Positions 1-64,000 of a stretch of DNA of 64,000 nucleotides are shown one piece after another. A model generated the notes under the pieces. That model did not search any database. It had not been told where the DNA came from and saw only the letters and a program-made list of their open reading frames with translations. The DNA is from Wolfiporia cocos (Eukaryota; Basidiomycota; Agaricomycetes; Polyporales; Phaeolaceae). The stretch spans positions 2,852,001-2,916,000 of the forward strand of contig JACCLO010000007.1 of assembly GCA_029448655.1 (NCBI GenBank), given 5' to 3'. Each line of letters opens with the position of its first letter. Within the stretch, counting starts at the first letter, position 1. Both the position numbers and the translations under genes were made by a program.

Positions 1-410
1 GGCTAATCCACTTACCTGTGGACGCGATGGTATTCCAATGTCCTGAAAAAGTCCCCGTGATAGTCTGTAGACGGCAACCTCATTGTTGAAGCATGGACAG
101 GCTAAGGGATGTAAAATCCCAGCCACTTTCCGGCATCGTCCCTCCGGGGCGGTGTTGTGTATCCGAATCCCAATCATCTGACCCAGGAACCGGCCTGGCA
201 GTCAGCAACTCTACCCCTGGAGTCGGCGCCTCTGACCGTTAGGGTCATGCGAATATCCGCGCCATCTCGGCACAGGGTTTGCGCGCAACATAAGAGTAAT
301 TATGCCCCGTAGTACACCTTCTTTGCTCCTGAAAAGGAGTCCACTACCCTACCTTACATAATCCCTTCTTATTCCGTTCTTGGACGTATCACTGGGAAAC
401 CTAGTTTCTC
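1..410 (+). other. Leader upstream of B1 ORF0; no gene seen
   Basis: No coding frame, LTR end or RNA gene is recognisable here. By position it is the untranslated leader of the family B retrotransposon whose ORF0 starts at 411. The 5' LTR of that element is not in the window, so the boundary cannot be placed. Confidence 0.4.
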
Positions 411-1334
411 ATGAAGGCTGCACTTTCTAGAATCATGCCCCGCGTTACCCGTTGCACCCGTGGCTCCTCCACTGCCCCCTACGTTAAGCCGGCGAAGCGG
501 TCTCTTCTCAGCCGCATCGATACCGCCGACATTCCTCGGGCAGAGGACGTCACATACACCCTTCCTGTAAAGGAAGACTACACTGGGAAGCTCCATCTTT
601 GGGAGATCCCCGTCCACATGCCGAAGCACATCGCTGAGGCAGGAAAACCAGCTCCTCGACCTCCCAAACCAGTTCCGCTCGCCAAGCGCATCTGGACAGA
701 GGAAGAGAAGCTAGCAGCTTCCATTACCGCCATGGAGAATCTCATCGAACTCCGCGAACTCAACAAGCTCCGACTCGCCCGCGATAAGCTGAATAAGCAA
801 ATCGCCGCCAAACAAGCCGCCAAGGAAGCCAAACAAGCAGCTTCTTCACTGGCCCTCCGCCTCTCCAGCCCGGCGGCCGGACCTCCTGTTCCGGCCAACC
901 ACCAGATTCTCGACCCTTCCCTCGTCTTCGGAAAGAAGAAGCCTCTCCAAGCATGCGCACAAGTTATTCCCATGCTAGAAGGCACTCTCACTCGTCTCAC
1001 ACCTCTCGCCAACCACCCCCCTAATTACCCAGGCTTCCATATGGAAAACGACATTCGTTTCCATCATATGGTAGTAGAATTGGAGGACTTGGTGGATAAC
1101 GTAAAGGACAGAGCGAGACGGGGGAGGATCACCAATAGAGAGTGGAGAATTATGAAGAAGTACTGTAAACAGCTCGGCAACATTTCCTTTTCGGATTGGC
1201 GTACGGACTTGGCTCGTATCATAGCAGAATGTGTAGCGCTACAAGCTTCATTTGCCTTCGGTGTAACACCACCTGACAAGGTGGCAGGGCCCTCAACTAC
1301 TTCGGTAGAAGAGGATATACTCGCGATTGTATAG
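411..1334 (+). CDS. Family B1 ORF0, unknown protein upstream of gag
   Basis: A 307-aa ORF lying 5' of gag in a Ty3/gypsy element. It is basic at the N-terminus, with a Lys/Ala-rich helical stretch around residues 115-150 (repeated KQAAKEAKQ-type residues) and a C-terminal region rich in charged residues ending in EEDILAIV. The last 88 residues recur at 15662-15928 in the second family B copy with only about four changes, so the ORF is a regular part of the element and not chance. I recognise no domain. A helical, nucleic-acid-binding or capsid-accessory role is a guess. The gap to the gag start is 147 nt. The start ATG at 411 is the first in frame and could be one of several. Confidence 0.6.
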   Translation: MKAALSRIMPRVTRCTRGSSTAPYVKPAKRSLLSRIDTADIPRAEDVTYTLPVKEDYTGKLHLWEIPVHMPKHIAEAGKPAPRPPKPVPLAKRIWTEEEKLAASITAMENLIELRELNKLRLARDKLNKQIAAKQAAKEAKQAASSLALRLSSPAAGPPVPANHQILDPSLVFGKKKPLQACAQVIPMLEGTLTRLTPLANHPPNYPGFHMENDIRFHHMVVELEDLVDNVKDRARRGRITNREWRIMKKYCKQLGNISFSDWRTDLARIIAECVALQASFAFGVTPPDKVAGPSTTSVEEDILAIV

Positions 1335-1481
1335 TAGAAATACTATCATCTTTTAACTCTGAAATAGAGTGCGAGTGTGATCTATAACGAAAGTTGCAGC
1401 TTTCAAACCAAAATCCCTTCTTAAGAATTTAAGACAATGAGTACCCAGAAACTAACATTTGTCATAAACAGATTCACAAAA

Positions 1482-2727
1482 ATGTCTTCCACCTCCTCCA
1501 ACAGCACCCCACTCGCTCCCCATCGCATGCGCCTCCGCTCAGAAGGCCCAGTGACCCCGGTAGCCGGGACATCAGGGACTCAACCCCTGGTCTCCCTGGA
1601 GCACCTGAGTGAGGAAGAGGAAGACAAAGCTGAGGATGCTCCCCCACAAAGGGAATCCCCAGCCAACCCCATGGGAACGTGCCCAGGTACCCCCATCGCC
1701 AGGTATCCGCCGGCCCGCTACACCCGACCAATCGGGCCCGTCACGCAACTCGGAATAGAGTATTCGGGTCCAGTTCGCCGTACCAACGACGAGGTCGATC
1801 GAGGCCTCAAGGCTTACCTCCCAGAGGAGGACCAGCACAAGGTGGATGCTCCCCTACATGGGGCAATCCTCGACGCCACCGTACAACGAAATGCGGCCAT
1901 AACCCACGATAAGGTCGACACCCTCGGCCGAATGGTGTACGCCCGCCTGGAGCGAATCCACGGCAGAATCGACTCCCTGGTTGGGCAATCCAAGGCAATC
2001 GAACAGATGGCCCAAGACGAACTGCACGAAGCGGTCAGTTCAGTCCGCAACGAGCTTGTGTCCACTTTGGTGGACCTTGGCAAGGAACTCCGACAGGATT
2101 ACACCGCCAAGCTCTCCGAAATGGAGAAACAGCTCCAGGACGAGTACCGGACTCGGATCGATGATCTCGAGGATGCGTTCGCCGAGCGCATGGAGAAGGT
2201 TGAGGAAGAACTTCGGAGGAGTCGCAAAAACCCCTCCGTTCCCAACCCTCCCAGCGTCCGCACACCCCCGGAAGAACCCGCACCGGCCCACACAACTGGG
2301 ACCGCTGCCGCCGCTCCACCTGCAGCCGCTGCTGCTGCAGCCGTCGCCCCGCAGATTCCAGGTCTGCCTCAAAACCTGAAAATTCCCCCTCCCCCCGAAT
2401 TCTCTGGGTCATCTGGAAAGGTGACTGCGCAGGAATGGGTGGAGAAGATGGGCCTGTACTTCGGTACGCTCAGGGTCTACGACGACCATGACCGTATCAT
2501 CACGGCCCTCTTCCGCGTCACAGGGGACGCATACAAATTTTTCTCGCCTCTCATCAAGAAGGCAGGAAACGGTGAACCTCTCGGCACCTGGGAGGATTTC
2601 ACCAAATCCGTAATGGTGCAATACGGCAAGATGACGGATAAGGAGATCACGAAGAAGGAAATCCGCGGATACTACAGCACCAAGGGTAAGGAACTCGCAG
2701 AATTAAACTACTTCAATTACTGCGAAC
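1482..2727 (+). pseudogene. Family B1 gag, 3'-truncated by element A1
   Basis: Retrotransposon Gag. The frame is open from ATG 1437, but the copy at 16074 has a 2-nt difference just upstream that puts that ATG out of frame, so ATG 1482 (MSSTSSNS...) is the supported start. Order: acidic/proline-rich N-terminus, a coiled-coil-like segment of about 100 residues (ELRQDYTAKLSEMEKQL region), a Pro/Ala linker, then the retrotransposon gag domain ([20 protein letters not shown]...). The protein is cut at residue ~415 where the LTR of A1 begins at 2728. The remainder, including the zinc-knuckle region present in the B2 copy, is not found on the other side of A1. Confidence 0.8.
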
Positions 2728-3435
2728 TGTTACGGTTATTTTGATTTTTCAAATATCGACAGAACTCACCATAGGGCGAATACGATACAGGGACTTGTTG
2801 CGCAACCAACCCCCCTGGCTACTCGTGACTCTACTGGGCGCATCCCCAGTTGTACTAGTCTAAACGGCTCGTTTCATCTCTGGCAGATCCAACTCTGCTG
2901 TCGTTTCACGTTCATCGTTTATTAGCTGATAGATGGCGTTCAACCGCCATCATTCCTATCCATCGTCTCGGATATATCACTACATACCTATCAAACGTTT
3001 GACACTATAGCGTAGATAGTATTGGTGACATCTGGGACAGGCTTGACCCCTAAAACCTAACGAAGTATATAAACTCATGTATTTACTGTCGAGGCTCTTC
3101 AGCTCGACCTTGTTGTATAAACAAGAAGTCTTATACTCGTTCTCAAACGTAGGAAACTACGCTCAGTATTTCTCACTCGAGCAATCGAACGACTAAGTCC
3201 TCGAAGTGCACACTGACTTCTCGGACTTAGGCGAGTCTTATATTCTATTCGACTCGCACTTGAACAGATTATATCCTCTAACGCGTATTGGATATTAACC
3301 GATCTCCTAAGGACTTCACTTAGGACCCGAAGGCATCTAACGAGTATTTGCCTTGCATACGGCGACGTGCATACGTGCAGAAGAACGATCTATATTCGCG
3401 ACTCGAATATACAAACGGGTATTCGACCCATAACA
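2728..3435 (+). repeat. 5' LTR of A1
   Basis: 708 bp, TGTTAC...ATAACA. The matching 3' copy is at 12276-12983, and the same LTR (712 bp) flanks A2 on the minus strand. It contains the TATA box and predicted transcript start listed separately. The end has one change (CCCATAACA against CCCGTAACA in the 3' copy). Confidence 0.95.
3066..3111 (+). promoter_or_regulatory. A1 LTR promoter: TATA box and self-priming 5' end
   Basis: TATATAAA at 3066-3073 is followed 35 nt later by AGCTCGACCTT (3101-3111). That 11-mer is the exact reverse complement of 3437-3447, one base inside the LTR boundary. In Tf1-type elements the first 11 nt of the mRNA pair with the primer-binding site to prime reverse transcription, so 3101 is the predicted transcription start. 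The start itself is inferred. Confidence 0.7.
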
Positions 3436-3436
3436 G

Positions 3437-3447
3437 AAGGTCGAGCT
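3437..3447 (+). promoter_or_regulatory. A1 self-complementary primer-binding site
   Basis: AAGGTCGAGCT, separated from the LTR end (3435) by one base, complements AGCTCGACCTT at 3101-3111. It has no resemblance to a tRNA 3' end (no TGG start). The same pair is conserved in A2 at 27050-27060 and 27386-27396. Confidence 0.75.
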
Positions 3448-3481
3448 CATCACACCCTCACCTACCACGGTGTAAGGGCAC

Positions 3482-5329
3482 ATGATATTTGGACCAGAAT
3501 TCCCAGCACGACTGATTGAACTCTTGCCCGAGGACATTCAGGGAGTCTACAGACTCAACCAATACGAGTGGACTGACACCATTGGAGCCTTCCGTAACCG
3601 CGGAGGAATTGTTGTCATCCCCAGAGAAGATAGGGCATCGAAGTGGGTACAAGTATACCCCTCCGCAGGAACGACCGCTTGGGAAATAACGCGTGAAGCG
3701 TTCGAACGATTCGGAGAAATTCCTCCGATGTCAACCGTGACGTTGACCGAAAACGAAACCGAAACCATCAACAGAACCTTCAATGCCAATGGAAATACGA
3801 ATCAGCCTTCGGGCGCCACAGGAATGGCAGGAATTGAGTGCATCGGAGATGATGGGAGAAATCCTGGAAACTTTACAGGAACAGATAACAGCCAGACCAG
3901 AGGACAGGACCCTCCAGGATTTGTATCTGCTTTTGCGCAGAGTGGGATTGGGTCTATGGCTGGAGGAACAAACCTCTTTGGAAACCCCCCACAGAATGCA
4001 CCCGGAATGGGTAGCGGAGGAGATCCGTCTTGGACTAGCCCAAGCGGAGGAATGGGAACAACAAACCCAGGAACATGGCCTTCAGGCCTATTTGGACGAA
4101 CCGCCGCAAGTACAAGCGGAGGAGGACTGGGAGGAAACTTCGGACTTGGAGGAGGGAATGCCCCACCTCCTGGAGGACTCGGAGGAGGAACTCCCACGAA
4201 CCCCGGAGGAGGAAACCCTGGAGGGAACCCAGGGAACCCTGGAGGAAACCCAGGAAACCCGGGTGGAGGATACCCGGGAGGAGGAGGACCCCCAGGAGGG
4301 CCTCCACCACCGAATGCGCCGCAGCCTCAACCTCCGGCGCCGAACCCGTACTACCGACCCCCAATGATAAAGACCAACCCCCCCGACGTGTTCGATGGGG
4401 AACGATCAGATATGCAGAACTTCATAAACCAATGCAGTTCCTGGTTTACGATGTACGAAACGTCATTCCAGAACGACGTTCAGAGAGTGATCTTTATCCT
4501 CTCTTATATTTCGAACAAGGGGAAAACGGGCCAATGGAAACAGAATTACCACCGGGTCTACACGAACCCACAGACGAAACGATTCTTCCCACCTAGTCTC
4601 GCACAATTTGATGCAGACTTCCAGAAAGCCTTCGGAGCCATCGAAGAAGTACAGAAGGCGCGGAAGAAGATCCTGGACGTAACCCAGGACAGAAAAGACA
4701 TCGATGATTATATCACCGAGTTTAACAACTTGGCCGGGAAGGCCCAGTACGATCGATACAGCGCGGACGGAAACGCGTTGCTCATAACCCTCTTCGAGAA
4801 AGGGTTACCCGAACATACGACCCGATACATCATTGGTGTTCGACCGCTACCAGCAACCATCGACGAGTGGCAGTCTGCTGCCTCGTACTACGAAAACACA
4901 TACAAGATATTCTTGAAACGTGATAAACCGTTTGTCAAGAAAAAGGCTTGGCAAGCCTCGAACCAGAACGGCGGACGCACTAGTGCTCCGCAGACACCCA
5001 CACCGAAAGATCCGAACGCGATGGATGTAGATCGAATGACCACCCAAGAAAGGGATGATCATATCAAGAAGGGCAAATGTTTCACTTGCCATCAACCGGG
5101 GCATATGTCGCGAGACTGTCCAAAGAAACCGAGGAAGGCAGCACGTCCCAGGCGGACTACTCGGAAAACCGAAGAAGAAGAAGCCAAGCAGGAAGCTCGC
5201 ATCGAAGAAGTCTCTGAGGAAGAGACCGAGTACATCACCGCGAATAGAGCGGTCACAGCAATTAGGGCCCTGAAAGCCAAGAACCCCGAGCTCCTAGCAC
5301 GGCTCGTAGAAGAACAGGATTTTGCCTAG
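3482..5329 (+). CDS. A1 Gag polyprotein
   Basis: 615 aa; forms the virus-like particle and packages element RNA. Order: a unique N-terminal region (about residues 1-95); a long Gly/Pro/Asn-rich low-complexity linker (about 100-290); a retrotransposon gag domain (about 295-500, with PPDVFDGERSDMQNFINQC and the FNNLAGKAQ region); then a CCHC zinc knuckle CFTCHQPGHMSRDC near residue 535; then a basic and an acidic tail. The start ATG lies 46 nt after the LTR. The stop TAG (5327-5329) is followed after 11 nt by the pol ATG in another frame; the pol frame is open from 5266, so the two overlap by 64 nt. The linker carries a second overlapping ORF (3783-4367). Confidence 0.92.
   Translation: MIFGPEFPARLIELLPEDIQGVYRLNQYEWTDTIGAFRNRGGIVVIPREDRASKWVQVYPSAGTTAWEITREAFERFGEIPPMSTVTLTENETETINRTFNANGNTNQPSGATGMAGIECIGDDGRNPGNFTGTDNSQTRGQDPPGFVSAFAQSGIGSMAGGTNLFGNPPQNAPGMGSGGDPSWTSPSGGMGTTNPGTWPSGLFGRTAASTSGGGLGGNFGLGGGNAPPPGGLGGGTPTNPGGGNPGGNPGNPGGNPGNPGGGYPGGGGPPGGPPPPNAPQPQPPAPNPYYRPPMIKTNPPDVFDGERSDMQNFINQCSSWFTMYETSFQNDVQRVIFILSYISNKGKTGQWKQNYHRVYTNPQTKRFFPPSLAQFDADFQKAFGAIEEVQKARKKILDVTQDRKDIDDYITEFNNLAGKAQYDRYSADGNALLITLFEKGLPEHTTRYIIGVRPLPATIDEWQSAASYYENTYKIFLKRDKPFVKKKAWQASNQNGGRTSAPQTPTPKDPNAMDVDRMTTQERDDHIKKGKCFTCHQPGHMSRDCPKKPRKAARPRRTTRKTEEEEAKQEARIEEVSEEETEYITANRAVTAIRALKAKNPELLARLVEEQDFA
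3783..4367 (+). CDS. A1 ORF overlapping the gag linker (unknown)
   Basis: A 194-aa frame, +1 relative to gag, over the Gly/Pro-rich linker. It encodes a Leu/Glu/Gln-rich, probably helical acidic protein (for example EILETLQEQITARPEDR). The equivalent in A2 is 26157-26720 (187 aa). Between the copies, in the first ~230 nt about eight of nine substitutions are silent here and amino-acid-changing in Gag; in the second half the bias weakens and reverses (about four against seven). Part of the linker may therefore have been shaped by this frame. No start context or expression route is evident. It could still be a by-product of gag codon composition. Confidence 0.4.
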   Translation: MPMEIRISLRAPQEWQELSASEMMGEILETLQEQITARPEDRTLQDLYLLLRRVGLGLWLEEQTSLETPHRMHPEWVAEEIRLGLAQAEEWEQQTQEHGLQAYLDEPPQVQAEEDWEETSDLEEGMPHLLEDSEEELPRTPEEETLEGTQGTLEETQETRVEDTREEEDPQEGLHHRMRRSLNLRRRTRTTDPQ

Positions 5330-8300
5330 GAGGGAAGCCCATGGTCTTACCCTCCGAGAAAGCAGCGCATGTAATTACCTCGTTCGAGAAGAATCGATCC
5401 CTCTTCATCCCGGTAATCATGACGCTGGCAAAACCCGTGAAGTGCAATGCACTAATCGACTCAGGGGCAATGTCGAACCTGATCCACAGCAGAGTGGTAG
5501 AAAAATACAAGGTGCCCACGCAACCCTTGAAGAACCTGATCATCGTCAAAAATGTTGACGGAACAGAAAACAAAGATGGGCGAATAGACCGAGAAGCCAC
5601 CATACTACTACGATATCCGAAGACCCAGAAAACGCGAAAAGTCCGATTCCTGGTAGGATCAATCGGAACAGAGAATATGATTCTAGGGTATGGATGGCTA
5701 AAAGACGAAAACCCCACAATCGACTGGAAGGGCCAAACAGTCAATGTACGATCGATGCTAGGGGCAGAAGAAAAGAAACAGGAAACCACGATCCGAATGG
5801 ATACGGTAGAAATGGTAGTTGCCCCAGAAGGGAAAATTCCAACAAGGGGGACCCAAGAAGCTGCAGGGTACGACCTTTACGCCGCAGAAGAAACCGAGAT
5901 TCCCGCCGGAGGATGGAAACTCGTCTCCACAGGAGTAAAAATGAAGATCCCGAAGGGATCGTATGGAAGGTTGGCCGGACGATCAGGCAACACCCTCAGA
6001 CATGGATTGGTAGTACAAGCCGGAGTCATAGACTCGGACTACCGAGGAGACGTCGGAGCCATCGTCTTCAACTACTCAGACAAGGCACATAGAATTATCC
6101 CGGGCATGCGAATAGCCCAGATAATTTTCGAACGGCACCTCACCCCCGACATTATAGAGGTCGAAGACCTAGATGAAACAGAACGAGGGGAGAAAGGGTT
6201 TGGATCCACGGACCCGCCAGAAGAAACAGCGCAGCGGCTCTATACTCCCGAGGAGTACGAAGCGATCCGACGCTTTGCAAAAGATAACCCTAGGATCATA
6301 GGAAAGAAAGGGGAGACGCGAAAGAAGTTCCGAACAAAGATACAAATCATCAACGCCGTCAGGAAAGCGCTGACAAAATCCCAGGAATTTGCGCAGAAAA
6401 CCCCCGAACCAGAACGAACGATTGAGGAGATGGTCCCGAAACACCTACTGGACTTCGCCAAGGTGTTCAGCAAGGAGTCCGCAGCAGCGTTCCCCCCGTC
6501 GAGACCATGGGACCACGCAATCGAATTAAAACCCGATTTCGTGCCGAAGGACTGCAAAGTCTATGCACTCTCGCCTAAAGAGCAACAGGTGCTGGACGAA
6601 TTCCTAAAAGAAAATTTGGCCAAGGGATTCATAGTCCCTTCAAAATCCCCGATGGCGTCACCATTCTTTTTCGTTCCAAAGATAGACAGCGGCCTACGAC
6701 CCTGTCAAGATTATCAATATCTGAACGAAGGGACGATAAAGAACGTCTATCCCTTGCCATTGATCTCAGAGCTCCTGGAAAAGCTAAAAGGAGCAAAGAT
6801 CTTCACAAAAATGGACCTTAGAGCGGGATACAACAATGTGCGGATCAAGAAGGGAGACGAATGGAAAGCAGCCTTCAAAACAAACCGAGGGTTGTACGAG
6901 CCCACAGTTATGTTTTTCGGATTGTGCAACGCACCCGGGACCTTTCAGGCAATGATGAATGAAATCCTGAAAGAAGAAATCCTCGAAGGATGGGTGCTTG
7001 TTTATATGGACGACATCCTCGTTTTCTCAGAAGATGAGAAAACACACAAAGAACGGGAACGGCGGATCCTTCAGAAATTAGTGGACAACCACCTCTTTGT
7101 GAAACCCGAGAAATGCACTTTCGGCGTCGACCGAGTTGAGTTCCTAGGGCTGGTCATCACCCAAGGGAACATCCAGATGGACCCAGCGAAACTCAACGGG
7201 ATTAAAGAATGGCTGACTCCCCGAAATCTCAAGGAAGTCAGATCCTTCCTAGGGTTTGCGAACTTCTATCGAAAATTCATCGACCACTACTCAACGCACG
7301 CACGACCCCTGGTAGACCTCACAAAAACGGTCACAGGAACGGGGTTCCAGTGGACGGACAAAGAACAGAGAGCGTTCGACTTCATGAAGCAGGCATTCAC
7401 AACGGCACCCGCGCTAGGAACACCAGACAAGGAAAAACCATTCATCCTCGAAACAGACGCATCTCAGTTCGCCACAGGAGCAGTGCTGAAACCAACAGAT
7501 GAAACAGGGCGCGAACGGCCAGTGGGATATCTCTCACAATCCCTGACATCGACAGAACGGAACTACGAAATCTACGATCGCGAATTACTCGGAATAGTCC
7601 GAGCATTAGAAGAATGGCGGCACCTATTGGAAGGAGCACCGCATCGGATCTTGATCCGAAGTGATCATCAGAACCTGACGTACTGGAGAAGCGCACAGCG
7701 CCTAAATCGGCGACAAGCGAGATGGCATCTATTCCTTTCACAATTCGACCTGAAATTGCAGCACGTCCCCGGAAGGAAACTAGTCATGGCCGACACACTT
7801 TCCAGGTTGTACCACCTAGACGAAAGCAACGAGGACAACGAGGGAATCACCATGATTCCAGACGAACTCGTCGTCCATGCAATCCAGATCCCGATCATTG
7901 ATCGAATCAAGAACGCCAACGATCGAGATGAATCTGCGGAACAGGCGATCCGTGCTCTAGGGGGCACAGGCGAATTCCCCGCGAGAACCACCGCAGATGA
8001 ATGGCAACAAACGGATGGAATACTGCTCTACAGGGGCAGGATTTACGTGCCAAAAGACGAGGACCTTCGACGGGACGTCATCTCAAAATATCACGACACG
8101 ATCCCGGCCGGACACCCTGGGATCTGGGGTACAACAGTACAGGTTACGACCCACTTCTGGTGGCCTGACATGAGAACAATGATAGCGGAATACGTCCGGG
8201 GCTGTGCAATCTGTCAACAGATGAAACCTGATAGGAATCCGCTAAAACCCCCTTTGCAACCAATACCAACACGGGAAGACGCCCTCCCCTTCTCACAGTG

Positions 8301-8443
8301 CTCGGTCGATTTTGTCACCGACCTGCCAAGAGTCGGAAAGTATGACTCCATGATGGTGATTGTCGACCATGGCCTATCCAAGGCCATCTCTCTCACCCCA
8401 TGCGACAAAACAATTACAAGTGAAGGGGCCGCAGAAATATTCC

Positions 8444-10229
8444 TGTCACGGTTTTCGCCGTTGACTAAGGGTACGCCTTTCTTTTTGCCTTTTCTTTAGG
8501 CCTCCAGCGTACGCCTCGCACCCTAGTCCCCTAGTTCCTCTGTCCTCGTCATACGCTCACCCTAGTGTCACAGATTTATCTGGGGCTTACAGCATTTTTC
8601 CTACGATTATAGCAATTTACCTGGGATTTATACGTCTAACTACAAGTTATCTACGGGTTAACTCCCATTGCCACCACGACAAGCTCTTAACTGGGCTTAT
8701 CACCACATGACCAGCTTACATAACGCTACGGCACCTTCCGGTCCAATAGCATAGTTACAGCTTCGTCATACAGGTCTTGCCCGTCAGAGCAAGACCAGCC
8801 ACGTCATAGATCGTAGATCATAATGATAGGCCGAGCGCGGCACGCTCGCATAATAATGTCCACATGTACAAACAGTGCCTCGCGGCCTTGTACTATTGGG
8901 TCGGCCTTCCCGGCTTCCCACCGCCATAAGATCCTTGATCACAATGGCACCTTAGGCGCGCCACGCCTTCGCATAATAATGGCAACACGGCCAAATAGCA
9001 CTATATTAGCATCAAGGCAATATCGCTATAGGCTCGGCCTTCTCGGCCATCCCACGGACTCGGCGCTCTCCAAGTCCCGGGCTTCTGCCATCACGGCGTT
9101 GCCCAAACACCGGTCCTCGCCTCACGGCTAAGACCGCCATATGTTCCGGTAACCATCCGGTCCGGACATATCACATGCTACGGTGCCTGTTGGCCCAATA
9201 GCATTACGACCTCGGCGTCTCGCCTTGGTCAGCACACGATGACCGGCCAATCGCCATTATACCTCACGGTATCCGGCAACCGGCATCCCTTATACCCGGG
9301 CTGCGCCCGTATTCACATGTCCATCCAACGATGAGACCACACGCTCTCTCTTTTACCATTGGCTCGGCCATTACCGGCGGGTCACGGCCTTTGTAGAGTA
9401 GTCGTACCACTTGGTCGCCCTTATGGCAACCAAGCCCACACTCCTTATCGGGCATGCACTATACAGTAGCACATGACCCGTTATATTTGTGTATATAAGT
9501 AGGGCCTTGACGGCCTATAACCTTAGTTCTATTCTTCTCGGCGTACGCCGTAGAAGAACCTCCTACCTCCTACGTCGTCTGATAACCTCTTCCTCACCTA
9601 AGTCGCCTAGTTCATCGCAGGATACTGGCTTGGTGAGTCCCACAGAGCCATCTGTGTCACCTAGCCCGGTAGTCACGTGACCCATAGATTAGATAGTAGC
9701 ATCCTCCCCAGACATCGTTATCTCAGTATAGGCACCTGACCTTAGCGCTTGTCCTACCGGCGTCAGCCTTACCGCTGACGTCATCCATTATGCACAGCCT
9801 TGTAGCTATGGGGATGACCCTAGATACTTAGGCCTTCAGCCTGGACCCATATGGTCCAGGCCTTTATGTTTTCCTCTATACATGTGACCTGTGCCCTTAC
9901 TGGCGCACAGACCATTACTTTAGGGTAGTACCTTAGATAGTGGTCCGGTCCATGTACATATATGCCTCGTTCTTTGGCCTTAGAGCCTTAGAACGATTAT
10001 TCTCGACTTTGGGGCTTAGTCCCCCGGTTATGCCATCAGTGTCTGCTTGTGCACCTCGACATCGACCTCTGGCCTTAGTTGGCCCCTTCAAGGTCTCTGT
10101 CTATAACCTCTGGCTTTACTCTTAGACCGCTAGTCTGTGCGACAGCCATTCGTGGCCGTTACGTCGCCCCTCTATACGGTCCTCAAGCCATGTTAGTGAC
10201 TTGTAGGCAATGACGGTATTTCTGCGTCA
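8444..10229 (+). mobile_element. Solo LTR in A1 pol, itself interrupted
   Basis: Starts TGTCACGG, ends GCGTCA, flanked by ATTCC (8439-8443 and 10230-10234). It contains a nested solo LTR (8566-9659); without it the unit is 687 bp. There is no coding frame of note; a forward promoter-like TATA (ATATATGCC near 9958) fits an LTR. Excision restores the integrase frame of A1. A TIR transposon is less likely because the ends are TG...CA with a 5-bp duplication, as for every other LTR here. Confidence 0.85.
8566..9659 (+). mobile_element. Nested solo LTR, 1094 bp
   Basis: TGTCACAGATTTATC... to ...GGTGAGTCCCACAG...TGTGTCA, flanked by CCTAG (8561-8565, 9660-9664). TATATAAGTAGG at ~9491 is the likely LTR TATA. 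It carries the end motif GTGAGTCCCACA shared by several LTRs in the window (near 31700, 38970). Confidence 0.85.
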
Positions 10230-11156
10230 ATTCCATCGAAAGATATATTCACAATACGGCATCCCCCGAAAAATCATCTCGGACAGGGGACCACAATTCG
10301 CATCAAAACTATTCAGAGAATTATGCAAGCTGCAGGGAACGGAGTCAGCGATGAGTACAGCATACCATCCCCAGACAGACAGACAAACGGAAAGGATGAA
10401 CCAACAGATCGAGGTATACCTTCGTATCTATTGCATGAACAACCCTTTCCAATGGGTACAACAACTGCCCGACGTCGAATTTGTGCACAACACCAGACGG
10501 ACCGAAAACCGGCCAGCACCACTTGAAATAATCCTAGGATACGTCCCGAGAGGATTCCCAGACTATGACAGAGTAGGGAACGTCCCGGCAGCTGTCGACA
10601 GGATCAAGAAGATCAAAGAGGCGCGAAAGATGGCATTCATCGCGCATGAATTAGCCCAGAAAAGAATGGCAGGGCGGTTCCTCAGAGAACTGCCGAAGCT
10701 TGAGAAAGGGGATAAGGTCTGGCTCGACGCCAAGAACCTAACGATCCCCTATGAATCGAACAAACTGGCACCAAAAAGAGAAGGACCCTTCACCATCACA
10801 GAAAAGATGGGACCCACGACATACCGGCTGCAGTTACCGGCGAATTGGAAAATTCATCCGGTCTTCCACGCTGCCTTACTAAAACCATTCAAAGAAACAA
10901 GGGTACACGGACCCAATTACCTACGGCCGCCACCTGATATCATCAAGGGACAAGAAGAATACGAAGTCGAAGCCATCTTGGCTGACAGATGGCAAAGAAA
11001 GAAGCATCAATACTTCGTCAAGTGGAAAGGCTATGCCACGGCCGACAACTCACGGGAAGACGAGGTGAACTTGGAGCATTCCAAGGAGTTGATAAAAAGC
11101 TACCACCGAATGCGAGTCAGAACAACCCCGACACTCGAAAGCCGAACAGTAATAAT

Positions 11157-12221
11157 ATGTCGACGACTCGCCACCAACTCCCTCGTCGCGCCACGACCCC
11201 CCACAGCGACACGGGTCGCCGAGAAGGACGACCGAGAGGTACGCCGCCGAGGAGGTACTCCCCCCAACATCTGCAGATCAGACACGCCCTCCTCTGGTAC
11301 AGGGCCGAGGGACCTTTTGCTGGCCGAGCCGATGGCTGGACGGCCCTCTTCGACATCGCGCAGGACCTCACCTATATCTACAGCTCGTACCAGAATATCA
11401 CCGAGGACCTCGTCCGAATGGAGGGGCAGATCAGAGCGCAGAGAGAGGGACTCGAGCTACTCACCGACAGACTTATCGACCGACTGGCCGCCACCACGAT
11501 GGCCCGACTACGACATGCACTCAACGACTTCGAGGATCGCGAGCACACTACTCCCAATCAACCCAAATATGTACCACGACCCGCCCGCTTTTTCACCACT
11601 GACGAACGACACCGAGTTGCAAGGCCGTTTGATTTTATGGAACGCGATCGAGTATTATTTCCATTGCCTACCGAGACTCAGAGAGCCCAATGAACAGGAG
11701 CTAGAGACTCGACGCCGCGTATTCCTGGTGTGGGAAGCAACAGGAGACGTGAACCACCTGCACGCCCGACGAGCCCTAGGGCTACCCCAGCGCGACAGCG
11801 AAGAGCGAATAGCACGCCGCCTGTTCGATGATCTCCTTCAGTGCAGAGCATTACCCGCGAGGAGTTTGAGCGAGGTGCGAGGGAACACGAACGAGACACC
11901 GCCTCCCTACCCACATGGGCGGCGCGGAACCTTCATCGAGCCGCACACCATTGGAGGTATCAACACAACGAATACCTCCGTGATATCCCTTCCTTACGGG
12001 TACCAGCGAGGCCCTCACCAGAACAGCCGTGTCGACAATGTGGTTCAGCCAACCACTGGGTCCTCGACTGCCCCGACTATATTTGCAGAACTTGTGGGCT
12101 CAATCAACCAGGTCATCAACAGAATGAATGCCGCCAACACTTCGTATGGCGAACTCCTACGACCCCGTCCCTCAGCGGGAACGGCGACATCTACAACGAA
12201 CAGGACGCCGAGGCACTCTGA
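11157..12221 (+). pseudogene. A1 ORF3: double zinc-knuckle protein overlapping pol, one nonsense
   Basis: Frame -1 relative to pol, ATG 11157 (MSTTRHQLPRR) to 12221, matching the intact 353-aa ORF at 20097-21158 in A2. It is broken here by a single TGA at 11691-11693, where A2 has CGA. The N-terminal half contains a coiled-coil-like stretch (NITEDLVRMEGQIRAQREG); the C-terminus holds CRQCGSANHWVLDC (CX2CX4HX4C) and CRTCGLNQPGHQQNEC (CX2CX6HX4C). In two stretches compared with A2 (about 11236-11281 and 11915-11970) 13 of 14 substitutions are synonymous in this frame. It is a nucleocapsid-like protein of unknown role. Confidence 0.8.
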
Positions 12222-12275
12222 GAGAGGGAACTTGGAGAATTCGTCGGGGCCGACGAATGCCTAGGGAGGGGCTGA

Positions 12276-12983
12276 TGTTACGGTTATTTTGATTTTTCGA
12301 ATATCGACAGAACTCACCATAGGGCGAATACGATACAGGGACTTGTTGCGCAACCAACCCCCCTGGCTACTCGTGATTCTACTGGGTGCATCCCCAGTTG
12401 TACTAGTCTAAAAGGCTCGTTTCATCTTTGGCAGATCCAACTCTGCTGTCGTTTCACGTTCATCGTTTATTAGCTGATAGATGGCGTTCAACCGCCATCA
12501 TTCCTATCCATCGTCTCGGATATATCACTACATACCTATCAAACGTTTGACACTATAGCGTAGATAGTATCGGTGACATCTGGGACAGGCTTGACCCCTA
12601 AAACCTAACGAAGTATATAAACTCATGTATTTACTGTCGAGGCTCTTCAGCTCGACCTTGTTGTATAAACAAGAAGTCTTATACTCGTTCTCAAACGTAG
12701 GAAACTACGCTCAGTATTTCTCATTCGAGCAACCGAACGACTAAGTCCTCGAGGTGCACACTGACTTCTCGGACTTAGGCGAGTCTTATATTCTATTCGA
12801 CTCGCACCTGAACAGATTATATCCTCTAACGCGTATTGGATATTAACCGATCTCCTAAGGACTTCACTTAGGACCCGAAGGCATCTAACGAGTATTTGCC
12901 TTGCATACGGCGACGTGCCTACGTGCAGAAGAACGATCTATATTTGCGACTCGAATATACGAACGGGTATTCGACCCGTAACA
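12276..12983 (+). repeat. 3' LTR of A1
   Basis: 708 bp, preceded by the purine-rich tract AGGGAGGGGCTGA (plus-strand primer). About 2 % diverged from the 5' LTR, 12 of 14 differences being transitions. Confidence 0.94.
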
Positions 12984-13191
12984 GACATGTGACATGTAAG
13001 TAATGTGACCATTAAGTAGGCACCTGACGTGCGCGCTACCCTACAGCGCTAATCTACTGGGTCAGCTGATCTAGACGGAGTGAAACGAACGTGGAGGTGG
13101 CTGAGGCTCAGAGAGGCGCGCGCGGCACGTAGCGGCGCCCATAAGACCTATAGCGAGAGCTGTTACGATATCCCCCGGATATTCTGTGACA
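12984..13191 (-). repeat. LTR remnant cut by A1
   Basis: Resembles the last ~200 bp of the minus-oriented solo LTRs at 39073-39632 and 42260-42836 (shared CGCGCTACCCTACAGCGCTAA, GGAGGTGGCT and CCTATAGCGAG blocks) and ends ATTCTGTGACA. Its other half is missing to the left of A1, so the junction at 12983/12984 is not a simple insertion site. Confidence 0.7.
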
Positions 13192-13899
13192 TAGTGTGCG
13201 GGCACCAGCCAAAGTGTTTGTTAGCCACATAAACATTCAGCGAACGCACCTTTCACACAATGCGCAGTGTGCATGTCCCAATATCACACGACCCCATACA
13301 TCCCATGCAGTCACTACAGCCCCTGCATGCCCCACTCCCTTGAGATGATACACGAGCAAAATGGCCATTGCAGTGGTAGCAAGTGTGAACGGCGGCACAT
13401 CGAGGAGCACGAGTGCAGGTTGAGTGAGGCGAGGGTTGACAGATGGGGACCCCAGAAGATGCATGACAGGGACACATTTTGAACGCAACCAACATGATGA
13501 GCAGGCGGTGATGGTGGTGCAGGTGGCATGGATAGGACGAATCGGGGGGTGTGAGGCGGCAGGAGGGGTGTGATGGCGCAGATGTGACAGTCGAGGCAAG
13601 TCATGTGCCAGAGACACCGAAATGCACCAGTGGTGCCCGATCCATCTCACATGCACATGGAGCCATGCGAGAGGGGCGCCCGGCACGACGCGGCAGGCGC
13701 CAGCGCCAGCGCTAGTCCCCTTCGGGCGGTAAACCGTCGGAACTAAGTTGAGCGTACGCTAAGCGCCCATCCGTAGCGTCGGTGCGGTGCGGTGCGCCAG
13801 CCACAGCGGAGTTTCAAAGGCTATGCAAACTCGCTGTGGACTGCCTTATTCCTGGAGAGCGAATTAATTAATCGTTGCATACAAGCTGCGCTCGCCACC
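13192..13899. other. Intergenic region / promoter of the oxidase gene
   Basis: No transposon end, repeat or convincing ORF seen; the short frames on both strands have no recognisable content. It precedes the oxidase start codon and presumably contains its promoter; no clear TATA box is seen. Confidence 0.4.
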
Positions 13900-15525
13900 A
13901 TGCCTTCGTCCAGCTGGTCGTCATTTGCCAAAGCTTCATATGCCAGCCGTCGTCCCCCCCTTACTGGCACATTTAGCATCGACAAGCTGGAGGAGGCGGC
14001 TCGCAGGAAGCTTCAGGATTCGCCAGGTGAGCCATAATACAATTTTGTACTGAACTAGCGGCTAGGAGCTCAAGTACTTCGCATGAAATAGATGCCTTCC
14101 TATACGTATTCGGTAGTGCCGGAAGCGGCTCAACGAAAGAAGAGAATCGCCAGGAGTTTCAGCGTTGGAAACTTGTGCCTCGCATACTGCGCAACGTCAC
14201 ACAGCGTCATCTAGAGGTATGCAACACTGGCACGGATACTACACAGAGTCATACCTGAATTGCTAGACAACACTCTTCGGAGTCAAATACCCGTCGCCGC
14301 TGCTGCTTGCACCAATCGGCGCACAAGGAATTATTCATGGGGAAGCTGAAAGCGCGACTGCGGCAGCTGCAGGTCAACTCGGTATTCCGTTCATCATGAG
14401 CTCGGGGGCGACACGATCTATTGAGGCTGTAGCGCAAGCAAACGGATCGGGTCCTCGCTGGCTTCAGCTGTATTGGTGAGCGCTCAGGCTTTACTCACTA
14501 TTCATGCTCATATCACTCATACATACTCAGGGGGAAATCGCCAGAACTAACAGAATCTATACTGTCTCGTGCACGCAAAAATGGCTTCAGTGCTCTTGTC
14601 CTCACAGTTGATTCCTCAATCATCGGATGGAGGCCATTTGATCTGGATACAGCATACCTTCCTTTTTCTCATGGAGTAGGAACACAAATAGGCTTGACAG
14701 ACCCGGTGTTCATGTCGAAGCTCGGACTGGAGCCGTTTCCGCAAGATGAGAGACCAGACTTCCCTTACGTCGCATCGCAGATCGACGACCTCATCGCAAA
14801 AGGAGATAAACGTGCGGCGGAACGCACTCGGGCAGGACAAGCATATGTCTCCGAGGTCTTGGATCCGGGAAAGGTTTGGGAGGACCTCCCCTCGCTGAGA
14901 CAGATCTGGGACAAGCCGTTGCTCATCAAGGGCGTGTTAACTGTCGAGGTTCGTATCAACCCGGCATTTTATAACTTACAATCTATCAATCGCAAATGTC
15001 CAGGATGCAGAGTTGGCGATTGACTATGGAGTTGATGGAATTGTGATCTCAAACCACGGTACTTGGAGGATACCAACTATCCCTAAACTACGCGCTGACT
15101 CAAAACGGCTTAGGTGGTCGACAGATTGACGGGTCTATATCTTCGCTGTTCGCTTTGCATCAGATTATGCAAAGCCCCAAAGTTAAGGAAGCACAGGCTA
15201 GCGGCAAATTTACGATCCTCCTAGACTCCGGAGTGCGATCGGGAAGCGATGTTCTCAAAGCTCTTGCACTTGGTGCTCAAGGCGTCTTGTGTACGATCCG
15301 TTCAAGCCAATTACGTGATTTACTTATGCTTACTCCCATGCGATGAAACATCGCGCAGATGGACGACCCTACATGTATGCTCTCGCTTTAGCAGGTCAAG
15401 CGGGCGTTGACAGTCTTCTCCGGGCGGTTCTTGCTGATGTGGAAATCACGCTTGGGTTGCTTGGATTCACAAATTTGGCCGAGTTTCATGCCAATGCAGA
15501 TAAGGTGGTAGTGCGGATTCAGTAG
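13900..15525 (+). CDS. FMN-dependent alpha-hydroxy-acid oxidase, lactate 2-monooxygenase-like
   Basis: Seven exons: 13900-14026, 14092-14216, 14267-14475, 14531-14948, 15004-15058, 15114-15290, 15359-15525; all introns GT-AG, 50-68 nt; 1278 nt, 425 aa. The family oxidises L-2-hydroxy acids with FMN in a TIM barrel. Motifs: YVFGSAGSGST near the N-terminus; PLLLAPIGAQG; LVLTVDSSIIGWRPFDLD (typical of the lactate monooxygenase branch); IVISNHGGRQIDG with the catalytic His and FMN-contacting Arg; LLDSGVRSGSDVLKALALGA and GRPYMYALALAG (FMN phosphate site). No signal peptide is seen. ATG 13900 lies in a good context (CACCATGC). The only intact host gene in the left 60 kb, wedged between retrotransposons; the exact substrate cannot be told from sequence. 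Confidence 0.9.
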
Positions 15526-15661
15526 CTTGTACTGTGTGAGTATTGTGTAGTTATAGTTCACGTTATCCTCTTGGAATGAAACATCTTGTGTAATCTTCTC
15601 ATCCTAAGTGTATTAGACGCCCCATCTAGACTCTAGATGCTACATCATTCGTTTCCATACT

Positions 15662-15928
15662 ATGGTAGTAGAATTAGAGGATTTGGTGGATAACGTCAAG
15701 GATAGAGCGAGACGGGGGAGGATCACCAATAGAGAGTGGAGAATTATGAAAAAGTACTGTAAACAGCTCGGCAGCATTTCCTTTTTGGATTGGCGTACGG
15801 ACTTGGCTCGTATCATAGCAGAATGCGTAGCGCTACAAATTTCTTTTGCCTTCGGTGTAACACCACCTGACAAGGTGGCAGGGCCCTCAACTACTTCGGT
15901 AGAAGAGGATACACTCGCGATTGTATAG
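15662..15928 (+). pseudogene. B2 ORF0, C-terminal 88 residues only
   Basis: Matches residues ~220-307 of the B1 ORF0 with about four substitutions (for example N to S, S to L). The N-terminal two-thirds are absent because the element is truncated at ~15643. Same stop position relative to gag as in B1. Confidence 0.75.
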
Positions 15929-16073
15929 TAGAAATACTATCATCTTTTAACTCTGAAATAGAGTGCGAGTGTGATCTATAACGAAAGTTGCAGCTTTCAA
16001 ACCAAAATCCCTTCTTAAGAATCTAAGACAATGAGTACCCGGAAACTAACATTCGTCATAAACAGATTCACAA

Positions 16074-18056
16074 ATGTCTTCCACCTCCTCCAACAGCTCA
16101 CCCCTCGCTACTCGTCGCACGATGCGCCTTCGTTCGGAAGGTCCGGTAACCCCGGTGGCAGGGCCCTCAGGGACTCAACCCCTGATAACCCTGGAACATC
16201 TGAGCGAGGAAGAGGAAGAGGACGAAGCTGAGGATGTTCCCCCACAAAGGGACTCCCCATCCAACCCCATGGGAACGCGTCCGGGCACACCTATCCCTGG
16301 ATACCCGCCGGCCCGCTACACCCGACCGATCGGGGCCGTCACAACCCTCGAAATAGAGTATTCGGGTCCGGCTCGCCGTACCAACGATGAGGTCGAAAGA
16401 GGGCTCAAGGCTTACCTCCCAGAGGAGGACCAACACAAGGTGGATGGACCCCTGCATGGGGCAATCATTGACGCCGCCGTACAACGAAGTGCGGCAATAA
16501 GCCACGATAAGGTCGACACCCTCGGCCGAATGGTGTATGCCCGCCTGGAGCGAATCCATGGCAGAATCGACTCCCTGGCTGGGCAATCCAGGGCAATCGA
16601 ACAGATGGCCCAAGACGAGCTACACGAAGCGGTCAATTCAGTCCGCAACGAGGTTGTGTCCACTTTGGTGGACCTTGGCAAGGAACTCCGGCAGGAATAC
16701 ACTGCCAAGTTCTCCGAAATGGAGAAAGAGCTCCGGAAGGATTACCGGTCTCGGCTCGACGACCTCGAGGATGCATTCGTCAAGCGCATGGAGAAGGTTG
16801 AGCAAGAACTTCGGAGGAGTCGCAAGAATCCCTCCGTTCCCAACCCTCCCGGGGCCCGCACGCCCCCGGAAGAACCCGCACCGGCCCCCAACACTGCTCG
16901 AACCCGTGCAGCCGAGGCCGCTGCCACCGCACAAGCTGCAGCCGCTGCTGCAGCAGCTGTCACCCCACAGATTCCAGGTCTGCCTCAAAACCTGAAAATT
17001 CCCCCTCCCCCCGAATTCTCTGGGTCATCTGGAAAGGTGACTGCGCAGGAATGGGTGGAGAAGATGGGCCTGTACTTCGGTACGCTCAGGGTCTACGACG
17101 ACCATGACCGTATCACCACGGCCCTCTTCCGCGTCACAGGGGACGCATACAAGTTTTTCTCGCCTCTCATCAAGAAGGCAGGAAACGGTGAACCTCTCGG
17201 CACCTGGGAGGATTTCACCAAATCCGTAATGGTGCAATACGGCAAGATGACGGATAAGGAGATCGCGAAAAAGGAAATTCGCGGTTACTACGGTACCAAG
17301 GGCAAGGAACTCGCAGAATCAAACTATTTCAATTACTGCAAACGATTCCGCACCCTCGGCCGTCTCTCCGAAACCGCCAACGAGACCCTGGTGTGGGAGT
17401 TCACCGAAACACTCCCCGAAAAGGTTAAGGACACCTTAAACGTCCTCGGCAAGACCCCCTTCTTCAAGGCCCCAACCGACATCGAGCCCCTCATCGACTT
17501 TGCACTGGAGATGTATCAGACATCTTATCCAGACAAGATCAAGGGATCGATCTTCGAGAAGGCCGGCAAAAAGGACTCGGCCCCTGCCGAAAAGAAGGAG
17601 ACGTCCTCCGCTTCTGCAAAGAAGTCGGAGAAAAAGAAGGACAAGGGAAAGGCGCCCGCCAAAGCCCCCGCCGACACCGCCAACGCAGTCTGCACCTACT
17701 GCAAGCAGACAGGACACTATTTCAACAAGCGTCCTAAGCTTGCGGCAGACAAGGCCGCGGGAATGTTTGTGCCTGCCGCTCAGCGGGCCGAACAACAAAG
17801 GGCAAAGGATGCAGCCGCCGCGTCTGGAAAGACCACGGCTGCTCCTTCGGGTAGTGGAAAGGGACAGGCTTCTGGCAAGAAGCCGTACTTGGCGCCCCCC
17901 GCGGATGGCAAGACGTATCGTGCCCGAACGATCTGGGAGGAAGTAACGGCTGACTCAGCATCAGCAGGAACATCGGCCCCCGCCACCACCGTCGCCAATG
18001 TCGGGACCATCTCAGTCCCCCTCGCCCCAACCACACGTCTCGAAGACGTTCTGTGA
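16074..18056 (+). CDS. B2 Gag
   Basis: 660 aa, full-length version of the gag truncated in B1. Acidic N-terminus, coiled coil at ~130-255, Ala-rich linker, gag domain at ~305-470, Lys/Ala-rich basic tail. The knuckle-like sequence [14 protein letters not shown] has Arg where the last Cys of CCHC is expected, so this copy or the family lacks a canonical knuckle. The pol ORF begins at 17998, overlapping by 59 nt in the +1 frame. Start ATG 16074 is set by comparison with B1. Confidence 0.88.
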
Positions 18057-19330
18057 AGAACACACCAGCCCCGCAGCGGCTGGGAGTGTACAGCGCCCCG
18101 AAGAAGCGCACCTCTACGAAGAGGCTCCACAGAGACCCCTTATCTTGTGGGAAGATAAGGCGGTCGTACGTCACCCGGTATCCCATCTCGGTATATTCGG
18201 CAACTCGGCAATGGACTTTGCCCGGAGGACTCGGACACTAGCTACATGTGCCCCTCCTGTAAAATACTTTTATCCTGACCCCACCGCGCTCAAGTTTTTC
18301 TCAATGTATAATATTGTACATGGAAATGATTCCCGAGACGACAATAAATCATTCTCCATTGAGGTAGAACTGTGGGTATATGGAAAGAAAGTTAACGCCA
18401 TGGCATTAATCGACACCGGTGCATCAATAAGCGTCATCGATAAGAAACTCGTCCACGAGGAAAAATTAGTCACACAAAAACTACCTTCTCCCCTCGAGAT
18501 TCGCAATGCCGACGGTACCTCTAATACTGCCGGTAATATCAATATGGCAGTAAAAGCTTATATGGTGAACGAGGAACACAAGTTCACCGAATTCTTGTAC
18601 GTAATGGACGTACAAAATGCGGATGTGATCCTCGGATATGACTGGTTCCTGAAACACAACCCGGACTTCAACTGGCCGGAAGGAATCTTCACATATCGGT
18701 GTACAGAAAAATGCAAACATGGCAAACGGGTTTCGATTTCTGAGGAAGAAGACGAAATCGAACCCCGCAACATCTATCAGATCATCAATGACTTTCCAAT
18801 AGATTTTCTCGGCTTAGAGGAGCCTGAGAATCCCTTTGTCGCTTGGGTGAGCACCCTTGACGAAGGAACGGAACTCCTTATCAAAGCCATACAATCAATA
18901 ACGGAGAAGTCCGACGATGAATTCCTGACAGATGCGGATCTCCAGAAATGGAAATCCTTGGTTCCGGAGATATACCAGGAGTTTGGTCCCACGGTATTTT
19001 CTCAACGCGCATCCAAAAGGATGCCCGAGCGGAAACCATACGACCACGCCATCGACTTCCCCGATGATGCGGTGCTACCGCCCCCGAGTAAGGCATACAA
19101 GATGTCTCCTCAGGAGGCGAACTCGCTAGATCAGTGGATTCAGGAAGAGTTACGGAAGGGCTACATCCGACACTCGAAATCCCCTATCGCGAGTCCGGTC
19201 TTCTTCGTCCCTAAAAAAGACGGCGGAGCCCGAATGGTAGTCGATTACCGAAAGGTAAACGACTTGACCATTAAAAACAGGTACCCTCTCCCACGCATAG
19301 ACGAGCTTATCGATAAGCTTAGCCAGGCTT

Positions 19331-20042
19331 TGTTACGGGTCGAATACCCGTTCGTATATTCGTGTCGCGAATATAGATCGTTCTTCTGCACGTAGGCACG
19401 TCGCCGTATGCAAGGCAAATACTCGTTAGATGCCTTCGGGTCCTAAGTGAAATCCTTAGGAGATCGGTTAATATCCAATACGCGTTAGAGGATATAATCT
19501 GTTCAGGTGCGAGTCTAATAGAATATAAGACTCGCCTAAGTCCGAGAAGTCAATGTGCACTTCGAGGACTTAGTGGTTCGGTTGCTCGAGAGGGGAATAC
19601 TGAGCGTAGTTTCCTACGTTTGAGAACGAGTATAAGACCTCTTGTTTGTACAACAAGGTCGAGCTGAGGAGCCTCGACAGTAAGTACATGAGTTTATATA
19701 CTACGTTAGGTTTTAGGGGTCAAGTCCGTCCCTGATGTTACCGCTACTATCTACGCTATAGTTCCAAACGTTTGATAAGTATGTAGTGATATATCTGAGA
19801 CGATAGATAGGAATGATGATGGCGGTTGAACGCCATCTGTCAACTAAGAAACGATGAACATGAAACGAGGGCAGAGTTGGATCTGCCAAGGATGAAACGC
19901 GCCCTCTAAGCTAATACAACTGGGGATGCGCCCAGTACGAGTCACGAGTAGCCAGGGGGGTTGGTTGTGCAACAAGTCCCTGTATCGTATTTACCCAGTG
20001 GTGAGTTCCGTCAGCGTTCGAAAAATCAAAATAACTGTAACA
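19331..20042 (-). repeat. 3' LTR of A2
   Basis: 712 bp; on the minus strand TGTTACAGTTATTTTG... to ...GTAACA. Preceded on the minus strand by a purine-rich tract ending in AGAGAGGGGCTGA. Confidence 0.95.
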
Positions 20043-20053
20043 TCAGCCCCTCT

Positions 20054-23000
20054 CTAGCCATTCGTCGGCCTCGACGAATCCCCTAAGCTCCCCTCGTCAG
20101 AGTGCCTCGGCGTCCTGTTCGTTGTAGATGTCGCCGTTCCCGCTGAGGGACGGGGTCGTAGGAGTTCGCCATACGAAGTGTTGGCGGCATTCATTCTGTC
20201 GATGACCTGGTTGATTGAGCCCACAAGTTCGGCAAATATAGTCGGGGCAGTCGAGGATCCAGTGACTTGCGGAGCCACATTGTCGACAGGGTTGTTCAGG
20301 CGAGGGCCTCGCTGGTACCCGTAGGGAAGGGATATCCCTGAGGTATTCGTTGTGTCGATACCTCCAGTGGTGCGCGGCGCGGTGAAGGTTTCGTGCCGCC
20401 CATGCGGGTAAGGAGGCGGTGTCTCGTTCGTGCTCCCACGCACCTCGCTCAAACTCCTCGCGGGTAATGCTCTGCACTGATGGAGATCGTCGAATAGGCG
20501 GCGTGCTATTCGCTCTTCGCTGTCGCTCTGGGGTAGCCCTAGGGCTCGTCGGGCGTGCAGGTGGTTCACGTCTCCCGTTGCCTCCCATACCAGGAATACG
20601 TGGCGTCGGGTCTCTAGCTCCTGTTCGGCGGGCTCTCTGAGTCTCGGTAGACAGTGGAAATAATACTCTATCGCCCTCCATAAAATCAAACGGCCTTGCA
20701 ACTCGGCGTCGTTCGTTGGTGGTGAAAAAGCGGGCGGGTCGTGGTACGTATTCGGGTCGATTGGGAGTAGTGTGCTCGCGATCCTCGAAGTCGTTGAGCG
20801 CATGTCGTAGTCGGGCCGTCGTGGTGGCGGCCAATCGGTCGATAAGTCTGTCGGTGAGTAGCTCAAGTCCCTCTCTCTGCGCTCGGATCTGCCCCTCCAT
20901 TCTGACGAGGTCCTCGGTGATGTTCTGGTACGAGCTGTAGATATGGGTGAGATCCTGCGCGATGTCGAAGAGGGCCGTCCAGCCATCGGCTCGGCCAGCA
21001 AAAGGTCCCTCGGCCCTGTACCAGAGGAGGGCGTGTCTAATCTGTAGATGCTGGGGGGAGTACCTTCTTGGTGGCGTACCTCGCGGTCGGCCTTCTCGAT
21101 GATCTGCACCGCCGGGGGTCGCGGTACGGCGGGGAAGCTGGTGGCGAGTCGTCGACATACTATTACTGTCTTATTTTCGAGTGTCGGGGTTGTCCTGACT
21201 CTCGTCCTGTGGTAGTCTTTTATCAGTTCCTTGGAGTGCTCCAAGTTCGCCTCGTCTTCCCATGAGTTGTCGGCCGTGGCATAGCCTTTCCATTTGACGA
21301 AGTATTGATGCTTCTTTCCTTTCCATCTATCAGCCAAGATGGCTTCGACCTCGTATTCTTCCTGTCCCTTGATGATATCAGGTGGCGGCCGTAAGTAATT
21401 GGGTCCGTGCGCCCTTGTCTCGTTGAATGGTTTTAGTAAGGCGGCGTGGAATACCGGATGAACTTTCCAGCTCGTTGGTAACTGCAGCCGGTATGTCGTG
21501 GGTCCCATCTTTTCTGTGATAGTGAAGGGTCCTTCTCTTTTTGGTGCCAGCTTGTTAGATTCGTAGGGGATTGTTAGGTTCTTTGCGTCGAGCCAGACCT
21601 TATCCCCTTTCTCAAGCTTCGGCAGTTCTCTGAGGAACCTCCCTGCTATTTTTTTCTGAGCTAATTCATGCGCGATGAATGCCATCTTTCGCGCCTCTTT
21701 GATCTTTTTGATCCTGTCGACAGCGGCCGGGACGTTCCCTACTCTGTCATAGTCTGGGAACCCTCTCGGGACGTATCCTAGGATTATTTCAAGTGGCGCT
21801 GGCCGGTTTTCGGTCCGTCTGGTGTTGTGCGCAAATTCGACGTCAGGCAGTCGTTGTACCCACTGGAAAGGGTCGTTCATGCAATAGATGCGAAGGTATA
21901 CTTCGATCTGTTGATTCATTCTTTCTGTTTGTCCATCGGTCTGTGGATGGTACGCCGTACTCATCGCTGATTCTGTCCCCTGCAGCTTGCATAATTCCTT
22001 GAAAAGCTTTGATGCAAACTGCGGCCCTCTGTCTGAAATGATCTTTCGGGGGATGCCATATAGCGAGTAGATTTTTCGGTGAAATATCTCTGCCGCCCCT
22101 TCGCTAGTGATCGTTTTGTCGCATGGGGTGAGAGAGATGGCCTTGGATAGGCCATGGTCGACAATCACCATCATGGAGTCATACTTTCCGACTCTTGGCA
22201 GGTCGGTGACAAAATCGACTGAGCACTGTGAGAAGGGAAGGGCGTCTTCCCGTGTCGGTATTGGTTGCAAAGGGGGTTTCAGCGGATTCCTATCAGGTTT
22301 CATCTGTTGACAGATTGCACAGCCCCGGACGTATTCCGCTATCATTGTTCTCATGTCAGGCCACCAGAAGTGGGTCGTGACCTGTACTGTTGTACCCCAG
22401 ATCCCAGGGTGTCCGGCCGGGATCGTGTCGTGGTATTTTGAGATGATGTCCCGTCGAAGGCCCTCGTCCCTTGGCACGTACATCCTTCCTCTGTAGAGCA
22501 GTATCCCATCCATTTGTTGCCATTCATCTGCGGTGGTTCTCGCGGGGAATTCGCCTGTGCCCCCTAGAGCACGGATCGCCTGTTCCGCAGATTCATCTCG
22601 ATCGTTAGCATTCTTGATTCGATCAATGATCGGGATCTGGATTGCATGGACGACGAGTTCATCTGGAATCATGGTGATTCCCTCGTTGTCCTCGTTGCTT
22701 TCGTCCAGGTGGTACAACCTGGAAAGTGTGTCGGCCATGACTAGTTTCCTTCCGGGGACGTGCTGCAATTTCAGGTCGAATTGTGAGAGGAATAGATGCC
22801 ATCTCGCTTGTCGCCGATTTAGGCGCTGTGCGCTTCTCCAGTACGTCAGGTTCTGATGATCACTTCGGATCAAGATCCGATGCGGTGCTCCTTCCAATAG
22901 GTGCCGCCATTCTTCTAATGCTCGGACTATTCCGAGTAGTTCGCGATCGTAGATTTCGTAGTTCCGTTCTGTTGGTGTCAGGGATTGTGAGAGATATCCC

Positions 23001-25177
23001 ACCGGCCGTTCGCTCCCTGTTTCATCTATTTGTTTCAGCACTGCTCCTGTGGCGAACTGAGATGCGTCTGTTTCGAGGATGAACGGTTTTTCTTTGTCCG
23101 GTGTTCCTAGCGCGGGCGCCGTCGTGAATGCTTTCTTCATGAATTCGAACGCTTTCTGTTCTTTCTCCGTCCATTGGAACCCTGTCCCTGTGACTGTTTT
23201 TGTGAGGTCAACCAAGGGCCGGGCGTGCGTAGAATAGTGATCAATAAATTTCCGATAGAAGTTCGCAAATCCTAGGAAGGATCTGACTTCTTTGAGATTT
23301 CGGGGAGTCGGCCATTCCTTAATCCCATTGAGTTTCGCTGGGTCCATCTGGATATTTCCTGGGGTGATGACTAGTCCCAGAAATTCGACTCTGTCGACAC
23401 CGAAGGCGCATTTCTCGGGTTTCACAAAGAGATGGTTATCCATCAATCTCTGCAGGATCCGCCGCTCCCGTTCCTTGTGTATTTTCTCGTTTTCTGAGAA
23501 AATAAGGATGTCGTCCATATAAACGAGCACCCATCCTTCGAGGATTTCTTCTTTCAGGATTTCGTTCATCATTGCCTGAAAGGTCCCGGGTGCGTTGCAC
23601 AATCCGAAAAACATAACCGTGGGCTCGTACAACCCTCGGTTTGTTTTGAAGGCCGCTTTCCATTCGTCTCCCTTTTTGATTCGCACGTTGTTGTATCCCG
23701 CTCTAAGGTCCATTTTTGTGAAGATCTTTGCTCCTTTTAGCTTTTCCAGGAGCTCTGAGATCAAGGGTAAGGGATAGACGTTCTTTATCGTCCCTTCGTT
23801 CAGATATCGATAATCTTGACAGGGTCGTAGGCCGCTGTCTTTCTTTGGGACGAAAAAGAATGGTGACGCCATCGGGGATTTTGAAGGGACTATGAATCCC
23901 TTGGCCAAGTTTTCTTTTAGGAATTCGTCTAGCGCTTGTTGCTCTTTAGGCGAGAGTGCATAGACTTTGCAGTCTCTTGGCACGAAATCGGGTTTTAATT
24001 CAATTGCGTGGTCCCATGGTCTCGACGGGGGGAACGCTGTTGCGGACTCCTTGCTGAACACCTTTGCGAAGTTCAGTAGGTGTTTTGGGACCATCTCCTC
24101 AATCGTTCGTTCTGGTTCGGGGGTTTTTTGTGCAAATTCCTGGGATTTCGTTAGCGCTTTCCTGACAGCGTTGATAATTTGTATCTTTGTCCGGAACTTC
24201 TTTCGCGTCTCCCCTTTCTTTCCTATGATTCGAGGGTTATCTTTTGCGAAGCGTCGGATCGCTTCGTACTCCTCGGGAGTGTAGAGCCGCTGTGCTGTTT
24301 CTTCGGGCTGGTCCGTGGATCCAAACCCTTTCTCTCCTCGTTCTGTTTCATCTAGGTCTTCGACCTCTATAATGTCGGGGGTGAGGTGCCGTTCGAAAAT
24401 TATCTGGGCTATTCGCATGCCCGGGATAATTCGATGCGCTTTGTCTGAGTAGTTGAAGACGATGGCTCCGACATCTCCTCGGTAGTCCGAGTCTATGATT
24501 CCGGCTTGTACTACCAATCCGTGTCTGAGGGTGTTGCCTGATCGTCCGGCCAGCCTTCCATACGATCCCTTCGGGATCTTCATTTTTACTCCTGTGGAGA
24601 CGAGTTTCCACCCTCCGGCGGGAATCTCGGTTTCTTCTGCGGCGTAAAGGTCATACCCCGCAGCTTCTTGGGTCCCCCTTGTTGGAATTTTTCCTTCTGG
24701 GGCGACTACCATCTCCACTGTATCCATTCGGATTGTGGCTTCCTGTTTCTTTTCTTCTGCCCCTAGTATTGATCGTACATTGACTGTTTGGTCCTTCCAG
24801 TCGATTGTGGGGTTTTCGTCTTTTAGCCATCCATACCCTAGAATCATGTTTTCTGTTCCGATTGATCCTACCAAGAATCGAACTTTTCGCGTCTTCTTGG
24901 TCTTTGGATATCGTAGTAGTATGGTGGCTTCTCGGTCTATTCGCCCATCTTTGTTTTCGGTTCCGTCGACATTTTTGACGATGATCGGGTTCTTCAAGGG
25001 TTGCGTGGGTACCTTGTATTTTTCTACCACTCTGCTGTGGATCAGGTTCGACATTGCTCCTGAGTCGATTAGTGCGTTGCACTTCACGGGTTTTGCCAGC
25101 GTCATGATTACCGGGATGAAGAGGGATCGATTCTTCTCGAACGAGGTAATTACATGCGCTGCTTTCTCGGAGGGCAA
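20054..25177 (-). CDS. A2 Pol: PR-dUTPase-RT-RNaseH-IN-chromodomain
   Basis: Uninterrupted pol frame of ~1707 codons with the same domain order as A1: PR (ALIDSGAMSN), dUTPase (AAGYDLYAAEE ... RGEKGFGSTD), RT (YMDD), RNase H (ETDASQFATG), integrase (HPGIWG...CAICQQM; SDRGPQFAS; YHPQTDGQTER), GPF motif and chromodomain (YEVEAILADRWKGKKHQYFVKWKGY). The ATG used in A1 is ACG here, so initiation at that codon is not conserved and a -1 frameshift or other recoding from gag (stop at 25195-25197) is more likely. The ~350 codons after the chromodomain overlap ORF3 and are probably not the selected frame. Confidence 0.93.
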   Translation of the reverse strand: MPSEKAAHVITSFEKNRSLFIPVIMTLAKPVKCNALIDSGAMSNLIHSRVVEKYKVPTQPLKNPIIVKNVDGTENKDGRIDREATILLRYPKTKKTRKVRFLVGSIGTENMILGYGWLKDENPTIDWKDQTVNVRSILGAEEKKQEATIRMDTVEMVVAPEGKIPTRGTQEAAGYDLYAAEETEIPAGGWKLVSTGVKMKIPKGSYGRLAGRSGNTLRHGLVVQAGIIDSDYRGDVGAIVFNYSDKAHRIIPGMRIAQIIFERHLTPDIIEVEDLDETERGEKGFGSTDQPEETAQRLYTPEEYEAIRRFAKDNPRIIGKKGETRKKFRTKIQIINAVRKALTKSQEFAQKTPEPERTIEEMVPKHLLNFAKVFSKESATAFPPSRPWDHAIELKPDFVPRDCKVYALSPKEQQALDEFLKENLAKGFIVPSKSPMASPFFFVPKKDSGLRPCQDYRYLNEGTIKNVYPLPLISELLEKLKGAKIFTKMDLRAGYNNVRIKKGDEWKAAFKTNRGLYEPTVMFFGLCNAPGTFQAMMNEILKEEILEGWVLVYMDDILIFSENEKIHKERERRILQRLMDNHLFVKPEKCAFGVDRVEFLGLVITPGNIQMDPAKLNGIKEWPTPRNLKEVRSFLGFANFYRKFIDHYSTHARPLVDLTKTVTGTGFQWTEKEQKAFEFMKKAFTTAPALGTPDKEKPFILETDASQFATGAVLKQIDETGSERPVGYLSQSLTPTERNYEIYDRELLGIVRALEEWRHLLEGAPHRILIRSDHQNLTYWRSAQRLNRRQARWHLFLSQFDLKLQHVPGRKLVMADTLSRLYHLDESNEDNEGITMIPDELVVHAIQIPIIDRIKNANDRDESAEQAIRALGGTGEFPARTTADEWQQMDGILLYRGRMYVPRDEGLRRDIISKYHDTIPAGHPGIWGTTVQVTTHFWWPDMRTMIAEYVRGCAICQQMKPDRNPLKPPLQPIPTREDALPFSQCSVDFVTDLPRVGKYDSMMVIVDHGLSKAISLTPCDKTITSEGAAEIFHRKIYSLYGIPRKIISDRGPQFASKLFKELCKLQGTESAMSTAYHPQTDGQTERMNQQIEVYLRIYCMNDPFQWVQRLPDVEFAHNTRRTENRPAPLEIILGYVPRGFPDYDRVGNVPAAVDRIKKIKEARKMAFIAHELAQKKIAGRFLRELPKLEKGDKVWLDAKNLTIPYESNKLAPKREGPFTITEKMGPTTYRLQLPTSWKVHPVFHAALLKPFNETRAHGPNYLRPPPDIIKGQEEYEVEAILADRWKGKKHQYFVKWKGYATADNSWEDEANLEHSKELIKDYHRTRVRTTPTLENKTVIVCRRLATSFPAVPRPPAVQIIEKADREVRHQEGTPPSIYRLDTPSSGTGPRDLLLAEPMAGRPSSTSRRISPISTARTRTSPRTSSEWRGRSERRERDLSYSPTDLSTDWPPPRRPDYDMRSTTSRIASTLLPIDPNTYHDPPAFSPPTNDAELQGRLILWRAIEYYFHCLPRLREPAEQELETRRHVFLVWEATGDVNHLHARRALGLPQSDSEERIARRLFDDLHQCRALPARSLSEVRGSTNETPPPYPHGRHETFTAPRTTGGIDTTNTSGISLPYGYQRGPRLNNPVDNVAPQVTGSSTAPTIFAELVGSINQVIDRMNAANTSYGELLRPRPSAGTATSTTNRTPRHSDEGSLGDSSRPTNG
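20097..21158 (-). CDS. A2 ORF3: intact double zinc-knuckle protein overlapping pol
   Basis: 353 aa, -1 frame relative to pol, starting ~50 codons after the chromodomain and ending 55 nt before the LTR. N-terminal basic stretch; helical region with LVRMEGQIRAQREGLELL (~residues 75-110); Pro/Arg-rich middle; C-terminal CRQCGSASHWILDC (CX2CX4HX4C) and CRTCGLNQPGHRQNEC (CX2CX6HX4C). Codon-level comparison with A1 shows substitutions overwhelmingly silent in this frame and replacing in pol. The knuckles suggest RNA or single-stranded DNA binding; a second nucleocapsid or an element-specific regulator are both possible. Expression route (spliced or subgenomic RNA, reinitiation) is unknown. Confidence 0.82.
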   Translation of the reverse strand: MSTTRHQLPRRTATPGGADHREGRPRGTPPRRYSPQHLQIRHALLWYRAEGPFAGRADGWTALFDIAQDLTHIYSSYQNITEDLVRMEGQIRAQREGLELLTDRLIDRLAATTTARLRHALNDFEDREHTTPNRPEYVPRPARFFTTNERRRVARPFDFMEGDRVLFPLSTETQRARRTGARDPTPRIPGMGGNGRREPPARPTSPRATPERQRRANSTPPIRRSPSVQSITREEFERGAWEHERDTASLPAWAARNLHRAAHHWRYRHNEYLRDIPSLRVPARPSPEQPCRQCGSASHWILDCPDYICRTCGLNQPGHRQNECRQHFVWRTPTTPSLSGNGDIYNEQDAEAL

Positions 25178-25194
25178 GACCGTGGGCTTCCCTC

Positions 25195-27015
25195 CTAGGC
25201 AAAATCCTGTTCTTCTACGAGCTGTGTTAGGAGCTCAGGGTTCTTGGCTTTCAGGGTCCTAATCGCTGCGACCGCTCTGTTTGCGGTGATGTATTCAGTC
25301 TCCTCCTCAGAGACTTCTTCAATGCGAGCTTCTTGCTCGGCTTCTTCTTCTTCGGTCTTTCGAGTAGTCCGCCTAGGGCGGGCTGGCTTCCTCGGCCTCT
25401 TTGGGCAGTCTCGCGACATATGCCCTGGCTGATGACAGGTGAAACATTTTCCCTTCTTGATGTGATCGTCCCTTTCTTGGGTGGTCATTCGATCTACATC
25501 CATCGCATTTGGATCTTTTGGTGCGGTTGTCTGCGGAGCACTAGTGCGTCCGTTATTCTGGTTCGAGGCTTGCCAAGCCTTTTTCCTGACAAACGGTTTA
25601 TCCCGTTTCAAGAATATCTTGTACGTATTTTCGTAGTACGAGGCGGCGGACTGCCATTCATCAATGGTCGCTGGTAGCGGTCGAACGCCGATGATGTATC
25701 GGGTCGTATGTTCGGGTAACCCTTTCTCGAATAGGGTTATGAGCAACGCGTTTCCGTCCGCGCTGTATCGATCGTACTGGGCCTTCCCGGCCAAGTTGTT
25801 GAACTCGGTGATATAATCATCGATGTCTTTCCTGTCCTGGGTTACGTCCAGGATTTTCTTCCGCGCCTTCTGTACTTCTTCGATGGCTCCGAAGGCTTTC
25901 TGGAAGTCTGCATCAAATTGTGCAAGACTAGGCGGGAAGAATCGTTTCGTCTGGGGGTTCGTATACACCCGGTGATAATTCTGTTTCCATTGGCCCGTTT
26001 TCCCCTTGTTTGAAATATAAGAGAGGATAAAGATCACTCTCTGAACGTCGTTCTGGAACGACGTTTCGTACATCGTAAACCAGGAATTGCACTGGTTTAT
26101 GAAGTTCTGCATGTCGGATCGTTCCCCGTCGAATACATCTGGGGGATTGATCTTTATCATTGGGGGTCGGTAGTACGGGTTCGGCGCCGGAGGTTGGGGC
26201 TGCGGCGCATTTGGTGGTGGGGGCCCGCCTGGGGGTCCTCCTCCTCCCGGGTATCCTCCACCCGGGTTTCCTGGGTTTCCTCCCGGGTTTCCTCCTCCGG
26301 GGTTTGCGGGGGTTCCTCCTCCGAGTCCTCCAGGAGGGGGGGCGTTCCCTCCTCCGAGTCCGAAGTTTCCTCCCAGTCCTCCTCCGCTTGTACCTGCGGA
26401 GGTTCGTCCAAATAGGCCTGAAGGCCATGTTCCTGGGTTTGTCGCTCCCATTCCTCCGCTTGGGCTAGTCCAAGACGGATCTCCTCCGCTACCCATTCCG
26501 GGTGCGTTCTGTGGGGGGTTTCCAAAGAGGTTTGTTCCTCCAGCCATAGGCCCAGTCCCACTCTGCGCAAAAGCAGATATAAATCCTGGAGGGTCCTGTC
26601 CTCCGGTCTGGCTGTTATCTGTTCCTGTAGAGTTTCCAGGATTTCTCCCATCATTTCCGATGCGCTCAATTCCTGCCATTCCCGTGGCGCCCGAAGGCTG
26701 ATTCGTATTTCCATCGGCATCGAAGGTTCTGTTGATGGTTTCGTTTTCGGTCAACGTCGCGGTTGACATCGGAGGGATTTCTCCGAATCGTTCGAACGCT
26801 TCACGCGTTATTTCCCAAGCGGTCGTTCTTGCGGAGGGGTATACTTCTACCCACTTCGATGCCCTATCTTCTCTTGGAATGACAACAATTCCTCCGCGGT
26901 TACGGAAGGCTCCAATGGTGTCAGTCCACTCGTATCGGTTGAGTCTGTAGACTCCCTGAATGTCCTCGGGCAAGAGTTCAATCAGTCGTGCTGGGAATTC
27001 TGGTCCAAATATCAT
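25195..27015 (-). CDS. A2 Gag polyprotein
   Basis: 606 aa, same architecture as the A1 Gag: N-terminal unique domain, Gly/Pro-rich linker (21 nt shorter than in A1, loss of one repeat unit), gag domain, CCHC knuckle CFTCHQPGHMSRDC, Glu-rich tail. The start ATG is 46 nt inside the LTR boundary, as in A1. Confidence 0.93.
   Translation of the reverse strand: MIFGPEFPARLIELLPEDIQGVYRLNRYEWTDTIGAFRNRGGIVVIPREDRASKWVEVYPSARTTAWEITREAFERFGEIPPMSTATLTENETINRTFDADGNTNQPSGATGMAGIERIGNDGRNPGNSTGTDNSQTGGQDPPGFISAFAQSGTGPMAGGTNLFGNPPQNAPGMGSGGDPSWTSPSGGMGATNPGTWPSGLFGRTSAGTSGGGLGGNFGLGGGNAPPPGGLGGGTPANPGGGNPGGNPGNPGGGYPGGGGPPGGPPPPNAPQPQPPAPNPYYRPPMIKINPPDVFDGERSDMQNFINQCNSWFTMYETSFQNDVQRVIFILSYISNKGKTGQWKQNYHRVYTNPQTKRFFPPSLAQFDADFQKAFGAIEEVQKARKKILDVTQDRKDIDDYITEFNNLAGKAQYDRYSADGNALLITLFEKGLPEHTTRYIIGVRPLPATIDEWQSAASYYENTYKIFLKRDKPFVRKKAWQASNQNNGRTSAPQTTAPKDPNAMDVDRMTTQERDDHIKKGKCFTCHQPGHMSRDCPKRPRKPARPRRTTRKTEEEEAEQEARIEEVSEEETEYITANRAVAAIRTLKAKNPELLTQLVEEQDFA
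26157..26720 (-). CDS. A2 ORF overlapping the gag linker (unknown)
   Basis: 187 aa, equivalent of 3783-4367 in A1. The stretch EWQELSASEMM to LEEQTSLETPH (about 55 residues) is identical in the two copies although the same DNA has seven substitutions, all replacing Gag residues. Leu/Glu-rich, no recognised domain. See findings for the counts and the contrary signal in its second half. Confidence 0.42.
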   Translation of the reverse strand: MPMEIRISLRAPREWQELSASEMMGEILETLQEQITARPEDRTLQDLYLLLRRVGLGLWLEEQTSLETPHRTHPEWVAEEIRLGLAQAEEWERQTQEHGLQAYLDEPPQVQAEEDWEETSDSEEGTPPLLEDSEEEPPQTPEEETREETQETRVEDTREEEDPQAGPHHQMRRSPNLRRRTRTTDPQ

Positions 27016-27049
27016 GTGCCCTTACACCGTGGTAGGTGAGGGTGTGATA

Positions 27050-27060
27050 AGCTCGACCTT
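27050..27060 (-). promoter_or_regulatory. A2 self-complementary primer-binding site
   Basis: Minus-strand AAGGTCGAGCT one base inside the 5' LTR, complementary to AGCTCGACCTT at 27386-27396, which lies ~35 nt downstream of a TATATAAA on the minus strand. Identical to A1. Confidence 0.75.
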
Positions 27061-27061
27061 C

Positions 27062-27773
27062 TGTTACGGGTCGAATACCCGTTCGTATATTCGTGTCGCG
27101 AATATAGATCGTTCTTCTGCACATAGGCACGTCGCCGTATGCAAGGCAAATACTCGTTAGATGCCTTCGGGTCCTAAGTGAAATCCTTAGGAGATCGGTT
27201 AATATCCAATACGCGTTAGAGGATATAATCTGTTCAGGTGCGAGTCTAATAGAATATAAGACTCGCCTAAGTCCGAGAAGTCAATGTGCACTTCGAGGAC
27301 TTAGTGGTTCGGTTGCTCGAGAGGGGAATACTGAGCGTAGTTTCCTACGTTTGAGAACGAGTATAAGACCTCTTGTTTGTACAACAAGGTCGAGCTGAGG
27401 AGCCTCGACAGTAAGTACATGAGTTTATATACTACGTTAGGTTTTAGGGGTCAAGTCCGTCCCTGATGTTACCGCTACTATCTACGCTATAGTTCCAAAC
27501 GTTTGATAAGTATGTAGTGATATATCTGAGACAATAGATAGGAATGATGATGGCGGTTGAACGCCATCTGTCAACTAAGAAACGATGAACATGAAACGAG
27601 GGCAGAGTTGGATCTGCCAAGGATGAAACGCGCCCTCTAAGCTAATACAACTGGGGATGCGCCCAGTACGAGTCACGAGTAGCCAGGGGGGTTGGTTGTG
27701 CAACAAGTCCCTGTATCGTATTTACCCAGTGGTGAGTTCCGTCAGCGTTCGAAAAATCAAAATAACTGTAACA
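27062..27773 (-). repeat. 5' LTR of A2
   Basis: 712 bp, near-identical to 19331-20042; the differences I see are the C/T-type changes at ~19394/27124 and ~19802/27534. Holds the promoter and predicted transcript start (27396 on the minus strand). Confidence 0.95.
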
Positions 27774-30700
27774 GGCTTCGATATTTACGAAGCTCGACTT
27801 GCGTTGGGGTTACAACAATGTAAGAATCAAGGAGGGAGATGAATGGAAGACCGCATTCATTACGCCTAACGGCCTTTACGAAGCTGTAGTCATGTACTTC
27901 GGTTTTTGTAATGCACCCAGCACGTTCCAACACATGATGAACGATATTCTAGGTGACCTTATCAGAGAAGGAAAGGTCATTGTCTACCTAGACGACATCC
28001 TTGTGTTCGGAAACGACCTGTTGGAACACCGTCGTATCGTCAAGCAAGTATTACAAATCTTGCAAGACAACGACTTGTTCGCGAAGCCTGAAAAGTGCTT
28101 CTTCGAACAAAGCAGTATTGAATACCTGGGAATGATCATTTCCAAAGGAAAAGTCGAAATGGACCCTAAGAAGGTAGCCGGTGTAATGGACTGGCCTACA
28201 CCTGCCAAGGTGAAGGACGTCCAGGCCTTTGTTGGCTTCGCCAACTACTACCGTCGGTTCATTAAGGACTTCTCCAAAGTGGTTAAGCCGTTAACCGAAC
28301 TGTCCAAGAAAAACACGCAGTGGAACTGGGGACCCGAACAAGCGGAAGCCTTCCAAACTCTCAAGGAAGCTTTCACATCGGCTCCAATACTCCGGATCCC
28401 AGATCAGGAGTCCCCGTTCCGCGTGGAAGCGGATTCTTCTGATTACGCAACTGGTGCGGTGCTATCGCAATACTCTTCGGAGGATAAGCTCTGGCACCCG
28501 GTAGCCTTTTACTCGAAATCTCTATCAGCACCCGAAAGGAACTATGAGATTTACGATAAGGAGTTGCTCGCAATCATCCGCACTCTAGAGGAATCGAGAC
28601 ATCACCTCGAAGGACATCCACACAAATTCGAAGTATGGTCGGATCATCTCAATCTGACATATTTCAAATCGGCACAACGGCTAACCCGGAGACAGGCACG
28701 TTGGAGTCTTTACCTGACAAGGTTCAACTTCACCATGTGTCACAAACCCGGTAAAACAATGCTCACGGCTGATCCTCTGTCACGGAGGCCAGACCATGAA
28801 GAGGGGGTGGAACTCGATAATCGCGATCAAATTTTGCTGAAACCGGAATACTTCACGGTTAGGGCGCTAGAAGCGTCACAGCAGGAGATACAATCAGGCG
28901 ACGAGGACCTTCTCCGACAAATCCGACAAGCCCTCATGGACGATCAAATTACCAAAGATTACCAGGAACTACTGAAAAGTGGTCCCAAGGAATTCGGTAA
29001 AGATCTCCAGGAATGGAACATGGAGGCCGGATTACTCCTCAGACGAGGAAAAGTGTACGTTCCAAAAGAGCCTAAGGAATTACGAACGAAGATTCTGGAG
29101 TTACATCATGACCATGTAACAGCCGGTCACTTCGGACGATGGAAGACCTATGAACTTCTATCGCGTAATTACTGGTGGCCTGGAATGACCACGATGGTAA
29201 AGCAATACGTGGAAGGTTGTGACACATGCCAGCGCATGAAGAACCACAACCAGACCCCGTACGGACCCCTGCAACCGCTCCCAGTACCGGAAGCACCTTG
29301 GGACACCGTCACAATTGACCTTATCGTCCACCTACCACCCAGCGGCGAATTGAAACAATTCAATGCTATTATGGTAATAGTGGACCGATTGACCAAGCGC
29401 GCACACTTCATTCCCACGTCAGACAATATCTCGGCAAAGGAATTAGCAAACCTCCTGTACCTTCGGATTTATCCGAATCACGGACTTCCGAAACAAATCA
29501 TTTCGGATAGAGGACCGCAATTCTCTTCTGAGTTATTCAAGGGATGGTGCGAACAATTGGGAATTCAGAGGTCGATGACGACAGCCTACCACCCGCAAGC
29601 GGACGGCCAAACGGAGAGAATTAACCAAATTCTAGAACAATACCTACGATGCTACATCGACGTTATCCAAAAAGATAACTGGGTGTTCTATCTCCCCACG
29701 GCAGAGTTTGCGTACAACAACGCGGCTAGTGAGACGACCAAGAATAGTCCATTCTTCGTCGAACTAGGAAGGCATCCCAATGCAGGACCTACGGATTTGA
29801 AGCCGACGCAATACTCGGACTTAAATCAATTTGCTTACGAAAGATGGTCAGCACAAGAACAAGCTAAGGCAGCAATGAAATTGGCTGCTGAACGCTGGTC
29901 TTGGTACTACGATCAACATAAGCGCTCGGTACCGTTTAAAGTCGGCGACAAAGTTCTCGTTGACGCCCGTAGCTGGCAAGACTCCGAAAGAAGTCTTAGT
30001 CCACGCTATTTGGGACCATTTAAGATAATTGAACAATTATCTCCGGTCACTTTTAGGGTACACATGGACGAGCAATACAGGGCCTATCACCCAGTATTTC
30101 ACGCTTCCAAGTTGGTTATGTACAAGGACCCTGTGCATCAGAAGAAACCAGAGCCTCAACCAGAAATGGTCGATGGCGAAGAATTATGGGAAGTTGAGAA
30201 GATCTTAGATCATCGTCTCCGCGCAGGAAGAGTTGAATACAGAATCCGATGGAAAGGATTCGGTATCAATGACAACTCCTGGGTACGCGAAGCCGATCTT
30301 GACTCGGCATATGACATTCTGCAGGAATACAAGGCTTCACATGCCATTCCCATGCAGGATGTTCCCCTCAGGCGATCAGCTAGAAGGAAAGAAGCAGTTC
30401 ACGTATTCGATCCTGACAGCGACGACTGGGAAGCCAACGAATGCACGTGGCCAGACGACTGGCCGCAGTATCGCGAGGAATTTGCAAAAGATCCTAAACA
30501 GCGCATGGTTAGACACCCCGACGGGGGATGGATGTCAGCTGACATTAACCAAAACGCGGACCTGAAAATCGTAGTCGGTGAAGGCGGCCGAATGCCGGAA
30601 AAAGGAACCAAGGACTCGGTTGGATTTGACCTGTACACAGCAACAGGCGATGTTCTGCCAGCTCACGGGCAGACAGAATACAATACCAAACTGAAGATCC

Positions 30701-31023
30701 AGGTACTTTTCGGCACTTACGGACGTATCGCACCCCGCTCTAGTCTTGCCCAAAAAGGCATAGACGTAATGGGTGGCGTCATCGACCACGACTACCAAGG
30801 CGAAGTAATCATCATTCTTCGAAACCATTTGGACATATCTATCGATATCCGAGCCGGAGATAAGATTGCCCAGCTTATCTGCGAAGTTGCTAAGGACCCG
30901 CACATTACGCTACACGGAAAATCTTACTTTGAAAAGATTAAATCCGAGCGTGGTACTGGTGGATTCGGCTCCACAGGAAAGTAATCGTTCCATTAGGGAC
31001 AATGAAACCTGAAGAGGGGGTAA

Positions 31024-31721
31024 TGTCACAGATTTGGGACATGCCACTATTTTTCCCATATTTTTACATATTTATCTGGTATTTCTACGACCTTGTAGAC
31101 GTTTACGCTGCTAAGCGCCTGTCTACACGTACACGCAACCAAACAACACGTACACAACGCGGTATACATCCACCTGTCATAACAACACGTACATAACACA
31201 CTTGTACGCGTCAATGACTCAGCGGACTAACCTCCGGTGTCACGCGCCTTACTCATATCCCGATACCAGGCTATGTCAGTACAATTAGATAAGCGGCCCG
31301 CTCGTTATCACATGCCAATGCCCTTACGATTACTCATATCCCGATACCGGTATATAAGAATCACATGCATGGCTTACTAACGTAGCTACAGCCACTTCCA
31401 CAACATGGACCTACGGTCCAAACAAACGCTCTTACTGGTGCGGCCATTACCGGCGCACATGGTCTATTGTAGTTTACGACTTAGCTGTATTAGTTATGTC
31501 TGCGCACAGACCGTCTCTATGTTTGGCTCCCTTACTGGTAACCAAACAAAGCATGTATATAAGTAGGGCTATCACCACGGATAAGCCTTAGATTTGTTCT
31601 CTGCTATCGCATAGTTACATAACATCTCTACTGCGCCTACAAGCGTTTCCTCACCAGCTTCAACAACTCCTTCAAGTCGTTATCAAGCTATAGTGTGAGT
31701 CCCACAACCTTGTTTGTGTCA
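31024..31721 (+). repeat. 3' LTR of B2
   Basis: Starts TGTCACAGATTTGGGACATG after the purine tract GAAGAGGGGGTAA (31011-31023); the likely end is ...GTGAGTCCCACA...TTGTGTCA at 31721 (698 bp). TATATAAGTAGG near 31556 is the promoter TATA. No second copy is in the window, so the right edge rests on the shared LTR end motif. Confidence 0.75.
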
Positions 31722-34700
31722 ACTTCATGGACTTGAACATATTGAATGGTTATATGACCTGTAACATTCCCAGCTGTTGTTAAGAGTACACGGGTTGATA
31801 TTTTATTATAAGATAAGCCACAATTGCTCAGTTATAAGCAGTAAGCAGTTCCATGATTGCAGCATTTATGTCACAGAGTTCCTTCCTGACATCTGGCACT
31901 TGCGCCCACCTGGGGTCAAACTCAGGAAACCACATTTAGTAGTCAGGTGATCTAGCATTTGATGTAGTGAGTGCATTGTAGCTTACTTGGTTAGGACATA
32001 TGTAGCAGTAGGCCACTTACTTATGTAAGCACACTATGGAATGACTGTGCATTACACACAAGCCCCTTTAGGATGGCCTTGCTTCCATTAGTACATGCCA
32101 TGTATATATTGTTACACTTGAGGCCTTACAGCCTCAAGCTTGTTATACAGTTACTGGGGCATCTCTCTTAAGTTGTCACAGTTTTCTAGGCATTTACCTA
32201 ATTTTTCCCGAATTTATATCAAGTTTCTCCGACTTGTCATACGACAAGTCCTATTCAATGTAGTTAGAGATCCTAACCACGAAATGTCATCTCTTCTCGA
32301 AACCTCTCGAAGGTACTAGAATAGTGACTCATAACGTTCTCATCAACGGCCCGTTGTATATACCGATCGGCCTATGACTCACATGTCAGATGACTTACAA
32401 CTAGTCAACATGACTCATTCCACTGTAAGCACACAGCATTACCGCTGGTGTGCACAGACCCGTTACTTCAGGGCATGCTTATCTGAACGGATTCCACATG
32501 TGTATATAAGCTGCTCCTCTAAGGCTTACGACCTTAGAACAATTCATTGCTCTACCCCGGTGCATTAGCTCTTCTACCTATTGCTGCACATGTTCATTGC
32601 TTGACTTACTAACCGTCCACAAAAGACACCTATAAGTGAGTTCCTGGGTCATAAGTATCATCTCTACTAGGTTGTCTGGGGGGTCAACACTTAGCCCTGA
32701 GCATCCTCAACTTCATCGACTGACTTCACTCTGAGTGTCCTCAGTGCCTCTGGCACTCCTTGCCTCTGGCCTCTAGAGCAGTGGTCCTTCTTGTCTTTGA
32801 CCTCTAGAGTTGCAGCCCTTCCCCCCACTTGCATGTGTAATCACCTCCTTGATGGCTCTTGCTGTTATGTTATGACAAAACTGTCACAAGAAACTCCTTG
32901 GTAGGTCCTGCGCCAATATGGCAGTTACTGCTGGCCCAATGGCCAAGTACTTGGACCTACAACCTCACTGAGGAGACCTTGTGCCTCTAGCTGATTAGGT
33001 TAGATAGTTGACTGATGGACTGCACGTGTATGGGTAGATAAGTACTTCACTATCTTATCTCTTACATGGTCATGTGAGTAGTCACAGTAGTAGTAACTGT
33101 GTTACCTAGTTATGCAACGAGGTTGTCACAGCGTGCACAGACCCGGCCATTAGGGCAGGTCTTGTAGCTACAGTAGATAGCATCTCCTTGTATATTTACT
33201 GTCTGTGCGCCTGTACAGCATGATCTTATCATAGAGTAGATAGGTTTTCCATATCTTATCACTACGGTCAGGTGTACGTTACAGTAGTTAGCATGACCAT
33301 CATAGTCGTCACTCCTAGTCACTAGTATGCACACGGACCAGCGCTTTAGGGTAGACACACTTGCTCCTTCCCTGTACATACTTATAGTGTGAGCTGAGGT
33401 CTTACAACCTCAGTTCTACTATTCTCGATGTGACGAGGGCAGCTCCCTCTTTAACTGTCCTCTCTGCATGTGTGCATCTGTGACTGCCCACTTCTATCTC
33501 TATGACTTGCTAGGCTGGGGCACAACGACTGCAAGTGCGCCTCATTGGCATATATTAGGGTCCCCTGCTATCGTGGGTCACACGTATGTTTAGTCCATGT
33601 CATGTAGGCCTAGGGGGCATGTCCCCTGTGAATCCACTCTCTACTGCGTGCTTGCGTGCTGGCAACCAACTCCCTCTCACCACTGCCTAGTCTGTGGTAC
33701 TATGACTAGTGTCCTCATCAATGGATGGTCAGACCCCTTGGCACTGGCAGGGTCGACATCAAGACTTCATCAACTCCTGTTCTCCTTTGCAGGATAGGAC
33801 ATAGGGGGGAGATCCCTGCATAGTGGTATGGATGGATTTCTGTGTCAAGAACTATATTTAGTAGTTCTTCACTGTTCTATATTTTACACTGTGGCAATGA
33901 CATCAGCTTACTACTTCATGAGAAAGTAGTACAATAGAATAGCATTGTCCTCATACTTAGTGGCATACTCCATTAGGCTATTATTTGTACGAAACACAAT
34001 GTATTTGCAGTAGTATAGTATTATTTATAGACCTACAGAGATGTACAAATACTGTACCAATTTTGCAATACATCCTCAGTTCAAGCAGTTCCTCTCCTCC
34101 ACTCAACTTACACAAATCTTCTATAAGCTGCACCAGAAGAAAAAGTGACCTTTTCACTAGTGGCTTTGTCTCTTGATATGCATGTTACAATGTGCTTAAG
34201 TGAGAAACTGTCATTCCACTGTATGTAATGCTGACTCTGAGGCTGTTAAGGGCTTTGAGCAGTATTTCCTCTGGTGAACAGGTTGTTGTAGTCTCCAAGC
34301 AACAATACATGTTTGGATGCACTTCAGCATCAAAGAAAGCTCCAAGAGATTGCCAATGTTAATCATTAATGATGATTCGTTCTGTACAAGAGTTGCTTTG
34401 TTCACAGACATGGAATTAGCAGAGAGCTTCATGAATGGGAAAGGTATATATCCCTCACTCTGACTGTCTCAGATATTGAGAGACTCAACAGTTGATTGTG
34501 AGAATAACACTGATTTGATCAAGGTGCTTTCATGATGTTCTTGGTTCTGTCATCCATACCAATGCTTGGTAAAGATAATGATTTCATTTCACTCAAAACT
34601 GGCTGAGCTTAATGGACTGGCCATGTCATTACTTGTACTTGTGTCACAGATTTTACAGTAGTAACATATGATACCCCCCCTTGTAGTATAGTGCCCAGCT

Positions 34701-34891
34701 TCAGCATATGTGCCAGTACCTAAGGGGTGGTCATGTGATTAGATAGTCATATGATCAATGTGTGTAGCGCTAGCCCCCCTGGCCTGGTACTTAGATGCTT
34801 ACACTTTTATGCTTACATGATGTCACAGATCTAGTGGCATATGCAATTTTCCCCGTATTTTTTAAACCTATTTTTCTGGTATTTCCATGAG
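31722..34891. other. Degenerate repeat region, no gene
   Basis: AT-richer sequence with several LTR-like starts (TGTCACAG at ~32174, 33123, 34642, 34829), TATA-like ATGTATATAA motifs (~32105, 32501) and the phrases LTRs here share (TGCACAGACC, GTTACTT-AGGGC). I could not pair ends with matching 5-bp duplications. Probably old, decayed solo LTRs. Confidence 0.5.
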
Positions 34892-35568
34892 TGTTATGGG
34901 TCATATACCCATCTGTTATACTTGTTTCACAAGTATAAATCTTCTGCACCAAGTCATAGAGACTTTTTGTCCATGCAATACCCTAAGTCGGAAGACTAGA
35001 GGGGTCATTCAATATTCAGTATGTGTTAAAGAATATATCTGGATTCACTAGCAAGTACTGGGGGAGTACTTGCCTAAGTCCGAGAAGTCAGTGTGCACTT
35101 CGAGGACTTAGTCTTCAGGGCTCGGATTATACTGAGTGTAGTTTCCTATGTTTGAGAACAAGTATAAGACTCTTGTTAATACAACAAGGTTGAGCTGAAG
35201 AGCCTTGACTTAGTTACATGAGTTTATATACTACACTGTGTTTTAAAAGTATCCATCCCAGATGTTACTGATACTATCTACATCCTAGGTTGAAATGTTT
35301 GATAAGTATGCAACGATATATCCGAAACAATAGATAGCAATGTTGTGGCGGTTGAATGCCATCTGTCAATCATGGAATGATAAATATGAAACAGTGGCAG
35401 GGTTGAATCTGAAAATGCTGAAACAAGCCCTATATGCTAGTACAACCTGTGTTACTCCTGGTAAAGTCATGAGTAGCCAGGTGAGTTGGTTGCGCAACAG
35501 GTCCCTGTGTCATATTCACCCAATGGTGAGTTCTGCAAGCATTCGAAAAATCATAAATAACCATAACA
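34892..35568 (-). repeat. Decayed family A-type solo LTR
   Basis: 677 bp, TGTTATGGGTCATATACCC... to ...CCATAACA. It aligns along its whole length with the A2 LTR, with many transitions (C to T, G to A). Flanks ATGAG and TGGAA do not match. Inserted in or beside the LTR starting near 34829. Confidence 0.75.
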
Positions 35569-36029
35569 TGGAAATCACAGAGGCTGCAAAAGCCACAGAA
35601 GTCATGAAAGTTGTGAAGGTTGTAGGTGCAGGTTGTGAGGGTCAGGGGGGTCATGGTTGCAGATTGTATAAGTCACAGGGAGTGTAAAAAAAATGAATAA
35701 CTGAGGTTGAAACAGGCACAGTATGTTACAATCTCACAGGTACACTTGCATATTTTCTTTTGATGCCTCACTGTGTAGAGGGACTTAGCATTCAATTGCT
35801 CTATCACATGCTTTATTCTAGGGGTCTCCACTCAACCATAGCCCCTCATTTCATGTACAATCGCCCTATGCCCATAGCTCCCCACCATACCACATTCTAG
35901 CTGATATCCTATGTCCAACCACAGAATTCTCATGTTTCATCTCTTGTTGCACTCAACTGCAACACTTCTCCTTTATCTACATAGGACATTAGCTTGATGG
36001 ACTTAATAGTAGCAGTATCAAGGACACTA

Positions 36030-36267
36030 TGACTCCGGCTATAGGATCACAGTATATAACCTGATGTAAATACTGGTTGAGTTCCTCAGCTTAACCTTGT
36101 TGAATTACAAGGATCTTATACTCATTCTCAGCAGCTTAAGCAATTAAGCCTGCAGCCTGTATATCGACACTCTGACTCTGCAAAGTCCAATGAGTGGTGT
36201 GCTACTCAAAATATGCTGAGTAACTCGACTTGGTTATTTTAGCTGAACAGATATTCGATCCGTAACA
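36030..36267 (+). repeat. Fragment of a family A-type LTR
   Basis: Forward-oriented 3' half: TATATAACCTG, TGAGTTCCTCAGCTTAACCTTG (compare the A transcript-start region), then ...GATCCGTAACA. Heavily diverged; the left end is unclear. Confidence 0.5.
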
Positions 36268-36352
36268 CAGTAGCAACAATTGGATTGCAGAAGTTGCAGA
36301 GATCACAGAAGCCACAGAAGCTGTTGATGTTTCAGAGGCCACAGTTACCAGT

Positions 36353-36480
36353 CATAGAAGTGGTGAAGGTCATGGAGGTCACAGACATCATGGAGGTTGC
36401 AAAGGTAGTGAAGGCCACAAAGGTCATGGAGGTCACAAAGGTCATGGAGGTCACAAAGGTCATGGAGGTTGTGGTTGTGA
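36353..36480 (+). repeat. 18-bp minisatellite
   Basis: Degenerate tandem units, the last three near-perfect AAAGGTCATGGAGGTCAC (about 36416-36470). An opposite-strand relative occurs at ~53790-53870. Confidence 0.8.
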
Positions 36481-36501
36481 CAACAGGCCACAGTGGTTGT
36501 G

Positions 36502-36687
36502 GGCCCACCTGTGACCATCACAACTGTCTGGTCATGGCACTGATAGGCCCACCCATGACCGTCACTACCATCTGGTCATGGCAGTTGTGGGTCCACCCAT
36601 GACTGTCACTACTGTCCAGTTGTGGTGATTGTGGGCCCACCTGCAACTGTTGCTACCATCTGATCATGGCAGATGTAAGCCCACCTG
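36502..36687 (+). repeat. 44-bp tandem repeat, about 4.2 copies
   Basis: Four diverged units beginning GGCCCACC(T/C), at 36502, 36546, 36590 and 36634, then a partial unit. Unit motif: GGCCCACC-YATGACCGTCAC then CATCTGGTCATGGCA. No coding potential seen. Confidence 0.8.
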
Positions 36688-37402
36688 ATGGTAGGCCTGA
36701 TGGTTAGGGTGTGGGCCAATGACCAGCTGACCTGATCCATTAGGGGGTTGATGCCAGTTGACCTAAACTGTCACCTACTGTCACTGAATGGGCTCACCTT
36801 GACACATGCATGCTACCTGGGGTCAAGAAGCACCATCATGTCATTACATGAAGATGCCACAGCAGCCACTTGTGGCATGTCACCATGTCACCTGGCAAGG
36901 TGGCTAAGTGTCATGGAGATACATTAAACATCTTGCCTAAGCATCTGCATGGTTACATGCCATTACTGGAAATGCATGGACCATGTAGTTTAAAGCAGGG
37001 TTATGCATCTCAGTGACAGCACATGTATATACACCATGATGCCTCTGACATATCCCCTCAGAGTTAATCATCTTGACAGTGGGGTGAGGCCACCCGGTTA
37101 CTGTCTTCTCTCTTACTGTGTGACTTGCACCTTAGACTTTGACTTAGATGTTCTCAGGTATTAGTCAATTCCCTTATGGTTTTCTCCTATTATGTAGGGT
37201 CTTAGGCTGGTAGTCTTATACTGGTCAAGCCAGGTCTGGTACATGACATATTTCCATGTCACTGTGTAGTGGCTAACCCTGGCACTGTGGCAGCGAATAT
37301 AAGCTCCTAATAAGGGTTTATCCCTAATAACATGACATGCTGTATGCAGCATGCTTACATAATACTTCCCATAGACACACATATGATGCCAGAGCCTGGG
37401 AT
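36688..37402. other. No gene seen
   Basis: Low-copy or decayed repeat sequence between the tandem repeat and element C. TATA-like GTATATACACC at ~37024. It ends in GGGAT (37398-37402), the left target duplication of element C. Confidence 0.4.
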
Positions 37403-37786
37403 TGACAAGGCCACTAAAACCTTAGAGCAAACTGAGGGGAGTGAAGTGGATGAACGCCAAGTTCAGACTGGGGTTTCCAGCTGAACGAGGCCTGCTATTA
37501 TACTGTCAGGCTGTTTGTACATGTTGGTACTATAATGGCCATATATGTTAACTAGGGAGTCTGGTGTGAGACTAGGGTAGGGGTCCAAGCCAGACTGTGA
37601 AACATAGAAGCGTAGTAGTATATCAAATACGTAGTGGTCATCGTGGCCGTGTGGGAACAGGCCCATGTGTTGTGATCTAGGTGTTGCCGGGTTCCTTCCA
37701 GGGTATGATCCAGGCCTGGCTGGGCTTGGGGACTCTGGGGACCGGATCAGGCTCATTGTTGTTAGGGAAAGCTTTTGCCCATGACA
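37403..37786 (-). repeat. 3' LTR of element C
   Basis: 384 bp, plus-strand TGACAAGG...CCATGACA. On the minus strand it follows a purine tract (37787-37801, AAAGGGGGGGTGA). The polyprotein frame runs through the tract and stops inside the LTR at 37677. Confidence 0.92.
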
Positions 37787-38083
37787 TCACCCCCCCTTTA
37801 AGTTCCTCGTCCCGAGGAGTCATCGTGTATATCGTTGCGTATTCGCCCAGTGGTCTAGGGATGACGAAGTCTCCTGCTCCTTTGTATTCGGAGAAGTCAT
37901 ACTCACATAGCATCTTGTGTATGTATACGACCGGGTAGTTGTAGTACGTGATCCCATCGGGTTTCTTTCTTTCAATGGGTCGATGTACCTCAATTAAGTG
38001 TATTCCCTTGTAAGTATCTGGGTTTACGGGTATGAAGAACTGCACCGGTTTGTCATGCCACCAGCGTATTTTCGGACGCTCTC

Positions 38084-38992
38084 TGACACAGTTAACCTGT
38101 GGGACTCACCCAGGCGCAGTTGATGAGACTATTAGGCGACCTGGAGAGGAGATTAACCAGTGCAGCAGAAGGGTGGAGTGTCCTAGAGGTACATGTTGAA
38201 CAATGGGGCCTTAGTGTGTATCACACTAAGGTGTCCCTAAGCCAGGCCACACACACGTCATAAGGTCCTAGACCACAATGACATCATGAGCGTGCCACGC
38301 TCGCATAATAATGGCAACATAGCCAAACATTGCCACAAGGCAATATCACTATAGGACCAGCCTCGCGGCTTAGTCCAAACACATGTTCCGGTAACCCCTC
38401 GGTCTGGTACATTAACACATGCCATGGTACTTCCATCCAATGGCATAGCTGCCTCGGCATCTCGCCTTGGTCAGCACACAAGGTCCAACCAATCACCATC
38501 ATACCGCAAGGTACCGGCAATCAGCCTTCCTCTATACCCGGGCTGTGCCCGTGTTACCACAAGATAAACACATAATCCCTCCACTACTATTGGTGCGGCC
38601 ATTAGGGCCCATCACGGCCATTGTAGATAGAGTCCCAAACAAAGTAGATAAGATAAGCTTCACCCGTTGGCAAAGCCACATAACCCGGAAAGGTAATGAC
38701 TAGGTAGTAGCACGTGACCTCTCCGCATACATGTATTTAAGTAGGAGCCAAGCACTCTATACTTTAGTTCTATACTTTAGTTCTATTCTTCTCAGCGTCC
38801 GCAGTAGAAGTCCTCCTCACTGTGTCTGCTCTGGCTTAGGGACACCTTAGTGTGATACACACTAAGGCCCCATTGTTCAACATGTACCTCTAGGACACTC
38901 CACCCTCCTGCTGCACTGGTTAATCTCCTCTCCAGGTCACCTAATAGTCTCATCAACTGCACCTGGGTGAGTCCCACAGGTTAACTGTGTCA
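38084..38992. mobile_element. LTR-derived insertion with ~160-bp terminal inverted repeats
   Basis: 909 bp flanked by CTCTC (38079-38083, 38993-38997). The outer ~160 bp (38084-38242 and 38834-38992) are inverted copies with about three mismatches; both correspond to an LTR 3' end (GGTGAGTCCCACAG...CTGTGTCA). The middle looks like a forward LTR with TATA (ATGTATTTAAGTAGG ~38732). It behaves as one integrated unit. Confidence 0.85.
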
Positions 38993-39072
38993 CTCTCGCT
39001 CCATGAGTACGTCCAGGCTGGCATGCATAGCGCATATGATGGTGAGTCCGTACTTCTTCATGACAGAGTAGT

Positions 39073-39632
39073 TGTCACAGACTTACACGTCTGTGCGGAC
39101 CCAGGCAACTGGGGAGATCCTATACGCCTAACAAGGCGGTGCGCGACCCAGCAGCGGTGACGACGTCGGCTGTACCCCGCATCCAGGGACTCCTAAGAGG
39201 CGACATACTGAGGTGGCACACAGACAAGCTAGTCATAGAGGGGCCCCGGGCCAGAGCGCACACAGGAAGGTTGTAAGAGAGGCACTAGGTGCATTGACGA
39301 GAATCTCAAGGATGAGGATGTAAGTCCTCATCCGTTGTACTTATACATGGTGAGTTGGCCAGTAATGGCCGCCCTAAAGTAATGGCCTGTGCGCTGTAAC
39401 TAAGAGAGCACATGATACATGTAACTACTTGTGACCATTGTAACTATGTGACCATAACGTAGATACCTGAGGCGCGCGCTACCCTACAGCGCTAACCTAA
39501 CAGTCAGGTGACCAACAAACTAATGAGACGCACAGGAGGTGGCTGAGGACCAGAGACGCGGCGTACGCCTAGCGCCGCATGTGGAACCTATAGCGAGGGA
39601 AGTACAGTGGCCCCCTGGGCACATCCGTGACA
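39073..39632 (-). mobile_element. Solo LTR, 560 bp
   Basis: TGTCACAGACTTACACG... to ...CATCCGTGACA, flanked by GTAGT (39068-39072, 39633-39637). Related to 42260-42836 and to the remnant at 12984-13191. Confidence 0.88.
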
Positions 39633-42259
39633 GTAGTGAGGTATGTCCTCTTCCGTGGGGTCGACAACTTTGGTGTCACCATTGGTAATGGTTCTGTTTT
39701 TCCATTGTGCCCCTGGTGCTCGTGGATTCTGTTTGTAGAAGGTGTCAGCCTGGGAGTGGTCCGCATCTCGCTTACGCTCCCAGGTTTCCGACCCGTCCAA
39801 CCACTGCACTTCATACTCCACTTGTCCGCGTTCCTCTCACGATTGGAGTATCTTTGTTGCCGTGATCTGTGTCTCCGGCATGGGTTGAATTCTTTGTTGT
39901 TCGAATTCTGGTTCGTGGTAGGGGGTGAGTAATATCTCGTTAAACACCGGGTGTATACCTCGCATATCAGGCGTTAATGTTAACCTGTATGCGCCCATGC
40001 CCACTTTGGCCACTATGGCATAGGGTCCATATTGCTTCGGGGATAGTTTTCGTGAAGGGGTACCCATGTGAAGGTTGGTGCCATCAAGCCAGACCTTGTC
40101 TCCGACCTCGTATTTTCTCGACGGTTGTCGTCAACAGTCGGCGTATTTCTTCATGGCAGCCTTGGCGAGGTCTATGCTTTCCGCCACCTTCATCTGTACA
40201 TCTTTTAGGTGATCAGCCCAATTCTCCACGGATAGTGACATGTCAACTTTCATCGGGACATTGGAACCTGTGTTCGGCTCGTATCCGTGGGTAATGAAGA
40301 ATGGCGATTGCTTTGTCGACGCATTCTGGTGGGTGTTGTAAGTGAACGTGGCCGTTGGAAGCAGATCCGCCCAGTTGGTGTGGTTCCTGTTGGTGAAGAG
40401 ATGTAGATAAACCTCTAGTTCCTGATTCATCTGCTCAGTCTGTCCATCGGTCTGTGGGTGATACGCAGTCAAGGGATTTCCCTCAATTCCGAGTTTCTTG
40501 TACGTGTCTCTAATAGATTCGGACACAAACTGGGGTCCCCTGTCGCTGAACACCTTCTTAGGGATTCCGTGTTGGGTCATGATATGTTTGATGAGCAAGT
40601 TAGCCCATCCTTCCGTGGTCAACTTATCGGTTGTTTTGATCACGGTTGTCCACTTCAACATCATATCGACGATGATGAGTATGGTGTTCTTGCCTCGTAC
40701 CTTGGGGAAGCCTGTGATCATGTCTACCGATATATTCTCCCAACTCCTTGTCGGTGTTGGGTTGGGGTTGAGAAGTGCCGCTCGTTTAGTGTGGTCTACT
40801 TTGATCGATTGGCATTTAACGCACCCTCGGACGTATAACGTCACGTCTCTCCTCATATGTGGCCACCAATACGATTTGTGAATGGTGGTGAGTGTACAAT
40901 CTCTGCCCGGATGTCCTGCTAGTAGCGTATCATGGTGCAATGATATGATGTCGCCTTTGAGTTCTGCATCATTCGGGATGACTAGTTTTCCTTTTCAGTA
41001 GGCTAGTCCATCTTTGAATACGATGTTCACATCCAACCCATAGTCGTAGAGGGCCTTTTGGGCTTCAACTTTTGCTTTTATTGTTTCGGTGGAGATGAAA
41101 CTTAGCTTTTCGATTTCATCCACCCCCTCTTCAGGTTGTTCGTCCCCGAACAAGTGTGGTTTGAGGACTACTTGTCCTTCGAGGTGTTCCTTTCCGTCGT
41201 CCCAGTCGATTTGATGAGAGAGTGAGTCGGCACGGATGTTCTTTGTTCCAGGGATGTGCATGAGCTTGATGTCAAACTCTTGTAGTTCGGTCATCCATCA
41301 CACTTGTTGTGGATTGATCTTCTGGGGTGTCTTGAAGTACTCCAGATTCTTGTGATCACTCCATACTTCAGTTGCATCAGCGGATCCCTGTATGAAGTGT
41401 CGCCACTCATCTAATGCTCGCATGATGGTGAGGAGTTCCCTGTCGTAAGTCTCGTAATTCTTTTCCATGGGCATAAAGCCTTTGGAGAGATACGTGATGG
41501 GTCTCCAGATCGACTCTTGTCGTTGTAAGAGTACGGCGCCTGTTGCGAAGTCAGAGGCATCTGCTTCAATCCTGAAAGAGTCTGTGTCCATAGGAGATCT
41601 TAGGATGGGGGCTTCTGTGAATAATCGTTTCATGATGTCACGGATTTATCCGGGGCGTCCCCTCATATTTCTACTCTACAGAATAAAAGTCGTGCAGCGG
41701 TCGTACTATTGACCTACAGCACTCAGCACAACAGCCTCTACCACGCTCAGGTCTCTGGAAGGCGGTAGAAGATTATCAGATCACGTAACCTACTGAATAG
41801 AGATCACGTGATCTACTAACTTTCTAGATTAGATAGTGGGACTAGGTACCATCACAGGTGACTATGTCCCAGGTTATTATCTTATCTAAGTAAATAGTTG
41901 GTTGTCAACGGCCTCCTACTCAATGATGTCATCCCTTAAAAATAGGATTAATGACCTCATCTCAACTCTAGACCATTACTGGTCTAGAATATGACCTCAT
42001 GCGTTATTCTTAGCACGACCCGCTTATCCTATAGGGATTAGACAGCGGCCCGCTGACTATTGACATATGACACATAAAGTCATTTTACTAAGTCGGCGCC
42101 TACATTACTGTGGCGCCTTCACAACACAGAGGTGCCGCCATTACTGGCATTATGGCGCCATAATATGCGCACAGACCCCCTACTTTAGGGCTAACCTATT
42201 GACTATGGTGCAGGACACTTAGCTACCACTACTTTTGTACAAGCAAAGACTACACCTCA

Positions 42260-42836
42260 TGACACAGACTCACTGTCTGTGCGACCCCTGGGCTCAGGGG
42301 GATCCATACACGCCTGCATAGACGTAAGTCGACGCACCCGGCGTACTCATAGGACAACCCCAGATGGACTCATAGGTCCATCCCGAAGGTGCCCAGCCAC
42401 CTGAGGTCCCCAGACGTCGAAGACGCTGGCTCACAGACTAGCAGTCGAGATACGGGCCCCGGGCCAGTAGATCACACAGCGATAAGCGAGTAAGGGTGAT
42501 ACACCATTGTCGAGAATCTAAGAGATGGGGTATAAGCCCACATCTCGCCGTATTATATACATGCTTGTATCTACTACCGAGACCGCCCTAAAGACGTGGC
42601 CTGTGCGCCGTATCTACTGGGTCATGTGCTAGGTAACGAGACATGTAACAATGTGACCATTAGTGACGGTACCTGAGGCGCGCGCTACCCTACAGCGCTA
42701 ACCATACGACCAGGTGACCTGCAATATCTGGGAGACGCCGGAGGTGGCTACAGCGCAGAGGCGCGGCGTACGCCTAGCGCCGCGCGTGCGTCCTATAGCG
42801 AGGGAGTACAAACCTGCATAGAGAAAGTTTGTGACA
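42260..42836 (-). mobile_element. Nested solo LTR, 577 bp
   Basis: TGACACAGACTCACTG... to ...GTTTGTGACA, flanked by CCTCA (42255-42259, 42837-42841). Related to 39073-39632. Confidence 0.88.
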
Positions 42837-43056
42837 CCTCATAGAAAAATTGTAGAAAAAATCCGCTCTGGTAGAAGTGTTCATATCTGTTGTAAGATCA
42901 TTTCTGCCAGACAGATCTTTTTTATCTTCAAAATTGACGGAGTTATTTTCTTGGGATGTATAAAATTGGCCACCTTTATCTAAGCGCGCGCCTATGCTGA
43001 TATAAATGCCCAGATAAACCATATTCGGATTATCTATCTTGTCTGCATCTTAGTCA

Positions 43057-43390
43057 TCAAGTTGCTGCCCTCTGCCGTTTCAGCCGCAGGCCTCCTGTGT
43101 CTCCCAGCTCCTCGAGTTTTTGGTCTGATTCTTCATCCACATCTGAAGACTCTGTCTTTGTCTCACTCTTCTCTCCCTCAAAATTTACCCTCTGCCCGCT
43201 GGCAGCCTGCAATCTCGTCATCGTCAAGGGTGAGATCAATGATCTGTGACGAAGCTTCTTTTGACTTTCTTCTCTTCTCGCAGGCCTCTTGCCGTGCACG
43301 CGCAAGATTTTTTGCTCGTTCATAATCCTGGGCCGAGGAACGCGCCATAGAAGTGAATGAAGGATGTATAATTTTGTCGCTCCCTGACAA
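43057..43390 (-). pseudogene. Unknown coding fragment with SUMO-interaction-like motif
   Basis: Two overlapping minus-strand frames that look like one protein broken by a frameshift or intron. 43390-43178 (MSGSDKIIHPSF...) has an Ala/Arg/Lys-rich helix and then SQIIDLTLDDDE, a typical hydrophobic core plus acidic tail of SUMO-interaction motifs. The other frame continues to 43057 with an acidic Ser/Glu region and a basic LRLKRQR end. Codon content differs from the surrounding LTRs. Origin unknown: a captured host gene piece or part of another mobile element. Confidence 0.4.
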
Positions 43391-43418
43391 CGGGCGTGCA
43401 GTGCGCTGCTGGCAGCCT

Positions 43419-44064
43419 TGTAACGAATGACTTACTTGTATGGTCTTTTGAGGTTAGACAAAGCTAAAAAGACTAAGTAGTGGTTGCTGGTTAGGCAAGA
43501 GTGTTATCGATGTATAACGAAGTTGATAGTTCTGGGGCAATAGCCGCCAGAGAATGCAAGCTTATATGCAATGTGTATAGGACCCCTGGTACTCTAAGTA
43601 GGACTAACGATACAGTAGGGCGTAGGGCACAGGCCGGTAATGGCGGTGCTAACGAAGTGTCCGTAGCTTGTGATATGGGGATCCCGGGCTGAGTCATAGG
43701 CCGATCGGGATATGTCATTGGTATGATGATGCGTGAGTAAGGCGTCTACGTTGGAAACGTGATGTGGGTCCGGACTCTGCCCAGAGTCTGGAACGGTGAT
43801 GTCAGTTATGACGTGGCAGCGCTAAGGGTGCTGGAGATAGTATCATGTGATGAATAGGTAACGTGGTTGAGAGATAAGATAAGACGTCTAGTGTGGGAAT
43901 GGTCACGTGAGTGATCTACGAGGTTATGGTTCGGTACAGCGGCACGGTAGCTTAAGTATAGCTTAGATATAGGATAAGTGCAGATGTCGAAGAACAATTC
44001 GGAATAAATGTGAAGAAATAGTGAACAATACAGGGAAAATTAGAGAACAGATAAATCTGTGACA
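43419..44064 (-). mobile_element. Nested solo LTR, 646 bp
   Basis: Plus strand TGTAACGAATGAC... to ...AAATCTGTGACA, flanked by AGCCT (43414-43418, 44065-44069). Confidence 0.88.
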
Positions 44065-44446
44065 AGCCTGCTGCGGTGCGCGTTTGTACTCCACCATGAA
44101 TTTAGATAGATTTATCCGATTATTTTATATATATATACACTTTTCTTTTTTGGCCGGCCAAATTGGCCACTGTACAAAAGTAGCGGCAGCTAGGTGTCCC
44201 GCACCATAGTAGATTAGGGTCTTGCATGTATATAAGCAGTAGGTCTAAGCTCCCTGAAAGGCCTTAGACTTAGCAATCTAAGAAGCTATCAGAAAATGCT
44301 TTGGGAGTGTTTCCCCGTCCTTTCCTCTGAAGACACAACTCTCGCTGTTTCAATATGCGCCCCACTGGCCTATGGCCCTTTAGTTAGGGCTTCCCTTTGG
44401 ACTCTGCGCTGGCAGCCTGAGACATCACAAGGATTGTGACACATGA

Positions 44447-46031
44447 GTGCAAATGTGTCTTGTTCGGCCTTGTCCCATTTGAACGGTATGTTGGCAGTTA
44501 GGGCGATTAGTGGTCATGCCAGCATACTGTATCCTTTGATAAACCTTCGGTAGAAGTTGGCGAACCCTAGGAAACTCTGTACTTCCTTCATGTTCTTCGG
44601 CGTTGGCCATAGCGTAATGCCTTGGACCTTTACTGGGTCCATCTTGATGCTTCTGTGCGAGATGATGTGTCCTAAATATTCAACCTCAGCTCTTTCAAAT
44701 TCGCACTTCTCCGGCTTGCACGTAAGCTTGTGTTCTCGTAACACTTCTAGGACCTTGCGCGTGATGAGCCGGTGTTCCTCGAGAGTCTCGGTGAAGATCA
44801 GTATGTCGTCTAGGTATACAATGACCTTCCCTTGTAGTATGAGCTCTCAGAATATGTCGTTCATCATTGTTTGGAATGTGCTTGGTGCGTTGCACATTCC
44901 AAAGAACATGACGAGGGGGTCATATAATCCTCGATTGGTTATGAATGTGCCCTTTTCCTCGTCTCCTTCAGCGATACGGATGTTAGTGTATCCCCACTGA
45001 ACGTCGAGCTTGCTGAAGAACTTAGCTCGTTTGAGCTTATTAAGTAGCTCGCTGATCAGTGGTAACGGATACTTGTTTTTCTTCGTCATCTGATTTAGCT
45101 TGCGGTAATCTTGTATGGGTCGTAGTTTGCCGTCTTTCTTTTTTACGAAAAAGAACGGTGCCCCCCATGGTGACTTGGAGGGTCTAATATGCCCTGTGCA
45201 TAGTTGTTCCTCTAAGAACTCGTTCAATACTTTTTGTTGTTGAGGCGAGAGAGGGTATATCTTGCCACAGAAGGGTTTGGTGTCGGGGAGTAGCTTGACC
45301 GTGTGGTCCCATGGTCATTGGTCAGGAAGTTTGTCGAACTCTCCTTCCTCAAAGACATCCCGGAAGTTGTGTAAATGTTCGGGGACTACCTCCTCGAACG
45401 TTTTTGCTTTGGTTGTCTTTTTTGCTGTGATGTCCATTTCTGTGGCTTTTACAGTGGCAATTTGCTCTGAAGTAACGGGGTAGACATCACCTCGTAATGC
45501 TGTCTCCCCTGCTTCCCATATTTCGAGTCGGTTGCAAATGTGTTCTTTACACTCACTGGTGTATCGAAGCCATACCATTGCGTCGATCATGAACACTTGG
45601 TCTCCGTCTTCGAGGTGTTCATGTTCACAGTCGCATTTGTCAAAATCGATTGCTTTCTTCCTCCAGTCGATGGTAGGGTTGTGTTGTTCTAACCAATCGA
45701 ATCCTAGGAAGATGTCGTGCGAGCCTAGCTTGCTCACATTAAACTTTTGGTTTTCGAGATGTGTACCAATTTGGATTTGCATCTCGACGTAGTGGGTCAT
45801 GGTACCCCCACCGTTGGAAGTACCGTCAGCATTTTGTACATGTACGGGTTGTTCCAAGGGTTGGATGTTGAGTTTGTGTTTCTGGGCGAACTCGTAGTCC
45901 ACTACCGACCTGGTAGATCCCGAGTTGACTAGTGCCATTGTTGTGATGGTTCGTTCATGTGGGCTGTGGATCATGATGGGGACAGTTATCTGTCGTCCAT
46001 GTTGTCCTTGCCCAAACACGACGTGGTTGCC
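44447..46031 (-). pseudogene. Element C protease and reverse transcriptase
   Basis: Protease region with ALVNSGSTRSVV: the catalytic Asp codon GAC is AAC, in a former TCGAC context. RT: KSPWGAPFFFVKKKDGKLRP, LDVQWGYTNIR, YLDD (~44805-44820), LGFANFYRRFIKGYSM. TGA at 46032, 45315, 44847 and 44514. The frame is then cut by the insertion at 41636-44441 (CATGA duplication) within the RT/RNase H connection. Confidence 0.9.
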
Positions 46032-48387
46032 TCAGATCTTGTCTGTAGAGCCGAAGCCAGCTGTACCACGTGTTGTTTCACGAATGCACTTGACTATTTT
46101 GACACATGGGTTCTTGTTCTGTTCTAGGATCAACTGGGCGATCCTGTCCTTGTAGTTGACGGCTAGATCTGTGTCGGAATGATTTATTAGCATAATGACC
46201 AGGCGGCCTGTGTAATCTTGATCGATTACACCAGCTAGCACATCAATTCCTTTGTTCGCTAGCCCTGATCTAGGGGCGATGCGACCGTAGACTTCATCAG
46301 GCATCCTTATTTTTATGCCAGTATCGATGTTTTCTTTTCCATGAGCAGGGACGACAGTCTCTTCAGCCGAATATAAGTCGTATCCGGCTGCTTCGTCGCT
46401 TTTCTGCTCTGGAGCTGTAGCGCGTGGATCATCTAAATAGATGTCCAGCGTCTCTGTCTTTTTCTTAACATGGCGGACCTTCCTTTTCTTAGGTTGGTCG
46501 TTAGCATCTTTCATTTCTATGTCCTCAGAGACGACAATGGGTTCTGTATCCACATTCATTTTTTCGTCTAAAGAGGAATTAAGCCCCGATTTATCCCCCA
46601 GGTGAGCTGTGGATTCATGGAGCTCCTCTTGGGCTGTACAAAAGGAATCTTCACTACATACAAAACTTGCATCGTCGTCTGAATAATCTGAGCCCCCCGC
46701 TTGACTCATAGTGTCCATCATGGAGCCGTACACTTCTTGGTCATCGCCGTCACTTACTTCTTCAACGTTGAGAAGATGAAAACGATTCAAGGTGATCTTG
46801 CTTACCTCTGTCTTCTTGGAGCCGTTCGACTCTTCTGCTTCATATTGGGCTGCCATGTGCTGCCACTCTTCGTCGGTTAGCTCCCAAAGCTGCTGTTTAG
46901 CAGGCTTCAAGCCAGATGGCCGATTTTGAGTGGTGCCGCTTGTAGCAGCCGCGTATGTCTTGCTGGGTGTATACTTATACCCCGCATCACACATTGGTAT
47001 GTGCCAGGTGGGCGAGGTGTATGCCGCAGTTGGGCGCTCGCCCATCTTCTTCCCGCAGTATTTGCATAGTCGGTCGGCGGCTGGCAAGTCGTAGACCTTC
47101 TTGGGCACAGAGTCCTTCTTTTTCTTCTTGCCCTTGGTCTTTGCCTCATCACCTTTCTGCTCCACACGATCCTGCACTCGTCTCCACAGGGCTTGGTCGA
47201 AGTCCATGATGGCCTCCTTCCATGCTTGGTACTTTTCGGATACTGGGATTTTGCGATGGTGAAAGTTGCGCTGAGTGGAGAATGAGGCATACACCAGCTC
47301 GTATACCGAGGATGGTACGTTTTTCTCAACTGCTTGTAGGATGAACTTGTTGTCCATGTCGACTCCTGCCTCCCAGCACAGTGTTTCGATCTCGGTAAAG
47401 TATTCGTTTGACTTACCAAAGACTATTTTGAGTGTGGTTAGCTGCCGCCTTGCTCGCTTTTCCCTGTCTGGGTCCTCGAACCTAGTGAATAGTTCCTGTT
47501 TGAAAAAATCGAAGTGGATCTCCCACCACCCAGTTTCCTCGTTGAAGTATGTGGCAAACATGTTAGTGAACCATTGGTCCACCTTGTCGCCCCGTATGTA
47601 TGACATGGTGCATTCAATGTGGTCGTGCGATGTCTCCATGTACTGGTGCTGCAAGGCCAGGTATTGTATCATCCACATCCACCAGTCGTGGAATTTGACT
47701 TTGTCGTCGTCGAAGATGGGTGGTTCTTTCACCATTCGACATCGAGATTGGGTGTATGTCGGTGGGTTGCATGATGGGGGAATGGGGGTGTAGGTTTCAC
47801 GACAGCAGTCGCTAACCTGTGGGATCTGCCATTTAGGCAGCACACTGCGTTGTTCATTCAATCTGAGAAAATCGAACTCCCCTTGGTATGCAGCCCCTTC
47901 CTCCAGCTGACGGTACCCGGTTCATGTCCAGGGGCTAGGCTTGGGGGCACATGGTGGGTCAGCCATGCGTTTGTTTGGCGACGGAGTATCTGAGTCATCG
48001 TCGTCGTTGAGTGCCTCGAGTGCCTCAGTAGCCTTCTTCTTCCTCTCTCACTCCTTGTGCTGTAGACCAACGGTGCCATGGATGTAGTCCTCAACTTTCT
48101 CGTTGTCCCAGTATCGGAGCCTCTGGAGGGCTTCGGCATAGAAGCCGTGTCACAGATTTTGTGGCATGTTTTAATGTATTACCCCCCCTAGGCTCAAACC
48201 TAGGACTTCACGTTCTAGTAGTCACATGACTGGTGCCCGGTAGTGTAGTGGTATATAGCGTACTCGTCCGCCAGGACATACGGTCACATGATAAGTAGGT
48301 CACATGGTATATACTGGGGCACATGATAGATAGCGCACGGCCCATGCCTTTAGGGCAGTACTTACATAGTAGCGCGTTGTCTCCCCA

Positions 48388-48434
48388 TGTATATAAACCT
48401 ACTCGCTGAGGTCTTACTACCTCAGTTCGATTAT
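48388..48434 (+). promoter_or_regulatory. TRIM1 LTR promoter and self-priming 5' end
   Basis: TATATAAA (~48390) followed ~34 nt later by AGTTCGATTAT (48424-48434), the exact reverse complement of ATAATCGAACT at 48639-48649. Confidence 0.7.
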
Positions 48435-48638
48435 CATCGGCATTGGGGCGAGTCCCTCAGTTCTACTCTGAACCTCTGCGTGCTAGACTGGTGGTCGACA
48501 CTACTTCTTAGTTACTGTCTACCTTGGGTCATTAACCAACACCCATCCAGTCGCCCTTCAAGACGTTAGGTCTTAGCCTTAGACGTTAGGTTATAGGCAG
48601 GGCGTTAGTATCGTACGTCACAGTAAATCTGTGTCATA

Positions 48639-48649
48639 ATAATCGAACT
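48639..48649 (+). promoter_or_regulatory. TRIM1 self-complementary primer-binding site
   Basis: ATAATCGAACT, two bases inside the left LTR, complements 48424-48434. No tRNA-like alternative adjacent to the LTR is seen. Confidence 0.7.
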
Positions 48650-51279
48650 ACTTTACCCACCCCCCTTGCGCTTGATCATTCGCGCTTGGGGCCTGGGGTT
48701 TCCCACTCTGTAGGACAGCGACGCGGCGGGGGCACCTCCTTGAAGAGGAGGTCGGCATGAACTCGCCAGCCCCCCATTACAAGCGTTGCTATGGCGACTG
48801 CCAGCACGACTCGCCCGGAGCCTCCTGTCAAGGAGCACGGTCGAAGCGACGTCGGCGGCAAGGTACGCCCTCCTACTGAGGAGTGGAAGACAGAAGCCCG
48901 CCCTCGCTGTTGAGCGATAGCAGGACAACCTCGTGGTACGTCCATCCGGCGTACGTCCTGGGCGGCAGGACCCCCTTTATGACCAGTGGGTATGCGAAGG
49001 GCTGCAAAGCCTAACCCCACACCGACACGGTCAGTCCATCACGGACGACGAACGACATTCATTCGACATAACAATCTACCAACATCCGTACCCCCCAGAG
49101 CGGGCCATTCTCAAGTAAGTTACTACACGACTACATTAGCCAACGACGCGGCGGACCACACGACAGGCGACCTACAGACCTAGGTGCCGTCTCTGTGGCC
49201 GGCGGTGGGTGGAATCATGCACGACAGGCGATATACAGACCTAGGCACCACTCCTGTGCTGACCGGTAGGCGGAGCATGCCAAGTCAGCGGCGACGTGTA
49301 TGTATAGGGGAGTTGTAACCCCCAGTAGACCTTACAGGATACAGAGTCAAAGAGTACAGGATTGCCGACAGGCAGGGATGGAAGTTAGTCCTTCAACGAG
49401 GACGTTGAATATGAAGCGGAGGTAATGTCACAGATTTTGTGGCATGTTTTAATGTATTACCCCCCCTAGGCTCGAACCTAGGACTTCACGTTCTAGTAGT
49501 CACATGACTGGTGCCCGGTAGTGTAGTGGTATATAGCGTACTCGTCCGCCAGGACATACGGTCACATGATAAGTAGGTCACATGGTATATACTGGGGCAC
49601 ATGATAGATAGCGCACGGCCCATGCCTTTAGGGCAGTACTTACATAGTAGCGCGTTGTCTCCCCATGTATATAAACCTACTCGCTGAGGTCTTACTACCT
49701 CAGTTCGATTATCATCGGCATTGGGGCGAGTCCCTCAGTTCTACTCTGAACCTCTGCGTGCTAGACTGGTGGTCGACACTACTTCTTAGTTACTGTCTAC
49801 CTTGGGTCATTAACCAACACCCATCCAGTCGCCCTTCAAGACGTTAGGTCTTAGCCTTAGACGTTAGGTTATAGGCGGGGCGTTAGTATCGTACGTCACA
49901 GTAAATCTGTGTCAAGCCGACCCTGGTGTGCAAGTTGGGTGATGCTGGTCTTGACGGATACTCGTCGTCGTCCCATTTCTCTCATACCCTTTTGGGTTGC
50001 CACTGCTCTGGTGGTATGATGTGGGGTGGCATGGTGATGTGTGTCTGGGTGGGAGGTTGTTGTGTGCTCATCCCACCCACGTTGTCGTTGATGTCTAGAT
50101 TAAGGAGGGGGGGGATGATGTCTGCCGGTTCGGCTCCCACGAAGGGTTTTCGGCGCAGTGGCCAGTTGCGGTCAATGTCGACAGCAGTGGTGTAACCCTG
50201 GTCATCATCCTCCTCTTCTTCAATGTACGCGGATGAAGGCGCTTTCTCGAATTTTCTTCTCAGCCACTCATACTCCTCGCGATTGGCTGTGTCTCTCTCC
50301 TCATGCATGTCCTTGGATACTTGGAGGGCGTATTGTGAGGGGACGTCAAGAATGCCACCTACATACCTTGGCCTCCCATGTTCATGTGCCTCTGCCTTAA
50401 GGCGTCATGCTCTTGATTGACTTTCCATCTCCATCATCGATCGAGCCGCTTGTCTAGATGCCTGCCGTTCTGGTCCTCGACGAACAACTCTCGTCGGATC
50501 ACCATATCCTCCTCCTACATCAAGAGTCGGATTAGCGAGGCTACCCATTCTGCATTCCATATCGCGGCGTGAAGACTGGAATATGTATGGGGTTCGTGTA
50601 CTCACCAGAATACTCTGAACGAGTCGAACAGGTATCATTCACCGGGCCTGGACGGTATCACAAGACGCGCTGCGGACCCAATGCAACGTGCTTATGAGTG
50701 GCATAATAGCCACTCCCCCAAAAGGGCTACGATAACAGCTCATGCTGCTATCGAGGGTCCAGCTATATCTGCAGTTCATATTCCCACGCTCGGCGCCTAT
50801 TAGACACTCTATGGTGTAGGCCATGTATGCCGGCGCCACGTACGGGTAATGTACCCTAGTTATTGCTCCGTAACGTCTATGATATTATGCTTTCGCATTA
50901 TCTGTGACATTACCCCCACTTCAAGGATTAACCGTCTCTGGTTAAGGAGATAACTTAGGCTGCATCAAGCCGCCCCCGGTACTAAGTATCACTTCTACTA
51001 TGCTTTGTCATTGTGCCTGGTGAAGGGTACCCCCAATCCCTTATACCATTTGGCTTATGACGTGTGTGCCAACCTCTTGAAGGCCCGACTTACACCCTGG
51101 ATTTTGGGTGCGGGTTAAGGCTATTTAATAGTAGTTTTTACCACGCAAGCTTTGACCAATCTTATCCCCTGATACCTTACGGTTATAGAGGGGCCCCATG
51201 ATACAGGGGGTCACGTGGTGGGTACTTTTCCCTCAGCCGCCAGTGGTTCGGAAGCGCCCCAGGCAGTGGAAATATTTGC

Positions 51280-51320
51280 CACCACCCAGGTTCGAACCGG
51301 CGACCGGGTGAGCTGTTATT
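51280..51320 (-). other. tRNA 3'-half-like sequence in TRIM2
   Basis: Minus strand reads GCTCACCCGGTCG, then CCGGTTCGAACC (pol III B-box / T-loop), then TGGGTGGTGGC: a T-arm with acceptor-like end fused to a D-arm-like GCTCA-CCGGT. Not a complete tRNA. May be a captured tRNA half or an internal pol III box. Confidence 0.35.
51309..51319 (-). promoter_or_regulatory. TRIM2 self-complementary primer-binding site
   Basis: Minus strand ATAACAGCTCA, two bases inside the 5' LTR, complements TGAGCTGTTAT on the minus strand at 51398-51408, which lies ~30 nt downstream of a GATATAGC TATA-like motif. Confidence 0.65.
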
Positions 51321-51612
51321 ATATCACAAGACGCGCTGCGGACCCAATGCAACGTGCTTATGAGTGGCATAATAGCCACTCCCCCAAAAGGGCTACGATA
51401 ACAGCTCATGCTGCTATCGAGGGTCCAGCTATATCTGCAGTTCATATTCCCACGCTCGGCGCCTATTAGACACTCTATGGTGTAGGCCATGTATGCCGGC
51501 GCCACGTACGGGTAATGTACCCTAGTTATTGCTCCGTAACGTCTATGATATTATGCTTTCGCATTATCTGTGACAGACGGGTTTGTGAGGTAAAGGATCG
51601 TCGTTTTGGCAT

Positions 51613-52180
51613 TGTCACAGTCTCACCGACTGTGGGACCGCGCTAGCGGGGATACCCCCTAACGCTCTAACTCCTAGGTCTCCAGAGACTAGCGGAGGTA
51701 GGGCGGCTGGTCAGGCTGTATGGCGCAGCTACACAGACTAGCTAGTATAGAGGGAGACGAGCATGTTGGGGACCGGCAGGCGCAGACACACACAGCGAAG
51801 GAGAGAAAGGGGCCTTAGTTGCCCATTGCCGAGAATCCTAAAGATGAGGATAAGCCTCATCTTTCTACGTCTTGAATACATGGATGCTAAGCCAGTAATG
51901 GCTGCCCTAAAGAGATGGCCTGTGCGCAGTATCTAAGGGAGCATGTGACTAGCTAACAGGTAACGTAGCATGTAACGTAGTGACCGTGATGCGAGTAAGA
52001 GGCGCGCGCACCCATGAGCGCGCATGTACATATCTTATCTGATCTACTAGGTCAGGCGTCTAGACACGGAGGAAGGAGACGCGGAGGTGCTAAGTGACTT
52101 AACGGGTGATCACGAACGTAATAACCCTGTAAAAGTAACCAAAAAGATAGCAGGCATGTCCCAGACCTAGATCTGTGACA
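51613..52180 (-). mobile_element. Solo LTR, 568 bp
   Basis: TGTCACAGTCTCACCGACTG... to ...GATCTGTGACA, flanked by GGCAT (51608-51612, 52181-52185). Same family as 55266-56267. Confidence 0.9.
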
Positions 52181-52249
52181 GGCATCCTTTGAGGGGTTGT
52201 GGTTAAAAAAGATAATAAAACTGTCAGGATGATCGTCAACAGTAGGGGG

Positions 52250-52260
52250 AGTCTGAACTT
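52250..52260 (-). promoter_or_regulatory. Element C self-complementary primer-binding site
   Basis: Minus strand AAGTTCAGACT, one base inside the 5' LTR, complements AGTCTGAACTT on the minus strand at 52318-52328. TATAATAG on the minus strand (52354-52361) is 33 nt upstream of 52328, the predicted transcript start. Same geometry as family A. Confidence 0.72.
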
Positions 52261-52261
52261 A

Positions 52262-52645
52262 TGACAAGGCCACTAAGACCTTAGAGCGAATTGAGGGGAG
52301 CGAAGTGGATGAACGCCAAGTTCAGACTGGGGTTTCCAGCTGAACGAGGCCTGCTATTATACTGTCAGGCTGTTTGTACATGTTGGTACTATAATGGCCA
52401 TATATGTTAACTAGGGAGTCTGGTGTGAGACTAGGGTAGGGGTCCAAGCCAGACTGTGAAACATAGAAGCGTAGTAGTATATAAAATACGTAGTGGTCAT
52501 CGTGGCCATGTGGGAACAGGCCCGTGCGTCGTGATCTAGGCGTTGCTGGGTTCCTTCTAGGGTATGATCCGGGCCTGGCTGGGCTTGGGGACTCTGGGGA
52601 CCAGATCAGGCTCGTTGTCATTAGGGAAAGCTTTTGCCCGTGACA
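52262..52645 (-). repeat. 5' LTR of element C
   Basis: 384 bp, plus strand TGACAAGG...CCCGTGACA, ~4.7 % different from 37403-37786. Followed by GGGAT. Confidence 0.93.
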
Positions 52646-52650
52646 GGGAT

Positions 52651-54296
52651 CCTCCTATGGGCCTGGGACCAGCCCATTGGCATAGACCATATCTAACCCT
52701 AGTCTTCCATGGACCTTAGGTTATTTCTAGGGTTTGGGTCACTCTAGCCCTTGTGGCTTGTGGCACAGATGTGTGGCTGCATCACATGTACCATGTGAAG
52801 ATAAGCCAGCATTCCTTGGGTGCTTAGGGTCGTCACATGCACCATGTTAGATGCTGATAGTTTAGACACTCATGTGGGCACTAAAAGGTGTAAAACCATA
52901 GCAGCTCCTGACAGGCATGCAATGAGGCTTACTGTCATAGTTTGTAGCAACATGACATGCATTCACATGATTAGTGGGCGTGCCTAAATAATGGGTTACT
53001 AGAGATGCAAAAGGAGGTGCTGACTGTAAGGAATCCACCTGCATAAATAGCCGGACCCACATCCTAGCATAAGCTGAGATTGTAGCCCTTTTGGGAAGTG
53101 ACACAGACTTGCTATGGGACTCACTGATGCAATGTAAGCTTGAGGGGCTTAAGGGTTGCAGAGGAAGGAGAAAAGTGGGTGCAGTAGGAGTGGTGTGCTC
53201 GAATGCGAATGCAGAGAACAAATCTAAGGTCTTAGCATGCTGCTAAGCCTCCTTATATACATGTGTTGAGAGCAACCCTTATAGGGCTGCCCTAAAGTAC
53301 CGAGTCTGTGCACCATAAGGGTGAGAAACGGTTAAGTCCACTATTCTAATAGACCATGTGCACCGGTAGTGGCTGCACCAATCATAAGAGTGGTTTTGAG
53401 CGGTGGGTTCGCATTGCAGTTGTGGCTGGACATGATGAGTAAGTGTGGTAGGCATGCTGACATATGCCAGTATTGGTGAATGAGTCATGCTGGACCATTA
53501 GCTTGTGATAATCATGCGGGCCACTGAGGTAAAGGCATTGACAATGCCCGGTATCGGGATATGAGTAAGACGTGTGACCTTGGAGATTAGTCTGCTGAGT
53601 AATATGGGATTACTAGCATGTTGTTGTTGTGTTATTTGTGCAGGTGTACGTGTCTATGGGCGCTTATCAGTGTAAATGTAGATATGCTTGTGGAAATGCC
53701 AGAAAAATAGGTAAAAATATGGGAAAATTTACCCATGTCACTAGATCTGTGACACAACCTGTATCCACAGCCTACCACAACCCTTGCAATCTGTGACCAT
53801 GACCTCCTGACCTTTGTGACCTCTGTGACCTCCACGACCTCCATGACCTCCACGACCTCTGTGACCTCCACATCTGTCCTGCTGGGTAAACCCAGGGACA
53901 CTGTCAAGAAGCTGTCCCCTTAGCCTTGCAGTGTTCTTGACCAGGTTGTTGGTGACCTGGAGAGTCACAGTTGTTGTTGTTTAGAAAAATTGCCAGATCA
54001 GGATCATGTTATGTATTGATTATAGTAGAATACAATGTGTGTTGCCTTCAGCTAAGTCACCATGGGTATTTTAATAAGGTGAGTGGTCCTTGTGTTGACA
54101 TCACAATGTATATCTGATGTTGCCCATTCTCAAGTGCTGTGCATGCTGCTACTGTCATAGTCAAAAACCATATACCAAATAGTATACTGAGTATATATTA
54201 TACACTACCCATCACTTGTGGATGCTCTGCTGGCCATTTCTATGCCACAGACCCATTCTACCATGGGTGTTGACTCACCCTTCTTGGATGGGGCTG
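52651..54296. other. Decayed LTR sequence, no gene
   Basis: Contains a probable minus-oriented solo LTR, 53099-53754 (TGACACAGACTTGC... to ...AGATCTGTGACA, 656 bp), but its flanks GGAAG and CAACC do not match. A degenerate 9/18-bp minisatellite of GTGACCTCY units lies at ~53790-53870. No coding frame recognised. Confidence 0.5.
53790..53870 (-). repeat. 9/18-bp minisatellite (GTGACCTCC units)
   Basis: Alternating GTGACCTCC, ACGACCTCC and ATGACCTCC units; on the minus strand this is the same repeat type as at 36353-36480. Confidence 0.7.
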
Positions 54297-54492
54297 TGTC
54301 ACAGATTTTCCTAACCTAATGGTTACTTTCCCGTATTTTCCCACAGAGTTCTACAATTTCTACACAATTGTCTCACTCTAAGTCCCTAATCCTAATGTTG
54401 CATTACACTTATGTGTCACATGTACTGTTCTGTTCCGTTCACCAATCTTATCTTTATCTTAGCTAGATAATGTTCCTCTTATCTTATTGGAC

Positions 54493-54959
54493 TGACACAG
54501 ACTTGCCTGGCTGTACCAACACCAGTAATGGGGCATCTACCCTATGCCAAAGGTAGGCCACAAGTCCTAATGTCAAGGCCAACAAGATCAAGGTTGAGTC
54601 CAGACCAGCAGACTAGCATGCCAAGGAATCAAGTAAGGGGCTGCCGTCGGTGGCTAAGCCCATTGTCGAGATTAACAGTTCTGAGGTTAAGCCTCAGAAC
54701 ACTAAGGTTTATATACATGAGTCACACAGCACTCATATACATGTCTACCCTAAAGGAGCATGGTCTGTGCACACAGTGCCTACAGTAGGGTCATGTGCCC
54801 ATGGGGCACATGTATCGTAAGGAGCATGGGACCTGTCGGTCACGTGCCTTCTGTGGTGTCTCTATCTACCAGATGCCTACCTAAGGGCAGCTATCTAATC
54901 TACAGAGACCATGTGACCATTAAAGTAAAATGACCCATGTCACAGATAAATCTGTGACA
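54493..54959 (-). mobile_element. Nested solo LTR, 467 bp
   Basis: TGACACAGACTTGCC... to ...ATAAATCTGTGACA, flanked by TGGAC (54488-54492, 54960-54964). Confidence 0.9.
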
Positions 54960-55265
54960 TGGACTATGTAGATAACATCACATGCACACCGGCAACCCGG
55001 CCCCTTAGCATTATCACATGCTAATTATGAACTATCACATGGCTTGTGCCACCCTTACTGGCACACAGACCATGGGGCTTCAGGGCAGGCCTAGTAGCAC
55101 TGCTCTGTACCATGTATATAACCCAGTACTCTGAGTCGCTTAGGACTCAGACTAGTTCACCTATCAACCACTGCTATTAGCCCCCCAAGCTAGTAGCCTT
55201 TTGACCTCTGCTTATCATCATTTGACCTTGCCCCTCAACATTACTATCAATAAGTAGGTCTTGTG

Positions 55266-56267
55266 TGACACAGTCTCACCGACTGTGGGACCGTGCTAGC
55301 GGGGATCCTCCCTAACACTCTAACTCCTAAGTCCTCAGTGACTGGCAGAGGTGAGGTGGCTGGTCAGGCTGTATGGCGCAGCTACGCAGACTAGCGAGTG
55401 TGAGGGGAGACAAGCAGGGCCAGACCGGCAGGTGCAGGCGCACACAGAAAGGAAGAGAAAGGGGCCTCAGCCCATTGCCGAGAATCCTAAAGATGAGGGT
55501 AAGCCTCATCTTTCTACGCCTTATATACATGTGAGTCAAGCCAGTAATGGCTGCCCTAAAGAGATGGCCTGTGCGCGTATCTAAGGACCCTCGTGACTAC
55601 TGAAGCATGTGACTAAGGGAGTGGCTGACATGTGTGTGATATACCGTGCGTTACCCCTAGCGCTATCTAATCTAATCTACTGGGTCTGGCGTCTAACGCG
55701 GTGTCACAGATTTTGTGGCATATTTTAATGTATTACCCCCTCCTAGGCTCGAACCTAGGACTTCACGTTCTAGTAGTCACATGACTAGTGCCCGGTAGTG
55801 TAGTGGTATATAGCGTACTCGTCCGCCAGGACATACGGTCACATGATAAGTAGGTCACATGGTATATACTGGGGCACATGATAGACAGCGCACGGCCCAT
55901 GCCTTTAGGGCAGTACTTACATAGTAGCGCGTTGTCTCCCCATGTATATAAACCTACTCGCTGAGGTCTTACTACCTCAGTTCGATTATAATCGGCATTG
56001 GGGCAAGTCCCTCAGTTCTACTCTGAACCTCTGCGTGCTAGACTGGTGGTCGACGCTACTTCTTAGTTACCGTCTACCTTGGGTCGTTAGTCAACACCCA
56101 TCCAGTCGCCCTTCAAGACGTTAGGTCTTAGCCTTAGACGTTAGGTTATAGGCGGGGCGTTAGTATCGTACGTCACAGTTAAACTGTGTCACGCGGAAAA
56201 GGGAGACGCAGAGGTGCGCAAGCTTCCTCAGCTGGGCTGGGTATGCCACAGTGTCAGTACTGTGACA
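55266..56267 (-). mobile_element. Nested solo LTR (net 507 bp)
   Basis: TGACACAGTCTCACCG... to ...GTACTGTGACA, flanked by TTGTG (55261-55265, 56268-56272). Same family as 51613-52180; interrupted by 55702-56191. Confidence 0.88.
55702..56191 (+). mobile_element. Solo LTR of the TRIM1 family, 490 bp
   Basis: TGTCACAGATTTTGTGG... to ...CACAGTTAAACTGTGTCA, flanked by CGCGG (55697-55701, 56192-56196). Nearly identical to the TRIM1 LTRs. It is the innermost of three nested insertions. Confidence 0.92.
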
Positions 56268-56275
56268 TTGTGTCA

Positions 56276-56480
56276 GGCTGAAGCCACCTACCTAAATGGT
56301 TGCCCCTGACAGCCATGAAGCATGGGTTCTACCTTTCTACTCTGAGAGGTCTGACAGGTCAGTATGAAGGTGTCAAGCTATGAACAGACCCTTATTTGTC
56401 TCTACCAAACTATAAAAAGGCTTCAAAAATGCAGTTGAACAAGCAGCTAAAAAGCCAGAAACATTCACCGAGCCACAGAT
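56276..56480 (+). pseudogene. Possible decayed Copia reverse transcriptase fragment
   Basis: Short in-frame pieces such as AEATYLNG followed by degenerate frames with YQT-like residues recall the Copia RT segment between the AYLNG and YGLKQ motifs. Several stops and shifts. Weak evidence. Confidence 0.25.
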
Positions 56481-56590
56481 CTGTCAGAGCAGCAGAAATT
56501 TGGTTTGATGAGCAGATTTGTCCTATGTGTGATGATGCCTGCAGAGCAGGCACATAAGGTACATATATTGAAGATTGTCCATATATGTAC

Positions 56591-57340
56591 TGTCACAAAG
56601 TGATATTTTCTAGGATTTTTCTGCTATCTTTAGGGATTTATCTGGTATTTCTATGGGTTTTGTTGTATAACCTAGATGTTATCTGCAGGATAACTCTAAA
56701 TGACATGCTAGTCATACATAACCAATAAGCATTACACACTACACGTCACTATTGACTCAACGGACTTGACCCATAACATCTTCTGGATCATCCCTCAACG
56801 CCTAAGTCCCTGCTCACAAGCCTGATTCCCTAGACTAAGTCGACGAAGGGGTCACCACACCCTAAGACGAGGTCGAGGTACTTCAACAGACTAGCAAGCG
56901 TCTTAAAGGGAGAGCGCGCAGGATGGATGGTATGTGCCCTAAGGCATGGTACAAATTGATGAGTCTGAGGTATCGCCTCAGACTCTAAGGCTTATATACA
57001 TCAGAGTAGCGCCGTAATCCCTAGTAGTAACCCTTGCCCTAAAGCAACGTGGCCTGTGCACACGCGCCTACCAGTCAGGGGTCTGGAATGCTTATGTAAC
57101 CTACTGATGTACTATCTTATCTGCTCTACAGAGACGCGCATTATCTACTGTAAGTAACATGCCACTGTAGGATGGTCACGTGCCTTTGTCGTCAAGAGTC
57201 GAGAGTTCGACCCCAGCGAAAGGCGTTCTGTAAAATATAAGACAACGTCACAAAAACTGTGACAGGACTATGACTCTGGGTCACACACCTTACAAGTCAC
57301 CCATACTGGGATATGTCAGCATGCTTACACCCTTAGTCAG
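56591..57340 (+). repeat. LTR-like sequence, start visible, end unclear
   Basis: Starts TGTCACAAAGTGATATTTTC at 56591 and is interrupted by the solo LTR 56767-57264. Its right end and duplication could not be fixed. Confidence 0.45.
56767..57264 (-). mobile_element. Solo LTR, 498 bp
   Basis: TGACCCATAACATC... to ...AAAAACTGTGACA, flanked by GGACT (56762-56766, 57265-57269). Confidence 0.85.
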
Positions 57341-57664
57341 CCTTGGCAGCCACCGCTGCTACAAGGACCCACACGTCCAAAGCTATGCTCTTACTGCATG
57401 GTGGCCGGTGGTTCTCGTTGGCAAGGGTGTACCGTAGGTTTAGAGCCTCTGTAGGCTATGGATTGTACTGTACATTGTCTGTGCCTGTGATGGCATGTAG
57501 TCCATGGTCAGTAATGACCATGTGGCCAGTAATGGTGGTGGTTTGTGGAGATGGGAGGCATTGGAGATGGTTGGTTGGTTGGACGTAGTCTGGTGGTTCT
57601 AGCTGGTGAGTTTTGTGTAGCCTTGGCATGGTCTGTCGAGCTGAGATGGCGTGTTCGGTGAGCG

Positions 57665-58044
57665 TGTCACAAGCTGATTTTCTCCAATTAGCTAACGACT
57701 AGTGACAGACTCTAAACCCTTATCCTATCTAAGCGCGTGCCTAAGCAGTCACGTGCAAGACCCCAATCACCCTATCATGTGTTACCAGACCCCCAGACAC
57801 TCTGTGCCGTGTACCTACACCCATTATAGGGTTACCTACATTATAACGGACTATCAGCTTACATAATAACTATACAGCAGCCAAACATGTACAAACAGTA
57901 GAATAGCATATATACCGGCCAGCGAGCTGGGTAGCACCCCAGACTCATCTTGGCCTTATATGCCTTGAGTAGCCTCAGACTAGGAATATGCCTTTGTGCG
58001 AGTACTATTCCCCTGAGTTGTTGCTTCAGTTGTTGCTTGTGTCA
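57665..58044 (+). mobile_element. Solo LTR, 380 bp
   Basis: TGTCACAAGCTGATTTTC... to ...GTTGCTTGTGTCA, flanked by GAGCG (57660-57664, 58045-58049). Confidence 0.88.
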
Positions 58045-59008
58045 GAGCGATAGGATTCTGGTAGTGGGTGATTGGTTGGGTTAGGTGCACTGCCTGGCTT
58101 GCTGTGCTTGGTCGTGCTTGGGTGGTTTTGTGACTGGGCTTCAAATCGGATGGTTAGACTGATGGTCTGGAACTTAGGGTTCTAGGCGTGGCTGGTGATG
58201 TCAGTGGCCAGAGCCCGGGGTGGTTCGTGCATAGGGCTTCTATCCAGCTGTGGCATTGGGTTCCAGTGTTGGGGGTTCTCTTTTGAGGTGCTCTGGCACT
58301 GTCATGGTTCTGGTCTTGACACATGCTACAATCTAAGACACACACCCAGGGGAAGGGGGCTCACACAAAGGTGCCTTCCTGGTCTGGGGCATCTCAGGCT
58401 GAAGAGGCCAAGACAAGTCTGGGGTCCACCCAAGACTGTCGGCCGATTATATAGACTCTACTATTTGTACATGTTATGGTGTGCAGGCTGTAAGGCCGTC
58501 AGCACTGGTATATGATTGGTCTAAGCTATGTGACCAGTAATGGCACCGGAGCGCGGGCTATGCGAGATGTCCATGACAATGTAGCGGGTTCAGCCCAGAT
58601 CAGAGTGGTTTACCAATCTGTCAGGCACAATCAGTGATTCTCGTCAATCAGGGGTTCTGCCAGTAATGGCAGTCCATAAAGTCCATTAATTGGGGTTCCT
58701 AGCATGATCGGGACCAATGCCGGTAATGGCGGGGTTATCGGTGCGTGAGACATAGCTAGTGATCAGGGACTGGCCGGTAATGGCCTTGGGTGATGTAGGG
58801 TGATCGAGCATGATCGGCTGCAATTGGTGACGTCGTAGGTACTGCCCGTAGTCAGTGTTCCTCATAGACTAGGGCATGCAGTGGGTTTAGAGCCTCCATA
58901 GGCTATGGGTCATAGTGTACATGGTCCATGCCAGTAATGGCGTGTGGTCCATGGTCCATAATGACCATGTAGCTGGTAATGGCTGTGGTTTGTAGATATG
59001 GGAGGTGT

Positions 59009-61003
59009 TTGTCACACGCCAATTTCAAGCCTCTAGGCACAGTACCTTTTCCGATCATCGAGAGCACCCCCGAGGCTGGAAACCTGATGCCTCAGCTAGA
59101 CCCAAGCCCTACACACGTACCACCACGGGCACTAGCTAACAGCATCACCAGCCACGCCTAAGAACCCTAGTCCCAGACCACACGTCCAGTCCAACATAAA
59201 GCCACTAGTAGTCACATGACCACGGCCAACTACGATGAGCCCAGTAGCACCTAACCAAGCCAACCCCTTGCTACCTGGACCATACCTCATCCAGTCACGA
59301 CCATCCAGACTCACGGCTAGGACCCTGTCCACCCAACCAACCAAACCCTACGTGTCACAAGCCAATTTCAAAGCCTAGTAGAACACCCTAGGTTGACACC
59401 CCATTCACGCCATACGCATGCTACAGCACTCTATCCGAGCCCAGCTGGAATCCCACGGCAACGCTAGTAGAAGCCCTCCGCTATACAGGACACTACGGGC
59501 ACTAGCAGGCCACCAGCAGTCCAACCCTTAAACCAGCCCAAGTCCCGGCAGCAAGAACCATACGCTGCCTAGTCCCTAAACCACGGAGTCACAAGCCGAC
59601 CCCTAGAGTCCAACAGGCTACGATAGCACGACGGTACGCCTGATACAACTAAAGGCTAAACCACCACCGCACACTACGCTATACGCCGACTAGGGGCACG
59701 GTCTACATTCGCACGTGACCCAGAACACTAAACCTAACACCTCGCGTCCCTACCGCACGGACACTCGCCATTACCGGCATAGACATTATACTATACCCCG
59801 TACACACCCTGACCTACGAGTACAATAGGCAGGGATAATAACCCCAGGCTCTGCACGACTGAGAACCCTACCAGTCACAGAGCGCTACATCCCGATCATG
59901 GCAAGACCACGCCCGATCACGGACTTAGAACCCTTACCGGCGCACCTACGATCAACGAGAACCACCGATCGAACCCGACAGATTGGCTACTCATTAGATC
60001 CGCCCCTTATACGCTACGTCGCCATGGACATCCTCGCATACCAGCGCTCCGATGCCATTACCGGCCCGTAGCTCATAGCCAGTTAGATACCAGTACGTAG
60101 AGACCTCTGAGCCGCCGTACATAAACATGTACAAATAGTTAGGAGTATATATGCCAGGCAGTCTTGAGCGTAAACCTCAGACTTGTCTTGGCCTTTGACG
60201 GCTAGTGTTCCCGGGACCCGGAAGGCGCCTTTGAGCGAGCCCCCTTCCCCCGGTTGAGTGCTAGTTTGTTGCGTGTGTCACTACACCTCCCATCTCCATG
60301 AACCACCGCCATTACTGGCCATCCGGTCATTACCGACCAAGGACTCACGCCATTACTGGCAAGGACTATGTACTATACGGACTAAGGCCCAAGGGAGGCC
60401 TTAAACCCTAGCTACCCTAGTCTACGAGGAACACCGACCTCAGGGCAGCACCTGTACGACTGAGAACTCTAGCAGTCACAGGACTCTACGTACCGATCGC
60501 AGCCGATCACGCTCGATCACCCTACGTCACGCACGGCCCGTACTGGCCAGTCCACAGTCCTGGCAGACGTCATCCTTTAGTACCAGCACGTGGGAACCTG
60601 GGCCACCACGTACCTTCCCCTCAGTACCAGTCCTTTGGAACCTCGGACAACAGACGCCCCAATCACGGACATAGAACCCCGCCATTACCGGCGAACCCCC
60701 GATCAACGAGAACCACCGATCAGGCCTATCCCGCTACGTTACCATGGACATCCAGCGCTCCCCTAGCCGTACCAGCGTTCGCGCTCCGATGCCCTTACTG
60801 GCCACCACGTAGCACGTAGATTACCTCAGCGCCGAGGCACCATAACATGTACAAACATATGTAGGAGTATATAAACGCCAGACAGTCTTGAGCAAACCTC
60901 AGACTTGTCTTGGCCTTTGCAGCCTTGAGATGCCCAGACCAGGAAGGCGCTTTCACGCGATCCCCCTTCCCCCGGTGTGTGTCTTAAGATTGTGCTTGTG
61001 TCA
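59009..61003 (+). mobile_element. Nested family D solo LTR (net ~1.06 kb)
   Basis: TGTCACACGCCAATTTC... to ...TGTGCTTGTGTCA, flanked by GTGTT (59004-59008, 61004-61008). Removal rejoins a GGGAG/GTGTT/GGAGATGG sequence matching the related stretch at ~57550. TATATAAACGCC ~60870 is its TATA. Confidence 0.85.
59353..60280 (+). mobile_element. Innermost family D solo LTR, 928 bp
   Basis: TGTCACAAGCCAATTTC... to ...TTGCGTGTGTCA, flanks CTACG (59348-59352) and CTACA (60281-60285), one transition apart. TATATATGCC ~60147. Confidence 0.75.
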
Positions 61004-61482
61004 GTGTTGGAGATGGTTGATTGGGTGGACATGTCCTAGCCGTGAGTCTTGGGCAGCCACGCTGGGTTTGTCGAGCTAAGATGGGATGAGAAGCTTGGTG
61101 AGCAATGGGGTTCTTGGCAGCAGGTGGTTGGATGTGCTGCCTAGCTCATGATACTCTGTCATGCTCGTATGGCTTCGCGACTGGGCCTTGGGCTGGATGG
61201 ATGGACTGGTGATCTGGGACTAGGGTTCTAGGCATGACTGGTGGTGCTAGTGGCTAGTGCTTGGGTTGGTCTGTGTATAGAGCTTGTATCTAGCTACAGC
61301 ATCAGGTTCCAGCTTCAGGGTTGCTTCTAGAGGTGCTCTGGCGTCGTTATGGTATGGTTTACGTGTGAGCGGGGTTGGAAAAGGTACTGTGCCTAAAGGT
61401 TTGAAGTTGGTGTGTGACAGGTTTAGCGTGAGTGGGGTCGAAAAAGGGTTATGTCTAAAGGCTTTGAAATTGGCCTGTGACA

Positions 61483-62250
61483 AATCCACCATTGATATTT
61501 CCTGCACCGGCGCTGCAGCTACGACGCCGCCTTGTCGTATCAAACAATGCCACCAGATGATATTCAAACACTATCTATCTCTTACAACATGCACACACGG
61601 CAAACCAATCGCATAAGACAACGCTAAGCACAAGGTCGGCGACACGCGCCGTCGCTTTTGTACACAGATGACGATGATGATGACGACGATGAGGGGTCGG
61701 GATGGGAAATAATCATGTCCTGTGGTATGCAGGCACTCTACTACACGCAAACGGAATCAGGGGTGTGCGCGGACGGGGCGAGGGTAGCGATAGACGTGGG
61801 GTGGTGGTGGTGGTGGTGGTGGTGTATACTCTGTGGGGGCGCGGTGCGGTAACGGTAACGAGTGCGCACTTCTAAATCATGCAACGACGGGCCAGCACTG
61901 TCCGAATGGAGAACCTCTATGAACGTGAAGTAGAATCAATGCAGTGTACGATAGGTGACGCGTATGTAGGTGGGTGGTATGCTATGGATGCGGCGGCGCG
62001 GGCACGGCGCGGAGCGTTCGTTTCAACCAAGACGAGAGCAAGCCGGGACGAGATGGTGAGGGTAGATGGAAGGGGTGGAGGAGGAAGGGGAGAACGGGTA
62101 GGAGAGCAGGGCGCGAGACGCAATGGGGCCGAGACTTCTAGATGCACGGGACATTTTGTGGGAGATGAAGCACGAGAAACGGGGCGGAGCACGCAGGCAG
62201 AGGCGGCGGACATAGGGTGTGCGACGGGGGCAGCGTCGCCAGCGGTGTTT
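61483..62250. other. Host intergenic sequence with microsatellites
   Basis: No transposon signature. (GAT/GAC)n at ~61667-61692 and (GTG)n at ~61796-61824. A short plus frame (61658-61852) with a poly-Asp run has no other support. Probably the 3' flank of the transporter gene; the plus-strand frames from 61879 are antisense to it. Confidence 0.45.
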
Positions 62251-64000
62251 TTACAAGGAGAAGATCCCTCCGGCTCTACGACGCGACTGGACGGGATGGA
62301 CGATGACGAGCGAGATGCCGAGGCCGACGGTGAGCCCGATCGAGACCGAGACGAGCTGCAGGGCGGTGTCGAACCCGGAGAGGTACGAGTCGTTCGCGGA
62401 CGTGCCGCTCGTCTCGTCCGACACGAACGAGAACAGGCCGCCGTTCGCCAGACCCGATGGCAGCTGGAACAGAATGCCAGTGATCTACACGCGCGCGTCA
62501 GCGACAGTCGCGACAGCCAAGAGACGGAGCACTGACCATGACGACGAACGCGTTCCCTCTGAAGAAGCGGCCGTACACGTTGGAGACAAAGCCGACGGCA
62601 AGCCCACCGACCGCAGCAGAGATGTCGCTCTGGTTCGGGAACTTTGTGCCGGTAAAGTGGTTGCACACCCAGCCGATGCACGAAACGGCCACCGCGAGGA
62701 GCTGCACAGTCTGATCAGAACACGGCCCGTCAGCTTTCAACGGGTGAACGCTCACAGTCTCCTTCCGGTAGTACGGAGCCTGGTTGCGCAAGCTCAACGA
62801 CAACGAGTACAGCGGCACCGTGAGGAACGCTGTGATACCCCCGAGGTCAGAATCGACTCCATCCGGCTAAGCGAGACACGTACCCCACCAGAGCGACGGC
62901 GTCTGCTGGTACCACGGTCCATCGGGATGGTGGCTCGATTGGCACGTCAAGTCGTCCGCGCCAGCCAGCCGATGCTGCGTGATCTTCGAGTACGCCGTAG
63001 CGCCGATCGACAGCCCAAAGCCGAGGAAGAGCGAGTAGATGATCGAGAAGCACACGCGCACCGCGCCCGAGACGATGTTGCGCGACGCGAGCTCGAGGCT
63101 TCCGCACAGGATGATGAAGCCCTGCGACAAACATAAAGTGGTCAGTCACGGCCGGGCCAGCGAGCGCGGGGAGACGTACGGGCAGGATGAGCACGATCGA
63201 CGCGGCGCCGATCGCGGTGTAGCAGAACTTGTGCGAGTCTGCGAGCGCAGCGGCGATGAAGCTGAACAGGAGCGTGACCGTGATCCTGTCGGGGGCGGTC
63301 GTCAGCACGCGTCGGGAGCGGCGGAGCCCACGCGGGCAGGGACAGGGGCAGGGCAAAAAGCGCGGACACCTACTCGAAGATGTTCGAGTACAGCTCGTTG
63401 CGCGCCGCGAACACCTGGATGACGATCAGCAGGCAGCCGAGCGGGAACGAGATGAGCGAGTCGACGAAGGAGCCGTTGAACGACACGCTGCAGATCGACG
63501 CCGAGCAGAAGCCGCCGATGATGACCAGCTGCCAGAACTTGTACAGCTGCGGCTTGCGCATCAGGTCGTCGAGCGCGATGCTCGCGTCCTTGACCGAGAT
63601 GTCGTCGTGGATGACCTTCCAGTAGAGCGCGTACGCGTCCTGCAGCTTGCCAATGTCGAGCGCGGAGCCCTGGCGGATAAACTTGATGTTGGACGTGCTC
63701 GTCGTCGCATCGTCGAACGAGATGAGCATCACGTCCGGGAGGTACATGCACGAGAGCGGAATGTCGAGCACCTTGCCCGTCGCCTGTATCTGCGCCTGCA
63801 GCCGGTGCGTCGGCCCGCCAAACATCATCATCGCGCGCGCGAGCTTGAGGATGAACTCCTGCCGCTGCACGATCTCCGCCACATGGCGCGTAATCTGCGC
63901 CACGCACTCCGTCAGCACCGCACACAGCGCAGCAGCAGCACAAAAGCGCACGCACGTAGATCTCGGCCTTCTTGCGCTTCTTGAGCTCCTTCTTCCGCCG
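62251..64000 (-). CDS. ThrE/Prm10-like membrane transporter, partial (5' end outside the window)
   Basis: Exons read on the minus strand: 64000-63956 (partial), 63894-63374, 63285-63180, 63121-62884, 62829-62537, 62484-62251; introns GT-AG, 52-88 nt; phases join cleanly to stop TAA (62251-62253), 478 residues visible. N-terminal part ITRHVAEIVQRQEFILKLARAMM and FGGPTHRLQ belongs to the DUF1212/ThrE cytosolic domain; then several hydrophobic spans (for example LVIIGGFCSASIC, VTLLFSFIAAALA, VCFSIIYSLFLGFGLSIGA, VSCIGWVCNHF, GLTVGLGISLVIV) form the two membrane halves. The family includes bacterial threonine/serine exporters and yeast Prm10; substrate in fungi is not established. High G+C compared with the transposons. 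Confidence 0.88.

What the first reader, a model, noticed from the sequence alone, without database searches (positions are those of the whole stretch)
20097..21158. Overlapping ORF3 with two CCHC knuckles, selected in preference to the pol frame
A 353-aa frame (-1 to pol) overlaps the last ~1 kb of pol in A2 and, bar one CGA to TGA stop, in A1 (11157-12221). I aligned two stretches by eye (A1 11236-11281 and 11915-11970 with their A2 equivalents): 14 substitutions, of which 13 are synonymous in ORF3 and 1 is replacing, while in the pol frame 1 is synonymous and 13 replacing. The encoded protein has CX2CX4HX4C and CX2CX6HX4C knuckles and a helical region. So the open pol extension after the chromodomain is probably the passenger frame and ORF3 a real, apparently uncatalogued third gene of this chromovirus family.
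Basis: seen in the sequence. Interest (0 to 1): 0.9.

Follow-up and report, generated by a model that had tools for sequence, protein, structure and literature searches.

The report
Hidden third gene overlapping retrotransposon pol
A mobile element in what is likely a wood-decay fungus carries a third open reading frame inside the last kilobase of its polymerase gene, and the pattern of mutations shows selection on that frame and, more weakly, on the polymerase frame, so the same stretch of DNA likely makes two different proteins.

Summary
ORF3 (20097-21158, minus strand, 353 aa, -1 to pol) lies in an 8.4-kb chromovirus (A2; LTRs differ at 2 of 712 sites). Of 40 copies chosen by neighbouring chromodomain DNA, 33 have a full open ORF3, 1 is open with an in-frame deletion and 6 are broken. 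On a tree of 65 copies the ORF3 frame is under strong purifying selection (omega 0.16; 0.10 on internal branches), against 0.88 in the 240 nt upstream. The ATG and all eight zinc ligands are conserved in 65 of 65. Pol-frame proteins annotated in Wolfiporia cocos MD-104 imply that the knuckles were kept across species. The best reading is a dual-coding overlap in which a pol segment sits in ORF3's linker. ORF3 is probably a basic (pI 10.3), nucleocapsid-like accessory protein translated from its own ATG. Expression and function are untested; no splice or frameshift signal was established. The searches named here found no published description. A1's ORF3 has two stops, not one.

The parts
20097..21158 (-). 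ORF3, 353 aa, own ATG, -1 to pol; dual-coding overlap
   Evidence: omega 0.16; ATG 65/65 and TGA 64/65 copies
20187..20234 (-). ORF3 zinc knuckle 2, CX2CX6HX4C (aa 309-324)
   Evidence: all four ligands 65/65; Cys/His-compatible in 6 of 6 W. cocos proteins
20247..20288 (-). ORF3 zinc knuckle 1, CX2CX4HX4C (aa 291-304)
   Evidence: all four ligands 65/65; Cys/His-compatible in 6 of 6 W. cocos proteins
20754..21056 (-). ORF3 N-terminal conserved, predicted helical region (aa 35-135)
   Evidence: conserved in P0005/P0006; helix prediction of low confidence
20559..20618 (-). stretch where the pol frame is the more constrained one (pol aa about 1520-1540)
   Evidence: ORF3-silent/pol-changing 3 observed of 19.1 expected; ORF3-changing/pol-silent 32 of 20.3
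20054..25177 (-). pol of A2 (1707 aa as listed): PR, dUTPase, RT, RNase H, integrase, chromodomain, then 383 aa of C-terminal extension that overlaps ORF3
21206..21355 (-). pol chromodomain (aa 1275-1324), ending about 48 nt before ORF3
   Evidence: Pfam PF00385
24314..24694 (-). dUTPase domain between protease and RT
   Evidence: Pfam PF00692
25195..27015 (-). gag of A2 (606 aa), with its own CCHC knuckle
19331..20042 (-). 3' LTR of A2 (712 bp); target-site duplication at 19326-19330
27062..27773 (-). 5' LTR of A2 (712 bp), 2 mismatches to the 3' LTR; target-site duplication at 27774-27778
11157..12221 (+). ORF3 frame of copy A1, ATG and TGA kept, two internal stops (aa 179, 225)

Best explanation
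ORF3 is a third gene of this chromovirus family that shares about 1 kb of DNA with the 3' end of pol in a different frame, with both frames under purifying selection, and it likely encodes a basic, RNA-binding, nucleocapsid-like accessory protein translated from its own start codon. Shown: the overlap, the two-frame constraint, the onset of clear ORF3 constraint at the ATG, and conservation of the zinc ligands within this genome; across species the ligands are inferred from W. cocos pol-frame proteins. The two frames divide the DNA unevenly: ORF3 dominates its N-terminal region (aa 1-120) and most of its C-half, and pol dominates around aa 1520-1540, which falls in ORF3's arginine- and proline-rich linker. 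Inferred: the pol frame must stay open through ORF3's first half so that Pol can carry this C-terminal segment. Predicted, untested: ORF3 is made from a spliced or internally started short RNA, the N-terminal region oligomerises, and the knuckles bind element RNA to help packaging or reverse transcription or to regulate it.
For: Selection: 917 substitution events in the overlap on a tree of 65 copies give omega ORF3 0.16 (95% 0.11-0.23) and pol 0.37 (0.26-0.53). The 240 nt upstream give ORF3 frame 0.88 and pol 0.21, and the LTR gives 0.73 and 0.78. On internal branches alone ORF3 is 0.10 and pol 0.34. Stops: 12 ORF3-stop and 7 pol-stop events, all on terminal branches. Geometry control: within changes that alter ORF3, pol-altering changes are depleted to 0.49, against 1.60 in a pol-only region read in the same relation. 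In the pol-only control, first- and second-position replacements are equally rare (0.33, 0.37), whereas ORF3 first positions (pol third) are 0.80 and ORF3 second positions (pol first) 0.36. Start: ATG 65/65 although the stop five codons upstream is present in only 21/65. Ligands: 8 of 8 invariant in 65/65. Across species: in the knuckle half 28/30, 31/34, 26/30, 27/29, 24/34 and 24/34 pol replacements (P0005 to P0010) leave the ORF3 residue codable, against 13.2-15.0 expected for random single-base replacements. All 48 ligand columns (8 in 6 proteins) stay Cys/His-compatible, with Val/Ala swaps at three Cys columns. P0010 is an annotated W. cocos protein reading the whole pol extension, and P0005/P0006 read ORF3's N-half and then pol's C-half. 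Composition: pI 10.3.
Against: No transcript or peptide was examined. No promoter, splice site or slippery site for ORF3 was established: pol-synonymous change is only mildly low at 21176-21220 (0.55-0.75) and not low in the last 15 nt before the ATG (1.47). The ORF3 frame is not perfectly neutral upstream: 0.57 in the nearest 120 nt (LR 6.4) and 2.05 in the next 120. Pol constraint is patchy (0.73 at 21039-21158, 0.89 at 20439-20558, 1.00 at 20079-20198) and weak in the pol-only tail after ORF3 (0.69, LR 1.8). The method leans below 1 in the LTR. A second control with the opposite geometry gave 0.76, nearer to 0.49. Both structure predictions failed (mean pLDDT 42.9 and 36.3), so the RNA-binding role rests on the knuckles and charge, and the Pfam knuckle matches are below their cut-offs. 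In the N-half W. cocos gives no sign that pol is protected (14 of 38 against 14.2; 10 of 35 against 11.8). In the middle part (ORF3 178-265) there is no clear excess of ORF3-keeping replacements over the single-base expectation in any of the six proteins (12/28, 11/30, 10/32, 13/31, 14/32, 17/35 against 13.7-16.8). The same-residue null is weaker in the knuckle half (P 0.0005-0.07). The six W. cocos proteins are related to each other. Recombination among copies could inflate event counts.
Confidence: 0.72

Rival explanations
1. ORF3 is the only gene in the overlap and the pol extension is a passenger kept open by chance or by ORF3's codon make-up.
For: Changes silent in ORF3 show no bias against radical pol changes outside 20400-20678. 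ORF3 replacements in W. cocos do not spare pol in the N-half. Pol omega is near 1 in some 120-nt windows.
Against: Pol omega 0.37 against 0.78 in LTR; MH ratio 0.49 against 1.60 in the same-geometry control, 0.76 in the opposite one; pol dominates at 20559-20618; the pol frame is open in 58 of 70 copies and its stops are only terminal; the pol extension is conserved in W. cocos.
Confidence: 0.12
2. The working product is a joined protein: ORF3's N-half continued in the pol frame (as in gene models P0005 and P0006) by a short intron or a frameshift, with the knuckle form as a second isoform.
For: Two W. cocos gene models join ORF3 N-half to pol C-half. Five copies here (L033-L037) match P0005 across both halves in one frame.
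Against: P0005 and P0006 use different junctions, which fits ab initio modelling. Knuckle conservation across species suggests that the unspliced ORF3 C-half is also kept. Region lengths in the five fused copies (1061, 1062, 1062, 1052 and 1061 nt) show small indels, not a removed intron of about 50 nt.
Confidence: 0.12
3. ORF3 is made only as a Pol-ORF3 fusion by -1 ribosomal frameshifting near the end of pol.
For: ORF3 is -1 to pol, as pol is to gag (frame arithmetic).
Against: No in-frame X_XXY_YYZ heptamer at 21230-20981 in 65 copies, except 7 copies at 21005, 51 codons inside ORF3. ATG 65/65 and little ORF3-frame constraint upstream of it.
Confidence: 0.06
4. The overlap is conserved as RNA or DNA (a packaging signal, polypurine-tract neighbourhood or antisense transcript) and the open frames are by-products.
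For: The region lies next to the 3' LTR.
Against: Changes follow codon structure in the ORF3 frame: third-position silent changes 523 against 278.9 expected, second-position replacements 109 against 300.2. Length changes in open copies are multiples of three.
Confidence: 0.02

Closest known systems
Chromoviruses of Polyporales with a dUTPase between protease and RT (PosPlaTy3-5 of Postia placenta, PMC2864245, section 5 read)
   Same: Ty3/gypsy LTR element, chromodomain at the pol end, dUTPase between PR and RT.
   Different: The section read describes one or two ORFs for most elements. [quoted passage not shown] no overlap is described there. I did not compare sequences or RT trees.
Additional ORFs of plant LTR retrotransposons (aORF-3S, PMC7264820, passages seen)
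   Same: Sense-strand extra gene at the 3' side of pol, kept in many copies.
   Different: Those are described as lying between pol and the 3' LTR and env-like; ORF3 lies inside pol in another frame and carries tandem zinc knuckles.
ORF3s of bdelloid rotifer LTR retrotransposons (PMC5408684, passages seen)
   Same: Family-specific third ORF, in some lineages of elements that also carry dUTPase; said there to be typically expressed from spliced messages.
   Different: Env-like, GDSL, DEDDy and other types; the word 'overlap' does not occur in the main text held.
Lentiviral vif overlapping the pol 3' end (recalled, not from a call)
   Same: Small basic accessory gene whose start lies inside the pol 3' end, in another frame, behind the integrase.
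   Different: vif overlaps pol only partly; here all of ORF3 lies within pol. No Vif family came up in the Pfam scan.

Membership tests
Chromovirus (Ty3/gypsy) | pol order PR-RT-RNase H-integrase with chromodomain, LTRs and target-site duplication | tested here: met
   Pfam domains in order (the protease match is below its cut-off, 21.7 against 28.2 bits); 712-bp LTRs and 5-bp duplication
Chromovirus (Ty3/gypsy) | RT/integrase phylogeny places it in a named chromoviral clade | not tested
   no RT tree was built
Overlapping (dual-coding) gene pair | purifying selection in both frames of the shared DNA | tested here: met
   omega 0.16 and 0.37 against LTR 0.73 and 0.78; same-geometry control; pol constraint is patchy
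Overlapping (dual-coding) gene pair | both proteins are made | not testable with these tools
   no RNA or protein data
CCHC zinc-knuckle (nucleocapsid-like) protein | CX2CX4HX4C ligand pattern, conserved | tested here: met
   knuckle 1 exact, ligands 65/65; knuckle 2 has X6 in place of X4
CCHC zinc-knuckle (nucleocapsid-like) protein | Pfam zf-CCHC above the gathering score | tested here: not met
   PF00098 14.6 bits against 20.8; PF13696 17 against 27
CCHC zinc-knuckle (nucleocapsid-like) protein | binds single-stranded RNA | not testable with these tools
   needs a binding assay
Env-like third ORF | signal peptide and transmembrane segment | not tested
   no predictor was run; the translation is arginine- and proline-rich
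Lentiviral Vif | sequence relation to Vif | tested here: not met
   no such family in the Pfam scan at E up to 0.1

The most novel reading that the evidence does not exclude
A fungal retrotransposon family has evolved an accessory gene wholly nested in pol, in the manner of a lentivirus: an RNA-binding ORF3 and a new Pol C-terminal domain created by overprinting interlock on the same kilobase, each occupying the other's linker, and the element depends on both.
Probability: 0.35. Interest if true: 0.82.

Novelty: new variant of a known kind. Interest (0 to 1): 0.64.

Why it matters
Long dual-coding overlaps are well known in viruses (recalled), but the searches listed no paper that by title or abstract start describes one in an LTR retrotransposon. 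This family supplies 115 scored matches at 93-100% identity in one genome (a lower bound) and relatives in a second species, so constraint can be measured frame by frame. It would show that retrotransposons, not only retroviruses, gain accessory genes by overprinting. It also warns that annotation by longest ORF, and gene models such as W. cocos P0005 and P0006, can hide or scramble such genes.

Tried and rejected
Rejected: chance open frame (third frame full of stops, codon-structured substitutions). Rejected: a separate sub-lineage with ORF3 N-half fused in frame to pol's C-half; L033-L037, which first suggested it, are 89.7-93.7% identical family copies with indels. Rejected: conserved -1 slippery heptamer. 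Tried without result: structure of ORF3 and of the pol extension (too poor for a fold search, none was run); solved structures (one weak match at the first knuckle, a Gag polyprotein, E 0.024); ORF3 relatives in viral contigs (0 confirmed of 6 pattern matches); long pol proteins with the extension (none at E up to 0.001 among 7984 scored); ORF3 relation to gag (only a short knuckle match); a literature search on Vif (0 papers). One search used a faulty index and its table is void; one search replaces it. Rows dropped before counting: 5 of 70 copies (L033-L037) (ORF3 part; ORF3 part; second part); L049 (partial) was left out, and identical sequences were counted once (81 reduced to 70). The pol-only control uses 70 copies. 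One search was for 20 further low-ranking copies, which are therefore missing.

Full report
Setting. The window lies in a 64,431,438-base genome of 76 contigs. The size agrees with the 64.44-Mb Wolfiporia hoelen assembly of PMC9503964 (abstract start in the search listing; passages), and all six named relatives found are from Wolfiporia cocos MD-104. The host name is therefore an inference. Element A2 (minus strand, LTRs 27062-27773 and 19331-20042, 712 bp with 2 mismatches, 5-bp target-site duplication) carries gag (25195-27015) and pol (20054-25177; protease, dUTPase, RT, RNase H, integrase, chromodomain). Pol continues 383 codons past the chromodomain and ends just before the 3' LTR. ORF3 (20097-21158) lies wholly inside this extension, -1 to pol.

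Observation. The ORF, its frame and both knuckles are as described. Copy A1 has two stops in ORF3 rather than one. Over the whole overlap A1 and A2 differ at 81 sites: 40 silent in ORF3 only, 18 silent in pol only, 13 replacing in both, 10 silent in both.

How many copies keep ORF3. Of 115 scored protein matches, 100 have no stop inside, but these are the best-scoring ones of 633 candidates. A sample not chosen by ORF3 is the 40 best DNA matches (96-100% identical) to 541 nt just upstream. Of these, 33 have a full open ORF3, 1 is open with a 48-nt in-frame deletion (L086), and 6 are broken: two with one stop (L078, L045), two frameshifted (L036, L084) and two interrupted (L083, L085). Among 70 distinct copies aligned, 56 have ORF3 uninterrupted, 58 pol and 49 both; the third frame has 2-14 stops per copy and at least 9 wherever both frames are open.

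Selection in each frame. On a tree of 65 copies (5 frameshifted ones dropped) I counted substitution events by parsimony and compared them with expectation from base- and CpG-specific rates. Model estimates over the overlap are omega 0.16 for ORF3 and 0.37 for pol (917 events; block bootstrap 0.11-0.23 and 0.26-0.53). In the 240 nt upstream they are 0.88 and 0.21; split in two, the ORF3 frame is 2.05 in the farther 120 nt and 0.57 (LR 6.4) in the nearer 120 nt, so neutrality upstream is not perfect. In the LTR, used as a non-coding control, they are 0.73 and 0.78 (0.44-1.37 and 0.57-0.94), so the method itself leans below 1. On internal branches the overlap gives 0.10 and 0.34. Without the model, 577 of 917 events are silent in ORF3 against 291 expected, and 282 are silent in pol against 310 expected. 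Pol constraint is thus visible only once ORF3 is taken into account.

Is the pol constraint real? Three checks. First, codon positions: in 901 nt of pol-only sequence (70 copies), first- and second-position replacements are equally rare (0.33 and 0.37 of expectation), but in the overlap ORF3 first positions (pol third) stand at 0.80 and ORF3 second positions (pol first) at 0.36. Second, within ORF3-replacing changes sorted by severity, pol-replacing ones are depleted to 0.49 (0.56, 0.38 and 0.52 in the three segments), against 1.60 for a non-coding frame in the same geometry and 0.76 in the opposite geometry. Third, all 7 pol-stop events, like all 12 ORF3-stop events, fall on terminal branches. 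On the other side, among ORF3-silent changes radical pol replacements are avoided only in 20400-20678 (13 observed of 37.5 expected; elsewhere 100 of 63.3 and 62 of 33.9). Pol omega in 120-nt windows of the overlap ranges from 0.11 to 1.00, and is 0.69 (LR 1.8) in the short pol-only tail after ORF3. So pol constraint is strong in one segment and mild or absent elsewhere. Of 18 60-nt steps from 21158 to 20079, ORF3 is dominant in 13, 4 are even, and pol is dominant in 1 (20559-20618).

Start of the gene. ATG is present in 65 of 65 copies and TGA in 64 of 65. The in-frame stop five codons upstream is present in only 21 of 65, so in most copies the frame is open further up, yet it shows little constraint there. 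This fits translation from this ATG. No conserved slippery heptamer is present. Pol-synonymous sites at 21176-21220 are slightly slow (0.55-0.75) but not at 21161-21175 (1.47), too little to name a signal.

Across species. ORF3 as query finds two W. cocos proteins among 4,953 candidates; a profile of these two finds six in all. P0005 and P0006 begin in the ORF3 frame (P0005: 116 of 154 residues identical to ORF3) and continue in the pol frame (P0005: 120 of 180). P0007-P0010 read the pol frame, P0010 from the chromodomain to the end. No W. cocos DNA was at hand, but a pol-frame protein limits what ORF3 can be. Each ORF3 cysteine needs Val or Ala, and each histidine Thr, Ile or Met, at one pol position. 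All 48 ligand columns (8 in 6 proteins) comply, including Val/Ala swaps that are silent in a cysteine codon; at other Val/Ala columns of this part Val/Ala is kept in 59 of 101. In the knuckle half, 28/30, 31/34, 26/30, 27/29, 24/34 and 24/34 pol replacements leave the ORF3 residue codable; 13.2-15.0 are expected for random single-base replacements. Against a stricter null (same replaced residue elsewhere) P is 0.0005-0.07. In the middle part (ORF3 178-265) the counts are 12/28, 11/30, 10/32, 13/31, 14/32 and 17/35 against 13.7-16.8 expected, no clear excess, which fits a free ORF3 linker; the stricter null is exceeded there at P below 0.05 only by P0009 (0.04) and P0010 (0.009). In ORF3 136-177 the four proteins that cover it show no signal. 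P0010 gives 29 of 48 against 22.8 in ORF3 aa 24-135 (P 0.0145). In the N-half ORF3 replacements do not spare pol (14 of 38 against 14.2; 10 of 35 against 11.8). The six proteins are related and are not independent tests.

How it most likely works. ORF3 is basic (pI 10.3, about +15 at pH 7), with a conserved N-terminal region predicted helical at low confidence, an arginine- and proline-rich linker and two tandem knuckles. The best guess is an RNA-binding accessory protein of nucleocapsid type, beyond the knuckle that Gag already has. Its expression would need a spliced or internally started RNA. The pol frame inside ORF3 is, by inference, kept open so that Pol can carry a C-terminal segment conserved between the two species, which sits where ORF3 tolerates change. 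Probabilities: ORF3 a real protein gene 0.93; both frames under selection 0.8; own-ATG expression 0.7; nucleocapsid-like role 0.4.

What is known. PMC2864245 (section 5 read) reports dUTPase between PR and RT in a Postia element and, in a figure legend, an undescribed 'additional ORF'; I did not open its supplement (no look-ups allowed). PMC7264820 and PMC5408684 (passages) describe extra ORFs at the 3' side of pol in plants and rotifers. The Botrytis brtn gene is antisense, by the title of a reference in PMC8365987 (passages). PMC3248453 (passages) mentions no such ORF in the passages seen. Searches listed no paper that by title or abstract start describes a dual-coding overlap in a retrotransposon of this kind; whole texts were not read.

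Noticed in passing
window 16074-19395 and 27799-30984 (+), interrupted by 19331-27773: A2 appears to be inserted, in opposite orientation, in the RT region of another chromovirus (B) whose dUTPase sits at the pol C-terminus after the chromodomain, not between PR and RT. Two placements of the same domain lie in one nested locus.
   Followed up: partly
window 46032-47861 (-): A third dUTPase-bearing ORF (609 aa, dUTPase at its C-terminus), possibly a fragment of a B-like element.
   Followed up: no
window 50656-51575 and 48148-49725: Perfect direct repeats of 254 nt (spacing 666) and at least 300 nt (spacing 1278) look like LTRs of very short non-autonomous elements.
   Followed up: no
window 38084-38992: Inverted repeat with 172-nt arms, 97% complementary, 565 nt apart; possibly a MITE or folded-back insertion.
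   Followed up: no
window 8442-10229: A1's pol is split by about 1.8 kb between its two halves matching A2; probably an insertion.
   Followed up: no
window 25195-25234 (-): gag and pol of A2 are also in a -1 relation with an open-frame overlap of about 40 nt; the means of pol expression was not worked out.
   Followed up: no
window 21641-21700 (-): A dip in pol-synonymous change (37 observed, 71 expected) in pol upstream of the chromodomain, unexplained.
   Followed up: no
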